In this document: piece after piece, positions 1 through 64,000 of the stretch | Position numbering within the stretch: the stretch's first letter is position 1 | How the letters are laid out: every line of letters starts with the position of its first letter | Origin: Candidatus Brocadia sinica JPN1 | GTDB taxonomy: Bacteria > Planctomycetota > Brocadiia > Brocadiales > Brocadiaceae | Reading direction: 5' to 3' | Length of the DNA stretch: 64,000 nt | Assembly: GCF_000949635.1 (NCBI RefSeq) | Contig: NZ_BAFN01000001.1 | Coordinates: 3,531,052 to 3,595,051, forward strand | Made by a program: the position numbers and the translations under genes | Notes under the pieces: model-generated | Seen by the model: the letters and a program-made list of their open reading frames with translations, nothing else | Told to the model about the DNA's origin: nothing | Database searches by the model: none

Positions 1-1
1 G

Positions 2-760
2 AAAACAAACAATGAGTCCCAACAAAGCGAAGAAATTAAAAAAATCGAGGAAATTCTCAAAAAAAATATAGATGCTGGAAGTAAGAACTCGAAGGAATAT
101 TTCTTGCTATGCCAAATTTATAGAAATCAACGTAAAATTGATAAAGCAATCGCAGTTGTTGAGAATATGAAATTGATTCCTTTGGATAAAGAAACAATAC
201 GGGATATTCATTTTTTGTTGGCGAATCTTTATTACGAAGATAAAAGATTCGATAGAGTAGAAGAAGAATTGCAGATGGCCTTAAAGCTCGATCCTGATTT
301 TCATGAAGCAAATAACTTTCTTGGTTACCTGTTTGTTGAAAACAATAGAAATTTGGACGAAGCAATTCAGCTTATTAACAAGGCGTTAAAAGCACAACCC
401 CGGAATGGCGCATATCTTGATAGTTTGGGCTGGGCCTATTACAAGAAGGCACAGGTGGAAGGAAGACATGATTATTTAATTAAGGCGCTTCAAAAGTTAT
501 TGGAAGCTGTACAATTTCTGGAAGAACCGGATATCTATGATCATATCGGGGATGTTCATTATAGTTTGGGGAATTGGGACGAAGCTGTTAATGCCTGGAG
601 GAAGGCGCAGGACTTATATAAGAAGATGTTTAATCAAGAAGTACAGATAGAGAACATTACGACGAAATTGGAAAAACTAAAGAGGTTAATATCTGTGGAA
701 GAAACAGGCTCAAAGGTTATCAAAAAACGTATAGAGGTTAAAAGTGGCATTCAACCATGA
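2..760 (+). CDS. TPR-repeat protein, 3' part
   Basis: The reading frame is open from the first bases of the window, so the start lies upstream and only the C-terminal ~250 residues are seen. The protein is built from tetratricopeptide-like helical pairs: motifs such as LANLYYEDKRFDRVEEELQ, a FLGYLF...DEAIQLINKAL unit, LDSLGWAYYKKA and IGDVHYSLGNWDEAVNAWRKA are spaced about 34 residues apart. TPR arrays are protein-interaction scaffolds; the partner cannot be told from sequence. The last ~40 residues are basic and probably outside the repeat fold. It ends 38 bases before yebC in the same direction and may be co-transcribed with it. Being TPR is clear; any more specific role is not. Confidence 0.8.
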   Translation, partial: KTNNESQQSEEIKKIEEILKKNIDAGSKNSKEYFLLCQIYRNQRKIDKAIAVVENMKLIPLDKETIRDIHFLLANLYYEDKRFDRVEEELQMALKLDPDFHEANNFLGYLFVENNRNLDEAIQLINKALKAQPRNGAYLDSLGWAYYKKAQVEGRHDYLIKALQKLLEAVQFLEEPDIYDHIGDVHYSLGNWDEAVNAWRKAQDLYKKMFNQEVQIENITTKLEKLKRLISVEETGSKVIKKRIEVKSGIQP

Positions 761-798
761 GTTTTTTCTAAAAATATTTTTAGGAGAAATAAAAGAAA

Positions 799-1554
799 TT
801 GGCTGGACATTCACATTGGGCAAGTATAAAGCATAAAAAAGGTGCAGCAGATGCGAAAAAGGGCAAAATCTTTTCGAAGATAGCTCGCATGATTACTGTG
901 GCTGCCAGAAGAGGTGGTGGCGACTCGAATATGAATCCAAGGTTACAGCTTGCCATAAGTAAGGCCAGAGCAGTTAATATGCCTAAAGAAAACATAGAGC
1001 GAGCCATTCAGAAAGGTACGGGGGGGGGTGAGGCATCAGAGTTGTTTGAATGTTTGTACGAAGGATACGGACCTCATGGCATAGCCTTAATGGTTGAAAT
1101 CCTGACAGATAATAAAAATAGAACTGCCCCTGAAATACGAAAGATATTTGAGCGATTTGGCGGAAATATGGGGGAATCTGGTTGTGTCTCCTGGATGTTT
1201 GAAAAAAAAGGACTTATTATCGTGGGTAGCAATAGTCTCAATGAAGACGATCTCATGATGTTAGTCTTAGATGCCGGGGCCGAAGATTTACAGCAGGTGG
1301 GAGATATTTTTCAGATCATATGCCCGCAAGTGAATTTGGATACCGTGAAGAAGGCTATTGAGAATAAAAGCGTTAAGATCGAAAGTGCCGAGGTGTGTTG
1401 GATACCCAAAAACAATATTGACCTAGACGATGCGATGGGTCGTAAAGTACTAGGACTTATGGAGGCGCTTGAGGATCACGACGATGTGCAAAACGTCTAT
1501 TCTAATTTTAATCTTCCACAAACCCTTCTCGCGGAAGCACAAGCAGCTAGATAG
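799..1554 (+). CDS. yebC: YebC/PmpR family regulatory protein
   Basis: A 251-residue protein of the TACO1/YebC family. In bacteria the family is described as a DNA-binding regulator and, more recently, as a factor that helps ribosomes through difficult peptides. The N-terminus MAGHSHWASIKHKKGAAD is the family signature and fixes the start at a TTG codon (799), preceded by AGGAG at 782-786. Other family blocks are present: GGGDSNMNPRLQLAI, AVNMPKENIERAI, YEGYGPHGIALMVE and GESGCVSWMFEKKG. Length is normal. The glycine run KGTGGGEASE comes from a G8 tract at 1020. It follows the TPR gene and is convergent with ftsH. Confidence 0.93.
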   Translation: MAGHSHWASIKHKKGAADAKKGKIFSKIARMITVAARRGGGDSNMNPRLQLAISKARAVNMPKENIERAIQKGTGGGEASELFECLYEGYGPHGIALMVEILTDNKNRTAPEIRKIFERFGGNMGESGCVSWMFEKKGLIIVGSNSLNEDDLMMLVLDAGAEDLQQVGDIFQIICPQVNLDTVKKAIENKSVKIESAEVCWIPKNNIDLDDAMGRKVLGLMEALEDHDDVQNVYSNFNLPQTLLAEAQAAR

Positions 1555-1669
1555 TACGGAATAAAATGACTGTTGGGAAGTGTGAACTTAAGTTTGCAGG
1601 ACGGCGGCATAGATTCCACCGCATACTCTGAGCCGCTCCGCTGTAATGAATAATGGTTAACAATACCAC

Positions 1670-3595
1670 TTATAGCTGCTTTTCCTCTTCTTTTTGAATG
1701 TATTGCAGATGCTGTTGAGGTTGTTCTATTGGAGCAACGTCCATTTCTTTATGGGTTTTCGGTTGTTTTTTCTCAATGTTTAACAATTCAAGAACTTGTT
1801 CTCCATCTAATACCTCATTCTCTTCGAGTTTCTTTGCTAACAGATTGAGTTTATCCTTATTATCGTTGAGCAATTTTTTGACCCTATCGTAGTTTCCCAT
1901 GATAAGATTGGTAACCTCTTCATCAATGGCAACGGCTGTTTTTTCACTATATTCTTTTTCTTGAACAAGGTCGTGCCCGAGAAAAATGTTTCCCGATTGC
2001 CTGCCAAAAGTCTGGGGTCCTAATTTTCTGCTCATACCAAATCGGCATACATAACTTCTAGCCAACTGTGAGGCCTTTTCCAGGTCGTTTTGGGCGCCGG
2101 TTGATATTTTGCGTATTGCCAGTTCTTCTGCAGCTCGTCCTCCCAGTAATACACAAAGGGTATCCAGGATTTCAGGTTCTGTGGTCAAGTATTTATCTTC
2201 CAAAGGTAATTGCATAGTATATCCCAGTGCAGCCGTCCCTCTCGGAATTATAGAAACTTTGTGCACGGGATCTGTGTTGGGAAGTAGTGCGGCTACCAAG
2301 GTGTGACCTGCTTCATGGATTGCGACTGCCTTCTTTTCCGTATCGCTCATAATTCTGCTCTTTCGTTCCGGACCAGCTAATACTCTGTCTATGGAGGATT
2401 CCAATTCTTGCATGCCGACTGAGCTCTTATTGTGCCGTGCGGCAAGAAGTGCCGCTTCATTGACAACATTTGCCAGATCTGCCCCCGAAAAACCTGCGGT
2501 GCGTTTTGCGATGACTTTCAAGCTGACATCGGAATCTATCTTTACATTTTTGGCATGAACAGACAGTACAGCCTCTCGGCCAATAAGGTCTGGTCTGTCA
2601 ACAGTTATTTGACGGTCAAAACGCCCCGGGCGTAACAATGCACTATCCAGGACATCAGGTCGGTTGGTCGCAGCAACGATAATAACCCCTTTCTGTGAAT
2701 TAAATCCATCCATCTCGGCCAGAAGCTGGTTAAGAGTCTGTTCACGTTCGTCATGACCGCCACCCAGTCCTGTGCCACGTTGACGGCCAACACTGTCAAT
2801 CTCGTCAATGAAAACAATGCATGGCGCCTTTGCTTTTGCCTGTTCAAACATGTCCCGTACTCGGGCAGCGCCCATTCCAACGAACATTTCGACAAAGTCT
2901 GAACCACTAATTGAGAAAAATGGCACACCTGCTTCACCTGCAACGGCTCTTGCAAGGAGCGTTTTGCCGGTTCCGGGTGGACCGATCAGAAGCACGCCCT
3001 TGGGGATTTTTCCTCCCAGTTTTTGGAATCGCTCCGGGTAAGAAAGAAAGTCTATAATTTCCTTTAGCTCTTCTTTTGCCTCTTCACATCCTGCAACATC
3101 AATGAAAGTTGTCTTCTGTGAACCATTATCTGAATACAACTTAATTTTTGCCTTGCCAAAGGACATAAAAGGAGAACCCATCCCGCCAACCCTTTTAAAG
3201 AGGAAAAACCACCCTAACGCCATGATACCGAAGGGAAATATCCACCACATCAGGATGTTTTTTAAGAAATTATTTTCAGATGCGCCTTTAAACCTGACCT
3301 TCTGTGATTCCAGTTCATTGACGAGTTCTGCGTCTTGTATTGGTACTGTAACGAATGCAATCTTTTCTTCTTTGTCACCTTCACCCGACAATTTTTTGTA
3401 ATGGCCTCGGATAAGATTAGCACCTACCGTGCAGTCTGCTATATATCCATTCTTAAGATAGAGCCTGAACTGGCTGTAAGATATTTCTTCGGCCTTAGGG
3501 GATAAAAATATCTGCGCTACATACATGATGGCAAGAAAAAGCAGGATATATCCAATAGAAAATCGTGACTTCTTGGTTTTGTTTTTTTTATCCAT
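1670..3595 (-). CDS. ftsH: ATP-dependent zinc metalloprotease FtsH
   Basis: A 641-residue membrane AAA+ protease that extracts and degrades membrane and cytosolic proteins as a hexamer. Two N-terminal membrane segments (about residues 13-31 and 113-133) enclose a short periplasmic domain. The AAA module has Walker A GPPGTGKT (205-212), Walker B IVFIDEID (260-267) and the second region of homology around [17 protein letters not shown]. The zinc protease motif HEAGH is at 427-431. The C-terminus ends in a charged tail rich in Q, E and K. Length and motifs are complete, so it should be active. It is convergent with yebC and divergent from the downstream tRNA. Confidence 0.97.
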
Positions 3596-3732
3596 TCAAT
3601 TTGGTTAAAAAAGATTAAAAATACCTGAATATGCAGAATATAAGGTTATTAGGTAATATTTTTAACAAAATATCAAACTGAATTATATTAGAAAATAAGA
3701 TCAATGTCAAAATATTTCAAAAGAGATTTAAG

Positions 3733-3760
3733 TTGATAATAGATAAAAAGATACTATAAT
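3733..3760 (+). promoter_or_regulatory. Sigma-70 promoter of tRNA-Pro
   Basis: A -35 box TTGATA (3733-3738) and a consensus -10 box TATAAT (3755-3760) are 16 bases apart, and the mature tRNA begins 10 bases after the -10 box. This spacing fits a strong housekeeping promoter with a very short leader. Confidence 0.75.
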
Positions 3761-3770
3761 GGATGAAAGT

Positions 3771-3848
3771 CGGGGTGTAGCGCAGCTTGGCTAGCGCGCT
3801 TGAATGGGGTTCAAGAGGTCGTGGGTTCAAATCCCGCCACCCCGACCA
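3771..3848 (+). tRNA. tRNA-Pro (anticodon GGG)
   Basis: A 78-base cloverleaf reads out by hand. Acceptor CGGGGTG (3771-3777) pairs with CACCCCG (3838-3844); the D stem is GCGC/GCGC; the anticodon stem CTTGA/TCAAG holds loop ATGGGGT with anticodon GGG at 3806-3808; the T stem GTGGG/CCCGC closes loop TTCAAAT. Discriminator A3845 is followed by an encoded CCA. The C1-G72 pair is typical of bacterial tRNA-Pro. Its 3' part from base 3800 is also the attachment core of the integrative element, which restores an intact tRNA gene on insertion. Confidence 0.95.
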
Positions 3849-3864
3849 CTAAAATCAAGGGTTT
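3800..3864 (+). repeat. attL core, 65 bp
   Basis: Left copy of the attachment core. It begins in the anticodon stem of tRNA-Pro and runs 16 bases past the CCA end. It is identical to 19516-19580; the bases on either side differ (C3799 against T19515, C3865 against T19581). Its last base is also the last base of the integrase stop codon complement. Confidence 0.93.
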
Positions 3865-4916
3865 CAGGCATTTGCCACTTCTCGCTTTTCCTCAAGTGTA
3901 GTCAAATTGTAGTCAGCTTCTAAAATCTGAACTCCGTCTCTCAAGCTATCTGGACAATGATGACTGTATCGCTGAGTCATCCGTATGTCATGATGACCTA
4001 ATAGCTTTGAAATTTTATAAATATCAATTCCTTTTTGCGCTAACCGCGTTGCAAAGGTATGCCGCAGATCGTGGAAGTGAAAATCCCGTAGACCAGCCTT
4101 TTCTATTGCGATATTAAAAGCCCTTCTCAGATTATGACGGTCAATCTTGTTACCCACGCCACTGGAAAACACCAAATCATTTTTAATATTCCTTATCTTT
4201 GATTTTTCCGTCAGAATATCGAATGCCACCTGGTTCAAAGGAATCGTCCTTGGCTTTCCGCTCTTTGTTTCCTGGATGATTATCGTTCTTCGTAACAGGT
4301 TTACCCTATTCCATTGAAGGGAAAGCAGTTCGCCTTGACGTAATCCAGTATGCAAGTCGAAAATGATAATATTCCGAAGCCATGGAGGAGAAACATTAAG
4401 CAATCTTTTCTTCTCGTCATCGGCCAACCAACGATCTCTATCATTACCCTCTTTCTCTTTGGGAACTTTAGAAACAGGATTATCCTTAATCCATTCCCAC
4501 TCTTTGACTGCTAGGTTAAAAGCCTTTGAGAGCATGGCCAATTCCCTATTAACGGTGGCTGGTTTTGCCTCTTCACTTTTCCTTAACACCTTGTACTCAG
4601 AAATCATCTTGGGAGATATGGACGATAATTTTGATGTACCAAAGAAGGGGATTAAGTGTTTGAGAGATGCGGAATAACTTCGTTGCATACTGATCGACAC
4701 ACTTGGGGCGTGTTCCTTCATAAACTTTTCCATCATATCAGTGAAGGTCTTACTATTTCCGGTAAGCTTTTCAAAGTATTTTCCCTCAACAATTTCAGTT
4801 TTAATCTTTGCCTCTATTGCCTGAGCAAGCTTCTTATCCGCCGTTTCAAGGCTCCTTTGAATTTTCTTGCCTCCATACCTGATGCAAGTCCACCAAACAC
4901 CGCCACGTTTATACAT
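3864..4916 (-). CDS. int: Tyrosine-type site-specific integrase
   Basis: A 350-residue phage-type integrase. The order is an N-terminal arm-binding segment (about 1-60), a SAM-like core-binding domain (about 65-160) and a catalytic domain (about 165-340). Catalytic residues are all visible: R in HTGLRQGELL, the H-x-x-R box HDLRHTFATRLA, LLGHHDIRMT and the nucleophile Y in QRYSHH. The gene abuts attL, its stop codon touching the core, so it very probably catalyses integration at this tRNA. Two TGTAGTCA repeats, likely arm-type sites, lie inside its own 3' end. Confidence 0.95.
   Translation of the reverse strand: MYKRGGVWWTCIRYGGKKIQRSLETADKKLAQAIEAKIKTEIVEGKYFEKLTGNSKTFTDMMEKFMKEHAPSVSISMQRSYSASLKHLIPFFGTSKLSSISPKMISEYKVLRKSEEAKPATVNRELAMLSKAFNLAVKEWEWIKDNPVSKVPKEKEGNDRDRWLADDEKKRLLNVSPPWLRNIIIFDLHTGLRQGELLSLQWNRVNLLRRTIIIQETKSGKPRTIPLNQVAFDILTEKSKIRNIKNDLVFSSGVGNKIDRHNLRRAFNIAIEKAGLRDFHFHDLRHTFATRLAQKGIDIYKISKLLGHHDIRMTQRYSHHCPDSLRDGVQILEADYNLTTLEEKREVANA
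3897..3915 (+). promoter_or_regulatory. Candidate integrase arm-type sites, left
   Basis: Two direct copies of TGTAGTCA start 11 bases apart (3897 and 3908), 33 bases inside the attL core and within the int coding end. The same 19-base block occurs in the same orientation at 19359-19377 near the other end. Paired short repeats flanking a core are the expected form of integrase arm sites; the function is inferred. Confidence 0.55.
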
Positions 4917-4960
4917 TTCCTCCCCCTTTCCCGTGACTGATCGTGTCTGTATGACCGCTA

Positions 4961-5200
4961 TCAGGCATTATAATTGTTTTCGAGAATGTCGCCAACAATC
5001 TTATTGACCGTTTTATCACATTGTTGTGCATCGCGTTTATGGGCTGCCATTATTTGATCTATGTCCTGTAGATCAAAAAGGACACGTCCCCGAAGTTTGA
5101 TTGATGGAATCTTTCTTTGACTTGCCCAATCATAGAGCGTCTTAACCGGCAATGAGGTATATTCGGAAACTTCTTTGATATTTACGTATCGTTTTTCCAT
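4961..5200 (-). CDS. Excisionase-like helix-turn-helix protein
   Basis: A 79-residue protein of the excisionase/HTH_17 (MerR-like winged helix) group: VNIKEVSEYTSLPVKTLYDWASQRKIPSIKLRGRVLFDLQDID has the typical domain order, with recognition helix and the wing ending in VLFD. Such proteins bend DNA as recombination directionality factors or act as small repressors. It lies 45 bases upstream of int on the same strand, the position expected of an Xis. An SD-like stretch lies ahead of the ATG. A second HTH_17 protein is at 12804-13835, so which one drives excision is open. Confidence 0.75.
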   Translation of the reverse strand: MEKRYVNIKEVSEYTSLPVKTLYDWASQRKIPSIKLRGRVLFDLQDIDQIMAAHKRDAQQCDKTVNKIVGDILENNYNA

Positions 5201-5302
5201 AATGATTTTTTATTACCCAATTCACTACCCGGTCAGCATCTCGCAAACCCTTAATTTTTCTGGACTGATTTTTTCACTTGGGTAACAAAAGATTCACTTA
5301 TA

Positions 5303-5611
5303 TTACCCGGCATTTAAAGTACTCACGGTTTGCTTTTTATTTATCATTTCACGTCTGTGTTTTTTGATGATCTCACGTACCCAAAACGAGGTAACTCCAT
5401 ATTTCCTGGCAAGCTCTCCGTAATTACCACCCTTAAACTCTTCGATGATCTTCCGCTTTTTTACCCTGGCTAAGCAAACATCCAATTTAGGCAAATAGAA
5501 TTGTTCCCCGCCTAATTCTCTCCCAAGCTTTACGACGTTCTCAATACCTATTACCATGGCGATTTGTTGATAAGTGGGAGGCAGATCATCCAGACGGATT
5601 TCATTTTCCAT
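5303..5611 (-). CDS. Mor-family transcription activator
   Basis: A 102-residue protein resembling the Mor/C activators of Mu-like phages. Family features seen are LPPTYQQIAMVIGIENVVKLGRELGG, then LPKLD, KIIEEFKGGNYGELARKYGV and the terminal helix-turn-helix TSFWVREIIKK. Mor proteins dimerise through the N-terminal half and activate middle promoters by contacting RNA polymerase. It overlaps the end of the upstream gene by 11 bases, so the two are translationally coupled. A Mor protein in an element run by a tyrosine integrase shows mosaic ancestry. Confidence 0.72.
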   Translation of the reverse strand: MENEIRLDDLPPTYQQIAMVIGIENVVKLGRELGGEQFYLPKLDVCLARVKKRKIIEEFKGGNYGELARKYGVTSFWVREIIKKHRREMINKKQTVSTLNAG

Positions 5612-6089
5612 CAGTCTTTTCCTCCATTTTCAAATAAGGTTTCGTCTCTTTCACAGAGACGTACTTCAGGATATCTGCTTTTACCTTTTCTGGCGCTTCA
5701 ATCCCCAGGGCGTGGTCTGATTCCATGAACTTTTTAAAGTCAGGGGTGGCTTTATATTCCGACTTCTTTTCAAAGAACATCTCAAACAACGGTCCCAACG
5801 GAACTTTTATATCCTCGACCTCATCCTTAACGATATAGGATTCCCGGAACGTAACAACGGCCCGGGCCGTTATTCCGTCAAGTGTAACGGTTGTTGTTTC
5901 CTTCTGCCTGTTCCTGGCAATCTCAATGAGGCGTTCCTGAATGCTGTCAAGTTCTTCATCGAGGTCCTTGATTTTCCTTTTAAGAGATAATCCCCTCTGG
6001 AGAAGTTTTTCAATTTCTGCATCCTCGGCCAGTACAAGGTGTTTCTTCCCGCCGACCTGAACCTTTTTAACCTCTTTTACGCCCTTCAC
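5601..6089 (-). CDS. Hypothetical phage-type protein, coupled to Mor
   Basis: A 162-residue charged protein that I do not recognise. Residues about 25-62 (AEIEKLLQRGLSLKRKIKDLDEELDSIQERLIEI, in part) form a predicted coiled coil; the middle (TTVTLDGITARAVVTFRESY) looks like a small beta sheet; the rest is helical and lysine-rich. There is no signal peptide or membrane segment. Its 3' end overlaps the Mor-like gene by 11 bases, making it the first gene of a short regulatory operon. The size and position resemble early genes of Mu-like phages, but no function is claimed. Confidence 0.6.
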   Translation of the reverse strand: MKGVKEVKKVQVGGKKHLVLAEDAEIEKLLQRGLSLKRKIKDLDEELDSIQERLIEIARNRQKETTTVTLDGITARAVVTFRESYIVKDEVEDIKVPLGPLFEMFFEKKSEYKATPDFKKFMESDHALGIEAPEKVKADILKYVSVKETKPYLKMEEKTDGK

Positions 6090-6627
6090 TTTTACCTCCT
6101 ATCTTTCATAAACCACCGAAGATATGCCGTACTTTTTCCCACCTTTTTTACTCTTTTTTGGAATCAAACAGCCCGAAGTATCAAAAGTTTGTGTCCACTC
6201 CCCCTTGTGGCTCAAAACAGCCACTTGTTTGCCACGATGCGCATGCAACATTCACGCATGGCAATTTCTTGCATGTTAAAACTCTCAAAAGTTTTAACAT
6301 TTCCACCTTTGGGAAGTAGTCATAACATATTGTAAATAGATAACTAAGAGTAGATTCAAGAATTATGCTTATCATAAAATATACTTCTCACCGTCATTTT
6401 TTCAGGCAAGGTAAAACTGGCAGAAAACCCTTATAAATCAAGGGATTCAAGGTGTTTTGACCTTTATGTATAGGATATAATCTTACTATTATACGAAATC
6501 CCTTCAAAAACCCTGTATAATCAAGGCTTCCCAGCCTTGTTAAAACCTTTTCCCTGTTTTTAAAACTCTTCATACTTCCAGCCTGAAAAGCCTGCTATTT
6601 CAAGGCCTTCACGTTTTCCTTGCAAAA
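6090..6627. other. 538-base gap with hairpins
   Basis: No convincing gene was found on either strand. A perfect 11-base inverted repeat (6273-6283 and 6290-6300, loop CTCAAA) sits in the middle, and a second short hairpin CAAGGCT-TCCC-AGCCTTG lies near 6521-6538. Several variants of a CCTTTAAATCAAGG-like phrase recur at 6426-6450 and 6510-6540. The gap separates the sigma-factor gene from the Mor operon on the same strand, so terminators or element-specific promoters could lie here. Confidence 0.5.
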
Positions 6628-7476
6628 TCAACCAACATTTGATATTTTAATCCCGTGAGATATCGGTTGGGCTACAGCCCCTATAACCGATATCTGACGC
6701 CCCCTCCGCTGTGGGGAGGAGAGGTCCTTTACGGGAACGTTCAGGAAAGGGGAGGCCCACTCCGCCGAACTACCTGACCGTATCGGCTTGTGAGCCATTC
6801 CGATCGCTGTCCTTTCAATTGCCCACCGTAATTTCCTGAGCGCCTTTACCTCAATCTGCCTTACCCTTTCTTTTCCCAGGTTAATTCTCTGGCCTACTTC
6901 ATCCAGGGTAAGATCATGCCAGAATCTCAGAGTAATAACCATTCTTTCCCTGGCACTTAAGCGGTTCAGGAAATCGCATACCTGACTATAAAAAGCCGTC
7001 TCCTCACTTTGTGGATCCTCCGATATGAGGATATCCCCTTGCGTCATTTCTGATTCATTCCCGTAGATCAGTTCATCAAGGGATTCATACCCATACTGCT
7101 TATGGTCCTGAACGGCTTTTTTAACCCCTTGCACTATCGCATATCCAGCATAGGTCAGAAATTTGAACCCCTTATCAGGATCAAAGGTCTCTGCAGCCTT
7201 AATAAGCCCCAGGCATCCTTCAGAAATCATATCCATCAAGGGAAGTCCAGGAGACCAGTATTGAAAAACCACCGTAATGACAAATCTCAGGTTCGACCCA
7301 ACAAGGTGATTCCTTGACGCCTCATCTCCTATCCATGATCTCCTGGCAACACTCATTTCCTCTTCCTGAGTAAGCATCTGCATTCCCCCCACATCCTTTA
7401 AAAACATCCGTAACAGCCCTCGTTCCCCGCTTCCCCTGTTTACAGAGGAATCAAGATCAAAATTTTCTTCTTCCAT
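6628..7476 (-). CDS. Sigma-70 family RNA polymerase sigma factor
   Basis: A 282-residue sigma factor. Region 1.2 (about 20-52, FLKDVGGMQMLTQEEEMSVARR), region 2 (55-125, with NLRFVITVVFQYWSPGLPLMDMISEGCLGLIKAAETFDPDKGFKF in part, then LTYAGYAIVQGV) and region 4 (about 170-225, RLSARERMVITLRFWHDLTLDEVG with helix-turn-helix KERVRQIEVKALRKLR) are clear. Region 3 is absent or tiny. The last ~55 residues are not sigma-like and include a peptide encoded by a palindromic repeat (6726-6750). It could redirect host polymerase to element promoters. A sigma factor on such an element is uncommon. Confidence 0.92.
   Translation of the reverse strand: MEEENFDLDSSVNRGSGERGLLRMFLKDVGGMQMLTQEEEMSVARRSWIGDEASRNHLVGSNLRFVITVVFQYWSPGLPLMDMISEGCLGLIKAAETFDPDKGFKFLTYAGYAIVQGVKKAVQDHKQYGYESLDELIYGNESEMTQGDILISEDPQSEETAFYSQVCDFLNRLSARERMVITLRFWHDLTLDEVGQRINLGKERVRQIEVKALRKLRWAIERTAIGMAHKPIRSGSSAEWASPFLNVPVKDLSSPQRRGRQISVIGAVAQPISHGIKISNVG
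6726..6750. repeat. Palindromic repeat inside the sigma-factor 3' end
   Basis: An imperfect 25-base palindrome centred on AACGTT (CCTTTACGG...AGGAAAGG) with further purine/pyrimidine inverted pairs on either side (6701-6725). It is read in frame as the peptide SPFLNVPVKDLSSPQRRGR in the tail of the sigma factor. Confidence 0.6.
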
Positions 7477-7568
7477 CCATCCTCCTTTCGTGATATAAGA
7501 TGCCCTTATCGCATAAGGAAAGTGGCATTTCCTCCCCTAAAGCCATGTACTTATCAGGGTGCGTGGCT

Positions 7569-8846
7569 TTATCTATTTAATGGGTTATGCATACCCGGAT
7601 GATTGTCATAGCTTTGTGCTGAATGGACGTAAATCATCGTGGTATTTATATCCTGGTGTCCTGCTAGTTTCTGAATATCTTGTATTGGCACACCCTCCTG
7701 GGCAAGTACCGTAAAGGCCGTATGCCGTAAGGCATGCGCGCTCAATACCTCACCGTCTCTTTCAATCTTGGCCTTTTTAAGGTACCGCTTCACGATATTC
7801 TCCACAGACTTAACGGAAAGCGCCTCTGGTAGCCTATCCCTTCTTATCACTAGTTTGCGATCCACGCGGTCATAGATGAAGGGTAAGAAGATAGGCAGTT
7901 CCCCGGTTATCTTTATTCCGTACCCCTTCACAATACCAATCCAGGTATCAAACGACTGCAATGCCTTCCCGTTCAGGATAATGGCCGTCTTTGGTCTGTT
8001 CTGAAATCTTCCCTTCCTGTCCGTAATCCAGACCTTTTGTTGACCTTTCACCCTGTCGTGTTCAAGGTGCTTATGCCTGAGGCCAGCTATCTCGTTTGCC
8101 CTGAGACCATACACGAGCATGATTACGAGGATTGCATAATCACGCCTCCCGATCTCCGTCTTCCGGTCCGGCTGGCCCAATAGCCGCTGTGCCTCCGATA
8201 CAGAAAGGACGGTATAGTAACCCTTATCCTTCTTTGGAAAGATAAGGGACAGTTCCTTAAAAAGGATAGGATTCCTGAACTTCCTATTTTCCCGTTCAAT
8301 GTACTTAAAGAATCGATTGAGGGATATAAACTTATTCCAAATCGTTGTATCCCGGTAGTTTTGCCCTCTGAGGTAGTCCCTGTATGCCAGGAGGTCTATC
8401 TTTGAGATATCACAGAGATCCTTATTTACCCAGGTAAAGAACAGTTTGATCAGGTTCTCGTAACTCTTCCGGGTATTCGTGGTATTCTGGATAGCCAGGA
8501 ATCCGCCAAGATATCGTGTAAAATCTTCGCTCTTGATGCCGGTATGGGTCTTAAACTCCGTTAAGGTGTCAATAGGGTTCTGGAATCCCTTAACCTTCTT
8601 TTCCAGGAACTTAAAGAAGCCGTTGAGTATGGAAAACTTCCTCTTAGCAGTCTTTGACGAATGCTCATGGGAAAGCCTTTCCTGGTAGGAGTGGAGAGTC
8701 TCTTTACTGATATTTGAGATCTCACAATTCTTGAAGTCAAAGAATTGCTGTATCTCTGACCGGTAAACCCTCTGACTGCTACCGTTCACCTTTTTCAAAT
8801 ATTGGTTGAAAATCTTTTGGCCTGAATCAGTATCAAGAAATGACAT
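7569..8846 (-). CDS. Tyrosine recombinase with two core-binding domains
   Basis: A 425-residue recombinase when started at the ATG at 8846, one base after the stop of the GemA-like gene; a longer open frame to 8912 overlaps that gene and is less likely. Two successive SAM-like segments (about 1-90 and 105-195) precede the catalytic domain. Catalytic blocks are intact: LVYGLRANEIAGL, SAHALRHTAFTVLAQEG, LAGHQDINTTM and nucleophile Y in MIYVHS. The end ...DNHPGMHNPLNR is short. It resembles Xer/integron-type enzymes more than the att-proximal integrase; resolving multimers or moving a cassette is possible. Confidence 0.88.
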   Translation of the reverse strand: MSFLDTDSGQKIFNQYLKKVNGSSQRVYRSEIQQFFDFKNCEISNISKETLHSYQERLSHEHSSKTAKRKFSILNGFFKFLEKKVKGFQNPIDTLTEFKTHTGIKSEDFTRYLGGFLAIQNTTNTRKSYENLIKLFFTWVNKDLCDISKIDLLAYRDYLRGQNYRDTTIWNKFISLNRFFKYIERENRKFRNPILFKELSLIFPKKDKGYYTVLSVSEAQRLLGQPDRKTEIGRRDYAILVIMLVYGLRANEIAGLRHKHLEHDRVKGQQKVWITDRKGRFQNRPKTAIILNGKALQSFDTWIGIVKGYGIKITGELPIFLPFIYDRVDRKLVIRRDRLPEALSVKSVENIVKRYLKKAKIERDGEVLSAHALRHTAFTVLAQEGVPIQDIQKLAGHQDINTTMIYVHSAQSYDNHPGMHNPLNR

Positions 8847-8847
8847 G

Positions 8848-9312
8848 TTAAACCTCTGTAACCAGTTTCTTTTTAGCACGTTTGAGGACTGTAATAACAA
8901 CCCCAGCCTCATTACCGCCTAATTTATCAAGGATATCCTTGCTAAATCTCTTACGGATAAAGTTCGTAAGATGTTCATCATCCCATCCGGCCTCTTTTTT
9001 AAGATTTTCTATAAAAGATAGTTGACCGGGTGTTGCCAGGGGTACAAAACGGCCTATAATCTTCTTATCTTTTTTCGATGTCAGGATAGTCCCCCTTAAC
9101 AAAGGGGGATTCAGGGGGTTGTTTTCAAAAACAGATCTCTTACCTTCCATAACATCAATAAGCTTTATCCCCTGGCGCTTGGTAAGCTCCCTGGTAGAGT
9201 CCTGGCCAGATATCCACCTGACGAGATCCCGGAGCTGTTCCTCCGCCATCCCTATCTCTTGGGCCTTTGTCCAAATCTTCGCCTTTTGTGCCTTCGTTAT
9301 CCCTTTTGCCAT
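8848..9312 (-). CDS. GemA-like (Mu gp16, DUF1018) regulatory protein
   Basis: A 154-residue protein with the pattern of phage GemA/gp16 proteins: ITKAQKAKIWTKAQEIGM, LRDLVRWISGQDSTRELTKRQ and the C-terminal TPGQLSFIENLKKEAGW...FIRKRFSKD. In Mu this protein affects host gyrase and replication functions; here the role is inferred by family only. Residues 64-77 (NNPLNPPLLRGTIL) are encoded by a dispersed palindromic element at 9091-9120 and interrupt the two halves. It sits between the recombinase and the iteron array, co-oriented with the replication gene. Confidence 0.62.
   Translation of the reverse strand: MAKGITKAQKAKIWTKAQEIGMAEEQLRDLVRWISGQDSTRELTKRQGIKLIDVMEGKRSVFENNPLNPPLLRGTILTSKKDKKIIGRFVPLATPGQLSFIENLKKEAGWDDEHLTNFIRKRFSKDILDKLGGNEAGVVITVLKRAKKKLVTEV
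9091..9120. repeat. Palindromic element inside the GemA-like gene
   Basis: Hairpin arms CCCCCTT (9091-9097) and AAGGGGG (9102-9108) followed by TTCAGGGGGTT. Related copies are at 14633-14690, 12229-12250 and 53768-53806. Here it is translated in frame. Confidence 0.7.
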
Positions 9313-9362
9313 AAAAAATAACTTAGAAATGTAAAATGCTCCTATAGGAAAAATAACAAAAA

Positions 9363-9548
9363 GGTGTAGTAGGTGTAGTAACCCTTATAAATACTGGTGT
9401 TTTTGGTTAAAAAAGGTGTAGTTACAAGGTGTAGTTGACTACACCTTACTACACCTTGACTACACCTCACTACACCACAACTACACCTTGAATAATCTGG
9501 AATCCCTTTATTGGTGCGGGTTACTACACCTACTACACCTACTACACC
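9363..9548. repeat. Iteron-like array, candidate replication origin
   Basis: Twelve exact copies of GGTGTAGT lie in 186 bases: four direct (9363, 9372, 9415, 9428) and eight inverted as ACTACACC (9438, 9448, 9459, 9469, 9480, 9523, 9532, 9541). The five from 9438 to 9480 alternate 10 and 11 bases apart, a 10.5-base helical phase. The outer groups are 9 bases apart, and a 22-base block (9363-9384) is inverted at 9518-9539. The array lies directly downstream of the replication-protein gene. It looks like an initiator-binding origin; a regulatory role is the alternative. Confidence 0.7.
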
Positions 9549-9568
9549 ACACTTTTGAAAAGTATACG

Positions 9569-12205
9569 TCATATATTTAAAAACTCCTTAACCACCTGCC
9601 AGGGAATAATGGTAAACCTTCTTTGCTTAATTATCCCGTCTTCTATCCTGGCATTTCTTGAACAAGTAAACTTTCCACCCTCACACTTAATCCAACCTTT
9701 TTCAGCCCAGGATTTAAGAATGGCCCTTTCTGAGAATTTCTCATTTCTGAGAACCTCAGCAAGCTTATGAGGGTAAATCCCTATGTATTCCCCCTCTTTC
9801 CACTGGCCGTAAGACTCAAAATCGGTATCCTTGAAGTATTGCTCATTTCCGCTTGCCCAGGATAAGACGTGTTGCATTGCCCTGGTACCAATATCTACAT
9901 CATTCAAAGACTCACTGATTACGTTGTCAAACACCCGGTCAATAAATTCCCTGGCTGCCACAGGATCGCCAATCCCCAAAATTTCATAAACAAGGTCTGC
10001 CGCCAGCTTGATCACCGCAAAGTAATGACTGTACCTATCTCCTACCTCTGAATTTGCCTCCAGAGATAACGCCCGTTGGTACATCTTGTAATCGGCCTTT
10101 AGCCTGTTCATCTTATCCACGTTGTCCCAAATGGACAGGATACCCTCTACAAACTTGGCCCCGGCGTGCCCGTAATTTTCCCTTAACCCCGTCTTCAGCT
10201 CATTGATGAAATCACCTCCTATGTTGGGGAAGGGTGAACCATAAAGCTCAATCGTACGCGCCCGGGCGCCGGCAAAGGTGGTGCATTCGATTAAAGGACG
10301 TTCGCCTGTGGAAAAACAGACTGTATGCCACGTTGGATTATGCCTGATGCCAGCGGTAGCACCGCGTCCGCGACCAACGCCGTTGGCAATCTGATAAAGC
10401 ATACTCGACATGGTACGGTCATCTACCATTTGCGAATCGTCCGGAAAGATGGGAATATCACAAAAAAAGTTAGCAATCCTTTCTAAAAATACCTTCGTGG
10501 AATCCCAGCCAAAGACCAGTCCTCCCGCCTCCTTGTGTGGATTTCCCCATACGCTGGCAGCCAGTTCCAAAACGGTTGTCTTGCCAACGGATGTATTGCC
10601 CCAAAAGTCGATAATAAAATTCGGCGCTTTGAGCATCCTGAGAAGTGGCGCGGAAAACGAGGCATAAAAGGCAAATGCAGCATAGGGATATTTCAAGGCA
10701 GGTTCTATACATTCCCTCCATTTTACATACGTACCCTCTGGCTTAACTGCCTTGACGAACCTCTCGTAGCCGGGTTCCGGCGAAAACTCAACGGATACCT
10801 CTTTATTGCCCTGGCCAGCTTTCTTACCTATCATCTTTTCAAGGATAAACACCCGTTTGTTCTCAACAGACTTAAAACCAAAGCCTTTGGAAACGAAGGT
10901 CTTTGGGATAAGCTGCATATTGAAGTGCTCAAAGGCTGCCAGGTATTCAATCATCTTTCCGCAGTTCCGGCTATTTACCGGTAAACCGTGACTTGCAAGC
11001 TCAATAATCTTTTTCGCATCGGAGATCAACAGTTTGGAGATCCAAATCTTCTTCCACTTATGGTCCCGCTTAAAGGCGATCTCAACGTCTTCAAAACCTG
11101 AATCAACGTCTATTGCCCGGCCGGTAATGAAAAGTGGGGTATAAAAGGCAGGCTTTTTGATTGAATCATCTCTGAAGTAGATTATCTGATTTACTCGATC
11201 CTCTTTAACCTCAAACCCCTCCGGTTCTATAAGCTTGATACCGTCAATCTCTTTTATTTCAAAAGCGATCTCTTTCGCACTATCAATAAGCCTTTGAAAG
11301 TCTTCCTTTGTCTTCCCCAGGGTAACAAAGAAGTCCGTTACGTCCTTCTTGTCTTTGGAATCCATGAAGGACGGCCATTGAATGACCTTCACGCTCCTGG
11401 CAGTACCTTTAATGAATTCGGCTACCTTCAAGGCTCCCTGCCTTCCCGGTTCGTCATTGTCATATGCAAGGATCACATTGAGATTGGTAAAGAGTGAGTT
11501 CCATTCCCGCTTCCAGGTGTTAGCCCCGCCGGTCCCAGAGACAGCCGGGAAACCCATCTGGTTGAGAAGTAATGCTTTGAATTCGCCCTCGCTAACGAGG
11601 ATAAAAGGGAGATCCTCTTTGATCACATTGGAAGGATACAAAAGTACCTTTCCACTTTTAAGCTGGTTGCCCTTATGTTCCTTAAAAGTCCACTTACCCG
11701 GCTCAATTTCCATCGGGATAACGTAATGTTCATTCTGATAGCCTATGAGGTACTTTTCTATGGTCTCTCTGAACAAACCGTACTTATCCTGGAAGGTCTT
11801 TAATGCCGTCTCGTTCTTCAATAATTGGTTATGGATGAGCTTCACCTGATCAAGGGTGAGATGTGAAGGCTTCTTGGTAGTTTTGGATTTTGGATTTCGT
11901 CCTGAACTTGATTCAGGATCAGATTTTATTCCCTCTTCCTCCTTAATTTTTTCAAGGGCGCCTTTCTTATCCAGCCCATACCGCAATTGAATAAACTTGA
12001 CCACGCCTCCTTGCTCACCGCAACCAAAGCATTTAAAAACACCCTTTTCCAGGTTTACCGATAAGGAAGGATCCTTGTCGTTGTGGAAAGGGCAAAGACA
12101 TTGAACCTCCGTCTTGCCATTCGGGTCAAACCCCGGTATGTGCCTTGTGTAAAAACTTTTATAGTCAATCTTGCTCAGTACGTCTGTAGTCTTATCCATT
12201 TTCAA
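9569..12205 (-). CDS. Primase-helicase replication protein (CHC2, Toprim, DUF927)
   Basis: An 878-residue multidomain protein. Residues 36-62 hold a CHC2 zinc finger (C36, H41, C59, C62), as in DnaG. A Toprim-like domain follows (LVSEGEFKALLLNQMGFPAV ... ILAYDNDEPGRQGA). The C-terminal half is a DUF927/superfamily-3-like ATPase with Walker A GNTSVGKTT and Walker B-like DIPIFPDDSQ. Together they prime and unwind DNA at the element's origin. Residues 94-109 (KSDPESSSGRNPKSKT) come from an in-frame palindromic repeat at 11900-11918. Start could be 12205 or the next ATG at 12199. It is the main evidence that the element can replicate itself. Confidence 0.88.
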   Translation of the reverse strand: MKMDKTTDVLSKIDYKSFYTRHIPGFDPNGKTEVQCLCPFHNDKDPSLSVNLEKGVFKCFGCGEQGGVVKFIQLRYGLDKKGALEKIKEEEGIKSDPESSSGRNPKSKTTKKPSHLTLDQVKLIHNQLLKNETALKTFQDKYGLFRETIEKYLIGYQNEHYVIPMEIEPGKWTFKEHKGNQLKSGKVLLYPSNVIKEDLPFILVSEGEFKALLLNQMGFPAVSGTGGANTWKREWNSLFTNLNVILAYDNDEPGRQGALKVAEFIKGTARSVKVIQWPSFMDSKDKKDVTDFFVTLGKTKEDFQRLIDSAKEIAFEIKEIDGIKLIEPEGFEVKEDRVNQIIYFRDDSIKKPAFYTPLFITGRAIDVDSGFEDVEIAFKRDHKWKKIWISKLLISDAKKIIELASHGLPVNSRNCGKMIEYLAAFEHFNMQLIPKTFVSKGFGFKSVENKRVFILEKMIGKKAGQGNKEVSVEFSPEPGYERFVKAVKPEGTYVKWRECIEPALKYPYAAFAFYASFSAPLLRMLKAPNFIIDFWGNTSVGKTTVLELAASVWGNPHKEAGGLVFGWDSTKVFLERIANFFCDIPIFPDDSQMVDDRTMSSMLYQIANGVGRGRGATAGIRHNPTWHTVCFSTGERPLIECTTFAGARARTIELYGSPFPNIGGDFINELKTGLRENYGHAGAKFVEGILSIWDNVDKMNRLKADYKMYQRALSLEANSEVGDRYSHYFAVIKLAADLVYEILGIGDPVAAREFIDRVFDNVISESLNDVDIGTRAMQHVLSWASGNEQYFKDTDFESYGQWKEGEYIGIYPHKLAEVLRNEKFSERAILKSWAEKGWIKCEGGKFTCSRNARIEDGIIKQRRFTIIPWQVVKEFLNI
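11900..11918. repeat. Palindromic element inside the primase-helicase gene
   Basis: Arms TCCTGAA (11900-11906) and TTCAGGA (11912-11918) around CTTGA. It is translated in frame in the linker between zinc finger and Toprim domain. This TCCTGAA-type palindrome is a common dispersed repeat type in bacterial genomes. Confidence 0.65.
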
Positions 12206-12625
12206 CCTCTGTTTAAAAAACTTGTTTTCCCTCTTGAGAGGGGTTAGGGGTGTGTTTCCTTCTCAGCTTGCCATATGGCATAGCAGGATATAGAGGACAC
12301 GTTTCAACCTCACAATCCCTTCGACCATCAACATAATCACACATACAGTCCTTACGCCTTTGCCCTGATCATTTGCTTATACGACAGGGTGTTTCTCTTT
12401 TTCACGCCTTGTACTTCCTTTAAAATCAAAAACCAGGTCTCAAAACACGCTTAATAAGCATATTTTTAACATGCCGATTTGCTTCTGCGACCAAAACCAC
12501 GCACCTTAAAACAAAAAAGCCGATTAACGGGAATTACTTCCCATCAATCGGCTGGCTTGCTATTTTTAAAATGTGGCTAGCTAATAGCTGGCTTGCCTAT
12601 TCTTACCTGTCCCGGACAGATAAGT
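12206..12625. other. Gap with palindromic repeat and hairpin
   Basis: No gene is supported. At 12229-12242 is a CCCTCT/AGAGGG palindrome followed by a GGTTAGGGGTGTG phrase, an intergenic copy of the repeat family seen inside genes. At 12518-12553 AGCCGATT pairs with AATCGGCT, with an inner GGG/CCC extension; read downstream on the minus strand the neighbouring small gene ends at 12626, so this hairpin may terminate it. Confidence 0.5.
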
Positions 12626-12799
12626 TTATTTCTGCATCATGAATTTATTACTTTTTGTCTTTTTAATTTGGTAATTTCCGACAACCATACCCAAATCATC
12701 TATTATCCTGACAGGGATAGGAAATTGCTCTTTCATGGATATCTTAATTTCCCGCTCTTTTGGCGATTCGTTGAATTCGAGAGACGACATATTTCCCAT
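12626..12799 (-). CDS. Small hypothetical protein, coupled to the HTH gene
   Basis: A 57-residue ORF starting MGNMSSLEF and ending NKFMMQK. A strong SD (GGAGG) lies six to eight bases upstream of the ATG and overlaps the stop of the HTH gene, so it would be translated by coupling. The middle, KEQFPIPVRIIDDLGMVVGN, looks like a short beta-rich fold. I do not recognise it. Support comes from the SD and the position. Confidence 0.55.
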   Translation of the reverse strand: MGNMSSLEFNESPKEREIKISMKEQFPIPVRIIDDLGMVVGNYQIKKTKSNKFMMQK

Positions 12800-12803
12800 G
12801 ATT

Positions 12804-13835
12804 TTAACCTCCTTTTTTTGGTTGTTTGAGTAACGATTTCAAGGCCTTTACTTCGGCCTCTATTTGTTTGATTCTTTTAATGACACCTTCTCTTGCCTCA
12901 TCCCCAGTAAAAATCTTTTCCCTTAATCCCGTCTCGATTTGTTCCGGGGTAAGTTCATCTATTGCTTTGTCCATCACAAAAAAGCCACATACTGGAAACG
13001 AATAAAAATTCATAGTAAAATAACAGAACCCATGAACATATAAAGCGAAGAAAGTTTCACTATCGAAGTATCTATTCGCGTAGCTAACAAGGTCTTCCTG
13101 GTGGCTGTCACGACGGGAAATAGGTGCATTCTTGTTCTCTTTCTGCCTATATTCCAGCTTCCCATACTCTAGATAAACAACAATCCTTGTAAACTCAGAC
13201 AAGATTTCATTTACAAGACTCTCTTTAATGAAACCAATATAAGCCGCTTTCAAGTTTTCTTCGGCATCAGGGTCAGCTATACAGAGGTTCTCTCTCACAT
13301 TTTCAATCAGCCGTTTCTTTAGTTGTCGAAGATAGCTAATATCCAAATCCAGTTTACCTTTGAAGACTTCCTGTATTGTTAAATAGTTTGTTATGGCGCC
13401 GATTTCAGAACCTTCATAAACAGGCGTGTTCTTTTTCATAAGGCGTGGATATACTAATTCTGCGTCTAAGATCTCCTTGGCAGCTTCTAAAACCTCTCCA
13501 TCAAATTCAAAAGGGAGCCTTTCTTCACGCCAGTAATCCGTTGTAGTGCTTCTCACTTCCTCTAAAAGCACGCTCTCTTTGGTTATTTGGTTGATCCCTG
13601 TAGGGTTATCTGATACAAGATAATACCGGTCACCCTTTTTAAGATAGCGCCTTTCTTCCTTTCTTTGCTCCACTATCCAGTTATCAATTTCAGCCTTTTT
13701 AAATCTGACTGCTTTCAGACCGATCTTGTGGAAAGGGATTTGTTTATTGTGGATTTTGTTGTAGATGGTCTGCTTCTCAAAGCCAAGATATTGAGCAACC
13801 TCGTCAACCGTCATATATTTATCTTCTGCAGCCAT
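12804..13835 (-). CDS. HTH_17 DNA-binding protein with long C-terminal domain
   Basis: A 343-residue protein. The first ~58 residues are an excisionase-type helix-turn-helix: MTVDEVAQYLGFEKQTIYNKIHNKQIPFHKIGLKAVRFKKAEIDNWI (in part). The remaining ~280 residues are unknown, helical, and end in a coiled-coil KRIKQIEAEVKALKSLLKQ. Small excisionases lack such a domain, so it is probably a regulator or replication accessory factor. It precedes a coupled 57-residue gene and the replication gene on the same strand. Its upstream region holds repeated AGTTACTTTATA boxes that could be its own operators. Confidence 0.72.
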   Translation of the reverse strand: MAAEDKYMTVDEVAQYLGFEKQTIYNKIHNKQIPFHKIGLKAVRFKKAEIDNWIVEQRKEERRYLKKGDRYYLVSDNPTGINQITKESVLLEEVRSTTTDYWREERLPFEFDGEVLEAAKEILDAELVYPRLMKKNTPVYEGSEIGAITNYLTIQEVFKGKLDLDISYLRQLKKRLIENVRENLCIADPDAEENLKAAYIGFIKESLVNEILSEFTRIVVYLEYGKLEYRQKENKNAPISRRDSHQEDLVSYANRYFDSETFFALYVHGFCYFTMNFYSFPVCGFFVMDKAIDELTPEQIETGLREKIFTGDEAREGVIKRIKQIEAEVKALKSLLKQPKKGG

Positions 13836-13862
13836 GTGACCTCCTACTATTTGTTTACTTTA

Positions 13863-13894
13863 AGTTACTTTATAATAACTATAGTTACTTTATA
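13863..13894 (-). promoter_or_regulatory. Repeated operator-like boxes
   Basis: AGTTACTTTATA occurs at 13863-13874 and 13883-13894, exactly 20 bases (two helical turns) apart, with a related TTTACTTTA just before. They lie 28-60 bases upstream of the HTH_17 gene start in an AT-rich promoter-like stretch. An autoregulatory operator is a reasonable guess. Confidence 0.45.
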
Positions 13895-13955
13895 TAAACA
13901 CCGATGTCAAGAAAAAAATTAAAATTTTCTTTATATCCCTTTTACCCGCCTTCCT

Positions 13956-14225
13956 TCACCTTTCGAATTTAATTATCCGATGTTGTTGGTTTTTTTTAAA
14001 TTCACCAGGCGCATTAATCACATTCCTAATTTCATAGCATGCCTCGATGGTTTTAATGATCGCCTTCCGGCTGCCCTCGTTTTCTCCGCGCAGAATAGCA
14101 ACTACCATATTGATAAGTTCCTGTTCCATCGGTGGAAGTCCAGCATATTTAACAATTTCCGATGATTCGGAAACTGTTTCAGTCACCAGTTTTATATTTG
14201 GCGGTACCCAATTTTTTTTAGACAT
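13956..14225 (-). CDS. Small hypothetical protein
   Basis: An 89-residue ORF beginning MSKKNWVPPNIKL. The centre (LPPMEQELINMVVAILRGENEGSRKAIIKTIEACYEI, in part) forms two amphipathic helices with a glutamate- and lysine-rich C-terminus. There is no membrane segment and no recognised motif. An SD-like GGAGGGTAAT lies just upstream of the ATG on the minus strand, which supports it as a real gene. Position between two regulatory/recombinase genes suggests an element-specific accessory factor. Confidence 0.5.
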   Translation of the reverse strand: MSKKNWVPPNIKLVTETVSESSEIVKYAGLPPMEQELINMVVAILRGENEGSRKAIIKTIEACYEIRNVINAPGEFKKNQQHRIIKFER

Positions 14226-14336
14226 GACTATTACCCTCCATTATCCTTTCTTTGCCAAAAAAACCAAATAGGGCACGGGCGCCGTGCCCCTACAATTTAT
14301 TTTCCTTTGCGCCCTCTGCGTCTCTGCGGTGAATAA

Positions 14337-15014
14337 TCATAATGCGAACTGCAACCGCGCAATGGCATCCATCTTCTTTTCATCTGATGTATGCAAATAT
14401 TTCTCAGTCGTCCTTATGTGGCTATGTCCCAAAAGCTCCTGCACCGTCTTCAGGTCAACCCCCTTATCCAGGAGCGTGGTAGCAAAGGTGTGTCTCGTGG
14501 TATGTGGAGTAATCCTCTTGGCAATCAAGGCATCCTTCCTCACCCGCCGTAAAAGACAATCCACCGCCTTATGCGTAAGCGGTCGCACCTCACAATTCCC
14601 ATGCTCCCCAAGGGTATAAAATAAATACTTTTCCCCTCTATCAAGAGGGGTAAGGGGTGTGTTATCCCCCTTATCAAAGGGGGCAAGGGGGTTGTTTTCC
14701 TCTGCGTTCTCTGCGGTGAATCTTTGCTTCATCGCCTTTTGATACTCCAGCACAGCCTCCATCACATCCCTGTTCAGTGCAACACGCCGGTATTTATCAC
14801 CCTTACCCATCACATCAACCACCGGTTGATTCCGGTACGTGGTAACGTCTGCAACCCTGAGATTGCATACCTCCGCCTTTCTGAGTCCCGTGGAGAACAT
14901 CAGGAGCAAAAGGGCATAATCCCGCTTGCCCTTCAGCGTCCTCCTGTCCGGTGCCCTGAGGATCACGCTAATTTCATCCTCCGTTAGAAATTCAGATACC
15001 CTTTTTGATTTCAT
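14337..15014 (-). CDS. Minimal tyrosine recombinase (catalytic domain only)
   Basis: A 225-residue recombinase that begins at the catalytic domain; the SAM-like core-binding domain is missing. Active-site blocks are intact: TGLRKAEVCNL (R45), HTTRHTFATTLLDKG, LLGHSHIRTTEKY with the nucleophile Y. Residues 99-128 are a foreign peptide (ENNPLAPFDKGDN and TPLTPLDRGEK) encoded by two tandem palindromic repeats in frame. A promoter and operator palindrome lie directly upstream, shared with a divergent RHH gene. It may act with a second protein for core binding, or be a remnant kept open. Confidence 0.85.
   Translation of the reverse strand: MKSKRVSEFLTEDEISVILRAPDRRTLKGKRDYALLLLMFSTGLRKAEVCNLRVADVTTYRNQPVVDVMGKGDKYRRVALNRDVMEAVLEYQKAMKQRFTAENAEENNPLAPFDKGDNTPLTPLDRGEKYLFYTLGEHGNCEVRPLTHKAVDCLLRRVRKDALIAKRITPHTTRHTFATTLLDKGVDLKTVQELLGHSHIRTTEKYLHTSDEKKMDAIARLQFAL
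14633..14721. repeat. Three dispersed repeats inside the minimal recombinase gene
   Basis: Two hairpins sit side by side: CCCCTCT/AGAGGGG (14633-14639, 14644-14650) and CCCCCTT/AAGGGGG (14666-14672, 14677-14683). A CTCTGCG...GCGGTGAAT phrase follows at 14699-14721 and recurs at 14313-14334 just past the gene end. All are translated without breaking the frame. Confidence 0.75.
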
Positions 15015-15037
15015 AAATTTTTCACCTCCATAAAATT

Positions 15038-15062
15038 ATGTAATTATCAGTGATAATTACAT
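15038..15062. promoter_or_regulatory. Operator palindrome between recombinase and RHH gene
   Basis: A perfect inverted repeat, ATGTAATTATC (15038-15048) and GATAATTACAT (15052-15062) with a 3-base centre. It overlaps the -10 box and start region of the minus-strand promoter next to it. The adjacent RHH protein is the obvious candidate ligand. Confidence 0.65.
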
Positions 15063-15089
15063 GATATTTAATTAATATATAATTGTCAA
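15061..15089 (-). promoter_or_regulatory. Promoter of the minimal recombinase gene
   Basis: On the minus strand a consensus TTGACA (complement of 15084-15089) is 17 bases from TATCAT (complement of 15061-15066). Spacing is ideal for sigma-70, and the palindrome at 15038-15062 would let a repressor block it. Confidence 0.62.
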
Positions 15090-15135
15090 CTAATTTCTAT
15101 TGAAGTTTTAAATTTTTTTTGATAGTATCTTCGTC

Positions 15136-15348
15136 ATGAAAAAAGCAACATATAGCATCGTTTTAACTCCTGGAATAAAAGAGGCTTTAGAAAAGGCAGC
15201 CCAAAAAGACCGCCGGTCTATGTCGTCATTTCTTGAAAAGCTCATAATTGAGTACTTAGAAAAAGAGGGGATACCTTGGGAAAACGGTTCTGTTGAAGGT
15301 AAACCCGTAAAAGCTGGGCGTCCTAAAAAAGAAACTTCAAAGAAATAA
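15136..15348 (+). CDS. Ribbon-helix-helix (CopG/Arc-like) repressor
   Basis: A 70-residue protein with an N-terminal beta strand ATYSIVLTP and helices IKEALEKAAQKDRRSMSSFLEKLIIEYLEKEG, typical of ribbon-helix-helix dimers; the tail is lysine-rich (KAGRPKKETSKK). These bind palindromes with the paired strands. It is divergent from the minimal recombinase across a 25-base palindrome, which suggests it controls that promoter and its own. No toxin gene follows directly, so it is probably not an antitoxin. Confidence 0.75.
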   Translation: MKKATYSIVLTPGIKEALEKAAQKDRRSMSSFLEKLIIEYLEKEGIPWENGSVEGKPVKAGRPKKETSKK

Positions 15349-15465
15349 GGGACTTGCCTGGGTGGCTACGCATCGGGTCTGCCTATTTGCCTTTTTTACC
15401 CTTTATGGTATACTTTTAAAGAAGATATATGGTGCGGGGTTACCAGATCTTTGACGGCCATATAT

Positions 15466-15488
15466 GATGTGACGTACGCCGTCACATC
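15466..15488. other. Perfect 9-bp hairpin
   Basis: GATGTGACG and CGTCACATC pair around TACGC in the 190-base gap after the RHH gene. The following bases are pyrimidine-rich but lack a clean T run, so terminator or binding site remain open. Confidence 0.4.
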
Positions 15489-15536
15489 CTTTGTTCCCCG
15501 GTATTCTCTAACCTTTAGCCAGTTTCCCTTATCACC

Positions 15537-15815
15537 ATGGAAGCAATCATTGTATTAATCATCATAATTTTGATAGTCTATGCATTCATAAAACATCAGC
15601 GCAAAAAGGAAAAAGAACTTACCCCATATGAGCGTCAGAAACAAGTAAAAGAAATGGCGAAAGGGGTTGAAGAGCTTATCAACGAGGTAGTCCAGGAATC
15701 AGAGTACGGGAAAAAAACCAACGAAGAGATTGAACAATTGAGAAGCGAAGTTAAGCAATTACGAAAGGAGTTGAGTGAATTAAAAAAGGATGATCATGAT
15801 AAGCAAAATATTTAG
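15537..15815 (+). CDS. Small membrane protein with coiled coil
   Basis: A 92-residue ORF. Residues 3-18 are a single membrane helix (AIIVLIIIILIVYAFI) followed by a positively charged HQRKKEKEL stop, so the C-terminus faces the cytoplasm. Residues about 58-88 (NEEIEQLRSEVKQLRKELSELKK) form a heptad-like coiled coil. The topology recalls PspB-type proteins, but the sequence does not match closely. No function is assigned. It opens a run of small genes leading into the toxin-antitoxin pairs. Confidence 0.6.
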   Translation: MEAIIVLIIIILIVYAFIKHQRKKEKELTPYERQKQVKEMAKGVEELINEVVQESEYGKKTNEEIEQLRSEVKQLRKELSELKKDDHDKQNI

Positions 15816-15826
15816 GAGATTTCACC

Positions 15827-15997
15827 ATGCAAATTAAATTGACGGCAGTCTTCCAAAAGGTACCCGAAGGATACATCGGATTTGTAGAAGAACTGCCGGG
15901 CGCCAATACACAGGGAGATACATTAGAGGAAGCACGGAGCAACCTGGAAGAGGCAGTACAATTAGTCCTGGATGCCGACCGGGAATTAAAGGAGTAA
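15827..15997 (+). CDS. HicB-like antitoxin-fold protein
   Basis: A 56-residue protein with the compact HicB/UPF0150 pattern: beta strands IKLTAVFQKVPEGYIGFVEELPGANTQGDTLEEARSNLEEAVQL (in part). The PGANTQGDTLEEA signature is characteristic. SD AGGAG precedes the ATG by about 10 bases. It is followed after 4 bases by the next gene. No HicA toxin (small, dsRBD-like, with an active His) is next to it, so it may serve as an orphan antitoxin or have been recruited into the following module. Confidence 0.68.
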   Translation: MQIKLTAVFQKVPEGYIGFVEELPGANTQGDTLEEARSNLEEAVQLVLDADRELKE

Positions 15998-16001
15998 AAA
16001 C

Positions 16002-16250
16002 ATGCGTACAACCTTAAAAAAGAAGAAAGACCTTATCAAGGTCAAACAGTTTGTAACCAATAGCGAAGGTCAAAAAGTAGCAGCCATAATCGAAATGGAA
16101 GAGCTGAGCAGGATCGAGGGATTGTTAAAGGTCATTCCACCTTCAGAAGCATGGCTTTACCAAAACAAGGAAGCAGTGGAAAGCGTCCAGAAAGGTTTAA
16201 AAGAAGCGTCAGAAGGCAAGATATCAAAACTCAATCTTAATAAACTTTAG
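16002..16250 (+). CDS. Antitoxin of the first toxin-antitoxin pair
   Basis: An 82-residue protein that directly precedes a RelE-type toxin gene by 9 bases. The N-terminal part (KVKQFVTNSEGQKVAAIIEMEELSRIEGLL) resembles Phd/YefM or prevent-host-death antitoxins, with a helical C-terminus (NKEAVESVQKGLKEASEGKI) expected to wrap the toxin. Antitoxin identity rests on size and position more than on motif. Confidence 0.62.
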   Translation: MRTTLKKKKDLIKVKQFVTNSEGQKVAAIIEMEELSRIEGLLKVIPPSEAWLYQNKEAVESVQKGLKEASEGKISKLNLNKL

Positions 16251-16259
16251 GATAATACC

Positions 16260-16553
16260 TTGTTTGAGATATTTCTTACCAACCACGCAAGGGAACAATT
16301 AGACCAGCTCAAAACCGACAAGGGGCTGTTTAAAAGATACAAAGCGGTAAAAAAGGCCATTCAATTTTTATCCCAAAATCCAAGACACCCAGGGTTACAA
16401 ACGCATGAATTTACTACGCTGAAAGGCCCAAAAGGTGAGAAAGTTTTTGAAGCCTATGCCGAACAATCAACCCCGGCAGCTTATAGAATATTCTGGTATT
16501 ATGGCCCAGACAAAAATCAAATTACCATTATCGCCATAACCCCACACCGGTAA
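16260..16553 (+). CDS. RelE/ParE-superfamily toxin, first pair
   Basis: A 97-residue basic protein starting at a TTG codon (16260) in tight linkage to its antitoxin. The RelE/ParE fold pattern is visible: FEIFLTNHAREQLDQL, an alpha hairpin with KRYKAVKKAIQFLSQNPRHPGLQTHE and the C-terminal strands AYRIFWYYGPDKNQITIIAITPH. The R/Y in YRIFW and terminal HR are usual. It should act on translating mRNA or on gyrase; which cannot be told. It supports element maintenance by post-segregational killing. Confidence 0.7.
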   Translation: MFEIFLTNHAREQLDQLKTDKGLFKRYKAVKKAIQFLSQNPRHPGLQTHEFTTLKGPKGEKVFEAYAEQSTPAAYRIFWYYGPDKNQITIIAITPHR

Positions 16554-16652
16554 TGCAGGATGACAGTAGGAAATTTTCGGCGCTGCCTACGGCGTTTCCG
16601 GGCACATACCCGGCAGCGATATGAGGGGGAGAAGTCGGCCCTCCATCCTGCA
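16551..16652. repeat. Structured repeat, complete copy
   Basis: Begins TAATGCAGGATGACAGTAGG and ends CATCCTGCA: TGCAGGATG (16554-16562) is inverted at 16644-16652, followed by a T run. A CCGGG/CCCGG hairpin lies inside. The first 52 bases recur at 17143-17194 with two mismatches. Two copies bracket the second toxin-antitoxin pair. Confidence 0.72.
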
Positions 16653-16677
16653 TTTTTAATTATGAGGAGATCTTGTT

Positions 16678-16881
16678 GTGAAAGTATCAGATTTGACAGT
16701 TGAAGAGTTTGAAGAACTGCTCCGCAAGACGATAGAAGATGAAGTAGAAGACCTCTACATCATGTTAGACCCTACCATAAAGACGAAGATTGAGGAGGGG
16801 TTAGCGGATATCAGGGAGGGTAAGGTTGTATCCCTGGATGATCTCGTAGCCCGAAGGAAGGCTAAACGTGGGGAGATTTAA
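16678..16881 (+). CDS. Antitoxin of the second toxin-antitoxin pair
   Basis: A 67-residue acidic protein starting with GTG behind GAGGAG. The sequence MKVSDLTVEEFEELLRKTIEDEVEDL ... EEGLADIREGKVVSLDDLVARRK has the RelB/ParD-like pattern of an acidic helical N-terminus and a toxin-binding tail. Its end overlaps the toxin start by 14 bases, a standard coupled arrangement. Confidence 0.7.
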   Translation: MKVSDLTVEEFEELLRKTIEDEVEDLYIMLDPTIKTKIEEGLADIREGKVVSLDDLVARRKAKRGEI

Positions 16882-17134
16882 GGTTATCTTGTCTGATAAG
16901 GCTGGCAAAGATACTGATACCCTATCAGACGATGACTTTAATCGCATCGTAAACAGATGCAAACGGCTCGAAGATAATCCATTCCCTGACGGCAAGCATA
17001 TCAAGAAGCTCAAAGGTTACGAAGACCTCTATCGCTTAAGAATCGGTGATTACCGGATCGTCTTTGAATGGAAAGGATCACAAATTAACATCGCAAGAAT
17101 TCTCACCCGGCAGGATTTTGGAAAGAAGTATTAA
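16868..17134 (+). CDS. RelE-family toxin, second pair
   Basis: An 88-residue protein. MGRFKVILSDKAGKDTDTLSDDDFNRI, RLEDNPFPDGKHIKKLKGYEDLYRLRIGDYRIVFEWKGSQINIARILTRQDF (in part) is a near-standard RelE/mRNA interferase: KKLKG, YRLRIGDYRIVFE and a terminal R/H-rich strand. It begins at GTG inside the antitoxin frame. Such toxins cleave ribosomal A-site mRNA. Together with the antitoxin it forms a complete module bracketed by copies of the structured repeat. Confidence 0.85.
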   Translation: MGRFKVILSDKAGKDTDTLSDDDFNRIVNRCKRLEDNPFPDGKHIKKLKGYEDLYRLRIGDYRIVFEWKGSQINIARILTRQDFGKKY

Positions 17135-17142
17135 ATCAAACA

Positions 17143-17194
17143 TAATGCAGGATGACAGTAGGAAAATTTCGGCGTTGCCTACGGCGTTTCCGGG
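17143..17194. repeat. Structured repeat, truncated copy
   Basis: A 52-base copy of 16551-16602 differing at two positions. It lacks the right half, including the CATCCTGCA arm, and ends two bases before the stop of the small minus-strand gene at 17197. Confidence 0.72.
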
Positions 17195-17196
17195 TA

Positions 17197-17373
17197 TTAA
17201 CCATAACCGACACCTGGATTTTCCTTCGTATGACCTTTAATCAATACTTCCACTGTTTCGCGGTTATACTGAGTTTCGTCAAGGGCAATTTGTTTTATCC
17301 GTTCCCCCGTTTGATCGTCAATATACTCCAAAAAGCGCTCTTCACCCATTTTGACAGTTCTTTTTGTAATCAT
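17197..17373 (-). CDS. Small hypothetical protein upstream of the TA pair
   Basis: A 58-residue ORF (MITKRTVKMGEERFLEY ... NPGVGYG). The SD AAAGGAGG lies about 10 bases before the ATG, and it follows the tape-measure gene by 54 bases on the same strand, so it is likely a phage-type tail gene or a leftover of that operon. The central DQTGERIKQIALDETQYNRETVEVLIKGH is helical. No family is recognised. Confidence 0.55.
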   Translation of the reverse strand: MITKRTVKMGEERFLEYIDDQTGERIKQIALDETQYNRETVEVLIKGHTKENPGVGYG

Positions 17374-17427
17374 GCCTATACTGCCTCCTTTCTAAAAAGT
17401 TCCGAATGCCCATTTCGAATTTCTGAA

Positions 17428-19329
17428 TTAACGATTACCCCTCAATTGCGCTGCAAAGGCGCGGCTACGGTCTACGCTATCGCCAACAATCTTCTGTATT
17501 ACCGGTGAGTGCTTTTGTAAAAAACGTTCACCATCCTGACCATCCACAAAGGACATATTCATAGAGATGGATTGCTGAACGATGACCTGGCCACCTGCAG
17601 ATCCCGCACCTTGGGCAGACATATTACCAATAGGTGGTGGTGTAAACCATCCGCCTGCCTGTGTAGTGCCAGCGGTACCGCCGATACCCATTGAACGCGC
17701 ACCGCCAATACCAAATGCGCTGCCAATGCCGGTAAACATTTGGGACATGAGCCATTCGGCGGTCATTCGATTAACAGCATCGATAAATGCATCTGAAAAA
17801 TCACCGATAAAATCCTTCAGATGTTTGCCAATGTTTTTTGTATCGGTTTCGATACTATGTTCAAACTTCGATAAAGCACTTGCTCCGCCTGATGCGAAGT
17901 CCTCCATCATCCCTTTAGCCCCTTTGGCCCAAGTGAATCCTTCCCGCTCTAATTCCGAATAAAAAACCTTAATCCCGCCAACAAAATCGTTGGTTCTCAA
18001 TATTCTCTCCTCATCCAGTTCCCTGAGACGTGCGTAGAATGCTTCCCAGTCAAGCATTACGTCACCCGTGATGGCAATTTCTTCATTACGTTGCTTTTCA
18101 AGAAGATCTCTACGATAATCATAGTAACGGGCGGAATCGAATTTGAGGGCTTCGAACATGTCTGCATAGACTTCTTGTTTCCGTTTTGCCGCTTCCTCTT
18201 CCAGCTTCATCGCTTCAGCCGCAAGCCTGCCTTCCTCGCGGAATGCCTCACCAACAGACTTTTCAAATTCTGCCTGATCCTTCAACCATTGTTTTTCATT
18301 GAAGATAATTGCGGGCTCGGTTTTCCTGGCTTTTGTAATACCTTGAGTAAGTTCGCCAGGTAATCCAAACGCACCAAAAACCGGGTTAGGTTGTAAACGA
18401 ATAGATTGTAAATTCATTACTTCTGTTTTTATTCCAGCAAGTTTATCCGTATATTCTTCTGCAAGGTCTACAAGTTTTTTGAACCATTCCCATGATGTAG
18501 CAAGTGGTGATTTTCCAATTCGATTCATAAGCCCCCATGGATCAATTAATTTAATCCATGAATTTTCAGGGATTATTCCTTTTTTTATGACATCAAAGAA
18601 CTCATTAAGATTTGGTATTACAATATTACCAACTACATACCCAAGTTCTTTAAAATTTTCTTTCGTGATGGCAATATTATCATTGAATTGCTTTGCCTGA
18701 TTAATCTCATCTTCAGAAAAAATAGGCTGTTTGTTTTTAATCTCATCGATATTTTCCGAAAGTTCCTGAAACATGGGTAAAATCGCCCTACTACCTCGGC
18801 CAAAGACCTTTTCTGCTAAATCGATTTTTTGAAAACCATCTACCATATTTGCAAATTTTCTCGAAGTATCAATAAAAAGATCCCCAGTATCCCGCAATCT
18901 ACCTTTCGTATCATATAGCTCTATTCCAAGTGCATGAAATATATCTTGTGAGTCACCCACACCATTAGTCGCATCTGCAAGCCTTTGAGAAAATTGGAAA
19001 AGACTGAGCGATAATTCATTTAAATGTACGCCGGATGTTAGTGCAACTTGTTTGAATGCCTGGAGCATATCAGTTCCGACTGAGGTTTGAAAGCTCAATC
19101 GTTTCAATTCCTCCGCAGCATTAGCTGTATCAAAGATAAAGAAATCTATGAATTTTTTAGCACTATAAATGGCGCCGGCAAAGCCAAGCCAATGGGATTT
19201 GATACGAGATACCAGACTGCCGGTTTCAAGCTCTAGTTTTTTGAATGACTCTCCAACATTCTGAATGCCGGTAATTGCGTCTTTATTGTCTGTGGTGATG
19301 ATTAATTTTACTTCGTTTTGCTTTGCCAT
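17428..19329 (-). CDS. Phage tail tape-measure protein
   Basis: A 633-residue protein of the lambda H/TP901-like tape-measure kind. The N-terminal ~100 residues carry the tape-measure domain (IITTDNKDAITGIQNVGESFKKL ... LGFAGAIYSAKKFIDF). Long helices with alternating charge follow, with a coiled-coil stretch (about 355-420, EFEKSVGEAFREEGRLAAEAMKLEEEAAKRKQE in part). A glycine-rich, weakly hydrophobic zone (GIGSAFGIGGARSMGIGG) lies near 545-570. Such proteins set siphophage tail length. No tail, capsid or portal gene accompanies it here, and it lies against attR, so it is an orphan. Confidence 0.85.
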   Translation of the reverse strand: MAKQNEVKLIITTDNKDAITGIQNVGESFKKLELETGSLVSRIKSHWLGFAGAIYSAKKFIDFFIFDTANAAEELKRLSFQTSVGTDMLQAFKQVALTSGVHLNELSLSLFQFSQRLADATNGVGDSQDIFHALGIELYDTKGRLRDTGDLFIDTSRKFANMVDGFQKIDLAEKVFGRGSRAILPMFQELSENIDEIKNKQPIFSEDEINQAKQFNDNIAITKENFKELGYVVGNIVIPNLNEFFDVIKKGIIPENSWIKLIDPWGLMNRIGKSPLATSWEWFKKLVDLAEEYTDKLAGIKTEVMNLQSIRLQPNPVFGAFGLPGELTQGITKARKTEPAIIFNEKQWLKDQAEFEKSVGEAFREEGRLAAEAMKLEEEAAKRKQEVYADMFEALKFDSARYYDYRRDLLEKQRNEEIAITGDVMLDWEAFYARLRELDEERILRTNDFVGGIKVFYSELEREGFTWAKGAKGMMEDFASGGASALSKFEHSIETDTKNIGKHLKDFIGDFSDAFIDAVNRMTAEWLMSQMFTGIGSAFGIGGARSMGIGGTAGTTQAGGWFTPPPIGNMSAQGAGSAGGQVIVQQSISMNMSFVDGQDGERFLQKHSPVIQKIVGDSVDRSRAFAAQLRGNR

Positions 19330-19358
19330 TTTTCTTCCCTTTTTTTAAAAGTTCTGAT

Positions 19359-19377
19359 TGTAGTCAAATTGTAGTCA
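19359..19377 (+). promoter_or_regulatory. Candidate integrase arm-type sites, right
   Basis: An exact 19-base match to 3897-3915, holding TGTAGTCA at 19359 and 19370. It lies about 139 bases inside the attR core. Same orientation as the left pair. Confidence 0.55.
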
Positions 19378-19515
19378 ACTCCAGCGTAATTCTACGGAAT
19401 TAGTCGGAATCAACAGGAAAAACTTGAAATCTATAACACATTACAATACAATTAGTTGCGGTCATAACAGACACCATGTCAGTCAGTTATGAAAAATACA
19501 AAAAACACTATGTTT

Positions 19516-19580
19516 TTGAATGGGGTTCAAGAGGTCGTGGGTTCAAATCCCGCCACCCCGACCACTAAAATCAAGGGTTT
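19516..19580 (+). repeat. attR core, 65 bp, with partial tRNA
   Basis: Right copy of the attachment core, identical to 3800-3864. It carries the tRNA-Pro 3' half through CCA; the 5' half is missing, so it is not a functional tRNA gene. Confidence 0.93.
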
Positions 19581-19588
19581 TCAGGATA

Positions 19589-19755
19589 TTAGCCATTGCT
19601 CGCCTCTCTCAAATTGTATACTTTTTGTATACTTGGTTGTTCTGTCATGATATTATCCAGCATATCAACTGCTTTAACCTTGTGACTCGGTGCAAGGTGT
19701 GCATACCGTAAAGTCATCTTAAAGTTTTTGTGTTCCATAAGCTCTTTCACTGAAG
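19589..19755 (-). pseudogene. Remnant of a second tRNA-Pro integrase
   Basis: Only the C-terminal ~55 residues of a tyrosine integrase survive: HFSSVKELMEHKNFKMTLRYAHLAPSHKVKAVDML. The catalytic tail includes the box ELMEHKNFKMT and nucleophile Y in LRYAHL. The upstream part of the open frame (to 19918) has no resemblance to an integrase. Its end, NLREASNG, matches the end of the intact integrase (EEKREVANA), and it lies 9 bases from the attR core just as the intact gene lies at attL. So it is the 3' end of an older element that used the same tRNA. Confidence 0.8.
19614..19634 (+). promoter_or_regulatory. Candidate arm-type sites of the older element
   Basis: TTGTATACTT occurs twice at 11-base spacing (19614 and 19625), 34 bases past the core. 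The intact element has TGTAGTCA pairs at 11-base spacing 33 bases past its core. The layout is the same; the motif differs. Confidence 0.5.
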
Positions 19756-19978
19756 AAAAGTGATTTGGATAACAAGGAACAATTTTGTTCGATTTTTTTA
19801 CGATTAATCCAATATTTTGCTTGAAATGCACTAGCGGATAGTATTTAATATGCGCAAAATTGTACTTTAGCCAGGAGAAAAACCGAAAAAATGAAAAATT
19901 GGACCCAATAAATGTCATACCTTACATTGATGAAAGCTATTTGCCCTAATCTTTAAAATCTCATACACCATTAATTAT

Positions 19979-20000
19979 AACATGTATAATTAAACATGTT
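19979..20000. promoter_or_regulatory. Inverted repeat at the TonB-receptor start
   Basis: AACATGT and ACATGTT, seven bases each, surround an AT-rich centre that includes TATAAT. It overlaps the ATG at 19996. A repressor-type operator is possible; no regulator is adjacent. Confidence 0.35.
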
Positions 20001-22068
20001 ACTTCCTTACAGCAGAAAGAAAACTATTTTCTTCTCTAAAGTACATGGGAAATTCCAGAGATTTTTCATCATAAGTTTCTTCATTCTTTGTTTCTCACCT
20101 TGTCTGTGCCAGGCAGAATCAGAACTATCCCTGGAATCATCGCCTATAAGTGAAGAAATGATCCTGTTTCAGGAAATCCCCTCAGTTTATAGCGCTTCCA
20201 AATATGAGCAAAAGGTAACAGAAGCCCCTTCTTCGGTGACCATTATAACGGCGGATGAGATCAAAAAATATGGTTATTTGAATTTTGCAGAGATTTTGCG
20301 GAGCGTACGTGGATTCCATATTACCTATGACAGAAATTATCATTATCTTGGGGTAAGGGGTTTTGGACTGCCTGGAGATTATAATACCCGTATCCTGCTC
20401 CTTATCGATGGACACCGAATTAATGACGCTATCTATGAACAGGCGCCTCTGGGCACGGATTTTCCCATCGATATTGATCTCATTGAACGTATCGAGATTA
20501 TCCGTGGGCCGGGTTCTTCCCTGTACGGCACAAATGCATTTTTTGCGGTTATCAATGTGATTACCAGGCGGGGCAGGGATTTCAAGGGTATCGAGACTTC
20601 GGGAGCGGCAGGCCGCTTTGAGACATATAAGACCCGTGTGAGCTACGGTGATAAATTTCCGAATGGTCTGGAGATGTTATTTTCTGGTTCTTACTATAGC
20701 AGCGAAGGGGACGACCGGCTGTTTTTCAAAGAATTTGATAATCCGGAAAATAACAACGGTATTGCAGAAGACCTTGATAATGACCGGTTTAAAAATTTTT
20801 TTAGCAGCTTTTTCTTCCATGATTTGACTTTGCAATTCAATTATCATCAAAGGGAAAAAGTTGTTCCAACGGCTCCGTTTGATACAAGATTTAACGAGCG
20901 TTTTTTTACTGCTGACGAACGAGGTTGGGCCGATCTGAAGTACGAACGCATATCTGATGACCAATTAATTTTTCTGGCTCGGCTCAATTACAATTTTTAC
21001 AATTATGATGATGATTATTTTTCAAATGGATTGCCTGGAACAGTAAAAACTTCTGATGATATTGACAGCCAATGGTTACAAGGAGAGGTTCAATTAACCA
21101 AAATCCTTTTCGAAAAGCATAAAAGCACCCTTGGTTTTGATTATCGATATAGTATACAGCAGGACCAGCGAACCTTTAATCATATAAGAGAGGGCGCATT
21201 TCCCGGTATCAGACGTGAAATTCTCGATGACAAACGTGACACGCAGTATTGGGCAGTTTATCTTCAGGATGAATATGCCATTACAGACTATTTGGCTTTA
21301 AATGCCGGCGCTCGGTTTGATTATTTTTATACCTTTGGGAGCTCAGTCAGTCCCCGTGCTGCGTTGATTTACAACCCGTATGAGAAGGCAACGTTTAAGT
21401 TTGTGTATGGCCGCGCATTCCGTGCGCCAAATGCCTACGAACTTTACTACCATGATGACACTTCGCAGAAGCACAGTCCCCATCTTGACCCTGAAACCAT
21501 CGATACCTATGAAATCATTTACGAACAGTACTTTGGGAAACACCTTCGGGGGACAATTGTTGGTTTTTACAACTCAATTGATGATCTCATTGCCTTAAAA
21601 ACTGATCCTGGAGACGATCTCCTCGTGTTTGACAATGTCGATAAGGTTCGTGCAAAAGGTATCGAATCTGAATTGGAAGCAAAATGGGAAAGTGGTTTTG
21701 AGGGAAGGACTAGTTATACCATCCAGGAAACCGAGAATGATAGGACAGGGGAAATCCTGGTAAATTCTCCGAAACATTTGGCTAAGTTCAATGTTATTAT
21801 TCCTTTGATAAAGGAAAAACTCTTTTTCAGCGGAGAAGAACAGTATACGAGCAAAAGAGAAACACTTTCAGACAGATTTGCGGAAGATTATTTTGTCACA
21901 AATATAACACTGTATAGCCGTAATATTTTTAAGACGCTGGAAATTTCAGGAGGCGTTTTTAACTTGTTTAACAAGGTATACGAAGATCCCGGAGGAGAAG
22001 AACACGCTCAGGACACCATCGAACAGGACGGCAGGATATTTCGAATTAAGGTTACGTATGCATTTTAA
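19996..22068 (+). CDS. TonB-dependent outer-membrane receptor
   Basis: A 690-residue receptor. A hydrophobic N-terminus (FFIISFFILCFSPCLCQAE) acts as signal peptide. The plug domain covers about residues 55-170 (EAPSSVTIITADEIKKYGYLNFAEILRSVRGF, in part, with VRGFG and RIEIIRGPGSSLYGTNAFFAVINVIT). A 22-strand barrel fills the rest, ending with the hydrophobic C-terminal strand RIFRIKVTYAF. It imports a scarce ligand such as a metal chelate through TonB energy. A palindrome AACATGT/ACATGTT (19979-19985, 19994-20000) overlaps the start. The genes behind it suggest signalling as well as uptake. Confidence 0.93.
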   Translation: MLLPYSRKKTIFFSKVHGKFQRFFIISFFILCFSPCLCQAESELSLESSPISEEMILFQEIPSVYSASKYEQKVTEAPSSVTIITADEIKKYGYLNFAEILRSVRGFHITYDRNYHYLGVRGFGLPGDYNTRILLLIDGHRINDAIYEQAPLGTDFPIDIDLIERIEIIRGPGSSLYGTNAFFAVINVITRRGRDFKGIETSGAAGRFETYKTRVSYGDKFPNGLEMLFSGSYYSSEGDDRLFFKEFDNPENNNGIAEDLDNDRFKNFFSSFFFHDLTLQFNYHQREKVVPTAPFDTRFNERFFTADERGWADLKYERISDDQLIFLARLNYNFYNYDDDYFSNGLPGTVKTSDDIDSQWLQGEVQLTKILFEKHKSTLGFDYRYSIQQDQRTFNHIREGAFPGIRREILDDKRDTQYWAVYLQDEYAITDYLALNAGARFDYFYTFGSSVSPRAALIYNPYEKATFKFVYGRAFRAPNAYELYYHDDTSQKHSPHLDPETIDTYEIIYEQYFGKHLRGTIVGFYNSIDDLIALKTDPGDDLLVFDNVDKVRAKGIESELEAKWESGFEGRTSYTIQETENDRTGEILVNSPKHLAKFNVIIPLIKEKLFFSGEEQYTSKRETLSDRFAEDYFVTNITLYSRNIFKTLEISGGVFNLFNKVYEDPGGEEHAQDTIEQDGRIFRIKVTYAF

Positions 22069-22088
22069 TTTTCCAGGTAATATTCAAC

Positions 22089-23040
22089 ATGCATGGATGC
22101 AAGATTTCTACTTTTCTCAAAGCGGCTATAATTATAATCTTTGTTTTCTGGATGACTATACCTGAAATTCCGGCAAATGAGGTGCAAATTGACGTGCTTG
22201 TCAGCCACAATGAATCGCCTTACACAGAGGTACTCACGGGTTTTCAGAATTATATTGTTGAACAAAAAATACAGATGAAATGCAGCACCTATATACTGGA
22301 AAACAAGAAAGCGCCGATATCACAAATTTCTCTGGAAATCAAAAAGAATAAACCTGGTTTGATATTTACCGTTGGAACTATCCCAACTGTAGAAGCTCTC
22401 AAGGTATTTGATGATGTGCCAATTGTCGCTTCCCTTATTCTCGATGAGAATACGATGAAGCGTGCAAGAAACAGCACCGGGGTAATACTCGATTTTCCGA
22501 TAGAAGCACAGTTTTTTTGGTTAAAGAGTTTCCTCCCGGAGGCAAAAAAAAATCGGCGTCATGTACAACCCGTTGGAAAATCAGGAAAAGATCCGACGTG
22601 CTGGGGAAATAGCAAGAAAAATGGGGCTTGAGCTTAATCCTGTGAAGGTTCATACGCCAAAAGATATTCCCAATGCGCTCAAATCTTTAGCAAACAATGC
22701 AGATGTTTTGTGGGGGATAAATGACGCCCTTGTATTCAATTCGTTAACAGCCAGACACATCCTGCTTTTTTCATTTAGAAACCGCATACCATTCTGCGGT
22801 CTTTCTTCCGCATGGGTAGAGGCAGGAGCTCTTTACGCCTTAGAATATGATTTCTATGATATAGGCGTGCAATGCGGAGAGAAGGCTGTTAAAATAATAC
22901 GGGGCGCTGGGGTGAATTCTGTTCCGGTGTCTTTACCCCGAAAGTTGCTTTACACCCTGAACCTGAAAACGGCCAGGCATATGAAGATAGATATTCAGGA
23001 AGAACACATTCGTAATGCATATAAAATTTTTGAGGAATGA
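22089..23040 (+). pseudogene. Periplasmic substrate-binding protein, frameshifted
   Basis: Two frames together make one ABC-type substrate-binding protein of the ABC_sub_bind/DUF534 type: signal-like AAIIIIFVFWMTIPEIPANE, then QIDVLVSHNESPYTEVLTGF, FTVGTIPTVEAL, and in the second frame IGVMYNPLENQEKI, WGINDALVFNS and YDIGVQCGEKAVKIIRG. The join is at a run of nine A at 22544-22552; eight would keep the frame. It may be a real mutation, slippage or a sequencing error. There is no permease or ATPase gene nearby. It lies between a receptor gene and a GGDEF-EAL gene, with 20 and 4 bases spacing. Confidence 0.82.
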
Positions 23041-23043
23041 GTT

Positions 23044-25212
23044 ATGTTTGCTTCAAAAGCAAAGAGGCGGATAAGCATAGCAACCAAATTTAATCTTTTA
23101 ACCATTCTTATTATCCTGGTGACTTCGGCAGGAATCAGCTTTTTTCTTGTGCACAATGTAGTTTCTTACAAATACAATAGTCTTGTAAGACATGGCTTAG
23201 TTATTGCCAGCATGGCATCTCAAACGAGTGAATACTACATCTATACAGGAGATACAGAATCTATGATGCAGCTCATTGAGAGCCTGGAAGTGGATGAAGA
23301 TGTTGCTTATGTATGCCTTTTTAATAAAGAAAAAAAACAACTCATGCACAAAAGCTTTAAATACGGCTTAAAAATTCCCCCTGCTCCTGTAACGCGTTTC
23401 ATAGATTGCAGCCCACAGGGAAAAATACTGTATAAAGAATTCTTCAATAAAGAAAATGGAAATCGGTATATTGACATTCTGTCCCCTGTGATTATCTTTG
23501 CCGACAAAAAACCAACAGATATATTGGTGGACAATCAAAAAGGCATAAATCCGGAGATTGCAGGATATGTTCAAGTGGGATTGTCCCTTGAAAATCTTCA
23601 CAAAAGAATAAAACAATTCCTGATATCTGCTTTAGCTTTTACCTCTTTCTTTATCATGGTGGGAGTTATTTTAACCTTATTTCTTACGAAAAGAATCACC
23701 GCTCCCCTCAAGAAGTTGAATTCAGCAACAAAAAATATTTCTGAAGGAATATTCGAACAGCATGTTAATGTCCACACGAATGATGAAATTTCAGATTTTG
23801 CGGGCGCTTTCAACCATATGGTAGAACGCTTACGAGTGTATCGTGATCAACTAAGACACACAGCATTCCACGATCCGTTAACAAACCTGCCCAACAGGAA
23901 TCTTTTCATGGAGCGTTTGGAGCGATTAATTGAGCATGCAAAAAGAGATAAAAATTGTGCGTTTTCTGTGCTATTTCTTGACCTTGATCGTTTCAAGGTT
24001 GTTAATGACAGCCTTGGTCACCTGGCGGGCGATAAATTACTGGTCTTAATTGCACAAAAACTGGAAGAGTGCTTGCGGAAGTCAGATACCGTTGCTCGTT
24101 TTGGAGGGGATGAGTTTGCAATCCTTCTTGATAATGTAGATGACGATTTTAATGCAAAATTTGTGGCAGAAAGAATCCTGGAAATCTTGAAGGATCCTTT
24201 CGTTCTTGATGGTCATAGAATAGTAGTCTCCGCAAGTATTGGAATTGTCTTAAAAGGCGAATTCTATAATCGTCCTGAGGATATCCTGAGGGACGCTGAT
24301 ACAACAATGTACCGGGCAAAGATGAATGGCAAAGCACGGTATGCGGTATTTAATACGGAAATGCATGCCAGCGCAATGAATTTTTTACAGTTAGAAGCGG
24401 ATCTCTGGCATGCTATCGAACGCTCAGAATTAGTAATTTATTATCAACCCATTGTGTCATTAACACGTGATGAGATTGTTGGTTTAGAATCACTCATTCG
24501 CTGGCAGCATCCTCAACGTGGTTTAATTCTGCCAGATGAGTTCATCCCCCTGGCAGAGGAAACCAGAATGATTGATAAAATCGGTCACTGGGTAATACAA
24601 AAGGCCTGTGCTCAAAACAAGGTGTGGCATGATATGGGATTTTCAAACATAACGATTACCGTTAACGTATCAGTCTTACAGCTCCGACACAGGGAATTGC
24701 CGGATCAGGTCAGGGCAACAATTAAAAGCACCGGGTTGCCGGCCGGCGCCTTTAAATTGGAAATCACCGAAAGTACGGTCATGGAAAGCAGAGAGCTTGT
24801 CCTCGAAATATTTAAAGAATTGAATGATATGAAAATACAGCTCATGATGGATGATTTTGGCATCGGTTTTTCTTCAATACATAGCCTGAAAAATCTTCCG
24901 TTCAGCACATTAAAGATCGACCGGTCCTTAATTTCAGATATTGCCATGAATCCAGATGCTTCAGCAATTGTCAAAGCTATCATAGACATGGCTCGCTCTC
25001 TTAAAATAAAGGTAATTGCAGAGGGCGTGGAAACGCAAAGACAGTTGGAATTATTGCGGTTGTATCAGTGTGATTATATACAGGGCTACCTGTTCTACAG
25101 TCCCATGAAGGCTGAGGAAATTACCAATATATTGAGACAGAGAAATAAACCGGCATCAGACACGAATAGTGACATTACGCGTGAGTTTATTACATTATGG
25201 GGTGAAAATTAA
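23044..25212 (+). CDS. Membrane GGDEF-EAL c-di-GMP enzyme
   Basis: A 722-residue transmembrane protein. A first membrane helix (about 14-38) leads to a ~160-residue periplasmic sensor. A second helix (about 198-220) and HAMP linker (to ~275) follow. Then comes the diguanylate cyclase domain with RFGGDEFAILL and an RxxD inhibitory site (RKSD) before it. The EAL domain has GLESLIRWQHP (ESL in place of EAL), EITESTVME, DDFGIGFSS and IAEGVETQ. Both active sites look intact, so it can make or degrade c-di-GMP. It directly follows the binding-protein gene. Confidence 0.93.
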   Translation: MFASKAKRRISIATKFNLLTILIILVTSAGISFFLVHNVVSYKYNSLVRHGLVIASMASQTSEYYIYTGDTESMMQLIESLEVDEDVAYVCLFNKEKKQLMHKSFKYGLKIPPAPVTRFIDCSPQGKILYKEFFNKENGNRYIDILSPVIIFADKKPTDILVDNQKGINPEIAGYVQVGLSLENLHKRIKQFLISALAFTSFFIMVGVILTLFLTKRITAPLKKLNSATKNISEGIFEQHVNVHTNDEISDFAGAFNHMVERLRVYRDQLRHTAFHDPLTNLPNRNLFMERLERLIEHAKRDKNCAFSVLFLDLDRFKVVNDSLGHLAGDKLLVLIAQKLEECLRKSDTVARFGGDEFAILLDNVDDDFNAKFVAERILEILKDPFVLDGHRIVVSASIGIVLKGEFYNRPEDILRDADTTMYRAKMNGKARYAVFNTEMHASAMNFLQLEADLWHAIERSELVIYYQPIVSLTRDEIVGLESLIRWQHPQRGLILPDEFIPLAEETRMIDKIGHWVIQKACAQNKVWHDMGFSNITITVNVSVLQLRHRELPDQVRATIKSTGLPAGAFKLEITESTVMESRELVLEIFKELNDMKIQLMMDDFGIGFSSIHSLKNLPFSTLKIDRSLISDIAMNPDASAIVKAIIDMARSLKIKVIAEGVETQRQLELLRLYQCDYIQGYLFYSPMKAEEITNILRQRNKPASDTNSDITREFITLWGEN

Positions 25213-25283
25213 CTCACTGAAGCGCTGAAGCATTCAAATTTTCTGATCCTCTCACAAAAATATATTGAATGGGAGTGAAAGAT

Positions 25284-26402
25284 ATGAGAAGCAAAAACAC
25301 GGTTATTATATTCTTATTGTTTTGGATGGTCTTTCGTGTCGATAACCTGGCGGATAGCGCGGATGAAACGACAACTTTGCCGGAATCGTATCTTATCTCT
25401 GATGTGCCATATCACGAACAAATAACAGGTCTTTCCTGCGGACCAGCCGCCCTTGAAATACTTTACGATTTTTGGGGCGAAGATATTGATCAAAAGGCCA
25501 TTGCCGATGTTGCCCGATCTTCTTCAATCGGCACCTATACATGGGATATGACGCGTGCTGGTTATTTCAGTCATTTGAGCGCAGCCCAGGGAAGGTTCTT
25601 TCCCCGCAATGCGCCTAAAGCAGGCTATCCGGAAAGACCCCTGGGTTATGCCTCTTTTGATTATTCTTCAGATGCCCCGTGGTGGTCAATCCTTAAAGGA
25701 CTTATTGTTCAAGATATTCCCGTTGTCTTACTCATGAAATTTTCTCCCGATGACGACACCGCACATTATCGGGTAATTGTGGGGTATGATGAAGATTTGG
25801 GAGTAGTTTACTTCGTGGATCCCTGGGGAAGGGACTTTGACAGAGTGACAAACCTTGATGGGACTATCACCTGGAGCATGGCAGACTTTGAAGACGCATG
25901 GAACTATACCGGCTACGGAACTTCACGCCCTTATTGGGGGGCAGTAATGGTGCCGTGGACAGTTGCCATTCACACGACAGGTGAAACAACCGCAGGTTCC
26001 GTACTTGGGGTAACTGCTGAGATTACGTATCCATGTCCTCAGCCATTCGATTGCGCAGCCCATTCTGCCTCCAATGCCAGTGTAGAGATTATCCTACCCA
26101 CAGGGATGTATGTGTTGGGGGGTTCACCCAAAATCGATATTGGATGTTTTCAGGCCGGAGATACTGTTACCGTTACATGGGATGTTATGCTCAATGCCGA
26201 TGGGTTCGGCGCCTCAATTACGGTGAAGGCAACAGGAGTTATAGCCGGCGCTGTGCCGGAAATCGACAAGAAGGGTAAGAACAGTAGGAAGGTGGATAAA
26301 GATAAGGATAAGGATAAGGATAAGGATAGAAAGAATCATAATTTTTATTCTGCCTATGCTTATACCGATGAAATTGGTGTGGAGACAAGCATAGGACTAT
26401 AA
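25284..26402 (+). CDS. Secreted C39-like peptidase-family protein
   Basis: A 372-residue protein with signal peptide (NTVIIFLLFWMVFRVDNLADSAD). The C39_2 papain-like pattern is seen as SDVPYHEQITGLSCGPAALEILYDFWG (catalytic Q/C), TAHYRVIVGYDEDLGVVYFVDPWG (H and D) and a middle GYASFDYSSDAPWW. A C-terminal beta-rich ~100 residues is followed by a run of KD pairs (26298-26330). The start was moved to the ATG at 25284 with SD-like GGGAGTG upstream. It may cleave or bind a peptide outside the membrane; it follows the GGDEF-EAL gene by ~70 bases. Confidence 0.75.
   Translation: MRSKNTVIIFLLFWMVFRVDNLADSADETTTLPESYLISDVPYHEQITGLSCGPAALEILYDFWGEDIDQKAIADVARSSSIGTYTWDMTRAGYFSHLSAAQGRFFPRNAPKAGYPERPLGYASFDYSSDAPWWSILKGLIVQDIPVVLLMKFSPDDDTAHYRVIVGYDEDLGVVYFVDPWGRDFDRVTNLDGTITWSMADFEDAWNYTGYGTSRPYWGAVMVPWTVAIHTTGETTAGSVLGVTAEITYPCPQPFDCAAHSASNASVEIILPTGMYVLGGSPKIDIGCFQAGDTVTVTWDVMLNADGFGASITVKATGVIAGAVPEIDKKGKNSRKVDKDKDKDKDKDRKNHNFYSAYAYTDEIGVETSIGL
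26298..26330 (+). repeat. GATAAG microsatellite coding (KD)n
   Basis: Five successive GATAAG units encode alternating K and D in the C-terminus of the C39-like protein. Unit number may vary between strains. Confidence 0.6.
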
Positions 26403-26412
26403 ATTGTTACTT

Positions 26413-27213
26413 TCATAGATTTTCTGCTGTCAACCGTGCAATAAGCCCTCTTCGCAGGATAACGCGGTAGATATAGAGGAAAAACAGGCATGAAATAATT
26501 AAGTATAGAAGCGCAATACTTATGCCAACAACGAGATGTGAAACAGAGAATTTACCTGAAAGCAGAGCGCCTCTCATTCCTTCAAACACGTAAGTGGGTG
26601 GAAGAATAGCTGCGATTGGTTGGAGAGCTTTGGGAAGAGCGGAAATAGGATAAAATATCCCTGTAAATGGATCCAAAACAAACGGAATTATCCATGCGAC
26701 CCACTCTGCCGGAGGGCCAAATCGTAAAACCAATGCTGTGGCAAAAATTCCGAGCGCTAGCCCAAATACCAGGATGATCGATAGAAAAGGCACGAGCAAA
26801 ACACCAAATTGAAAAATATTGTAGACAAACATTACCCATGCAATAAGAATCATTATACTTAAGCCCGCGATGCTCGTTGCCAGACTTGAAATTACTAAAC
26901 CAGACAGGTATTCACGAATACGTAGTGGCGAAGCAAAAAGATTGAGCAGGTTACATGACCACATATCTTCAAAAAATGATAACATCAAACCTTGCTGTAT
27001 ACGAATAAGAAAATTCCACAAAACGACAGCTCCTAAAACAGTAGTGGTAAAACTAAATCCCGAGTGGCCTATTCTATCAAGATAACGAGTAATAAATCCC
27101 CACAGGATTGTATCGATGCTAATCCACGTAAAAATATTAACAAGCCGGGTCTTATTGTTTTGAATAAGGAAGATTTGTCTTAAAAAGATTGCATAAACTC
27201 TTATGAAATTCAT
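26413..27213 (-). CDS. ABC-2 type permease
   Basis: A 266-residue polytopic membrane protein with six hydrophobic segments, of the ABC-2 membrane family (nodJ-like). Key parts are FSFTTTVLGAVVLWNFLIRIQQG, the amphipathic loop SFFEDMWSCNLLNLFASPLR and FVLDPFTGIFYPISALPKALQPIAAILPPTYVFEGMRG. It exports a lipid, polysaccharide or drug with the ATPase gene 20 bases upstream. The substrate is unknown. Confidence 0.88.
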   Translation of the reverse strand: MNFIRVYAIFLRQIFLIQNNKTRLVNIFTWISIDTILWGFITRYLDRIGHSGFSFTTTVLGAVVLWNFLIRIQQGLMLSFFEDMWSCNLLNLFASPLRIREYLSGLVISSLATSIAGLSIMILIAWVMFVYNIFQFGVLLVPFLSIILVFGLALGIFATALVLRFGPPAEWVAWIIPFVLDPFTGIFYPISALPKALQPIAAILPPTYVFEGMRGALLSGKFSVSHLVVGISIALLYLIISCLFFLYIYRVILRRGLIARLTAENL

Positions 27214-27233
27214 AACCTATATGGGTTAATCTC

Positions 27234-27962
27234 TTAAAAGAAACCCGGTTCGTTTGCGACGGCAATAAAAAGTTCTTCGAGATTTTTCTTTTTGTATTCA
27301 ATTGGCAGCTTTCTGGGATTTCCTTCAAGCAAAATCTTCCCGTGAGAAAGAAAGAGAACCCGGTCGCATACAGCTTCTACTTCATGCATATTATGCGAAG
27401 TCCAGAGAACGCCTGCGCCACTTGACAAAACATAGTCCTTGATTTTTTGTCGGATTGTCTGGGCCGTATTGGGATCAAGCGAGGCAGTTGGTTCATCAAG
27501 GAGAAGAAGCTGCGGGGAATTAAGCAGCGCTTTTGCAAGGTGCAGGCGCGTCTGTTCTCCGGCGGAAAGGACGCCTGATTTTGTATGGGCAAGGTCTTCT
27601 AAGTGAAACTCCTCAAGGAGGAAATGAATCCTGTTCTTAAGCTTTTTTACTCCATAAAGGAGTCCGAAAATATGAAGATTTTGCCAGACCGTAAGATTTC
27701 CTGGCAATTGGGCATATCCAGCGGAAAAACTGACTTGTTTCATGATGCTCTTTCTGTGCTGTTTTAGATCTTCCCCAAAAATAGAGATACATCCGTCATC
27801 AGATTCAAGCACACCGAGAATTATATGAATAGTGGTCGTTTTGCCAGCTCCGTTTGGCCCCAGGAGACCAACAATCTCACCACGCCTTACAGAAAACGAG
27901 AGGCTGGAAATGCCCTTTGTCTGGTCAAACTTTTTGATAAGATTTTCTATTTTAAGAATCAA
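27234..27962 (-). CDS. ABC transporter ATP-binding subunit
   Basis: A 242-residue ATPase. Walker A GLLGPNGAGKTTTIH (about 33-47), Q-loop SFSAGYAQLPG, signature LSAGEQTRLHLAKALL (LSAGE for LSGGQ), Walker B LLLLDEPTASLD and the H-loop TSHNMHEVEAVCDRVLFL are all present. It pairs with the ABC-2 permease immediately downstream. The variant LSAGEQ signature occurs in other exporters, so activity is expected. Confidence 0.93.
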   Translation of the reverse strand: MILKIENLIKKFDQTKGISSLSFSVRRGEIVGLLGPNGAGKTTTIHIILGVLESDDGCISIFGEDLKQHRKSIMKQVSFSAGYAQLPGNLTVWQNLHIFGLLYGVKKLKNRIHFLLEEFHLEDLAHTKSGVLSAGEQTRLHLAKALLNSPQLLLLDEPTASLDPNTAQTIRQKIKDYVLSSGAGVLWTSHNMHEVEAVCDRVLFLSHGKILLEGNPRKLPIEYKKKNLEELFIAVANEPGFF

Positions 27963-28292
27963 TGCATCCCCATTTTCTCTGAAAAGTAAATCGAGAAGTC
28001 ATGAGTTAAGGCAAATCTTCTTAGTCTAAATGAGTTTTCTGTTTGATGCATTATATGCAGTGTATACGGTATATGTGGTGGAAGTATAGCAAAATCGATT
28101 TTCTTTGGCAAGTATCATCTGACCACATCAAACAAAAGTCTTAATTATTGACTTTTGCGGTGAAGCATGGCATAAATCAGTCATGACTAGGATATCCTGG
28201 GTAGTGTTCCGGCGTATCACATTACAGTACTCAACGTAGGAATTATTGTCGGATGATATTTTTGTGGTAAAAGGTATGAGGTTCGTGTTGCT
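27963..28292. other. 330-base intergenic region
   Basis: Divergent promoters for the ABC pair and msrA are expected here. A CAAAAGTC/GACTTTTG hairpin (about 28133-28157) is the only clear structure; no gene is seen. Confidence 0.45.
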
Positions 28293-28943
28293 ATGATTAC
28301 ACAAGTATTTTTAGGCTTATTACTGGGCAGCATGGCGCTGTCTGGCGCTTTGAAGGATTCTATAAATATGAACGAATCAAAGGATCAGGTTGTTGCTTTC
28401 TCCTGGGAGAAAGAAGTTGTGACGCTTGGGGGTGGCTGTTTCTGGTGCATCGAGTCGATCTTTGAAGAACTGGAAGGGGTGGAGCAGGCGGAGTCCGGGT
28501 ATTCAGGCGGTTGGGTTGATGATCCTACGTACCAACAGGTCTGCACCGGGAAAACAGGGCATGCCGAGGTGGTACAGGTCACGTTCGATCCGAAGGTTAT
28601 TTCATTGAAAGAAATTCTAAAAATTTTCTTCACGGTACACGACCCGACCACCCTGAACCGCCAGGGGCCAGATGTCGGTACTCAGTATCGCTCGGTGATT
28701 TTCTACCGCAGTAATGAACAAAAGGCCGTAGCCGAGCAGGTGATCCAGGAGATTCAGACAGAGAAATTGTGGAGCGATCCTATCGTGACCGAGATCGTGC
28801 CATTTAAGGTCTTTTATAAGGCAGAAGATTTTCATCAGGAGTACTACAAGCTGAATCCCGGACAAGCATATTGCCGCTTCATCATTGCCCCGAAGGTAAA
28901 GAAATTCCGGGAACACTATCGGGATAAGCTGAAAAGAAAATAG
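28293..28943 (+). CDS. msrA: Peptide methionine sulfoxide reductase MsrA
   Basis: A 216-residue protein with a hydrophobic N-terminus (VFLGLLLGSMALSGALK) that may export or anchor it. The MsrA core is unmistakable: TLGGGCFWCIESIFEELEGVEQAESGYSGG with the catalytic Cys in GCFWC, GHAEVVQVTFDP, VGTQYRSVIFYRSNEQ and EDFHQEYY. It repairs methionine S-sulfoxides. Codon use looks more G+C-rich than the next gene. It lies directly against a truncated glycosyltransferase, so it may have been inserted there. Confidence 0.95.
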   Translation: MITQVFLGLLLGSMALSGALKDSINMNESKDQVVAFSWEKEVVTLGGGCFWCIESIFEELEGVEQAESGYSGGWVDDPTYQQVCTGKTGHAEVVQVTFDPKVISLKEILKIFFTVHDPTTLNRQGPDVGTQYRSVIFYRSNEQKAVAEQVIQEIQTEKLWSDPIVTEIVPFKVFYKAEDFHQEYYKLNPGQAYCRFIIAPKVKKFREHYRDKLKRK

Positions 28944-28945
28944 TA

Positions 28946-30388
28946 ATTCATGACCGGGATGAAGCAGTATTTGGCCTCTTTGCAGAAATGATTCTTGATG
29001 GCGCAAGGCCGTTGTATGGTATTTTTAACTATTATACCTCTCCAATTCACGCATATTTGCTTGCCATTGTTATAAAGATTCTGGGGAATTCAATTTGGAG
29101 TTTACGGTGTTTAGGTCCGATTTTCACACTCATAACAATTGTTGCGATTTATGACATCGTACGGCAATTTCTGCTATTCGTGCGTTCTGGATAGCCTGCT
29201 TCCTTGTAACATTCCCACCGGTTGTTATGCTTTCGCGACTATGCGGCGAGGTGTTTGTCCTTAATCCTTTTCTTTGGGATGATCTGGATATACGTCAGAC
29301 TTTGCCAAAGTCAAAAACCATACATCAATAAAATAGGCTGGATACTTACCGGTTTTCTTTTGTCACTCGGTGTGTGGAACCATGTAATATTCCTGCCTAG
29401 CGCTGTTTCTCTTGTTATTTGTTACGCAATATTCATGTGGCCTGGTTTCCGGCGGTTTTTAATTAATGGAATCTTCTGTTTGCTCGGTTTTCTGATTGGC
29501 CTGGTACCACGATTCATTTCAGCATTGGTTTTTGGAAATGTTTTATTTCAAAAAAGGCCGGCAATCCCTCCGGCTTCGCTGAAAACTTCACTTTTAAATC
29601 TTTTATATACTTTATCGGGTGATGGACTCTATGCCCGTTTTTCCGGTAAAAGCATTATTCCATTTGCCTGGGGAATCCTGGGAATTGTCATAGTTATTTT
29701 GGTTACGTTTTGTTTTTTAAAGGATGGTAAAAAGGAAAAGAAACTATTTTGGGGGATATGGGTTTTTCTCGTTTTTAACTTTATTGGAATCTGGCGGATT
29801 ACACCATTCGGCTCAATGGGTTCACGTCTGTGGTTGATTCCTGTATGGATTTTTCCGGTTCTGCTCGTGGTATGGATGACGGACCTTCATGCATGGAAGT
29901 GGCGTATTATTGGTGGCATCATGATTTTTATAAATCTGATGCTACTTGTAGTGAATTATTATATACCGAACAGCCGTTCGAATGGTGTTATCAGCCCATC
30001 TGTCTATGTTGGAGGCAAATATGACAATACGTGGGATTATTATGACCATCGTCAAGTAGTGGAAAAACTGGCTCAGACGGATGCCGAGTCTGTATTTATT
30101 TCAAATATCAATGTATTTACGTTCTATTATTTAATGCCAAAAGAGCAGAGGCATCGGATAAAGCTGCTCTGGTCATTAGAGCAAGGCGGCATGGGAAGTA
30201 CTCCGGAAAAGCAGCAACTCTATAGCAGATTTAGCTATAAAGGCCCGATACCAAAATCGGCGCTGTTTGTTTTTTATGATAATGATAAGGATTATCTCGA
30301 TCATTTTTCGAAGCAATGGTATTTTCCTTTAACAACTCCAGACAACGATACCAGTCTTACCGGGTTTAAGGTTTTTCGTTTGAAATAA
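28946..30388 (+). pseudogene. GT39-like membrane glycosyltransferase, broken
   Basis: The frame starts without a start codon at IHDRDEAVFGLFAEMILDGARPLYG, the family's first-loop Asp-Glu region, so the first helix and start are missing. Stops TAG (29192) and TAA occur near 29200; in another frame the region reads RAFWIACFLVTFPPVVMLSRL, so two compensating shifts are needed. After about 29225 the frame is again open for ~388 residues with many membrane helices (LILFFGMIWIYVRL, LLSLGVWNHVIF). The full enzyme would transfer sugar from a lipid carrier. It is broken, though the shifts could be sequencing errors. Confidence 0.7.
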
Positions 30389-30404
30389 AAAATTCCCCCA
30401 TTTT

Positions 30405-31304
30405 TCAGGTACAGGAGGTCATGCGGAAAGAATTCTTTGAGGGGGCTTGTGATGTTCCTCTTCCCGCCTCGTTGCGCATCACGATTTTTTCAGCACATTT
30501 TTCAAAGAAGTCATACCCTGAGCCAGCCTCACCAATAAGATGTATCATCTTTGCTGCGTCTGTAATTCTCACGCCACCCAAAACAGTCACTCCTCTTTTA
30601 TAGAGAGGTTCCGGATAAACGCTTGCAGTGGGTCCGACTACGACAATATCACGGGCTTTTTTTGCAAGCTCCAGGATAGGTTCGAGTGTGTGATTAACGA
30701 GCGTAACCCCGGTTATAATCAGGATATCCCCCTGGGGAATTATTTCCTGCAGACGGGCTTCGGGTTCTATTGTAACCATATCATCTTTGCCCATGGCCCT
30801 GGGATTCTTCTCAATGACAAAAAGTTTTTTGGTTACTTCCTGGATTCTTTTTATAAACGGTGGAAATGCCCCGACCATAACGACTGTGTCTTCCCCGGAA
30901 ATCTGTATCAGGTCTAACGCATTCCCATAAGCAGAAGGTTTGTATGGACAATGAGTATCTTCGAGCAATATTGCAGAGAGTGCATTTATTGTTGCAGTGC
31001 CAACAGCCGCCTTCAGGACATTATCATCGAGGGCATACTCCATAAGTGCATCGATGGAAAAATTCAGCAAATTCCCAGATTGAGGCATCTTTGCATGAGA
31101 CCGGGGACAGCACACCGCTTCTGGTATTTCCTGAACTGGGGTATAAGACATGCCTGCATGTCCCGTGCTTACTACAACCCCGGTATAAAACACTCCTATC
31201 CGTATATCTTTTGGTGTGATATGAAGCTGGTTTATCACCTGAGATGCTCTCATAATCCCGATTAATTCCTCTGTAATGGACTTCCGTTCATGTGTGTTCT
31301 GCAT
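30405..31304 (-). CDS. DUF4213/DUF364 protein
   Basis: A 299-residue cytoplasmic protein. The N-terminal ~95 residues match the DUF4213 fold (enolase-N-like): RIGVFYTGVVVSTGHAGMSYTP. The rest matches DUF364, described as a putative heavy-metal-chelation Rossmann-like domain: VMVGAFPPFIKRI, FVIEKNP, ILIITGVTLVNHTLEPIL and VVGPTASVYPEPLYKRGVTVLGGVRI. The function is not established. It is not in an obvious operon. Confidence 0.78.
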   Translation of the reverse strand: MQNTHERKSITEELIGIMRASQVINQLHITPKDIRIGVFYTGVVVSTGHAGMSYTPVQEIPEAVCCPRSHAKMPQSGNLLNFSIDALMEYALDDNVLKAAVGTATINALSAILLEDTHCPYKPSAYGNALDLIQISGEDTVVMVGAFPPFIKRIQEVTKKLFVIEKNPRAMGKDDMVTIEPEARLQEIIPQGDILIITGVTLVNHTLEPILELAKKARDIVVVGPTASVYPEPLYKRGVTVLGGVRITDAAKMIHLIGEAGSGYDFFEKCAEKIVMRNEAGRGTSQAPSKNSFRMTSCT

Positions 31305-31573
31305 CTATTTTAACCCCTTTTTAAAAAATTCATTCAACGTTCATCATGTTTATATACTATACTATTTAGCTGTATTTATTCAAAGAGAGACTTTCCGACA
31401 TCATCCAATTCAATGCGCGGAGATAATTAGTTTGGAAATCTGTGTAATACATATATAATTGATGATATGGGCAATATTTGTTCCAGAAGACCTGATGGGG
31501 CTGGATTTTTTGCTATCCCCATTCCAAAAATAAAATAAGTTTTACGAAGAGCTAATTTTCAGGAGAAAGAGTA

Positions 31574-32749
31574 ATGAAGCCAATAAAACTGAAAGAAAAC
31601 ATTTATTGGGTCGGAGAAATTGACTGGGATTTGAGGAACTTTCATGGCTATTCGACTCAACGGGGTTCAACGTATAATGCCTATCTGATACTTGATGAGA
31701 AAATTACCTTAATTGATACTGTAAGACCTTATCTTTACGAGAAAATGATGAAACGGATATCACATCTCACTGCCCCTTCCAATATTCACTATATTATCTC
31801 AAACCATGTGGAAATGGACCATTCGGGCAGCCTGCCGCATCTCATGGAAGCGGCGAAAAATGCTACAATTGTAACATCCCCTAACGGGCAGAAAGGGTTA
31901 ATAGCCCATTACAAAAACAAGGATTGGAATTTTAGAGTTGTTAAGTCAGATGAGACAATTTCTCTTGGTAATAAAAATATAAAATTTATTCTCACTCCCA
32001 TGGTTCATTGGCCTGACAATATGATGAGCTACCTGGTGGAAGATAATATTCTTTTTTCCAATGATGCCTTTGGACAGCATATTGCTTCTTCTGAAAGATT
32101 TGATGATGAATGTTTCCAGGGTGTCGTTGTTGAAGAAGCAAAAAAGTATTATGCCAATATTGTTTTACCTTATTCCAGCCTGGTTCAAAAAGCTATGGAT
32201 TTGATTTCTCCTCTTCCCATTGATATGATTGCCCCAAGTCACGGGATTATCTGGCGTTCGTATGTAAATGCTATTACAGATGAATACAGGAAATGGGCTG
32301 CCAATCGGACGGAGAAAACAGGGCTGATAATCTATGATACCATGTGGGGATCCACGGAGAAGATTGCTCATACGATACAAGAGGCCTTTGAATCCCGTGG
32401 GGTTTGCACAAAGATGCTTAATCTCAGAAAAAATCATATTTCTGATATCATTGCCGATGTATTGACTGCAAGATTTATTTGTGTGGGTTCTCCTACCTTA
32501 AATAGCAATATGCTTCCTACGGTGTCAGGGCTTTTAACGTATCTAAAAGGGTTGTCCCCAAAAAACAGGGTTGGACTTGCTTTTGGCTCTTATGGCTGGG
32601 GAGGACAGGCGGCCGGCCATGTGGAAAACCTATTAAAAGAGTGTGGTTTTGAGATAATGGAAACCATAAAGATCCAGTATGTTCCTGATGAAATAATACT
32701 CCAGGAAGTCTCTGACAGGCTGAAAAAAGAGATAGCAAAATATGTATGA
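31574..32749 (+). CDS. Flavodiiron protein (FprA/ROO type)
   Basis: A 391-residue A-type flavoprotein. The N-terminal beta-lactamase-fold domain binds a di-iron centre through SNHVEMDHSG (HxExDH), MVHWPDN, SNDAFGQH and PSHGIIW. The C-terminal flavodoxin domain binds FMN (GLIIYDTMWGSTEKIAH, GSPTLNSNMLP, FGSYGWGGQA). It reduces O2 to water or NO to N2O, protecting an anaerobe or dealing with nitrogen intermediates. It ends overlapping the open frame of xth; a hairpin lies just downstream. Confidence 0.95.
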   Translation: MKPIKLKENIYWVGEIDWDLRNFHGYSTQRGSTYNAYLILDEKITLIDTVRPYLYEKMMKRISHLTAPSNIHYIISNHVEMDHSGSLPHLMEAAKNATIVTSPNGQKGLIAHYKNKDWNFRVVKSDETISLGNKNIKFILTPMVHWPDNMMSYLVEDNILFSNDAFGQHIASSERFDDECFQGVVVEEAKKYYANIVLPYSSLVQKAMDLISPLPIDMIAPSHGIIWRSYVNAITDEYRKWAANRTEKTGLIIYDTMWGSTEKIAHTIQEAFESRGVCTKMLNLRKNHISDIIADVLTARFICVGSPTLNSNMLPTVSGLLTYLKGLSPKNRVGLAFGSYGWGGQAAGHVENLLKECGFEIMETIKIQYVPDEIILQEVSDRLKKEIAKYV

Positions 32750-32806
32750 ACGCTTTTATCTGAATAAGTCGGAAAAGATAAAATCCGAAGCGCGAATTCG
32801 CGAGCC

Positions 32807-32839
32807 AACCCTGTCAGGGTTTAAAATCCTGACAGGGTT
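32807..32839. repeat. Palindromic repeat between flavodiiron gene and xth
   Basis: AACCCTGTCAGG (32807-32818) and CCTGACAGGGTT (32828-32839) are perfect 12-base arms followed by AATTTTATT. It may end transcription of the flavodiiron gene and shows that the true xth start is further down. Confidence 0.65.
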
Positions 32840-32891
32840 AATTTTATTCATATTTTTGCTAAAAATGTCAAAATTATCTTTGGAAGATACT

Positions 32892-33662
32892 ATGAAAGTT
32901 GCCAGCTTTAATGTCAATTCGCTTAGAGCCAGATTAAACATAGTCCTTGACTGGCTACGGAAAGAATCGCCCGATATTCTTTGTCTTCAGGAGACAAAAG
33001 TGCCGGACAATGAATTTCCACAAACCGCTTTTGAAGAGATGAATTACCATGCGGTTTCCCGGGGTGAGAAATCATACAACGGAGTAGCTATAATAAGCAA
33101 AACCCCTCTGAAAGATGTCCGGGGGGGCTTTGACGAAGATGAATCCGAAGGAACCCGTCTGATTACAGCCACCGTAAATAAAATTTCGGTAGTTAATACC
33201 TATGTCCCTCAGGGTGTCCATCCGCTTTTGAAGCAATTCCGGTATAAACTGGATTGGTTTCAAAAATTGTATGAGTACTTTACCAAAAACTTTCGGCCTG
33301 ACAGGGCATTGCTGTGGATGGGAGATTTCAATGTTGCCCCTGAGCCCATAGATGTTTATAATCCGGATCACCTGCAGGGGAGCATATGCTTCCATCCCGA
33401 TGAGCACGCGGCACTTCAGAGATTGAAAGAATGGGGTTTCGTTGACGTTTTCCGGTTACATCAGCATGGTCCTGAACAATATACCTTCTGGGATTACCGG
33501 GTAAAAGATGCCGTAGCAAGAAAAAAGGGCTGGAGGATTGACCATATCTGGGCAAGCCGGCCTCTGGCAAAGAAATCAACAAAAGCATGGATTGACACCA
33601 CCCCGAGACTCTTAGAAAAACCGTCGGATCATACCTTTATTGTAGCTGAATTTGAGGTTTAA
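32892..33662 (+). CDS. xth: Exodeoxyribonuclease III
   Basis: A 256-residue enzyme that removes abasic sites and 3' blocks during base-excision repair. The start was set at 32892 because MKVASFNVNSLRARL is the family's N-terminus; the longer frame to 32742 crosses the palindromic repeat. Catalytic blocks: LCLQETKVPDNEFP, YNGVAIISK, WMGDFNVAPEPIDVYNP, FWDYR and the C-terminal SDHTFIVAEFEV. It is a complete monofunctional gene. Confidence 0.95.
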   Translation: MKVASFNVNSLRARLNIVLDWLRKESPDILCLQETKVPDNEFPQTAFEEMNYHAVSRGEKSYNGVAIISKTPLKDVRGGFDEDESEGTRLITATVNKISVVNTYVPQGVHPLLKQFRYKLDWFQKLYEYFTKNFRPDRALLWMGDFNVAPEPIDVYNPDHLQGSICFHPDEHAALQRLKEWGFVDVFRLHQHGPEQYTFWDYRVKDAVARKKGWRIDHIWASRPLAKKSTKAWIDTTPRLLEKPSDHTFIVAEFEV

Positions 33663-33855
33663 TGGTTTGGCTATTTTACTTGAAGATTGGTGAAAACCAT
33701 ACCATCCGGCGTATTACCTGTCTTAAGATGGGCAAGAACCTTCCAATCGTAGAGATTCTCTGTAAAATAATTTCCTTTTAAGCCCTCCTATTCTATCGTA
33801 TCATTTTGTAAGATTAGCAACGAATATTTTACAAAGGAAATGAAGCGCTCTTCGT

Positions 33856-34578
33856 ATGAAACTGGTCTACAAAGCAGACATCGGTAAAAAGAGGACGCAT
33901 AACGAGGATAGTATTCTGGTTGATGAATCTATGAATATTTTCCTCCTTGCCGACGGAATGGGGGGGCATCAGGCGGGTGAAGTGGCAAGTGATTTAGCGG
34001 TAAAAGAATGTTATGCCTGGCTCAGAGGAAATTTTGACAAGGCCAAAGGCGAAGCGAATATTTTAAAACTCCTCAGGGAATCTCTCTTGAAGGCACACAG
34101 CGCCATAAAGGCAAAGTCAACGACAGACATCAATCTCATGGGTATGGGGACAACCCTCATGCAGATGTTAATCATCGGGAATAATGCACACATATGCCAT
34201 GTTGGCGATAGCAGGGCATATCTTCTCAGAAAGGGAATAACGCTGCTTACGAAAGACCATACTGCTGAAATGTATGTAGTGAAAAAGGGTATTGTGGCAG
34301 GGGGATATCTTCCCTTGCAAAAGATGCGTGTACTTACCCAGGCCGTTGGCGGGCAGGAAACGTTGTCTCCGGAATTACGTCAGGTAAAGCTTCAAGCTGG
34401 GGATATTCTCCTCCTTTGTTCCGATGGTCTCACGGATATGCTTTCTGATAACGCAATAGAAGCGATTATTCAAAGATATAAGGATAATCTTACTGCGGTG
34501 GCAAATAGCCTGATACAAGAGGCAAACAGTAAAGGTGGAAGAGATAATATTTCTGTAATACTGGTAGAATATGAATAA
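33856..34578 (+). CDS. PP2C-family Ser/Thr phosphatase
   Basis: A 240-residue phosphatase. Metal-binding motifs are all present: DIGKKRTHNEDS, LADGMGGHQAGEVASD, HVGDSRAYLLR, and LLCSDGLTDML, GGRDNISVILVEYE at the end. It reverses Hanks-type kinase phosphorylation; a kinase gene is at 37483-38289, about 3 kb away. It runs into an esterase gene after 54 bases. Confidence 0.93.
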   Translation: MKLVYKADIGKKRTHNEDSILVDESMNIFLLADGMGGHQAGEVASDLAVKECYAWLRGNFDKAKGEANILKLLRESLLKAHSAIKAKSTTDINLMGMGTTLMQMLIIGNNAHICHVGDSRAYLLRKGITLLTKDHTAEMYVVKKGIVAGGYLPLQKMRVLTQAVGGQETLSPELRQVKLQAGDILLLCSDGLTDMLSDNAIEAIIQRYKDNLTAVANSLIQEANSKGGRDNISVILVEYE

Positions 34579-34632
34579 AAATGAAGATAGCGGTTACCAT
34601 CCTATTGCTGATAGTCTGAAAAATTATTTATC

Positions 34633-35898
34633 ATGCACAAATATTTGTTAATCATCCTATTTCTTGTCCTGATTGTTTCTTTGCCAATCTGCTTTGGACA
34701 GGATAGAAAATCAGATGGCCAATTATTGGTAAGCAGATACCTGGGAAGCGCCAGTGCAGGTGAAAGGGAGGAAGTACTTAAGAAACTGGAGGATTTGGGG
34801 GCAAGTTTTGATGAGGTTAGGGAATGGGTTCGTATCCCGGAGAACTATACGTCTCAGCAGTCCGGTATACATAGGGAATTGGCACCGGTTGGTGAAAAGA
34901 AGGGGGAGTACTTTGCCTATATACCACCTTCTTACGTGCCTGACAAGTCCTGGCCTGTTGTGCTGGCATTGCACGGGGTCGGCGGCAGTGGTTACGGGCA
35001 GGTAATGGCATGGTTAAAGTCATCTGCTCACAAGAATGAATTTATCTTTGTGGCTCCCACCTATGGTTCCGGGCTGTGGTGGGAAGAAGAGCCAGAAAGA
35101 TTTGTACTTTCAGTACTTGATAAGGTTAAACAGGATTACCATGTTGACACAAATAGGGTCTATCTGACAGGATTTTCAAGCGGCGGCCATGGTGTATGGT
35201 ATGTGGCTGTTCGTTATCCTTCGCTCTTTGCAGCTATAAATCCTGTCGCCGCTGAATGCCCATTACCTTCCTTATTGGTAAACTTGATGCAGGTGCCTGT
35301 ATTTATCATACATGGAGCCAGGGATACCGTCATCCCGGTAGAGGCCGCAAGGGACGCAAATTCAAGGTTGGAAAAGCTGGGCTATAACGTTATTTATGAA
35401 GAATTGCCTGAGCTAAAGCATCAGTTTCCTGCGAATGAAACAGACCAGATTCTTGTCTGGTTCCGTACCCATAAGAGATCGCTCTACCCGAAGATGGTAA
35501 AATTTTCCACGGATTCTCCAAAATACCCCGTTTCTTACTGGACTGAGATAACGGAATTCTCTAAATTAGTAGGACAAGTTTCGGGAGTTTACCGAGATGT
35601 TTCTGGACGTTTGGTGAGACCAGAAGGATTTTCAGAGACGGCAACCATTGAGGCGGAAATAAGAAAGGATAATGAGATTTCTCTGACTGTTTATGGGGTC
35701 AACGCCCTGCGCCTGTATTTGGGCGAAGAACTCATAGATATGGAAAAACCCGTATGCGTATCAATAAATGGTAAGACAGTATATTCAGGAAAGATGGAAA
35801 GAAGTGTGCAGACGATGCTCGATACGGTAAAAAAACGGAATGATCGGGAGGCATTGTTCTCTGCTTATCTGGAACTGAAAGTCCCATCTGATGACTAA
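34633..35898 (+). CDS. Secreted alpha/beta-hydrolase (esterase)
   Basis: A 421-residue protein with signal peptide (YLLIILFLVLIVSLPICFGQ). The catalytic domain resembles PHB depolymerase/feruloyl esterases: oxyanion region LALHGVGGSGYG, nucleophile elbow GFSSGGHGVWY, acid region IIHGARDTVIPV and the catalytic His in LKHQFP. A C-terminal beta-rich ~130 residues is probably an extra binding domain. It hydrolyses an ester, perhaps a polymer outside the cell. Confidence 0.82.
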   Translation: MHKYLLIILFLVLIVSLPICFGQDRKSDGQLLVSRYLGSASAGEREEVLKKLEDLGASFDEVREWVRIPENYTSQQSGIHRELAPVGEKKGEYFAYIPPSYVPDKSWPVVLALHGVGGSGYGQVMAWLKSSAHKNEFIFVAPTYGSGLWWEEEPERFVLSVLDKVKQDYHVDTNRVYLTGFSSGGHGVWYVAVRYPSLFAAINPVAAECPLPSLLVNLMQVPVFIIHGARDTVIPVEAARDANSRLEKLGYNVIYEELPELKHQFPANETDQILVWFRTHKRSLYPKMVKFSTDSPKYPVSYWTEITEFSKLVGQVSGVYRDVSGRLVRPEGFSETATIEAEIRKDNEISLTVYGVNALRLYLGEELIDMEKPVCVSINGKTVYSGKMERSVQTMLDTVKKRNDREALFSAYLELKVPSDD

Positions 35899-35937
35899 AG
35901 AACTATTGGGTTTTGCATAAAGAAATATTTTTCTCTA

Positions 35938-36585
35938 CTAAAAAAATTCACCAAGTATCCGCTTGGCCTCGTCTGGTTCTAATTTCGGAACTTTCAGCAG
36001 ATGAAGATTATCCTGCACATGTTTAACCGTCTTCATGCCCACCAGTGAGGTTGTTACACCACGCAATGAACGAACAACCTGGATTGCACGGCGGGCAGCG
36101 CCGTTGCCAAGGTTACTGAGCGCCTGAAATGAGAATAGTTTGCTGTTATCCAGTGCGCGTGTTTGCAGTAAGGTTGCACTGGAACGGATAAATTCAGGCT
36201 TCAGAGAGTGGCATCCCTGAACAACGTCTTCCTCAGTGAGAATTCCTTTCTTTAAGAAGCGATTCTGGAAAAATTCGGAAGGTTCTTCTCCGGACTCGAT
36301 GTCCCCCGGGATAAAGCCGCCTTTGGTTGCTACAATTAGTTTTTCACGAATTTCCGGATGTTTTTTCGTCAGGCTTCGCACAGCTCGTCCAACGACACGC
36401 TCGCTCTTCATTTCCCTGTAGTTTATTGCGGTGTCAATGACATTACACCCTTGTTCAACCGCTCTGGTGATTGCGTCAAGGTAAAGCACGTCTGTCCTGT
36501 CATCCTCCTTGCCCAGATAAGTACCAATACCTATAGAGGAGGCCTGGAGGGTCATTCTGTCGTGTGAAATACCAGACTTTGGCAT
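35938..36585 (-). CDS. Aldo/keto reductase, internally deleted
   Basis: A 215-residue protein. The first half matches the AKR superfamily (SSIGIGTYLGKEDD, GCNVIDTAINYREMKSERVVGRA, KLIVATKGG, HSLKPEFIR). The last third (RGVTTSLVGMKTVKHVQDNLHLL) is the family's end. The middle ~100 residues with the active Tyr/Lys/His and several barrel strands are missing, while the frame is kept. It is probably inactive, or a recent deletion. Confidence 0.78.
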   Translation of the reverse strand: MPKSGISHDRMTLQASSIGIGTYLGKEDDRTDVLYLDAITRAVEQGCNVIDTAINYREMKSERVVGRAVRSLTKKHPEIREKLIVATKGGFIPGDIESGEEPSEFFQNRFLKKGILTEEDVVQGCHSLKPEFIRSSATLLQTRALDNSKLFSFQALSNLGNGAARRAIQVVRSLRGVTTSLVGMKTVKHVQDNLHLLKVPKLEPDEAKRILGEFF

Positions 36586-36639
36586 AAACGATAAATTCTC
36601 CCGGATTTTGTTTTTATTTTTATGTTTTTACTACGATAT

Positions 36640-37404
36640 CTAGGTCAGAAGTCTTGCGGCCATTGCAATGACACAAATAGTAAGTACGAACCGGATAAAC
36701 CGTTCACCCTTGGTAACTGCCAGATGGCTGCCGATCCAGCCACCAAGACCGTTGCCGGCTGCCAAAGCCAGGCCAATTGGCCAATGTATTTTATTATGAA
36801 AAACAAACACAAACAGTGCGAATAGTGCGTTGATACCGACGATGAATACCTTGTGACTGTTGGTTTCCATAAGATTTAATCCACTTATTGTAGTTAGCGC
36901 TGCGATGATCATAAAGCCAATGCCCGCCTGAATAAACCCGCCGTAGATCCCAATAAAGAAGAAAATAATCATCAGAACTATATGACGGTTCCGGCTCATA
37001 TTGGACACGCCTCCCTTATACTGGATAGCGCTATACCGTCTTTGAATGGGATTCCATAAGATAATTCCGAGAACGAATAACATGATGATGGCTAGTATTT
37101 TTTTAAACAGGAGATCGGATACATTTACGGCAAGCTGAGCGCCAATAACGGCTCCTACGAGTGTAGGTGCTGACAAGAGAAGACTTGATCGAAAATTTGA
37201 AACACCTTTCCTTTTAAAACCAGTAACTGCAAATATACTCTGAACCGTAATTGCCAGGCGGTTGGTGCCATTTGCCACGGCCGTCGGTAGTCCCAGGAAA
37301 ATAAGTACAGGTAAAGAAAGGAGCGAACCACCACCCGCCAGGGTATTGATAAATCCTGCGATAACACCAACGGTAAAGATAACCGGAATTTGCCATGTAT
37401 TCAT
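36640..37404 (-). CDS. TauE/SafE-family sulfite exporter-like permease
   Basis: A 254-residue membrane protein with about eight helices; the start was set at the ATG at 37404. Family blocks: VGVIAGFINTLAGGGSLLSLPVLIFLGLPTAVANGTNR (in part), LVGAVIGAQLAV, GIYGGFIQAGIGFMIIAAL and GNGLGGWIGSHLAV. It probably moves an organosulfur or sulfite anion. No sulfur gene is adjacent. Confidence 0.88.
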   Translation of the reverse strand: MNTWQIPVIFTVGVIAGFINTLAGGGSLLSLPVLIFLGLPTAVANGTNRLAITVQSIFAVTGFKRKGVSNFRSSLLLSAPTLVGAVIGAQLAVNVSDLLFKKILAIIMLFVLGIILWNPIQRRYSAIQYKGGVSNMSRNRHIVLMIIFFFIGIYGGFIQAGIGFMIIAALTTISGLNLMETNSHKVFIVGINALFALFVFVFHNKIHWPIGLALAAGNGLGGWIGSHLAVTKGERFIRFVLTICVIAMAARLLT

Positions 37405-37482
37405 AAGATTGAAAACGCTGCAAAACGGAATTTGCATACTCCTTCTGCCCTGCAGCCGTCCTGTTTTATTTTATTCTAAGGG

Positions 37483-38289
37483 TTACACTGCCTCCAGTTC
37501 CGCTCTTAATACCTCAGCAGACTGAATGCGATTATCGGGGTTTTCCTCAAGGAGTCCCAAGATGACATTGTTCAATTTGTCCGGGATGGCCTTATTGATT
37601 TCCTGTGGGATGATATTTGCCTCTTGCCACAGTTTCCCCGTCATTACCCTATAAAAGATCAGGCCAACGGAATAGAGATCGGAGGTGGTGTATATCTTGA
37701 TCTTTTTCAGGACTGATTTTTCGTCCTCTCCGTTGCGCAATAACCGAATCATCTGCTTTTGCTCTGGTGAGGCATATTCCTTGCTCATACCACAGATAAT
37801 TTCCCCAATTTTTATCGTGCATTCGAGGTCTATCAGTGCCATCGTACCCGTGGTGGGGTTTACTATGAGGTGGCCAGGTTTGATATCAGAATGAATGTAT
37901 CCTTTGGAATGCATGTGTTGCAGCGGCAATGTGGCGCTGGAAAAATAGTGAATCACCTGTTCGATTTCGCGTTGATCCGGTAGACCTCTTTTCTTGTAAT
38001 ATTCAACGACATCTTCTCCCTCAAAGTGGGTTATGATCAGATAATTTTGGACGAGCACCGATTTGCCTTCCTTGTACATGACGGCATTTCCTTCTGCATA
38101 TCGAATGGGGATCTGAGGGTGTGAAAAGAGGGGAAGTATCTTGTATTCTCTTAAATAATTATTGGCAGGGGAGTATTTCATGCCCCACTGGTTCTCCCTG
38201 AACTCGGGGTTACAGAGGATGGCATAGTTTGCCCGATGTCCCGGTGCAATCTTGAATTCTTTGAAATAATACTTGTCGATTGAATACAT
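37483..38289 (-). CDS. Variant Hanks-type Ser/Thr protein kinase
   Basis: A 268-residue kinase domain. The catalytic loop is HSDIKPGHLIVN (HRDLKPxN variant), followed by LIDLE where DFG is usual. The lysine is likely in WGMKY; the helix C Glu may be in REYKIL. The activation end is MSKEYASPEQ (APE variant), then YSVGLIFYRVMTGKLW. It has no membrane segment. The altered DFG (DLE) leaves activity uncertain. It may pair with the PP2C enzyme 3 kb upstream. Confidence 0.85.
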   Translation of the reverse strand: MYSIDKYYFKEFKIAPGHRANYAILCNPEFRENQWGMKYSPANNYLREYKILPLFSHPQIPIRYAEGNAVMYKEGKSVLVQNYLIITHFEGEDVVEYYKKRGLPDQREIEQVIHYFSSATLPLQHMHSKGYIHSDIKPGHLIVNPTTGTMALIDLECTIKIGEIICGMSKEYASPEQKQMIRLLRNGEDEKSVLKKIKIYTTSDLYSVGLIFYRVMTGKLWQEANIIPQEINKAIPDKLNNVILGLLEENPDNRIQSAEVLRAELEAV

Positions 38290-38427
38290 TGTAACTCCCT
38301 AACCACAGAACGAGTCGAAAATTGTAGCGTGAGGATTATTTCCCGCCTAATGCTGGCCAACCCCGTCCTAACCGTCCCTTTTTGCGGGGAGGATACAGGA
38401 AGGGGGGCAACGCCACATATCAGCTAA

Positions 38428-40335
38428 TTATTTTCCCGTTATGTCCCTGAATACACCGAGGATCTTAATCGGTTTACCGTTGTCGTCACGCACAAGATTG
38501 CACGTACTTTCGGAAAGGAACCGTTCTCCATTTTTTTTCTTACAATAAGAAATGAAATCTCTCAATACACCTTTCTTTTCCAGCGTTGCAAGTAATTCTT
38601 TCCGATCATCAGGATTTACATAGATGTCCTTCACCCGTGTTCCGATTGCTTCCTCGGGTGAAGTGTAACCAATCATTTCTGCCCCTGCCTGATTGATCCA
38701 GGTAAATACCCCGTCTTTAGATGGCTCACATTGATAGATACCCTCTTTTAATGATTTCAGCAACTGTCTGTGCTGTAGTTCCGATTCCAGTAACTCCCCC
38801 TCCAGCTTTTTCCGTTCGGAAATATCCCTGAATATTCCGTTTATATGGATGGGACTGCCTGTCTCATCGGTAACCAGATTGGATGTCCGTTCCATGTAAA
38901 ATAGTTCCCCATTTTTTCTCTTGCATAACGATGTAAAACTCTTCCATACCCCTTCTTTGGTCAGTTTCTCAATGACCTTTCTGCGGTCATCAGGGTCCGC
39001 ATAAATATCCCTTACCTTCATCCCAATCACCTCTTTAGGGGACTTGTAGCCAAGTATTTCAGCTCCTGCCCGGTTTATGCTTATAAATACCCCATCCTCT
39101 GTCGGTTCAGATTGGTATACCCCTTCCTTCACAGAGTTAAATAATTCTCTGTACCGTTTTTCAGAATCAGATAAAGCCCGTGTCTTCTCTTCCAGGGATA
39201 TTGCCATCGTGTTAAAGGATTTTGCTAATATCCCAATTTCGTCTTTTCTCTGTATGTCTATCCGTTGTGTTAAATCTCCCGATGCAATTTTTTCCGTTAC
39301 TTCGGTCAGTTGAACGATTGGTGTCGAAGTCTTTTTGCCAATAAAATATGCTATTATCACTATGGGAAACGCAAGTATTATTAATACCGAACTAACAATG
39401 TAATTGAGGTTATATGCTGGTCCGTAACCTTCGTCCTTGTCTATTTCCGTAATGAGTCCCCACTTGAACTCAGGTAGCCAGCGCCAGACGCCCAATACCG
39501 TTTTCCCCCGATAATCCTTATAGCCTTTTGCATCAAAACCGTTCTTTCCGGTAACACACTGTTTCACACCATTGGTTAATTCGCCGGTCTCACGACTAAC
39601 TAATTTCAATTCTAATGCGCATCTTCTTTTTATTAGCCCCATATCTTTTAAATCCTGTGCAAACCTTGATTCCGTCAGCATGTATCCGTCTTTACTTACC
39701 AGATATGTTTCTTCGGTCTTTCCTAATTTTAGGCTGAGCAGCAGGTCGTTCAGCGCCTTCACATCCATCCGAATGGCAACAATACCAACAACGATCCCAT
39801 ACTTGTTCCTCAACGGTGTTGAAACAAACATGGTAGGCATACCAAGTTCCTTTTCCCCAAATTCATTTGTTAGCGGGATTTCAGATGGAATAATACCCGA
39901 TACAAATGTATGCCCTTGAACCGCCCGTTTGAAATAGTCCATGTGTGAAATATCGCTTCCTGCGTCTTCTTCTGCTGTTGCAGCGGTTACCAATCCTTTA
40001 TCATTGCTTACCAAAATACCCGTATAACCATATTTGTTCTTCACGACCTCCAGATAATGGACAATATCAGGATAATCTACGTCTTCTTTGGCAATCTGTG
40101 CGCATTTGGTTATAAAGGGATTCTCTGCGATTACGCTGACATTTTTTATCCTCTCATACATCCAATTCGTTACTAATTCCGTCTGCTTATGCCCAATACC
40201 ATCAAGGTTTCGTATGAGCACTTCCTGAAGATCGGTCTGTACCCTTGGATATGCAATAATTCGCAGTAAAACGAACGGCAGCAACGTAAATACAATGAGT
40301 AAAAAAATGAGCCGACTTTTAATCGAAATGTACAT
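38428..40335 (-). CDS. Cache-HAMP-PAS-PAS sensor without output domain
   Basis: A 635-residue membrane protein. After helix 1 (about 8-28) a periplasmic double Cache domain reaches ~295. Helix 2 (about 305-327) and HAMP (KKTSTPIVQLTEVTEKIASGDLTQRIDIQRKDEIGILAKSFN, in part) follow. Two similar PAS-PAC domains (EGVYQSEPTEDGVFISINRAGAEILGY and EGIYQCEPSKDGVFTWINQAGAEMIGY, each in part) end the protein at DITGK, exactly where a kinase or GGDEF would begin. A dispersed repeat follows the stop, so loss of the output domain is likely. Confidence 0.86.
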   Translation of the reverse strand: MYISIKSRLIFLLIVFTLLPFVLLRIIAYPRVQTDLQEVLIRNLDGIGHKQTELVTNWMYERIKNVSVIAENPFITKCAQIAKEDVDYPDIVHYLEVVKNKYGYTGILVSNDKGLVTAATAEEDAGSDISHMDYFKRAVQGHTFVSGIIPSEIPLTNEFGEKELGMPTMFVSTPLRNKYGIVVGIVAIRMDVKALNDLLLSLKLGKTEETYLVSKDGYMLTESRFAQDLKDMGLIKRRCALELKLVSRETGELTNGVKQCVTGKNGFDAKGYKDYRGKTVLGVWRWLPEFKWGLITEIDKDEGYGPAYNLNYIVSSVLIILAFPIVIIAYFIGKKTSTPIVQLTEVTEKIASGDLTQRIDIQRKDEIGILAKSFNTMAISLEEKTRALSDSEKRYRELFNSVKEGVYQSEPTEDGVFISINRAGAEILGYKSPKEVIGMKVRDIYADPDDRRKVIEKLTKEGVWKSFTSLCKRKNGELFYMERTSNLVTDETGSPIHINGIFRDISERKKLEGELLESELQHRQLLKSLKEGIYQCEPSKDGVFTWINQAGAEMIGYTSPEEAIGTRVKDIYVNPDDRKELLATLEKKGVLRDFISYCKKKNGERFLSESTCNLVRDDNGKPIKILGVFRDITGK

Positions 40336-40595
40336 TTTTTTCTCCTTAAAGTATGCGAAATTTACGCACCTAGTATACCGGCAGACTTATGGAGAGTAAA
40401 TCAAAAATAATTTTCTGCTTGCTTTTCTAGTAACCCGATAATTATCATAAAGCAAAACTGTGCTGCAAAATCATAACCAAATAACCCCTCTCTTTCTCCT
40501 TCTATGCGGGAGAATACAGGGGGGATATAACTCTTCGGAAAAAATATTACAGGTATGAAAACTCCAATAAAAAGGTAAATCGTTGATTTCTCCGT

Positions 40596-40955
40596 ATGCG
40601 TAAAACTATTTTCTTTAAAAAAGGCCTTCAAAGTATTTTGATGATATGGTTTCTTTTGTGCATATTACCAGGCGATTGTTTATTATTGGGGTGTGTGGAA
40701 GACGATGTGTTTCATTGTTCAGAAGAGGAATCAGTAATTATCTCCCATAATGATACTCATTCTCCCCTTCCAATAGATGATCACCATTGCTCACATTGTT
40801 GTCTCCTGTGTGCTCACAATTTAGTTATGGGTTTACTGCAAAACTCTTTACTGTTTCTCAGTAGTCCATCCAGTTGGTTTCAAAGCCTTCATTCTAATCA
40901 TTTCAAAAGTATTTTTCAGACGATTATTTATCATCCACCGCGTTTAGCCGCGTAA
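40596..40955 (+). CDS. Small secreted Cys/His-rich protein
   Basis: A 119-residue protein. A hydrophobic segment (ILMIWFLLCILPGDCLLLGC) is a signal or lipoprotein-like peptide. The next part has a metal-ligand look: HCSEEES, NDTHSPLPIDDHHCSHCCLLCAHN. The end is serine- and histidine-containing. It is divergent from the sensor gene and ahead of the metal pump genes. A periplasmic metal chaperone is a guess; family unknown. Confidence 0.55.
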   Translation: MRKTIFFKKGLQSILMIWFLLCILPGDCLLLGCVEDDVFHCSEEESVIISHNDTHSPLPIDDHHCSHCCLLCAHNLVMGLLQNSLLFLSSPSSWFQSLHSNHFKSIFQTIIYHPPRLAA

Positions 40956-41267
40956 TCCATCTGTAAAATTTCAACATCTCACAGCGCCGTATACAGTTAC
41001 TGCCGGAAGGCACGGAATATCCGTGAAACAAAAGATATATTCGGGTAGTTGTGGCTTGTAATCTGTGCAACCCTTTGACCCGCTCGGGACAAGTTTTCAA
41101 GATTGCAGCTGCCGGTGAGATTCCTTGATTGTATCAGGAATTTTCATTTATTTAGCTGGTTTCAGGGTGGCAGCAGTCAAGAAAACCCCACTTTGCTAAG
41201 GAGAACTTCTTAAAAAATCCATGTGAGCTATCATTCATTACTTGGTTTATCGTGAAAGGTTTTTGTT
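40956..41267. other. Leader region of the first metal-efflux operon
   Basis: A 312-base gap with hairpins (TGCC-GGAA-GGCA near 41002; ATTCC...GGAAT near 41121-41143). I compared it with cobalamin and NiCo riboswitch signatures by eye and found no match. It may carry a metal-responsive promoter. Confidence 0.4.
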
Positions 41268-42602
41268 ATGGATATGTATTCTGGTTTCAAACCTCATCTT
41301 CAGAGATACGGGTTCATTTTTTTTGTCATTCTCGTTTGTGTGTCTGCTTTTTTACCGAGTTTTTGGTTAATAGCCTTCGGGAAGGATTTTCCTATCAAAG
41401 CCACGGACAAGAATGATCAATCGTCAAACAAAAAGATTTCACTCGAAGAGGCTATTCGTATTGCCGTTGAAAAGAATCCTCTATTGCAGTCGACCAGGGA
41501 TCAGGTAGAAGCTGCTTTGGGTTTGCTGAGGCAGTCGAAATTATATCCTAATCCAGTTCTGGAGTTTTTGGCTGAAGAAATTCCTGACAATGAAATCGGA
41601 TTAAATCAAAGCCAAAATCTCGTGGCCGTAACTCAGCCCATCATCACGGGTGGTAAGAGAGGGCTGGGAATCAAGGTAAGTGAAAAATCAAAGGAAAAAA
41701 ACGAGTTCGAACGCGATACCGTTTTATTGAATGTCGTCGCTGACACAAAAAAAGCGTTTTATCAGATTATCGGGGATCAGGAGGGGCTGGCTATAGCCAG
41801 GGAAACAGAAGAAATTGCGAACGGTATTTACGAGAGTGAGAAACTCAGGTTTGAGGCGGGCGAAGTGGCTATTACGAATATCCTCAGGGCAGAAGTTGAA
41901 TTGTCGAAAGCGAGGAACCTCGTTTCCAAAGCGGAAGGCAATCTTCAAAATTCGATAAAGGAATTACAAACGGTAATGGGTATTCCGGAGGAAATCATCG
42001 GTGGTGTGACGGGAAAACTCTTATCAAGACCCGGTGAGGTTTCACTTCCTGAGCTTGAACTGAAGATGAACAATAATCAACCATTCCTTAAGGCATCAAA
42101 GAAGAATATTGAAGTAGCAGATACACAGTTGATGCTGGAAAAAAGGCAGGTTATACCCGATATCAATGTATCTGCGGGTTATAAAAGGCTCTCAATGGAA
42201 AACATAGACACCGTACAGTTGGGTGTTGAGATACCGGCCCCCTTCTTTAATCGTAACCAGGGTAATATACAAAAGGGGAAGGCCCTTTCAAAAAAAGCAA
42301 AAAGTGAAAATCAGTCAGTTTATAACGAACTGTTATTTCAGTTAAGAAGAAATTTCAATTCATACAATGTGGAACGAAAGCGTGTCATTGAATACAGGGA
42401 TAAGATTCTGCCAAAGGCGGAAGAATCCCTTACGTTAATTACAAGGGGATACAGAGAAGGTGAGTTTGATTATATTGACCTCCTGGATGCCCAAAGGACA
42501 TGGGCTGAAACGAGGATTTCCTATATCGAATCCCTAAAAAGTTTAAACCTGTTCATTGCAGACATTGAAAGACTGGCAGTAACGAAGATAAGGGAGCGAT
42601 AA
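41268..42602 (+). CDS. TolC-family outer-membrane efflux protein (CzcC-like)
   Basis: A 444-residue outer-membrane channel with signal peptide (FIFFVILVCVSAFLPSF). The outer-membrane efflux repeat is seen twice (SLEEAIRIAVEKNPLLQSTRDQVEAALGLLRQS in part, and VADTQLMLEKRQVIPDINVSAGYKRL in part) with long coiled helices. GEFDYIDLLDAQRTWAETRISYIESLKSLN is the usual C-terminal stretch. It forms the exit duct of the tripartite pump encoded next. Confidence 0.9.
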   Translation: MDMYSGFKPHLQRYGFIFFVILVCVSAFLPSFWLIAFGKDFPIKATDKNDQSSNKKISLEEAIRIAVEKNPLLQSTRDQVEAALGLLRQSKLYPNPVLEFLAEEIPDNEIGLNQSQNLVAVTQPIITGGKRGLGIKVSEKSKEKNEFERDTVLLNVVADTKKAFYQIIGDQEGLAIARETEEIANGIYESEKLRFEAGEVAITNILRAEVELSKARNLVSKAEGNLQNSIKELQTVMGIPEEIIGGVTGKLLSRPGEVSLPELELKMNNNQPFLKASKKNIEVADTQLMLEKRQVIPDINVSAGYKRLSMENIDTVQLGVEIPAPFFNRNQGNIQKGKALSKKAKSENQSVYNELLFQLRRNFNSYNVERKRVIEYRDKILPKAEESLTLITRGYREGEFDYIDLLDAQRTWAETRISYIESLKSLNLFIADIERLAVTKIRER

Positions 42603-42730
42603 TGGGGATAAGAAGATATTTTCAATTAGGCCTTCGGCGACTTTTATAACAGAGTAGTGGCAAGACGCGCCTTGCCACTACAAGCAGTTTGAAATTACTT
42701 AACATTTACTTAAGAGGGAAAAAGAAACTT

Positions 42731-44062
42731 ATGAATTATTTACAATCATGGAACATCCGCATGACTAGTTTCACGATACTTCTTCTATTTATGGGAGTCT
42801 TTTCCATTGCAAATGTTGTAGCACATCAAGGTTGTCAGGATACACATAAAGGTGAAATGTGCCCTGAACATGGTGTTCCGGAAAGTGAATGTGTTTTGTG
42901 TAATCCTGCCATTAAAAACAGCAGTTACGAAGAATTATTAAAAAAGCACTGTGAGCACAATATCTCCATTATTGAGTGTGACGGATGTCGTTATGAGGTT
43001 GGAGCCGTCAAGGTCGATAAATCGATACTCGGAGAGATTGTAACCGTAGAAAACGTTGAGTTGTTTGACATAGAGGTAACTCATAAGGCAACAGGTGAAG
43101 TGGGGCCAAACCGGGACCGTTTTGTTATCGTTTCCCCAAGGGTATCCGGGGTCGTTAAAGAGTTATTTGTGGACTGGGGAGATCCTGTGAAGAAGGGACA
43201 AAAGCTGGCCGTATTGGATAGTGTAGAACTGGGGGAGGTCAGGGCCAATTATAAGAAAGCGATGGCAATGGTAAGAATGGCAAAAAAGAACTATTCCAGA
43301 GAAAAGACTCTCTATAAACAGAAGATTTCTTCCACAAAACATTTTCTGGAAGCTGAGAATGCTTACGAACAAGCGCAGATAGAGTTAAAAGCGTTAAAAG
43401 AAAAGTTAATACTCATGGGTCAGCAGGAGGGAGACATCCAGGATATAGCGGAAGACCAGGTATCCTCCCTGTTTATCCTTTCAGCCCCCTTTGATGGTAC
43501 GGTGGTTGAAAAAAATGTAGCCATTGGTGAACTGAAGGATGCCTTTGCCCCTATTGTCACCATTTCTGACCTCACCAATCTGTGGGTATGGTTTGATATC
43601 TACGAAAAAGATATTCCAATAGTCAAGCCAGGAAATAAGGTTATGATATCAGTTGCCTCCTATCCGAACGAACAATTTGAGGGGCTTGTTACCCATATCG
43701 GAGTTACCGTTGATGAAAAGACACGAACAGTGAAGGTTCGGGCAGAGGTCGACAATCGTCATGAAAAATTGAAACCGGGTATGTTTGCCAAGGTATTGCT
43801 TCTGCATCAATCAGAGAAAACAAATAGTTTGCCCGTTGTGCCTGATGAAGCCGTTCAGACAGACGGGCAAGAACACTTTGTCTTTGTGCCCCTTCATGAG
43901 GGACTTTTTGTAAGACGAGATGTGACTCTGGGTACGCGGGTAGATGGCCATGTGAAAGTTATGAGTGGCTTAAACAAGAACGACCGCGTGGTTGTCAAGG
44001 GTGGTTTCCTGCTTAAGTCTGGAATCATGAAGGAAAAGTTTGGGGAGGGATGCACACATTAG
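42731..44062 (+). CDS. RND periplasmic adaptor with metal-binding N-terminus
   Basis: A 443-residue membrane-fusion protein. The ATG at 42731 with GAGGG upstream is preferred over the TTG at 42689. After a signal helix (MTSFTILLLFMGVFSIANVVAHQG in part), two metal-binding boxes appear: CPEHGVPESECVLCNP and HCEHNISIIECDGC. The adaptor core follows (SPRVSGVVKELFVDWGDPVKKGQ, then coiled-coil hairpin, then barrel FVFVPLHEGLFVRRDVTLG). It links outer channel and pump. Confidence 0.9.
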   Translation: MNYLQSWNIRMTSFTILLLFMGVFSIANVVAHQGCQDTHKGEMCPEHGVPESECVLCNPAIKNSSYEELLKKHCEHNISIIECDGCRYEVGAVKVDKSILGEIVTVENVELFDIEVTHKATGEVGPNRDRFVIVSPRVSGVVKELFVDWGDPVKKGQKLAVLDSVELGEVRANYKKAMAMVRMAKKNYSREKTLYKQKISSTKHFLEAENAYEQAQIELKALKEKLILMGQQEGDIQDIAEDQVSSLFILSAPFDGTVVEKNVAIGELKDAFAPIVTISDLTNLWVWFDIYEKDIPIVKPGNKVMISVASYPNEQFEGLVTHIGVTVDEKTRTVKVRAEVDNRHEKLKPGMFAKVLLLHQSEKTNSLPVVPDEAVQTDGQEHFVFVPLHEGLFVRRDVTLGTRVDGHVKVMSGLNKNDRVVVKGGFLLKSGIMKEKFGEGCTH

Positions 44063-44147
44063 CGGGATATTCGTGATGTAACATTACAATAACAAACCTT
44101 TTGTAATTCTTTGTGGTTGATATTCAATTCGGAGATTTGCTAATACT

Positions 44148-47100
44148 ATGATCAACAGACTTATCGGATACGCCTTAAAACAAGGGTTTCTTGTTATTAT
44201 CGTGATAGGCGTTATTATAGGACTGGGTTTATACTACATTGTACGCTTGCCGGTTGATGCCGTCCCTGATGTTACGACAAACCAGGTGCAGATCAATACC
44301 GAGGTGCCGGGACTAGGCCCTCTCGAAGTGGAAAAACTCATTACATTCCCCATTGAGTTTTCCATGAGTGGTTTGCCTAATGTGGTGGAGACACGTTCCC
44401 TTTCAAAGTCAGGACTCTCACAGGTTACGGTAGTTTTTGATGACCACGTAAACATCTATTTTGTCCGTCAATTGGTCTTTGAGCGTTTACAAACAGCAAA
44501 AGAGCAACTACCGCAGGTTTTCAATGCCCAGCCTGTTATGGGACCGATTAGCACGGGTTTGGGTGAGATTTATCAATACGTGGTTACCGGAGAAGGTAAG
44601 GATAACATGGAACTGCGGACCATCCAGGACTGGATAATCAAACCCAGACTGCTGACTACACCAGGGATCATTGAGATCAACAGTTTCGGTGGCTTCGTAA
44701 AGCAGTATCAGGTGCTGGTGGATCCCAAAAAGCTTATCACGTATGATATTACCCTCCGGCAGGTCTTTGATGCCCTGGCGGCCAATAATGCCAATGCTGG
44801 TGGACAATACATAGAACATGCCTCTGAACAATATCTCATAAGGGGCATAGGACTTATCAATACCATACAAGACATTGAAAATATCATTGTTCAAGCCACT
44901 CCGGAAGGCACGCCCATTTATATAAAAAATATTGCCGATGTGGTAGTGGGTCCTGAGGTACGTTATGGGGCAGTTACCAAAGACGGCAAAGGAGAGGTTG
45001 TCGCCGGTATAGCCATGATGCTCAAGGGTGAAAATAGCCGTACCGTGGTGGAAAGGGTAAAACAGAAGGTTGCAGAGATCAGGCAAAACCTGCCAACAGG
45101 TGTTGATATCATACCGTTTTATGATCGGGCTGCCCTAGTCAATGGCGTTATTCATACCGTTATTAGCAATGTCATTTTTGGTATCATCCTGATAATCATA
45201 GTTCTTACTCTAACGGTAGGCAACTGGCGAGTCTCACTCCTTATTGCTTTCTCCGTTCCTTTAACGGTCGTATTAACCTTTTCAGGCATGTATCATCTGG
45301 GAATTGCAGCTACGGTAATGAGTATCAGTTCCCTGGGTTTTGGTAATATCACTGATGGCTCAGTTTGCACCGTTGAAAATATCGTTCAACGTCTTAGCCT
45401 CAGAAAAAATACTGCAAGTTACCGGGAAACGATATTGCTCGCATCTCAGGAGGTGGGGCGTCCCATTTTTTTCGCCGTAGGAATTATTATTATCATCTAT
45501 GTCCCGCTCCTGACATTACAGGGTGTTGAAGGCAAGATGTTCAAACCTGTAGCCCTTACAGTCAGTCTTGCCATGCTGAGTTCCCTTTTTGTTGCTCTTG
45601 TCATCATGCCCACCCTTTGCTCCCTTATTTTTAAAAAAGGGGTAAAGACAAAGGCATATACTGAAGAAACGGATAATCGTATAATGCTGTTCTTAAAGAG
45701 CAGTTACAGGCCGTTGTTGGAAAAGGCTGTATTCTATCCCAGGATCACCTTTATTATAGCAGCATCGTGCTTCCTTTCCAGCCTTGTCCTTATTCCCTTT
45801 TTAGGTTCAGAGTTTATGCCCGAATTGGATGAAGGCGCCATAGCAATCAACGTGAGGCGCCTGCCCAGTGTCTCTTTAAAGGAGTCGGTCGGACTCTCTA
45901 CGCTCGTAGAGAAAACTCTCATGAAATACCCGGAGGTGGAGACCATTGTATCAAAAACGGGACGGGCCGAAATTGCCACAGACCCCATGGGACAGGAGAT
46001 CAGCGATGTGTTCGTAATGCTCAAACCGAAGGATACATGGCAGACGACCAGGACAAAGGAGGGTCTCATTGCCCGTATGGAAGAGGATTTGAAAAAGATT
46101 CCGGGCATGCAGTATAGTTTTTCACAGCCCATTGAGCTCAGGGTCAGTGAATTGATAGCCGGCGTGCGTTCTGATGTCGCCATTAAGCTTTTTGGCGAGG
46201 ACTATGAGGTATTAAAATCAAAGGCAGAGGAGATCGAACGAGTTGTAGCTCCTATCCGGGGTGCCGAGGATGTGAAAGGAGAACAAGTGGCGGGGCTGCC
46301 TGTGGTACAGATAAAGATTGACCGGAGCGCCATTGCCCGCTATGGAATCAATGTATCGGATATACAGGATGTTATTACCACGGCCATTGGCGGTAGGGCT
46401 GCGTCGCAGGTGCTGGAAGAGCAGATGCGATTCGACCTCTTGGTCCGTTTTTCCGAGGAAGCAAGGAACAACATAGAGGAAATCAAAAATATCCTGATTA
46501 GCGCCCCGGATGGTGTGCGTGTGCCGCTCACCCAGCTGGCGGATATTTTTGTTGAAGAGGGGCATGCTCAGGTCAACCGTGAGAACGGGCACCGCCGCAT
46601 CGTAGTGGAGTGTAACGTACGGGATAGAGATATCGGCAGCTTTGTGGCAGAGGCGCAAAAAAAGATTCGGGAGGGTGTGGATATCCCCGCAGGATATTAT
46701 CTGGATTGGGGCGGGCAGTTTGAGAATATGCAGCGGGCGAGGAATCGGCTTGCAATCGTTATTCCCATTTCCATGGGATTAATTTTTATTCTTCTCTTCA
46801 TGAGTTTTCATTCCTTTAAAAATGCCGCCCTTATTTATATAAATGTTCCCTTTGCCGCTACCGGAGGGATTGTGGCGCTCTTCTTAAGGAATATGCCCCT
46901 GAGTGTCTCTGCAGGGGTAGGATTTATTTCTCTCTTCGGGTTATGCGTGTTAAATGGCACCGTTATGGTATCATCTATTAATGAATATCTTCAAAAAGGG
47001 AAAGAAACGAGAGATACGATCGTAGAGGCTGCTACAACACGTCTGAGACCTGTAGCGATAACCGTTATGACAGATATTATTGGGTTATTACCGATGACCA

Positions 47101-47240
47101 TATCGACAGATGTAGGGGCCGAGGTACAGAAACCATTGGCAACGGTAATCGTGGGTGGGGTATGTTTCTCAAGCTTCCTGACCCTTTTTGTGATACCTGC
47201 ACTCTATCAATGGTTTCCTAAGAGGGTTGAGGCAGTATAA
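44148..47240 (+). CDS. CzcA/CusA-type RND heavy-metal pump, first
   Basis: A 1030-residue proton-driven RND transporter. Twelve membrane helices, two large periplasmic loops. Family blocks: LPVDAVPDVTTNQVQINTE, PLEVEKLITFPIE, GLGEIYQYVV and the C-terminal GLCVLNGTVMVSSINE. In helix 4, SLGFGNITDGSVCTVEN replaces the usual [20 protein letters not shown]: the first Asp of the relay is Gly, while the second Asp and the Glu remain. Metal preference unknown. The change could alter proton coupling. Confidence 0.94.
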   Translation: MINRLIGYALKQGFLVIIVIGVIIGLGLYYIVRLPVDAVPDVTTNQVQINTEVPGLGPLEVEKLITFPIEFSMSGLPNVVETRSLSKSGLSQVTVVFDDHVNIYFVRQLVFERLQTAKEQLPQVFNAQPVMGPISTGLGEIYQYVVTGEGKDNMELRTIQDWIIKPRLLTTPGIIEINSFGGFVKQYQVLVDPKKLITYDITLRQVFDALAANNANAGGQYIEHASEQYLIRGIGLINTIQDIENIIVQATPEGTPIYIKNIADVVVGPEVRYGAVTKDGKGEVVAGIAMMLKGENSRTVVERVKQKVAEIRQNLPTGVDIIPFYDRAALVNGVIHTVISNVIFGIILIIIVLTLTVGNWRVSLLIAFSVPLTVVLTFSGMYHLGIAATVMSISSLGFGNITDGSVCTVENIVQRLSLRKNTASYRETILLASQEVGRPIFFAVGIIIIIYVPLLTLQGVEGKMFKPVALTVSLAMLSSLFVALVIMPTLCSLIFKKGVKTKAYTEETDNRIMLFLKSSYRPLLEKAVFYPRITFIIAASCFLSSLVLIPFLGSEFMPELDEGAIAINVRRLPSVSLKESVGLSTLVEKTLMKYPEVETIVSKTGRAEIATDPMGQEISDVFVMLKPKDTWQTTRTKEGLIARMEEDLKKIPGMQYSFSQPIELRVSELIAGVRSDVAIKLFGEDYEVLKSKAEEIERVVAPIRGAEDVKGEQVAGLPVVQIKIDRSAIARYGINVSDIQDVITTAIGGRAASQVLEEQMRFDLLVRFSEEARNNIEEIKNILISAPDGVRVPLTQLADIFVEEGHAQVNRENGHRRIVVECNVRDRDIGSFVAEAQKKIREGVDIPAGYYLDWGGQFENMQRARNRLAIVIPISMGLIFILLFMSFHSFKNAALIYINVPFAATGGIVALFLRNMPLSVSAGVGFISLFGLCVLNGTVMVSSINEYLQKGKETRDTIVEAATTRLRPVAITVMTDIIGLLPMTISTDVGAEVQKPLATVIVGGVCFSSFLTLFVIPALYQWFPKRVEAV

Positions 47241-47396
47241 AATAATTTTACCCCAGAGGTCGCAGAGAGCGCGGAGATGAATAAAATAAAAACTGTTGAG
47301 GAGCATAAAATATGGTAGCAATTTATTGTAAATGCTAAAAAAGTTTGAAATTCCTTGAAAACATTAAATTATTACAGAAACATGAATGAGATAAAA

Positions 47397-47735
47397 ATGG
47401 AAAAAATTGAGATTGCCAGGTCAGTTTTCTTCTTTATCCTTGCCGGACTTTGCGAAATAGGTGGAGGATATCTGGTATGGCTCTGGCTAAGGGAAGGAAA
47501 GAGTATTTGGCTTGGTTTATTCGGAGCGATTGTGCTGGTTGTCTATGGAGTTATTCCAACCTTCCAGCCTGCAAATTTTGGCCGCGTCTATGCCGCCTAT
47601 GGTGGTGTATTTATAGTTCTCTCTATTCTCTGGGGATGGCAGGTTGACAAGATAGCTCCGGACAAATTTGACCTGATCGGTGGTCTTATCGCCCTTATTG
47701 GTGTAATTATTATTATGTACTGGCCAAGGGGATGA
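47397..47735 (+). CDS. YnfA/UPF0060-family small membrane protein
   Basis: A 112-residue protein with four membrane helices. [61 protein letters not shown] (in part) and [15 protein letters not shown] are the family's invariant parts. Starts at 47382 or 47355 are possible. YnfA proteins are SMR-like; an efflux role is suspected. Its place between two metal pumps fits. Confidence 0.88.
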
Positions 47736-47861
47736 TTTTGGGTAAGTAAGGGTGGCACGGACAAACTCGTTTGTCCGTGCTTTTTTCCAATACCAGAACA
47801 TAATGAGCAAGGGTATTCAATAAGCGTATTACAAATTACGCTAAATGAAATGCGGAGCGCC

Positions 47862-48470
47862 ATGAAAAAGTGGCTTGTGTGTATATTGCTTGTTTCATTA
47901 CCATGCGGATGTGCAGAGACCCCTCATGCTGAGCATGGTCAAGAATTGAATCTTTATGAAATAAGGAAGAATCATCCTTACCAGTGGGTTGAAAAGCACC
48001 ATGTTCAATTAACAGACCAGCAAAAGAATGAGCTTGCTCAGCATGGTATCGAAATTGGTGAAAGTGAAGAAACGATCGTTTATTACTCCATGACTACCAG
48101 ACGCGGACGAAGTGAGGTAGAAAAGGCATTTCTGGCTCAAGGTGAAGGGGAATGCGGTCATTTTAAACTGATGGTTGACATTGAGCGCTCCATCACAATT
48201 GAGGAAATACACATCATTGAAAATCCTGCAGACCAGACTGGAACCCACTGCATAAATAACGACTTTCTTGAACAATTTATTGGGAAAGATCTCAATTCAT
48301 CTTTTGAGGTCGCAAAAGAACCGGGAGATACACGAACAACACCTGATAGAATCAGACCAATAAAAAATGCGCCAATCACTTCTGAGAAGATTGCAAAAGA
48401 GTTGAGAAAATGGTTGGTCATTTCAAAAATACTGAAACGTGATTACCCCGTCTGGAGTATAGAACAATGA
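47862..48470 (+). CDS. Putative lipoprotein
   Basis: A 202-residue protein: MKKWLVCILLVSLPCGCAET is a lipoprotein-like signal with Cys near 17. The body is charged with conserved-looking patches (ERSITIEEIHIIENPADQTGTHCINNDFLEQFIGK in part). I do not recognise it. The start at 47862 has a better signal peptide than the ATG at 47850. It lies in the metal-efflux cluster, close to the adaptor gene, and may help metal sensing or pump assembly. Confidence 0.6.
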   Translation: MKKWLVCILLVSLPCGCAETPHAEHGQELNLYEIRKNHPYQWVEKHHVQLTDQQKNELAQHGIEIGESEETIVYYSMTTRRGRSEVEKAFLAQGEGECGHFKLMVDIERSITIEEIHIIENPADQTGTHCINNDFLEQFIGKDLNSSFEVAKEPGDTRTTPDRIRPIKNAPITSEKIAKELRKWLVISKILKRDYPVWSIEQ

Positions 48471-48536
48471 AAAAAAATGATAACGATTGGTTTGCTCAGC
48501 TTAATCTATTCCCCTTTCTCTTACGGTAACAAAAAT

Positions 48537-50057
48537 ATGAAAAACTTGATAATTCGTTTTAAAAAGGTATCAGCAATCGGCATTGCTGTTCTGGTTGGAA
48601 TTGTTCTGGCAGTAATTATCCTGCAAATGGAAAAAAAAGTGGTTCGTGATTCTCAGGAGGGCACTGAATCGAAGCATGGGGGTAATGTCCAGGCAAAGGG
48701 GCCTCATGGAGGCAGATTATTATCAGAGGGTGATTTTCAGGTTGAGATCACCATGTATGAGCGGGGTGTTCCACCCCAATTTAGAATCTATGTATTCGAT
48801 AGGGGAAAAGCAGTTAACCCTGACGAGGCTAAACTGACTGTAGAATTACATAGGCTTGGTGGCCGGGTGGATATGATTCATTTCCGTACCGAAGGTGAGT
48901 ACCTTCGCGGTGACAAGGTTATTGAAGAACCGCATTCTTTTGATGTCAGGGTGTTTGCAGAATGGAAAGGCAAGACCTATCGATGGGAATATTCGCAGGT
49001 GGAAGGCAGGATCGAGCTCAGTCCTGAGGCGGTACAAAGCGCAGGGATTGGCATTGAGACGGCCGGTCCTGCTCAGATAAAAACCGTCCTTGAGCTTCCC
49101 GGTGAGATCGAACTCAATGCAGATAAGGTAGTGCATGTCGTACCGAGGGTCTCAGGGGTCGTAACGGAGGTATATAAAAATCTTGGCGATATGGTCAAAC
49201 ATGGCGAGGTTATTGCCGTTCTTGACAGTCGGGAAGTGGCGGAACAGAAGAGTGAGTACATGGCCTTTCTGAAACGGATAGAACTGGCGCGGGCAACATT
49301 TGAAAGGAAAGAGCGTCTCTGGAGACAGAAGATCTCTTCAGAAAAAGACTATCTCGCCAGCCGGCAGGCATTGGCAGAAGAAGAGATAAACCTGCAAACG
49401 GCTACACAAAAACTGCTCGCATTGGGGCTTTCTCAAACTGATCTGGATAGTATTCCGGAAACGGCGGGCAGGGGGCTTACCCGATATGAGCTAAAAGCGC
49501 AGTTTGATGGTGTCGTTATTAAAAAGGAGATTGCTGTGGGTGAGGCTATTAAGGAAGATGCCGATATCTTTGCCATTGCTGATTTACGTACGGTTTGGGT
49601 GGGAGTCACGGTGTATGCCAAAGACCTGAGTGTGGTCAGGGTTGGACAAAACGTTACGGTAAGGTCTAAGATATTAGGTCTGGAAGCAAACGGTACGCTG
49701 GCATATTTGGGTCCACTTGTTGGTGAGCAAACACGTACTGCACTGGGGCGAGTTATTGTGCAGAATCCAGAAGGACGTTGGCGTCCCGGCCTCTTTGTTA
49801 CTGTCGGGATTGTTCAGGAAGAAGTGACAGTACCAGTAGCAGTACCAGTCGGTGCAATACAAACATTCCGTGATTGGTTTGTCGTTTTTGTACAATACGG
49901 AGATCTTTTTGAAGTCCGCCCGGTGGAGTTAGGGCGGAATGACGGGCGATGGGTTGAGGTATTGCATGGTCTTTTTCCGGGTGAGCGATATGTTGCCAGC
50001 AATAGTTTTATCCTCAAGGCTGATCTCGGTAAGGCAGGGGCAACGCATGATCATTAG
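48537..50057 (+). CDS. RND periplasmic adaptor, second (CzcB-like)
   Basis: A 506-residue membrane-fusion protein. The start at 48537 puts the membrane anchor (VSAIGIAVLVGIVLAVIIL) near the N-terminus; a frame to 48477 is longer. After a linker, HGGNVQAKGPHGGRLLSEGDFQVEITM begins an N-terminal beta domain seen in CzcB/NccB. The core has ELPGEIELNADKVVHVVPRVSGVVTEVYKNLGDMV (in part), a coiled-coil hairpin and the C-terminal barrel. It pairs with the RND pump at 50438. Confidence 0.9.
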   Translation: MKNLIIRFKKVSAIGIAVLVGIVLAVIILQMEKKVVRDSQEGTESKHGGNVQAKGPHGGRLLSEGDFQVEITMYERGVPPQFRIYVFDRGKAVNPDEAKLTVELHRLGGRVDMIHFRTEGEYLRGDKVIEEPHSFDVRVFAEWKGKTYRWEYSQVEGRIELSPEAVQSAGIGIETAGPAQIKTVLELPGEIELNADKVVHVVPRVSGVVTEVYKNLGDMVKHGEVIAVLDSREVAEQKSEYMAFLKRIELARATFERKERLWRQKISSEKDYLASRQALAEEEINLQTATQKLLALGLSQTDLDSIPETAGRGLTRYELKAQFDGVVIKKEIAVGEAIKEDADIFAIADLRTVWVGVTVYAKDLSVVRVGQNVTVRSKILGLEANGTLAYLGPLVGEQTRTALGRVIVQNPEGRWRPGLFVTVGIVQEEVTVPVAVPVGAIQTFRDWFVVFVQYGDLFEVRPVELGRNDGRWVEVLHGLFPGERYVASNSFILKADLGKAGATHDH

Positions 50058-50133
50058 CTAAAGATAAATCCGAAGTACAAATTCGAAAATGCAAAAACAG
50101 AATTTCGAAATTCGAAATCCGAAATAAACTTCA

Positions 50134-53668
<3,535 letters not shown>

Positions 53669-53767
53669 AAAAACAAACATTTTCATACCCTTTTGTGAGT
53701 CTTCGGTTCATGACGGTTTCCTGTATAAAAACTTCCTTTTTTTATAAGTTTTTTACCTCCCCTCAAT

Positions 53768-53806
53768 CCCCTCTTTGCAAAGGAGGGGATAAAGGGGGTG
53801 GTTCAT
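53768..53806. repeat. Intergenic CCCCTC/GAGGGG palindrome
   Basis: CCCCTCTTT and AAAGGAGGGG form a near-perfect hairpin, then AAAGGGGGTGG. It is the intergenic form of the repeat family found in frame in genes of the integrative element. Confidence 0.6.
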
Positions 53807-53917
53807 TTTGGTTGCGGTTGTGCTGCGTTATGATGTCTCCTGTAACTATTCAGCGAAACTGACAGAGAATGTTTTCTTAGAATAGTTAGGAACCAACAGG
53901 GAAAACGGACAGACAGA

Positions 53918-54078
53918 ATAATCCCGAAGGGATGACATGATTATAGAATATCGTTATACCAGTGTTGTTAACCTCGTAGGGGTGATATAGTATCATTGTT
54001 TTCGCAATATTTCACCCCTACGGGGTTGAATATTCTGGTGTGTTTTTTTCTATAATCATGTCATTCCTTTGGGATTAT
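53918..54078. repeat. Long-hairpin repeat (MITE-like), 161 bp
   Basis: Outer arms of 29 bases (53918-53946 and 54050-54078) are inverted with three mismatches; an inner pair (about 53970-53988 against 54007-54027, core GTAGGGGTGA) nests inside. Nothing is coded. The size and the nested arms are like a MITE or a structured-RNA repeat. No target duplication was identified. Confidence 0.65.
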
Positions 54079-54301
54079 GTAATCAATATTTTATTCACTC
54101 GTAGTGGTTGTAGGCAAAAGTCTGCTGAATCGTTATGTTTCATTTTAAAAATCCCTTCAAATTCAAAATCGAAATCGTTCGACTGAGCGCTCACGACGAA
54201 GTCCGAAACAAATGCCCACTATTTTCTTGACAGGGAAAATATTATTGGTAGATTACTTGAGTTTTGAGAAATACCAAAATATGTAAAATAGTGAAGAAAA
54301 T

Positions 54302-54428
54302 ATAGCGACAAAGGCAAACCCTGAGTGATCAGGGGACGCAAAGTAACAGGGTCTCTGGGTTTGCACGACGAAGAAACTCCAGCAGCAGCAGCAGCAGCAG
54401 CAGAAAGATAGCCTTACTGCCGAAGATG
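54302..54428 (+). ncRNA. c-di-GMP-I (GEMM) riboswitch
   Basis: The aptamer signature is clear: AAAGGCAAACC, a GTGA-looped P2 hairpin (CCCTGA/TCAGGG), GGGACGCAAAG, then AGGGTCT and the closing AGCC..ACTGCCGA. The base equivalent to Vc2 position 20 appears to be G, which favours c-di-GMP over cGAMP. P3 is enlarged by a (CAG)8 run. It lies ahead of a surface-protein gene and overlaps a terminator, so c-di-GMP would decide read-through. Covariance-model scoring would settle the class. Confidence 0.85.
54380..54403 (+). repeat. (CAG)8 microsatellite inside the riboswitch
   Basis: Eight perfect CAG triplets lie between the P3 helix and the conserved 3' strand of the aptamer. Triplet runs can vary by slippage. 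Confidence 0.85.
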
Positions 54429-54470
54429 TTTTTTTACAAACATTTTTTAGCAGTAAGGCTTTTTTGTTTT
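54410..54470 (+). terminator. Intrinsic terminator of the riboswitch
   Basis: AGCCTTACTGC (54410-54420) pairs perfectly with GCAGTAAGGCT (54450-54460), with an inner ATGTTT/AAACAT helix, followed by TTTTTGTTTT. The 5' arm is the aptamer's own conserved end, so ligand binding and termination compete. Confidence 0.85.
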
Positions 54471-54852
54471 AAGAAACATTGTAACAATTTTGCTCTTTGA
54501 AAAAGGGTAGAGTTGAATCATTGTGTTTAGCCACTGTGGAAGCTTCGTGGTGAGTTTTTGGCGCAAGGTGCGACAAATGGGCTCAACGGTTGGGTTGAGG
54601 AACGAAACCCGACGTTTTGGTAAACATAAGGCGGTTTTAAGTTTTGCTCTCGTTTTAACCAGCATACTTAACTGGACCTTAAAAGATTTGTTTTCGTTGA
54701 ATACATTTTTTAAGAGAGGAGAAATGCCCCAAAGAAACTTTTTCATGGTATTGAGTACATGAAAACATAAGGTATATCCTGTGTTATATGAATGAACTTA
54801 TTTTTAATGTAATGTTATATCGGCAATGATTGTGGAAAGGAGCAGGAATAAA
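54471..54852. other. Leader between terminator and surface-protein gene
   Basis: A 380-base stretch with two small overlapping frames on opposite strands (54523-54762 plus, 54447-54746 minus). Neither has a clear SD or family resemblance, so I do not call a gene. A weak promoter could lie near 54780-54830 (TTATATGAATG, TAATGTTATA). Confidence 0.35.
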
Positions 54853-56767
54853 ATGCATAAGTACTGGCTAATAGTTGTTATGGTACTTTTGTCGGGGATA
54901 AGTAAGTACGGTTATGCAAAGGATATGGGTTCAGAACTAAAAGACAATAGCGCAGACAGTGGTTTTTCTATAACGGAGAAAACAAACGATAGCACGATCG
55001 CCCGTTTCCGTGGAGATGGAAAGGTGGGTATCGGCACAGCTGACCCCAACGCGACACTGGATGTGTGGGGAAACATCGGGATTAACGGTATTTCCATTAT
55101 TAACAATTCCGGTCAGTGGGTTGGTGATACGACCGGGTTGGTTGGACCGGAAGGGTCTCAGGGGCCTCCAGGTCCGCAGGGGCCACACAGGGTATTCGGG
55201 TGAAACAGGAGCACAAGGCCCGCAAGGGGAACAAGGTCCCCAGGGTATGGCAGGGCCGATATGACCCATAGGGCCACAGGGGCCGCAAGGTGAAACTGGC
55301 GCGCAGGGGCCTCAATGGCTTCCGGGACCAATTGCAGGCATAACTAAGCAAATCACCTATAATGACAATGGAAATGCTGCTGGTGCTGAGGTTTATTATG
55401 ATAAAGCCAATGGTTATGTTGGTATTGGAATTGAGAATCCTAGCACCCCCTTGAATGTTGCCGGGTCTGTTTTGATAAGTGGTGCTAATAATAAATTGGT
55501 TGTGGATGGCAATGTGACTGGAAACCAGGGCGTTATTTTAGATGCTGCAAACAATATGGGAAGGATTGTATTGTCTGGTGGTGCCGGTGGTTTTATTATT
55601 GGGAGAAAAAGCGAGAGCGACGATGTTTACTTTTCTCATAATTATGGTTTAGAGCTTTCAACAGGTAATTTTCGTCCCATTACTTTAAACAGCGTAAATG
55701 TTAACGTGGGTCGGACAGAACTACCAACAACAATGCAAGTTATAGGTACCGTTAATGCTATTTCCTTTATGGGCGATGGTTCCGGGCTTACGGGAGTGAC
55801 TGTGACAGAGACAGATCCTGTTTATAGCGATAGCATTGCATCGGGGATTTCAGTTGCTGATATTGGTAACTGGAATACGGCATTTGGATGGGGGGATCAT
55901 GCTACCGCAGGATACTTAACCAGCTTTACTGAGACAGACCCCACAATTCCTGCAAGCTTGAAGGACGGAATAAGCTGGGGTGAGATTGGCAGCAGGCCTC
56001 CTAGATTGGACGATGGGGATGATGTCGGGATTACTACTGAGAGTGATCCCACAGTTCCCGCAAATTTGAAGGATGGGGTGAGTTGGGGTGAGGTATCAAG
56101 CATACCTCCTGATATTGCTGATGGTGACCAGGTTGGTATTGTTTCTGAGGTTGATCCTCAAGTGGGTACAAATACCACGAACTATGTTTCCAAATGGAAC
56201 GGTTCTCAACTTGTTACGGGAACGATCTTTGACAATGGGAATATTGGTATTGGAGTTCCAGCTCCTAATGCTAAACTTGATGTGTCGGGAGCTTGTAAAA
56301 TATCTGGTTCAGGTGATGTAGGAAGTGCACATTATGCTATTGTTAATACAACAAAAACAACTCCTGGAAGTGCATATAGATGGATTATTTATAATATGAC
56401 CGGTGTATATGGTGATAAATTAAGTTTCTGGTCTTATGATTTTACAAATCCATGTTCCGGAGGAATGTGTGATGAAAGGTTTTCCATCTATGATAATGGA
56501 GATGTTTATGTTCCCGGCAATGTCGGCATTGGTACAACAAATCCTGCACAGAAACTCCATGTAGTAAGTACTGCACCAGATGCCTCTGCTACCGGTATTG
56601 CCCATTTCGAGGCGACATCTTCCAATAACCGATATATTAAAGTCAAAGGAAGTGCTGTGGAAGCGAACTTTGGAATTGGATCATTGACTCCACACGGGTA
56701 TGCATGGTCTAACCCGCATTTTTCACAGAGGGTAATTTGTAATATCAAAAGGTTTCAAAATACATAA
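54853..56767 (+). pseudogene. Collagen-like, tail-fibre-like surface protein, broken
   Basis: Start at ATG 54853 with AAAGGAG upstream and a signal peptide (YWLIVVMVLLSGISKYGYA). Parts in order: [24 protein letters not shown], a collagen-type Gly-X-Y run ([14 protein letters not shown], then [16 protein letters not shown]), a NVAGSV-type coiled region, repeated ETDPTIPASLKDGISWGEI units and further VGIGTTNPAQKLHV units. A frameshift near 55190, a TGA at 55262 and a missing C-terminus (replaced by the IS side) break it. Its leader has the c-di-GMP riboswitch. It was probably an adhesin or sheath-like protein. Confidence 0.8.
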
Positions 56768-56819
56768 TGAGTTTGGTATCCAAGACTGATTTTTCTGCTT
56801 TTATGCATCAACATTGAAT

Positions 56820-58290
56820 ATCCTCATCGTTTTATTGATAAAAACCCGGGAGATGCTATCAAAAGGCGTATTTGGGGCGTAGCGCTCCCGTCCGGCTTAG
56901 CAATCATACTTACAATGGTAAATCTTTTTTGAACTTCAACAGAGCATTGGATACGCTTTACGAATGTTTTGAAAAGCGCGCTGAAAGACTTCTTTATAGG
57001 GATAAGCACTGGACAGGCAAACTGCGATTCTCCTTACACTCACCTTTACCTGTGCGCCAATCTTGAGCAGTTTTGTTCGGATCGTGCTGCACTGTGCTTG
57101 TGAGAATTCTGTTGAACAAAGCCCTATCCGTCTTAATTCGTTGAGTAACACATAAGCCACTGACGAGAACCACAGCCTCAGTTGATTGGCACGCATCGTC
57201 TCTGTACTTGTCCGGTCGGCAAACAAATGTAACTGCTGTTCCTTGATCCTGTTTTCCATCTCCCCCCGTGCACAATACTCTTGCTCGTAAAGACTCCTGG
57301 CATCTTTCTCCTCCGATTTTAGTGATGTTACTACAAACCGGGGATTTGGCCCCTTCTCTAAATATTCCACCTTGCCCACTACCCGACGACCCTTGGACCA
57401 ACTCTTCACCGTTTTATAGAAAAAATCTTTATACACCCTGGATGCTCTTCCTGTCTGCTCATATTGTTTTCTTGCCTCTTCCATTTCGCCTTGTATCTCT
57501 TCTTGTAATCGAGAATTCCTTGCAAGCCCAAAAAGATAGTCTACATGGTTTGCTTCACACCAACTCATGATTTCTTCCCTCGCAGACCCCGAATCGCCCC
57601 GCACCACAATTTTCACCTCAGGCCACTGGTTCCGAACGTGATTGACGACCCGCTCTATCTCCTCTTTTGCCCCTTCGCTTGCATCCACCCCTGATGTCCT
57701 TAATTTCGCACATAACAAATAGTCATCGCAAAATATGTACAAGGGTAAATAACAATACTCCCCGTAATATCCATGGAAAAAACGACCTTCCTGGCTCCCG
57801 TGTATCGGATCATCCGTCGCATCCAAATCCAAAACAATCTTGCTTCGCCTATCCTGCCCTGTCGGGTCTTTCTTCTTGCACAAAACTGCCAACAATGGGT
57901 CTATCCTCAATTGATCATGATCATTCAAGTCCTCATATCCTAACGCTATCCCATATATCCTCTGTGATAATAATTCTTCTACTGTATGCTCTATTGCGCC
58001 CTGATCCCGATAATCGGTAAAACACTTTGAAAACTCTTTCATGAAACCTCTTGCCTGTTCTAATTCTCTCAGTAACAGGCCTCCGGCGTCGGTTGTTATT
58101 TGCCCTCCATTAAATTGCGATATTACCTTCCTTCCGCTTAACCCTTGATACTCTATTGCATCTTTACACCCTGTTTTCACCTTCAACCCTCCTCTTGCTA
58201 TGTATAATCTGTTCTTTACAAACATCTTATACCATAAATATCGAGGGTTGTCTAACATATCGGTGAGAAATCCGGGCTAGAATGCAAATG
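56820..58290 (-). mobile_element. IS1380-family insertion sequence
   Basis: An insertion sequence whose transposase fills most of the span. The ends are approximate: CCCGG-containing segments at about 56846 and 58276 are in inverse orientation, but I could not define the terminal repeats or a target duplication. It lies between the broken surface-protein gene and the phage-like segment, and probably cut both. Confidence 0.7.
56936..58180 (-). CDS. IS1380-family transposase
   Basis: A 414-residue DDE transposase when begun at the GTG at 58180 (KTGCKDAIEYQGLSGRKVI); an open frame to 58258 continues upstream. Family parts: ITTDAGGLLLRELEQA, VLDLDATDDPIHGSQEGRFFHGYYGEYCYLPLYIF (in part, first Asp), KIVVRGDSGSAREEIMSWCE (second Asp) and NQLRLWFSSVAYVLLNELRRIGL (Glu region). 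It looks intact. Confidence 0.92.
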   Translation of the reverse strand: MKTGCKDAIEYQGLSGRKVISQFNGGQITTDAGGLLLRELEQARGFMKEFSKCFTDYRDQGAIEHTVEELLSQRIYGIALGYEDLNDHDQLRIDPLLAVLCKKKDPTGQDRRSKIVLDLDATDDPIHGSQEGRFFHGYYGEYCYLPLYIFCDDYLLCAKLRTSGVDASEGAKEEIERVVNHVRNQWPEVKIVVRGDSGSAREEIMSWCEANHVDYLFGLARNSRLQEEIQGEMEEARKQYEQTGRASRVYKDFFYKTVKSWSKGRRVVGKVEYLEKGPNPRFVVTSLKSEEKDARSLYEQEYCARGEMENRIKEQQLHLFADRTSTETMRANQLRLWFSSVAYVLLNELRRIGLCSTEFSQAQCSTIRTKLLKIGAQVKVSVRRIAVCLSSAYPYKEVFQRAFQNIRKAYPMLC

Positions 58291-58294
58291 GTGC

Positions 58295-58603
58295 ATGGGT
58301 ATGGCAAAAGGCGCAAAGTGTGAGAGCGAGATTTGCAAGTTAAAGGATAAATCTTTGTCATTCTTAAAGAGGATCAAAGCGCATTGCCTTGATTGCGTGG
58401 GAACTCGGCAAGAGGTTAAAAGTTGCACAGGGAAATTACTATTTGAGGATCGTCTTTGTTATCTGCATCCTTACCGGTTTGGACACAATCCAAGACAAAG
58501 GGGTATTGGCAACCCAAGATTTGCCAAAAAACCCCAAAGAAATGATATGTTTTCAGGGGTAAAAAACGTTTCGGAGTTGACTGGTAGTGGTTTAGGTCGA
58601 TGA
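58295..58603 (+). CDS. Phage-type Cys-rich small protein
   Basis: A 102-residue protein: KRIKAHCLDCVGTRQEVKSCTGKLLFEDRLCYLHPYRFGHNP (in part). The C-x2-C...C...CxLHPYRxGxNP pattern is typical of small phage and prophage proteins of unknown role and may bind a metal. It begins the decayed phage-like segment right of the IS. Confidence 0.6.
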   Translation: MGMAKGAKCESEICKLKDKSLSFLKRIKAHCLDCVGTRQEVKSCTGKLLFEDRLCYLHPYRFGHNPRQRGIGNPRFAKKPQRNDMFSGVKNVSELTGSGLGR

Positions 58604-58639
58604 GTTTAACAGGAAGGGCAATTGGAGGGGGGTAGAGTA

Positions 58640-59478
58640 ATGGGTTGCAGAACATTAAAACCGCCGATTAATCGTTTTGGTGGAAAGTTTTTTTGCGTAG
58701 TTGGCTATCAGGGTTAATACCAGAACATATTTCGTATGTGGAACCCTTTTGCGGGGCTGGGCATTTGTTGTTTGCCAAAGAACCTTCACAGGTAAAGGTC
58801 ATAAACGACATTAATAACCACTTGGTAAACTTCTTCAAGGTTATTCAGAATTCTGGGAAATGCCAAATGTTGACTAACCTTTTAAACTATATGCCATACA
58901 GTCGAACCCTTTGGCAAGAGATAAGAACAAACTGGAAGAAAGGGAATATCCCAAGTGATCCCGTAGAGGCATCAGCGCAATGGTTTTATCTGAATCGAAC
59001 ATGCTTTTCAGGGGATCAGAATCGTGGCGGTTTTGCAGCGCCTTCGGTGACTGGTCGTAATCCTGTCCAGAGTTTTAGGAATGCTATTGAAGGTCTAACA
59101 GACATTGCAGAGAGATTACGGAGCGTTTGCATTGAGTCTTTAGATTATGCGGAATGTATCAAGCGGTATGATTCAGAAGCTACCCTGTTTTATTGCGATC
59201 CGCCTTATTGGGACGCGGAGGACTATTACGGCGATTCTTTTAGCCAGGGCGACCACCATATCCTTGCGGAACTGTTGTGCAGGGTAAAAGGCAAGGTGAT
59301 GCTGACCCACTATGCCAACAAGCTGTATGACAGGTTATATGAGGGTTGGTATCGATATGAGTATCAATCGTTCAAGGGAAGTCATAAATCGACCGGTGAA
59401 TCAAAGCCAAGAACCGTTGAGGTATTGTACACGAACTTTGAACCTGCAAGAACAGCAAACTTTTTGGAGGCAAACTAA
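58640..59478 (+). pseudogene. Dam-type D12 adenine methyltransferase, frameshifted
   Basis: The start MGCRTLKPPINRFGGKFF is followed by a shift at T7 (58688-58694; eight T would keep the frame) to LRSWLSGLIPEHISYVEPFCGAGHLLF, motif I (EPFCGAG) of D12-class N6-adenine methylases. The catalytic DPPY motif is CDPPYWDAEDYYGD. The 261-residue tail is open. It is a phage-type methylase that could protect DNA; a sequencing error could account for the shift. Confidence 0.82.
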
Positions 59479-59579
59479 TGAGATTATTTCCATATGCGGA
59501 TTACCTTATTTGGCTGATAGGTTTTGAGGCAATCAGGGCGGTATGCTGGATGATCTGGACGGGGTTGCAATGGCATTAA
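59478..59579 (+). CDS. Small membrane ORF behind the methylase
   Basis: A 33-residue ORF, MRLFPYADYLIWLIGFEA to QWH, overlapping the methylase stop as TAATG. One hydrophobic helix. Coupling supports it; no family is recognised. Confidence 0.4.
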   Translation: MRLFPYADYLIWLIGFEAIRAVCWMIWTGLQWH

Positions 59580-59677
59580 TGCGTATGCTTAGAGTGCTTC
59601 TGGCTATATTTCAACCAAGCAAGGAAAATAAGGCAAGACACAATCACTATGGCGTAAATAATTCCAAGTCCTGTCAT
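59576..59677 (-). CDS. Small membrane ORF, minus strand
   Basis: A 33-residue ORF (MTGLGIIYAIVIVSCLIFLAW) whose ATG overlaps the stop of the next minus-strand gene (ATGA). One membrane helix. It may be a phage holin- or spanin-like piece, but nothing proves it. Confidence 0.4.
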   Translation of the reverse strand: MTGLGIIYAIVIVSCLIFLAWLKYSQKHSKHTH

Positions 59678-59867
59678 TTTTCTGCCTCCTGTTTATCAAT
59701 AACGAGACCAACGAGAACCGGGATTATGGTTGCTATTATCCCAACAATCAATATCCAGTATTTTAAATTAGCAGGATTTGCAAATTGAGCTACCACTAAG
59801 GCAGCAAAATCAATCTTGGCTATATCGTAAAAGAATTTGGCAAGATTGGCTTTTGTTTCTCATTCAT
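59674..59867 (-). pseudogene. Small two-helix membrane protein, frameshifted
   Basis: MNEKQK joins to ANLAKFFYDIAKIDFAALVV after one missing A in CAAAAG (about 59848-59852). The rest, ANPANLKYWILIVGIIATIIPVLVGLVIDKQ, is two membrane helices, similar in pattern to small DUF6722-type proteins. The loss could be a sequencing error. Confidence 0.5.
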
Positions 59868-60087
59868 ACGTCTTATAGAATAATACCAATTTTACCAAAA
59901 CACGTCAACAGGTGAAAAGTACTTGACAATGGTCAAGAGGTGCGGTAGTACGTACGACCATTAATAACGGCGTGGTCAGGACGCTATTTGATATGTGCCT
60001 AGGAAACCGGGCAACAAGGGCAATGGGCTGTGGGACCTGACCTCCCGCGGCTTGTTGTCCTTTTTTGTTGCGTTGAAAGAGGGTTGT

Positions 60088-60321
60088 ATGGCAGATAAGG
60101 TATTGAGTATTAACCAGCAAGACGAGATTGGCTTGAGGGTCAATTTTCTGAAAGAGGTGTTCCATATTTTGAGTGAAGCAACACCTTTAAAAAACCTAAC
60201 ACTAGGAGATTTTGAGACAATGTTGTGGGATGCAGAGCGCAAACTTATGGAGGTCAAAGACATCCTTAGCGGAAAAGACATTGTCAGGCAAGACGCAGAG
60301 GTGATGGTTGGGATAAGCTGA
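60088..60321 (+). CDS. Small phage-type hypothetical protein
   Basis: A 77-residue ORF (MADKVLSINQQDEIGLRVNF) with GAGGG eight bases before the ATG; an in-frame upstream extension to 59995 is not supported. Helical and charged, no known family. It overlaps the start of the integrase remnant by 19 bases. Confidence 0.5.
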   Translation: MADKVLSINQQDEIGLRVNFLKEVFHILSEATPLKNLTLGDFETMLWDAERKLMEVKDILSGKDIVRQDAEVMVGIS

Positions 60322-61308
60322 CAGACACAGAAGTTAACTTAGGCGCTGGACGGAGCGCAAAACGGCTGGCTATGTTTATTGGCGACCGGGAACGTGGCAA
60401 ACTGAATCTACCAAAGAAGAAGGTCATTCCGACCTTAGCGGAATATTCTAAGACATACCTTGAATTATACAAAGGTGCTAAAGAAAATACCCTTGGTGCC
60501 AGGAAAAGGGCTGTAAGTGTTCTTGTGGAATACCTGGGAAGTTATCACCTTGATAAAATCACGGCATTTGTAATAGAAAAATTCAGGATTGAGCGTAAAG
60601 AGAAAGACCAGGTTAAGGACGGCACAATTAACGATGACGTATCTGCCTTAAACCACATCTTTGGCAAGGCAATCAAAGAAGGTATTCTTGATAAAAACCC
60701 ATGCAAAGACATTAAAAAACTAAAGGTTGCTCAATCCAGAGACCGGGTATTAAGCGCCGAAGAAATAGCCCTACTTCTCAATAAACTGGAAAGCAAAGGA
60801 CGTTTCATGGTATTGGTAGGTCTCTTTACCGGTATGCGTCTTGGTGAAGTGTTGCGCTTAAAATGGGCGGATATTGACTTTGCCAGAGGCTTGATAATGT
60901 TCGTTCAGAGCAAGACCAATAAACAAGTTACTGTCCCACTTTCAAGCTACCTGGCCGATGAATTAACGAAATACAAAGAAGGCCATACAGAAGAAAGGCT
61001 GTTTGAAAGCAAAGAAATAACCAATGCTGTAGTGATTCGATACAGTGAATATTTTAGCGGGTTGTTTAAGGAACTTGGTATTGATAATTTCACATTCCAT
61101 AACCTCAGACATTCATTTGCAAGCTTACAGGGCGACATCGGGACAGGCGCTACGTGACGCAAAACATGCTAGGACATAGCAAGTCGACATGACCTTAAGA
61201 TATTCCCACATCGGACTAGGCAGCAAGAAAAGAGCGGTACAGGCACTAACAGATCATGTTTTAGGCATGAGTGAAAAGGCTGTTTTACCTTTGGCAGCGC
61301 AAGTGTAA
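60303..61308 (+). pseudogene. Tyrosine integrase, broken at both ends
   Basis: The frame runs without a start codon from DGWDKLTDTEVNLGAGRSAKRL to NLRHSFASLQG (61157), with GLFTGMRLGEVLRLKW and HNLRHSFA as catalytic blocks. The C-terminus needs two more shifts: VTQNMLGHSKST and then MTLRYSHIGLGSKKRAVQAL with the nucleophile Tyr. The N-terminal arm-binding part is missing. It is the integrase of the decayed phage-like segment. Confidence 0.82.
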
Positions 61309-61417
61309 GGTTCAGAGAAAGTACGACATGACCAGACACCACAATTTGTATGTTGTTAGCAATCAAAGATTTATGGAATTTCCCAAAGTATTAGTCAATT
61401 ATTTATTTAACGCTGTG

Positions 61418-62023
61418 CTACGCCAACAAATCAATGCCTCGGTTGGCCAACGTATCGGCAATGACATTTTCCTCCCTGCGTACATGTTGAATCTTCCACG
61501 TGGGTATTTTACATAGGAGTTTCATAAGTTCATTATAGAGAGGCAGGATGTTTGGGCTCTTTACACGATATTCACCGTTAAGTTGTCGAACCAGGAGTTC
61601 GCTGTCAGTCTTAAAGATGACTTTTTTAGCAGCATAGGCAATTGCCTTTTGGGCTGCAAATATCATCGCCTGATATTCAGCAACATTATTTGTAGATTCT
61701 CCGATAAATCTGCATACATCCTCAACAAGACAATAATCCTTATCGAATATGGCTACACCAATACCTGCCTTACCCGGATTTCCCCTTGATGCTCCATCGG
61801 TATGGATGATAAGTTCACGAAAACCTTCCTGTCTGTATTGAGGCATATCGTCATGTGGCAGGCAAATATCAACCCGTTTCTTCCCTTTCTTCGTTTCCAA
61901 GATTTCGTGAAAAAGTTCATCGATTACTTCTTTGGTAGCTGCGGGATTTTCCTTTGTCAATTTTTCTATGTCGAGGTATCTCAATATTAATGCCACTAAT
62001 TCCTGCAAAGATATATTTTTCAT
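61418..62023 (-). CDS. RNase HI-like protein
   Basis: A 201-residue protein. The last ~135 residues are an RNase H fold with the catalytic carboxylates in IIHTDGASRGNPGKAGIG, NVAEYQAMI, KTDSELLVRQL and EENVIADTLAN. The first ~65 residues are a helical addition (ENPAATKEVIDELFHEILETKKG in part). It degrades RNA in RNA-DNA hybrids; the extension is an unusual addition. Confidence 0.92.
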   Translation of the reverse strand: MKNISLQELVALILRYLDIEKLTKENPAATKEVIDELFHEILETKKGKKRVDICLPHDDMPQYRQEGFRELIIHTDGASRGNPGKAGIGVAIFDKDYCLVEDVCRFIGESTNNVAEYQAMIFAAQKAIAYAAKKVIFKTDSELLVRQLNGEYRVKSPNILPLYNELMKLLCKIPTWKIQHVRREENVIADTLANRGIDLLA

Positions 62024-62313
62024 ATATGACGACTCCTTAATGAAGTATTGAAAACTTATAACACATTTTAAAAATCAATTCTACGAATAGCAAACGTTTT
62101 AAACTACGCATTCCTGTTTATAAATAATTGGCTTTTTTCTTGAAACGATGCACATTTCAACGTAACATGAATAGCAATTAACGTTTCAGGAATGACAGGA
62201 AACTATCTGGCAACAACCATTGTAAGGAGACGATCATACCCAACTTGCAACACATTGCCTTTCTGCAACTCTTCTGAGCTAAAGGCTCATCAAGTTTTTA
62301 GAACAAATTCTCT
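62024..62313. other. Upstream region of the V/A-type ATPase operon
   Basis: About 290 bases with no gene. AT-rich boxes such as TTATAAATAA (62120-62130) may be a promoter, and ACGTTTCAGGAA repeats near 62090 and 62192. An inverted relation with 62099 is weak. Confidence 0.4.
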
Positions 62314-62628
62314 ATGAGCAACCATCTTATCGCAGAAATACTGGAAATCGAGTCAGAAGCGAACACTATTGTGAGGGATGCCAAACAAAAAGCAGAGAAG
62401 ATTATTGCCGATATTCACCATGAGATTGGATGTATGAAAGCAACCCTTGAAAATGAATACCGTCAAAAGCTAGAGATATTAAAATCAAAGACCCTCGATT
62501 TACAAAAATCAGAAGAAGAACGTCTGAGAAATGAATTTGAATTGTATAAAGAGAAACTTTTCCATATGAACAATCAAATCATGGAAGATGCTGTTGATTG
62601 GATAGTAAAACACATTTACGAGAGTTAG
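62314..62628 (+). CDS. V/A-type ATPase stalk-like subunit (G/H type)
   Basis: A 104-residue helical protein (NHLIAEILEIESEANTIVRDAKQKAEKIIADI, in part, then long charged coiled coil with LENEYRQKLEILKSKT). This is the pattern of the peripheral-stalk subunit (NtpF/AhaH) of V/A-type ATPases. The next gene codes for subunit I, one base later, so the assignment is supported by context. Confidence 0.8.
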   Translation: MSNHLIAEILEIESEANTIVRDAKQKAEKIIADIHHEIGCMKATLENEYRQKLEILKSKTLDLQKSEEERLRNEFELYKEKLFHMNNQIMEDAVDWIVKHIYES

Positions 62629-62629
62629 T

Positions 62630-64000
62630 ATGGCTATTGAAAAGGTTAATAAAGTGACCATTCTACTCCCCGAAAAGGATGCGCATCAGTTTCTCAATCA
62701 ACTCTATTACTGGAATATCGTTCATATTACAGACACTTTTACCCAACTCCACAATTCGATTATTCCATCCTTTCAAAGATTTCCCACCACTTTTAATGAT
62801 ATAGAGAAGAATATTCAGAAACTTAATACCATCTTTTCCACTCTTAAAACATTCGCCCCAAAAAAGAAAAGCTTTGTTGAAGGTATCTTTCCCATTCCAT
62901 TGCAAATTACCCGTAAGGAATTGGCTCAAACACTTTCTCGTATAAATATTAATTCTCTCTTTGAGGAATGCCGGAGCCGATACGAAACATACTTAAGCCT
63001 TCAAAAAAGACAGAAACAATTAAAGGAAGAATTGGACATACTCACAGATTTTTTACCCTTGTCATTTGAATTTACTCAACTCAGAAGCATTAAGAACGTC
63101 TCCTTCTTTTACTGTCAGGCATCTGAGGCTCGATGGAACCGGTTTTTAAGAGATGCAGCAGCCAGTGAATTTCTCACGTGGCAGATTGTTTCAAAGACTA
63201 AAAAAAAATTGAAAATCCTTCTTGCATACTTAAATAACGATAAAGATGACGCGCTCAGGATTCTTGCAAAATTCGGTTTTAAGGAGATACCCTTTCCAAT
63301 CCTATCGGGTAATATAAAAGACCGTAGTGATGAATTAGCACTGGAAATGTCTCATGTGATTCAAGAGCGAGAGCAAATTCGCTGTCGTATCCTTGAGCTA
63401 TCCGGGGAATGGCGTTCTCTGGAGATACTCCTGGGATACTGGGAAAACGAAAGAAATAAGATCCATACACAGCATAGGTGTGTCATATCAAAAAGGGTCT
63501 TTGTGTTAATTGGATACGTCAAAATAACAGATACGCTTAAACTCGACATGTTACTCCACGGCAAATTTCCACAGGCATCGGTTGTTTATGAAGAACCTTC
63601 AGCGATCGATAAAGTACCCGTCTCCATTACGTTAAATAGATTCTTCAAACCTGCCCAATTATTGATAAACATGTTTGGATTACCCAATTATTTTACTTTT
63701 GACCCAACGCCCTTTGTGATGATATCCTTTCTCATCTTCTTTGGGCTCTGTTTTGGCGATGTATTTTACGGAGTGTTTTTAACGGCTTTTTCCGCATGGA
63801 TGGCCAGGAAATATAAATCATCTGAAGCATTTTCCAACTTCTTGAAACTCTTCCTTTATGCTGGTATTAGCACGATGATTTTTGGTGCCATTACCGGTGG
63901 TTGGGCTGGAGATCTCTATAATCCAATGTATCTAGGCGAGAATAACCCTTTACTAAAAATAAAAGAAAGGCTGACACTATTAGACCCTCTCTCAAAACCT
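62630..64000 (+). CDS. V/A-type ATPase subunit I, partial
   Basis: The frame starts at ATG 62630, one base after the previous stop, and runs past the window end. The ~450 visible residues have the subunit a/I layout: a long soluble coiled N-terminal half (MAIEKVNKVTILLPEKDAHQFLNQL), then the membrane half (ITLNRFFKPAQLLINMFGLP, FDPTPFVMISFLIFFGLCFGDVFYGVFL, AGISTMIFGAITGGWAGDLY). It holds the proton or Na+ channel. The missing end lies beyond the window. Confidence 0.92.
   Translation, partial: MAIEKVNKVTILLPEKDAHQFLNQLYYWNIVHITDTFTQLHNSIIPSFQRFPTTFNDIEKNIQKLNTIFSTLKTFAPKKKSFVEGIFPIPLQITRKELAQTLSRININSLFEECRSRYETYLSLQKRQKQLKEELDILTDFLPLSFEFTQLRSIKNVSFFYCQASEARWNRFLRDAAASEFLTWQIVSKTKKKLKILLAYLNNDKDDALRILAKFGFKEIPFPILSGNIKDRSDELALEMSHVIQEREQIRCRILELSGEWRSLEILLGYWENERNKIHTQHRCVISKRVFVLIGYVKITDTLKLDMLLHGKFPQASVVYEEPSAIDKVPVSITLNRFFKPAQLLINMFGLPNYFTFDPTPFVMISFLIFFGLCFGDVFYGVFLTAFSAWMARKYKSSEAFSNFLKLFLYAGISTMIFGAITGGWAGDLYNPMYLGENNPLLKIKERLTLLDPLSKP

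Follow-up and report, generated by a model that had tools for sequence, protein, structure and literature searches.

Palindromic elements of Rickettsia and Wolbachia are translated in frame within ordinary proteins, at tolerated positions (PMC10969869, PMC2229807). The Rickettsia palindromic elements (RPEs) are ~105-150 bp long and have their own consensus (PMC2229807, PMC10969869), and an RPE-bearing guanylate kinase of Rickettsia is translated and active (PMC2229807). REPs of the GTAG/CGTC type, which are hairpins of 20-40 bp, have been found, in several phyla, inside DNA-metabolism genes, as in Opitutus terrae, R. conorii and Xanthomonas (recB); in two Xanthomonas the recB site is about the same but the REPs differ (PMC3733652). 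According to one report, IS elements exist that target REPs (PMC1525189).

We analysed a window of 64,000 nucleotides (C1:3531052-3595051) of the complete 4.08-Mb chromosome of JPN1, an anammox bacterium of the genus Brocadia (as Candidatus Brocadia sp. MAG_8); coordinates below are window positions unless prefixed C1, for the chromosome. Dispersed palindromic repeats are translated in open frames in genes of a mobile element within this window, and different repeats occupy the same linkers in related elements. The likely explanation, in our view, is that host repeats land at random and that in-frame copies survive in dispensable linkers after selection. A literature search of incomplete coverage returned no prior description in anammox genomes.

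The integrated element and its repeat-bearing genes

The element spans 15.8 kb (3800..19580, unstranded) and was delimited by its direct-repeat ends, tRNA-Pro, integrase and gene order. It is bounded by a 65-bp direct repeat (3800-3864 and 19516-19580, 100% identical) that abuts tRNA-Pro; the tRNA-Pro gene (3771-3848) overlaps one copy, and a tyrosine integrase (3864-4916) lies beside this end. Kuenenia hertensis (L114) and Jettenia ecosi (L115) share this gene set and order, of which two Brocadia genomes (L116, L117) have partial versions. No phage structural genes were named among the element proteins scanned with Pfam and PHROGs. An Rfam scan of the window returned only tRNA and a c-di-GMP-I riboswitch (54303-54424, plus strand, 56.8 bits), which lies shortly downstream of an intergenic repeat at 53765. 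Two 52-nt copies (96%) of a sequence beginning TAATGCAGGATGACAG stand 592 bp apart (16551-16602 and 17143-17194), after toxin-antitoxin-like small genes.

The GemA-like gene (PF06252, Pfam E 1.5e-7; 8848..9312, minus strand) contains a repeat unit of the type designated T1 (9088..9122, minus strand; C1:3540139-3540173), which matched the covariance model R1 described below with an E of 2.7e-12 and encodes NNPLNPPLLRG at residues ~64-77. Its hairpin, CCCCCTTAACAAAGGGGG, occupies 9091-9108; the frame is open and the domain intact. The GemA homologues in genomes G006 and G008 are without the segment and have nothing comparable, the Kuenenia linker holds another C-rich hairpin (CCCCCTCCGGAGGGGG), and that of Jettenia a weaker hairpin. 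In the AlphaFold model, two helical halves are joined by a low-confidence linker (residues 60-89, with a stretch of pLDDT<50) that holds the insert.

A second gene (14337..15014, minus strand; Pfam Phage_integrase E 6e-37) encodes a tyrosine recombinase that consists of the catalytic domain only and bears three repeat units in a single loop. Its nearest folds are XerA, XerH and IntI4, and it keeps the R, H, R, H, Y catalytic set of tyrosine recombinases (TGLR45, H171, R174, H197 and Y206). The loop reads TAENAEE-NNPLAPFDKGD-NTPLTPLDRGE in an open frame, and the Pfam domain is intact. TAENAEE is encoded by a CCGCAGAG-type dispersed repeat (14699..14720, minus strand), a family with 13 genomic sites when up to 3 mismatches are allowed, versus 0 for the control. 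A 33-nt T1 unit (14663..14695, minus strand; R1 match E 4.1e-11) encodes NNPLAPFDKGD, and a directly oriented 33-nt T2 unit abutting it (14630..14662, minus strand; R1 match E 9.0e-11) encodes NTPLTPLDRGE; the hairpins are CCCCTCTATCAAGAGGGG at 14633-14650 and CCCCCTTATCAAAGGGGG at 14666-14683. Just downstream of the gene, a perfect palindrome (GGGCACGGGCGCCGTGCCC, 14271-14289) lies beside a second CCGCAGAG-type repeat (14313-14331).

Outside the loop, the recombinase homologues are 71-95% identical to the window protein. Inside it, T1 and T2 were seen in the window and in Brocadia MAG_8, CCGCAGAG alone in Jettenia, a perfect palindrome GTAGAGACGC..GCGTCTCTAC in Kuenenia, a CCCCCTC..GAGGGGG hairpin in G009 and in a broken paralogue in the JPN1 genome (genome position 2122431), and a candidate repeat GCAGTAGGCAGTAGGCAG (GCAGTAGGC) in Nitrospinia. 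Tolerance is not universal, since the CCGCAGAG insert coincides with a stop or truncation in G008 and G002. A second recombinase, the fifth gene concerned, has an in-frame GTAGAGACGC palindrome in MAG_8, and the alignment of that gene breaks further on. In MAG_8, IS-like ends, CAGGGCTACGTCAAG and CTTTGACGTTACCCTG (L072 6350-6365 and L073 70-110), interrupt the first recombinase itself where T1 meets T2, with ~10 bp (GGGATAACAC) duplicated exactly at this junction, a sequence pattern which suggests that an IS targeted the repeat.

AlphaFold predicted a confident recombinase fold whose single long internal low-confidence stretch (residues 105-127, pLDDT<50) is the insert. In the integron integrase IntI4 an extra segment aligns with this loop, which shows that the fold can take up added sequence at this point. 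The suggestion of the first-pass annotation that the repeats are tolerated in non-essential loops was thus supported in the case of both GemA and the recombinase. Homologues with no repeat, or with a different one, delimit the two inserts, which coincide with the only long internal stretches predicted at low confidence. The claim of open frames also held for all repeat peptides of these two proteins. Homologues carrying the same peptides free of the repeat were not seen among those compared. No target-site duplication was evident at either insert, and no empty-site copy differing just by the insert was found.

The primase-helicase (CHC2 zinc ribbon, Toprim and DUF927 by Pfam and PHROGs; 9569..12205, minus strand) carries a palindrome, TCCTGAACTTGATTCAGGA (GATCCTGAATCAAGTTCAGGAC), that encodes SDPESSSG in the linker after the zinc ribbon (11899..11920, minus strand). 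The JPN1 genome holds one exact match to it and two matches with 3 mismatches, and the palindrome is a repeat family in G048 (21 matches). Jettenia has a version with one compensated pair in this linker, and Kuenenia has CCCCCGCCAGCGGGGG. The linker is of the same length in the window, Jettenia and Kuenenia, with no net or clean insertion visible, and 7-bp arms were found at 15 sites in 10.5 kb versus 3.9 in shuffles, so that arms alone are not improbable. A proline- or serine-rich linker that merely resembles a repeat by chance is therefore conceivable for the primase, given the equal length of its homologues and the frequency of such arms; as an account of the locus, chance is highly improbable, since the exact family found throughout the genome, together with its controls, excludes it for the GemA and recombinase inserts.

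The sigma-70 family gene (Sigma70 r1.2, r2 and r4; 6628..7476, minus strand) ends in a C-terminal tail of translated repeat DNA. Part of it is a dispersed hairpin sequence (6654..6728, minus strand; inverted arms 6654-6668 and 6685-6699) with 83% identity over 64 nt to a copy at C1:3688360-3688423. Sigma tails of homologues are shorter or different: G008 has the same dispersed hairpin in diverged form, Kuenenia has a T2 unit, and Jettenia and G006 have neither. The copy at C1:3688360 (L045 1500-1600) has prophage-like head genes on one side and a tRNA on the other; what appears to be another integrated element has its edge here.

These results redraw the initial claim that four genes contain peptides of one repeat family. 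GemA and the recombinase do; the sigma tail, said to carry NNPL/TPLTP peptides, is a C-terminal read-in of another family, and the primase is doubtful. At least three unrelated families are involved, those of the primase and sigma genes differing from T1/T2. The two intergenic copies that had been noted are real: a degenerate T2 unit upstream of the primase (12229..12256, plus strand), recognized by its sequence and a 76% repeat of 14623-14663, and a unit outside the element (53765..53802, minus strand; R1 match E 4.3e-5, and sequence).

T1/T2 units within and beyond the element

T1 and T2 share one plan: ACAACCCCCT or ACACACCCC (the ACAAC/ACACA tag), 2-4 bases, and the hairpin CCCC(CT/TC)T-NNNN-A(AG/GA)GGGG. 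The units are C-rich and REP-like, 29-60 nt long (mostly 30-38), with a 7-bp stem in which C-G and U-A pairs are switched jointly at two positions. The strict hairpin pattern occurs at ~42 places in the genome versus 1 for a reversed control pattern, and is also common in most relatives examined. With the covariance model R1 (E<=0.01), we obtained at least 88 genome matches and at least 83 full-length units in 62 clusters; these counts are lower bounds, as 150 of 2817 candidates were scored, and the 83 full-length matches were examined. Among close pairs of units, 18 of 19 are inverted and 5-26 nt apart, the sole direct pair being T1-T2 inside the recombinase.

The genome has 15 Y1_Tnp genes, and none of these loci has a T1/T2 unit within ~1.5 kb; adjacency to RAYT genes as the source of mobility was therefore rejected. 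One RAYT-like gene (L025, G000:C1:2207128) stands beside a different translated palindrome (VPKLRLGTR), and may pair with that family rather than with T1/T2.

In the retrieved stretches of the genome, which the in-gene counts cover, 12 in-gene T1/T2 sites were seen in 11 genes. Three of these are restriction-modification genes at 1.84-1.857 Mb, with several putative inserts; the others are GemA, the recombinase, a UvrD-like helicase, a radical SAM gene, RACo, genes for an aminotransferase and a TPR protein, and one gene without a name. The repeat interrupts the open frame of the UvrD-like helicase gene. A uniform reading strand was rejected, as certain in-gene units are read from the opposite strand. 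In a gene-dense bacterial genome most copies are expected inside genes, so their low in-gene share suggests purging. The restriction-modification island (G000:C1:1838000-1857000; L155, L156, L157 and L167) encodes an Eco57I-type methylase, an N6/N4 methylase and a ResIII subunit, and its many in-frame repeats include HTPNPLSRGEYKSPLLGGDSGVG.

It had also been proposed that the element may be a hub for spread, which would make it a vehicle carrying repeats from one genome or locus to another. In-gene sites are indeed denser in the element than genome-wide, with 2 of the 12 in 0.39% of the genome (P ~0.001, post hoc), but the restriction-modification island is denser still (P ~3e-7, post hoc), so the element is not unique. 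T1/T2 are abundant in relatives where searches for GemA and the recombinase gave no match (for example, 257 matches in G022 and 197 in G015), and viral contigs have almost none (11 stretches in 2.9 million). Related elements hold other repeats, several of which are abundant in their own host. Since these element genes are missing from most repeat-rich relatives and there is no transposase close by, we regard a hub as very unlikely. A viral route was likewise rejected: profiles of GemA and the recombinase found no relative in IMG/VR, where T1/T2 are so scarce, and no phage record matched.

The distribution of GTAGAGACGC is suggestive at most. We counted 44 copies of this repeat in the Kuenenia host against 0-5 in Brocadia genomes, T1/T2 being abundant in both, which would fit acquisition of the Kuenenia loop in the present or a recent host; yet the Jettenia genome also has 44 copies and a different recombinase loop.

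Filling of the linkers

Random insertion followed by selection offers the simplest route to these observations. Short palindromes of REP/MITE type, from several unrelated families, would insert across Brocadiales genomes, and most copies landing in genes would disappear, having disrupted either the reading frame or an essential domain. The survivors would be in-frame copies situated in disordered linkers or at C-terminal ends. The element appears to offer three tolerant internal linkers (in the recombinase loop, GemA and the primase) and the sigma tail, and as it moved among anammox hosts these sites may have acquired the repeats of the current host, sometimes side by side. The repeats themselves, their open frames, the disordered location of the inserts in GemA and the recombinase, and the differing repeats at equivalent linkers of related elements were observed; the mechanism of insertion, the order of events and the neutrality of the inserts are what we infer here.

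The peptides or the mRNA hairpins could instead be kept as useful, for translation tuning, flexibility or protein tagging. The same linkers are filled repeatedly, and the two recombinase units, each exactly 33 nt, follow one another in direct orientation, which sets them apart from nearly every other pair. In addition, the T1 unit of the MAG_8 recombinase differs from that of the window by one base, a near-identity that could reflect constraint, recency or recent exchange. Against usefulness, peptides of different families share no sequence (VETQGIASLRG, KAVGSRQ, TAEGAEE), several homologues have no such peptides, and the segments are predicted to be disordered; we consider it quite improbable.

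An occupied linker might also attract later repeats, or have its palindrome replaced by them, through repeat-targeted insertion or conversion, and would then be a true hot spot. The series CCGCAGAG, T1 and T2 in one loop would fit this, as would the IS-like ends and the duplication at the MAG_8 T1/T2 junction, given the report of IS elements with REPs as targets (PMC1525189). The Kuenenia and Nitrospinia loops hold only one repeat each, and selection for tolerated sites predicts the same pattern, so a hot spot seems unlikely to us. A related and similarly doubtful idea, which we rate only slightly higher, is that the linkers are exchange slots in which the repeats of each new host insert or replace others at the same codon positions; if so, the proteins would hold a changing record of past hosts. 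Random insertion with subsequent selection remains the explanation we favour. The element provides a natural comparative experiment, with different repeats in the same linker of five orthologous genes across four to seven lineages, which can test neutral leftovers at tolerated sites against targeted events. The repeat content could mark an element's past hosts.

Comparison with described systems

The new features are the clade (anammox bacteria), the location in a mobile element, and linkers that were refilled repeatedly in five genes; the known range of in-frame palindromic elements thereby comes to include anammox bacteria and a mobile element. The parallel with Rickettsia drawn by the first-pass annotation holds for the kind of event and fails for family membership. 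As with RPEs, a dispersed palindrome is translated in frame, and the GemA and recombinase domains are intact, as judged from sequence. Unlike the 105-150 bp RPEs with their long stem-loop, the brocadial units are ~30-38 bp, C-rich, of several unrelated families and from Planctomycetota, and related elements show refilling at the same sites.

The in-gene REPs resemble the present units in being short hairpins, singles or dimers, in DNA-metabolism genes. They differ in their terminal GTAG/CGTC tag, in place of which T1/T2 have ACAAC/ACACA, and the units described here recur in several genes within a single mobile element, as well as in several lineages. The REPIN/RAYT system is matched in that the T1/T2 hairpins form chiefly inverted doublets. 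Unlike that system, T1/T2 units do not flank the Y1_Tnp loci, and unlike REPINs, the in-gene copies are singles or one direct pair.

Follow-up and report, generated by a model that had tools for sequence, protein, structure and literature searches.

A phased iteron array beside rep as the probable replication origin of a 15.7 kb mobile element in the anammox bacterium Candidatus Brocadia sinica

The iteron array at positions 9363-9548 of the window, a 64,000-nucleotide stretch of the Candidatus Brocadia sinica JPN1 genome, is very probably the replication origin of the integrated 15.7 kb element in which it lies, with each GGTGTAGT copy predicted to be bound by the HTH_56 tail of the element's own Rep. 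The best reading is an origin of the SaPI/SCC type, unexpected in this host and bound by the C-terminal domain of Rep. A preliminary description of this DNA had suggested an origin or a handcuffing site beside the primase-helicase gene, and the comparisons reported here support the origin well: the position and spacing of the array are conserved, its letters switch in a coordinated manner and co-vary with the HTH_56 domain, arrays stand in the same place after other DUF927 genes, and the element is integrated between att sites. The features are as follows.

3800-3864, + strand: att repeat copy 1, the tRNA-Pro 3' end (exact, 65 bp)
3864-4916, - strand: tyrosine integrase of the element, adjoining tRNA-Pro
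8848-9312, - strand: gemA-like gene (PF06252), 3' of the array
9313-9362, no strand: second of two candidate melting regions, A+T-rich, flanking the array and containing conserved TTTCCTATAG
9363-9548, no strand: iteron array, putative replication origin, 12 exact GGTGTAGT sites in 186 bp
9363, 9372, 9415 and 9428, + strand: GGTGTAGT copies
9438, 9448, 9459, 9469, 9480, 9523, 9532 and 9541, - strand: GGTGTAGT copies
9363-9379, + strand: gemA-proximal outer pair, 9 bp spacing
9380-9414, no strand: gemA-side gap of 35 bp, 74% A+T, with a conserved TATTTATAAGGGTT block, candidate melting region
9415-9487, no strand: central cluster, with alternating 10/11 bp spacing over five iterons, followed by an inverted pair at 13 bp
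9488-9522, no strand: rep-side gap of 35 bp (43 bp start to start), 60% A+T
9523-9548, - strand: rep-proximal outer group, three iterons with 9 bp spacing (9-9 also in related loci L038, L042 and L055)
9569-12205, - strand: rep, 878 aa, CHC2 Zn-ribbon and Toprim primase, DUF927 helicase and HTH_56 winged helix (Pfam)
9572-9895, - strand: part of rep encoding the HTH_56 winged helix (residues 771-878), proposed to read the iterons
19516-19580, + strand: att repeat copy 2 (exact, 65 bp)

Our count confirmed the twelve exact copies in 186 bases that had been described at first, and the array is the densest 7-mer or 8-mer cluster in the window. GGTGTAGT occurs 13 times in the 64 kb, just once outside the array, against 0.88 expected and a maximum of 6 in 100 shuffles. 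Within the 400 bp 3' of rep one 7-mer is found 12 times, the highest count being 4 in both the 628 other counting windows and the shuffled sequences (n = 300), and paired GGTGTAGT copies are absent from the rest of the 4.08 Mb genome. The five inverted copies of the central group start 10, 11, 10, and 11 bp apart, in keeping with the 10.5 bases per turn proposed earlier, but in the outer groups the spacing is 9 bp, so the helical phasing holds for the central group only. The outer groups had also been called mirror images; the 22-base inverted block is indeed exact (9363-9384 versus 9518-9539), but the copy numbers differ, with two + copies on the gemA side and three - copies on the rep side. 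The intergenic gap gave no consensus match to a promoter or an intrinsic terminator, and a tRNA was the only match to known RNA families.

The array fills the gap between rep and gemA. The helicase domain of Rep matches PF06048 (DUF927, E=3e-43) and its C-terminal domain PF18662 (HTH_56, "Cch helix turn helix"). Two relatives have solved structures, 8tch (a pathogenicity-island protein) and 5dgk (SCCmec Cch). The element is inserted in tRNA-Pro, and the uninterrupted insertion site is found in sister genome G009 (96% over the joined flanks) and also in G001 and G004. Phage-inducible chromosomal islands (PICIs) are about 15 kb long and have an att site, an integrase, a replication module of their own, packaging-interference genes, and a helper phage. 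Of these traits the comparison covered size, integrase, att, and rep, which this element has. A gene for a phage tail tape-measure protein also lies inside it (17428-19329, near attR), so this may be a prophage in reduced form or a satellite.

The gene set at 3864-15014 (integrase, Mor, a 162-aa protein, a sigma factor, a second tyrosine recombinase, gemA, rep, and a third recombinase) is largely common to Jettenia, Kuenenia, and Nitrospinia loci, a mobile family across two phyla. The sigma-70-type factor (6628-7476; regions 1.2, 2, and 4) is conserved in related loci. The protein encoded at 5601-6089 is 93% identical to its counterpart in Brocadia MAG_8 while Rep is only 70% identical, which suggests that these elements exchange parts as mosaics. 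Two adjacent small genes (16002-16553) resemble an antitoxin/RelE-type toxin pair by eye and had no PHROG match.

Full or partial Rep homologues were compared in K. hertensis (L038), another planctomycete (L039), Jettenia ecosi (L040), a Nitrospinia (L041), Brocadia MAG_8 (L042), and G417 (L055/L056); scans of viral contigs found no further relatives. As in B. sinica, the array lies directly 3' of rep in L038, L040, L042, and L055. The iteron is GGTGTAGT in L038, a decayed GGTGTAGT in L039, GTGGTAGT in L040, nnTGTGAG in L042, and AGTAGTAA in L055. The Nitrospinia locus has no array 3' of rep and instead carries eleven AGTAGTAA copies at about L041:174-370, ∼5.6 kb upstream of rep. The outcome that the preliminary description had set against its own proposal, homologous elements that keep the primase gene and lack the array, was not observed, since the array is present in four relatives, decayed in a fifth, and 5.6 kb off in the Nitrospinia sixth. 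The layouts, written in the rep sense with > for a site, < for an inverted site, and numbers for start-to-start distances, compare as follows.

B. sinica: >9>9>43>11>10>11>10>10<13<43<9<
L038: >9>9>43>11>10>19>45<9<
L042: >9>9>44>11>10>11>10>8<13<33<8<
L055: >9>9>43>11>10>10>10>10>10<12<10<32<9<
L040: >10>10>10<13<43<10<
L041: >9>53>12> ... <54<9<9<

All 12 sites of B. sinica correspond one to one with those of L042, where the central-cluster spacings 11-10-11-10 and 13 recur, and the letters have changed at every site. The counterpart of the gap at 9488-9522 measures 43-44 bp in L038, L042, and L055 and 53 in L041, and the long gaps overall take values of 32-33, 43-44, and 53-54, steps of about one helical turn, although the helical-phase statistics treat near-identical gaps as independent and are indicative only. 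The rotational setting appears to be kept while the length varies, which is what would be needed for a multi-subunit complex that is wrapped or looped.

The Rep proteins themselves point to the domain that reads the iterons. Over residues 504-770, B. sinica Rep is 90% identical to that of Jettenia and 82% to that of K. hertensis, whereas over residues 771-878 the order is reversed (62% and 82%, respectively). At the sites where B. sinica Rep agrees with only one of these two proteins, the K. hertensis:Jettenia counts were 27:5 inside HTH_56 and 49:117 outside (Fisher p=7.6e-9), and the best 100-residue window in this triplet test was residues 771-870. Iteron sharing correlated with HTH_56 identity once core identity was removed (partial r=0.72, reached in 4/420 relabellings of seven related, not phylogenetically independent, loci); it showed no positive correlation with core identity once HTH_56 was removed, in the same seven loci. 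Among the parts compared, the iteron is tracked by the HTH_56 domain only, a pattern that could reflect either faster divergence or recombination of the domain, which look alike here. Neither the presence nor the divergence of GemA, TyrRec2, Mor, and HTH_17 follows the iteron, and all four were rejected as its reader on that ground. The HTH_17 protein, put forward earlier as a possible binder, also had no tblastn homologue in the examined stretches of L038 and L040, both of which have clear arrays.

Structure prediction was too weak for full-length Rep (mean pLDDT, 39), and a model of the C-terminal 189 residues reached a pLDDT of 73, mostly 75-93 over a winged helix whose fold matches Cch (5dgk, the best match) and the DNA-bound pCW3 oriT accessory protein (5vfx). 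Residue 832, in the recognition helix, and residues 842-845, at the wing base, are among the positions that the three Reps with GGTGTAGT share and at which L040 and L042 both differ from them. Residue 832 is Ser with GGTGTAGT, Ala with GTGGTAGT or nnTGTGAG, and Gly with AGTAGTAA. From the strong co-variation, the C-terminal domain of Rep is predicted to recognize the iterons. We give even chances to the broader proposal that this is a natural specificity code, in which HTH_56 and a dozen iterons change in concert without altering the three-dimensional layout of the origin, leaving related elements mutually blind and so compatible, with residue 832 as one letter of the code. The Nitrospinia element also encodes a 132-aa stand-alone HTH_56 protein without a helicase, between rep and gemA (L041:8729-9127), which could compete with Rep for the iterons.

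In the model that we infer, which covers binding, helicase loading, the choice of the A+T-rich stretch to be melted, and replication itself, the winged-helix tail would bind each GGTGTAGT iteron, and the phased central cluster, together with the two outer groups, which face it at a distance of 43 bp or about four turns, would seat several Rep subunits on the same side of the helix. Such an arrangement would load the DUF927 ring helicase, which would open adjacent A+T-rich DNA, and the fused CHC2/Toprim domain would then prime synthesis. The candidates for the opened DNA are 9380-9414 (TATTTATAAGGGTT) and 9313-9362 (TTTCCTATAG), the latter retained in L038 and L039, whose next gene is not gemA.

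The array lies 50 bp upstream of gemA and is also followed by gemA in L040, L042, and L055, as would be expected if it were mainly an operator through which Rep, HTH_17, Mor, or another protein of the element controls the gemA operon, replication starting elsewhere. We consider this unlikely. In L038 and L039 the gene after the array is a different one, and in L041 array and gemA lie far apart; the array thus stays with the element despite a changed neighbor or even a relocation. A search for sigma-70-type promoters, the only type considered, found no match in 9200-9700, and the iteron is tracked by the HTH_56 domain of Rep rather than by HTH_17, GemA, Mor, or TyrRec2. The array may also regulate gemA in addition to serving as an origin.

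Iteron arrays can act in copy-number and incompatibility control in iteron plasmids, and the symmetry of the present array would suit a site at which two arrays are handcuffed by Rep, with the true start elsewhere in the element. This we regard as very unlikely, because the array is the densest repeat cluster of the window and the stretches examined of related loci with a clear array hold no second comparable cluster; moreover, origins of the SaPI/SCC type sit directly after the helicase gene (PMC7581432). Initiator handcuffing, raised in the preliminary description, found no support, and a copy-number role could coexist with origin function. That the array is an accessory site for excision or integration by a tyrosine recombinase is extremely improbable, despite the three such genes inside the element, given that 5.5 and 10 kb separate the array from the att repeats and that TyrRec2 neither follows the iteron nor has a homologue in the examined L039 stretch, which keeps a decayed array.

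The placement assigned here to the origin recurs after other DUF927 genes. We counted the commonest 7-mer in the 400 bp after the stop codon at 22 loci with such genes. In 18 of the 22 there was a cluster whose count ≤3/300 shuffles reached and no other window of the locus did (with one tie, L065). These 18 comprise five of the anammox group and 13/13 phage, plasmid, or satellite records. The SaPI-like PT1028 is one of the 13, and two others (phage records L060 and L061) are probably near-duplicates, their layouts being identical. The exceptions are L039 (decayed), L041 (moved), and L047 and L048, two distant planctomycete DUF927/HTH_56 genes with no significant cluster in the 400 bp downstream. 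Several non-anammox arrays have pairs of sites spaced 8-9 bp, which lie some 43-56 bp from a cluster and on either side of an 83-118-bp gap; the anammox layout has the same 9-bp pairs and 43-bp distance but one central cluster, with the outer groups pointing inward. Pfam found HTH_56 in the phage, clostridial plasmid, and Geobacillus plasmid proteins tested, below the cut-off in two Streptomyces proteins. Strong arrays with 8-9-bp pairs and 83-118-bp gaps, none marked in the annotation tables, were seen in Faecalibacterium phage FP_Epona (L049:6740-7066), Thermoanaerobacterium phage THSA-485A (L050:6479-6843), a Geobacillus plasmid (L051:5266-5720), and, 3' of the DUF927 gene, two Streptomyces plasmids (L063 and L064).

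These results would bring anammox planctomycetes and Nitrospinia into the range of the SaPI/SCC-type origin, and they provide a natural series in which the geometry of an origin is fixed and its recognition sequence changes, so that what is read would be separable from how the helicase is loaded. They also suggest a simple rule, to search the 400 bp after a DUF927 gene for the origins of many phages, plasmids, and satellites. To our knowledge there are no routine genetic tools for anammox bacteria, for which this element may offer a replicon.

Phage P4 alpha is a primase and helicase that also binds its origin, all within a single polypeptide, and reads short iterons, an arrangement like the one proposed here, but the helicase of the B. 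sinica Rep is DUF927 and the Pfam search gave no P4 alpha family match. Three traits of self-loading initiators of the SaPI/SCC type (a DUF927, MCM-like helicase domain, a C-terminal winged helix, and an iteron array directly downstream) are present here, and two more, recognition of the iterons by the C-terminal domain and replication of the element from this origin, are predicted. FP_Epona and THSA-485A also carry CHC2, DUF927, and HTH_56 in one chain with an array directly downstream; they differ from B. sinica in sequence (about 25% identity), in their iterons (AGGTGAAAC and GGTAACCGA), and in having half-arrays around gaps of about 105 bp.

In SaPIs, the C-terminal domain of Rep reads an iteron origin directly 3' of its gene, and the primases are separate and of the AEP type (PMC7581432). 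The SaPIbov1 type resembles B. sinica in its DUF927 helicase, the iterons directly downstream, and the C-terminal reader (here predicted), and differs in having a separate AEP-type primase in place of the fused CHC2/Toprim. SaPI-like PT1028 has nine AGTTCCC copies 3' of the gene with 9-bp pairs and 43-bp distances, as in B. sinica; its iteron letters differ, HTH_56 is undetected by Pfam in its protein, and its two half-arrays surround a ∼97-bp gap, in contrast to the central cluster and inward-pointing outer groups found here. SCCmec Cch, after which HTH_56 is named, gave the best fold match to the C-terminal model (5dgk). In Cch2, the C-terminal domain alone binds direct repeats after its gene (PMC7581432), but the helicase is of a different family and there are three AAGTG repeats, compared with 12 phased iterons and a fused primase in B. 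sinica. The kind of origin proposed here is already known, and what is new is the single-cluster layout and the natural switching of the iteron.

Follow-up and report, generated by a model that had tools for sequence, protein, structure and literature searches.

A c-di-GMP-I riboswitch with a CAG triplet array in Candidatus Brocadia sinica, and repeat turnover in the P3 tips of related riboswitches

Repeats inside RNA genes are known from Rickettsia, whose palindromic elements are self-complementary and able to form a hairpin. Among riboswitches of the GEMM-I type (c-di-GMP-I, Rfam RF01051), that of Geobacter metallireducens pilM follows an ON logic, in which the terminator takes in a strand of the aptamer, so that only one of the two can form (PMC9262584). 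We looked in open-licence papers for work linking riboswitches with triplet repeats, slippage, phase variation, palindromic elements, anammox or Brocadia, and also for GEMM with Geobacter and for tandem repeats in Brocadia; passages of PMC11224092, PMC9262584, PMC5854607, PMC4913261 and PMC1590033 make no mention of repeats in the arms of riboswitches.

The window, by which we mean the entire 64,000-nucleotide stretch of Candidatus Brocadia sinica JPN1 DNA that was analysed (contig NZ_BAFN01000001.1, positions 3,531,052 to 3,595,051), contains a riboswitch of the GEMM-I type. Its parts, in window coordinates, are these:

54299 to 54303, forward strand: P1 5' strand AAUAU, which pairs with AUGUU at 54426 to 54430, standard pairs verified
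54303 to 54424, forward strand: c-di-GMP-I riboswitch aptamer (RF01051), 56.8 bits against a cut-off of 35, E 1.9e-8
54319 to 54334, forward strand: P2 hairpin CCCUGA-GUGA-UCAGGG with a GNRA loop, from alignment and folding
54355 to 54406, forward strand: P3 tip of 52 nt, a hairpin CUGG-GUUU..AAAC-U-CCAG and then the CAG tract, from sequence and folding
54380 to 54403, forward strand: perfect (CAG)8 triplet array in the distal P3 arm, from a repeat search
54410 to 54420, forward strand: aptamer 3' strand, which is also the terminator 5' arm, from folding
54450 to 54465, forward strand: 3' arm and U run of an intrinsic terminator, from sequence and folding

An earlier note on this DNA had called a class I c-di-GMP aptamer here and had named a low covariance score as the finding that would speak against it; the score is high, 56.8 bits where 35 suffice. 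The likeness to RF01051 covers the core, the P1/P2/P3 layout, the GNRA loop on P2, and the GCAAAG and CUGCC strands, and includes the location in front of a gene whose product has a signal-like N-terminus. P1 has extra pairs between CG at 54306 to 54307 and CG at 54421 to 54422, the base of P3 is built from AGUA/UACU, AGG/CCU and GUCU/AGAU, and every pair in P1, P2 and the P3 base is standard in the window sequence. Two differences from the family both concern P3: the 52 nt tip with its CAG array, and the consensus segment UAAg..uAuG, which is unmatched in the window alignment. The core reads GGCAAA, GCAAAG and CUGCC, by sequence and RF01051 alignment, and we take bases in these three strings to be ligand contacts of c-di-GMP type (G20, A47 and C92). 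To judge from them, the window aptamer would sense c-di-GMP. The pilM riboswitch instead senses cGAMP, whereas the window bases taken as G20, A47 and C92 are of the c-di-GMP type. An assignment to the c-di-GMP-I-GGC family (RF03167) was considered and set aside, since the score of 57.7 bits falls below the cut-off of 59; the GGC consensus reads GCGAAG in place of the window's GCAAAG.

The terminator 5' arm had also been placed inside the aptamer, and that is where it lies: positions 54410-54420 are common to both structures, with AGCCTTACTGC of the aptamer 3' strand (54410-54420) pairing with GCAGTAAGGCT (54450-54460) in an 11-bp terminator stem, followed by TTTTTT. The expression platform is therefore exclusive with the aptamer, the same ON-type arrangement that is described for pilM (PMC9262584). 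None of 200 shuffles folds as well as the full strand (z -4.1), and in the full strand the folding model places the terminator fold about 21 kcal/mol below the aptamer fold. Because the terminator fold is favoured, termination would be the default and c-di-GMP would have to act during transcription. From this layout one would expect an ON switch. In the RNA free of ligand, AGCCUUACUGC would depart from the aptamer and build the terminator; with c-di-GMP bound, AGCCUUACUGC would be kept in P3 and transcription would continue. A strict terminator test, which asks for an 8-mer able to pair with an arm further downstream that is followed by a T run, was positive for 48 of the 56 riboswitches of the same genome, for 36 of 45 in G008, and for 28 of 35 in G005 (AMX1, which like G006, MAG_8, is a genome of the window's genus). 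Many of the failures show an arm with mismatches, while two copies in the window's own genome (10559 and 4031780) show no such arm.

Behind the riboswitch, the window contains a damaged gene and an insertion sequence (IS):

54853 to 55203, forward strand: 5' piece of a surface-protein gene, with a signal-like N-terminus and the beginning of Gly-X-Y repeats, by direct reading
55204 to 56707, forward strand: rest of the gene, read in a different frame, interrupted by an in-frame TGA (55262-55264) and ended by the IS, by sequence reading
56708 to 58281, reverse strand: insertion sequence bounded by terminal inverted repeats, with a DDE_Tnp_1_4 transposase at 56939-58258

The collagen-like surface protein proposed as the regulatory target does have its Gly-X-Y repeats, but the gene is broken and IS-truncated. 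Its frame stops at 55203, the collagen-like repeat resumes in a different frame, and an open frame from 55268 enters the IS at about 56708. A frameshift, an in-frame stop and an IS truncation mark it as a truncated pseudogene; sequencing errors could account for the two frame breaks, but not for the IS truncation. The pieces match no Pfam or NCBIfam family above cut-off, and a 438-aa part has no full-length homologue among the ten other genomes of the genus, where the only matches are one of 32 residues in G010 and some short C-terminal ones within the IS end. The IS occurs at about 99% identity at three other places in the genome. These three copies lack about 144 nt (57626-57773), and may for that reason be internally deleted. 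A second protein, encoded at 23044-25212, had been named as the maker of c-di-GMP. It has HAMP, GGDEF and EAL domains, and a GGDEF sequence, an ESL motif and an RKSD site can be read in its translation. With this architecture it could make or degrade c-di-GMP, and its sole link to the riboswitch is that both belong to one genome.

A target gene that is broken and carries an IS would suit an explanation in which riboswitch and gene together are a relic, with binding or switching lost and the CAG tract having expanded once selection was gone. The aptamer score also sits in the lower half of the genome's 56 RF01051 matches (rank 36-37), and the P3 tip includes GGGUUUGC, which is complementary to GCAAACCC of the core and is absent from all other tips among the 132 parsed; pairing of GGGUUUGC with GCAAACCC, a possible misfold unique to the window copy, could disturb the aptamer. 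The core, P2, the P3 base and the terminator arms are nevertheless all intact, and the score is far above the cut-off, so that we consider a relic unlikely, if worth keeping in view.

The repeat in P3 is as first described, eight perfect CAG triplets. It is the sole perfect triplet array of at least four units in the 284,354 bases of the genome that were examined, and twenty dinucleotide shuffles of the window produced zero triplet arrays of at least six. Exact (CAG)6 occurs at one genomic place only, that of the window, and in none of the ten other genomes of the genus. A scan for CAG-type P3 arms against the genome_contigs collection (84,980 species, with records near JPN1 possibly omitted) returned four records, all from other Candidatus Brocadia MAGs. 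Their arms hold 2, 3, 3 and 2 units (the last reading CAA CAG CAG) against eight in the window, and end in CAGCAG, CAGCAGCAG, CAGCAGCAG and CAACAGCAG ahead of AAAGA. When aligned, the window arm is longer by exactly 15 nt, or five triplets, than three of the relatives and by 18 than the fourth, while the terminal CAGCAG preceding AAAGA is kept in all five arms. Two of the records, L131 and L133, are one locus in two species, behind a gene that by reading appears peroxiredoxin-like, and have equal tip lengths. Because the number of triplets differs among related arms (eight against two to three), the tract has expanded or contracted over evolution. In the window lineage it has probably lengthened to eight units, starting from two or three; growth is preferred to contraction because all four relatives, none of them established as the window's own locus, have two or three.

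One could instead suppose that the length of the repeat is an artefact of assembly, as there is a single assembly, without reads. This seems exceedingly improbable for a 24-bp tract that is shorter than any common read length, sits in a 4.03-Mb contig of chromosome size, and has its flanks and the terminator intact.

Candidatus Brocadia is an ammonium-oxidising (anammox) planctomycete, and its riboswitches of this class are numerous. RF01051 matches the window's own genome (G000, 4.08 Mb) at 56 places with E <= 0.001, 55 of them above cut-off; each of eleven genomes in the genus has between 20 and 56, and one or more are present in 47 of the order's 62 genomes, with 28 the highest count outside the genus. 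These numbers point to a large c-di-GMP regulon in Brocadia, and the 56 matches in one genome suggest that c-di-GMP regulates transcription broadly in anammox bacteria, a role for which we found no account in the open-licence literature. By their N-termini, the genes behind the 56 matches are of many unlike kinds, including exported proteins, regulators, and a polysaccharide-export-like transporter. Tandem pairs of c-di-GMP-I riboswitches with similar sequences occur in two species, one pair in each, at L180 (G008:C7:153554 and 153772) and L200 (G005:C17:8997 and 9212).

Within the one genome, the cores of the 56 copies are alike and the P3 tips very dissimilar. Tips were sorted by eye and by pattern into those with a ACANGGANG motif, those with 9-nt palindromic units of the TTTAAACNG type, those with other palindromes (TTTTCCTGC..., GTAGGGGCGTATTGC...), and the CAG class. 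Allowing one mismatch and joining hits within 100 nt, the 15-mer GTTTAAACNGTTTAA is found at 35 places in the genome, 15 of which are inside aptamers, which in total occupy 6.0 kb of the 4.08 Mb. Another palindrome, GGGGCGTATTGCAATACGCCC, is dispersed over nine of the eleven genomes, and examples of its copies in P3 are at C14:9660 and C65:21262 of G005, C86:14343 of G006, and C1:165102 of G008.

For comparison between species, aptamers were extracted by coordinates (56 from the window's genome, 45 from G008, 35 from G005), and 132 of the 136 tips could be parsed. Ortholog pairs between the window's genome and G008 or G005 were reciprocal best downstream DNA matches of at least 300 bits; one pair (2849512 with G008 C28:16540) was dropped for an unparsed tip, leaving 27 with parsed tips and a median core identity of 0.97. 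Tip length changed by at least 3 nt in nine of the twelve pairs with 9-nt units in either tip, against one of twelve without repeats (Fisher p 0.0028), and, where both flanks match, in seven of nine repeat-tip pairs against none of seven others (p 0.0032); both p values serve as a guide, because the classes and the 300-bit limit were set after the tips had been viewed and some members from the window's genome occur in two pairs, which makes the pairs non-independent. Downstream identity is about equal for repeat-tip and other pairs, with medians of 87.5 and 88.0%. Three pairs with other palindromes only, outside the twelve-to-twelve comparison, have length changes of 1, 3 and 0 nt and tip identities of 0.84, 0.55 and 1.0. 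The clearest single case is C1:2236590 and its partner G008 C4:43133, whose tips of 46 and 55 nt are one 9-nt unit apart between flanks that are about 98% identical. In three other pairs the whole tip is a different palindrome (113680 and G008 C38:9808; 2570007 and G005 C14:9603; 3830787 and G005 C65:21206). The Rickettsia palindromic elements differ from this pattern, since in Brocadia it is 9-nt tandem units together with other palindromes that lie in riboswitch arms, and their copy number changes between sister species. A P3 tip with an apparent partial copy of the aptamer 3' strand (AAGACAGCCTTA in the window's genome) is present at C1:3462807-3462926 and at G008 C38:1378-1497, kept, with changes, in both species.

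We favour, with somewhat better than even confidence, a reading in which the window holds a c-di-GMP-I ON switch whose P3 tip tolerates the turnover of repeats, with a CAG expansion that is near-neutral and a controlled gene that has decayed. The distal tip, outside the conserved core, would tolerate inserts of many kinds, and the tips of Brocadia would gain, lose and exchange repeats, namely 9-nt palindromic units, dispersed palindromes and, here, CAG. P3 tips are then probably permissive sites of near-neutral repeat turnover, of which the CAG array would be one unusual case. Against shuffles, z is below -1 for all 39 nonamer tips, all 13 palindrome tips and 17 of 40 tips of the ACANGGANG class, but for none of four CAG-class arms (median z +0.4); because these four fold no better than shuffles, CAG is without the hairpin-preserving property of the other repeats. 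That the expansion was near-neutral for the switch is most likely, in our judgement.

The earlier note had taken another course, in which slippage of the triplets could tune folding and make the riboswitch phase-variable. On that reading the balance of aptamer and terminator would shift, and expression of the surface protein would vary from cell to cell. The purity of the uninterrupted tract and the differing unit number among related arms are what such a locus might show, and the predicted cost of forming the core does change at low unit number, from 4.7 kcal/mol without CAG to 7.5 at two units and 9.2 at five. From seven to twenty units, however, the cost is flat at 8.6-8.7 kcal/mol, in a nearest-neighbour model that omits tertiary contacts and ligand, and slippage around eight would for this reason not be expected to alter folding. 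Moreover, the repeat does not act on an intact gene, the target being broken and IS-truncated; a MutS gene is present in the genome; the sole same-locus pair of CAG-type arms, L131 and L133, has equal tip lengths; and (CAG)6 is found nowhere else in the genus. We have accordingly dropped phase variation as the main reading, and hold it to be very improbable.

The same flattening of the predicted effect bears on an explanation in which the tract is itself an element, its GCAG sites competing for CUGC, or a protein binding it, and the threshold of switching being set in this way. In its favour, GCAG is complementary to the CUGC of the terminator arm; when the aptamer fragment is folded freely with 2, 8 and 12 units, GCAG:CUGC pairing is used; and the last CAGCAG before AAAGA is kept in five of five arms. 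Such pairing is of 4 bp only, however, the tips of sister switches are unrelated and without a GCAG motif, and the predicted effect saturates; an element of this sort is quite improbable. We return to near-neutral turnover as the preferred account of the CAG tract.

Degenerate 9-nt units of the P3-tip type are found in a second riboswitch class (RF00174 alignment, 81.0 and 82.6 bits), at two of the places outside the c-di-GMP aptamers:

L218, 619 to 893, reverse strand: cobalamin riboswitch with 9-nt units
L223, 513 to 796, reverse strand: cobalamin riboswitch with 9-nt units

In both, the units sit in the same variable arm, flanked by CCACUGGAAA and CGGGAAGG, and the alignment shows them as insertions 32 and 42 positions long. 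A bolder proposal treats the distal P3 arm as an exchangeable repeat cassette and an evolvable knob, whereby gain and loss of 9-nt units, swapped palindromes or triplets would shift the folding rate or threshold of some fifty c-di-GMP switches separately, and of cobalamin switches too through the 9-nt units. It is decidedly unlikely in our view; if it were true, repeat turnover would re-set an entire second-messenger regulon. Riboswitch arms outside the ligand pocket are usually regarded as fixed. In this genus one core comes with many naturally occurring, repeat-built arms, some of them one 9-nt unit apart in DNA that is otherwise nearly identical, and with these variants one can ask directly whether the length of a peripheral arm tunes a riboswitch or is neutral.

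Repeats of similar kinds occur in other settings. Long degenerate arrays of 9-nt repeats lie both between genes and inside genes of L213 (1700-2080, 2540-2730 and 5090-5180). There the units occur in frame inside a Cas6 gene (4654-5634, reverse strand; Pfam), and also at the start of a protein of the 23S rRNA-intervening-sequence type (2056-2694, reverse strand; Pfam). In the window, a palindromic element whose inverted repeats are nested, with arms of 31 nt that are 94% complementary, stands upstream of the riboswitch at 53918-54078, a tandem repeat of the 9-nt unit TACTACACC at 9435-9548, and a tandem repeat of the 6-nt unit GGATAA at 26294-26328, within the gene at 25269-26402.
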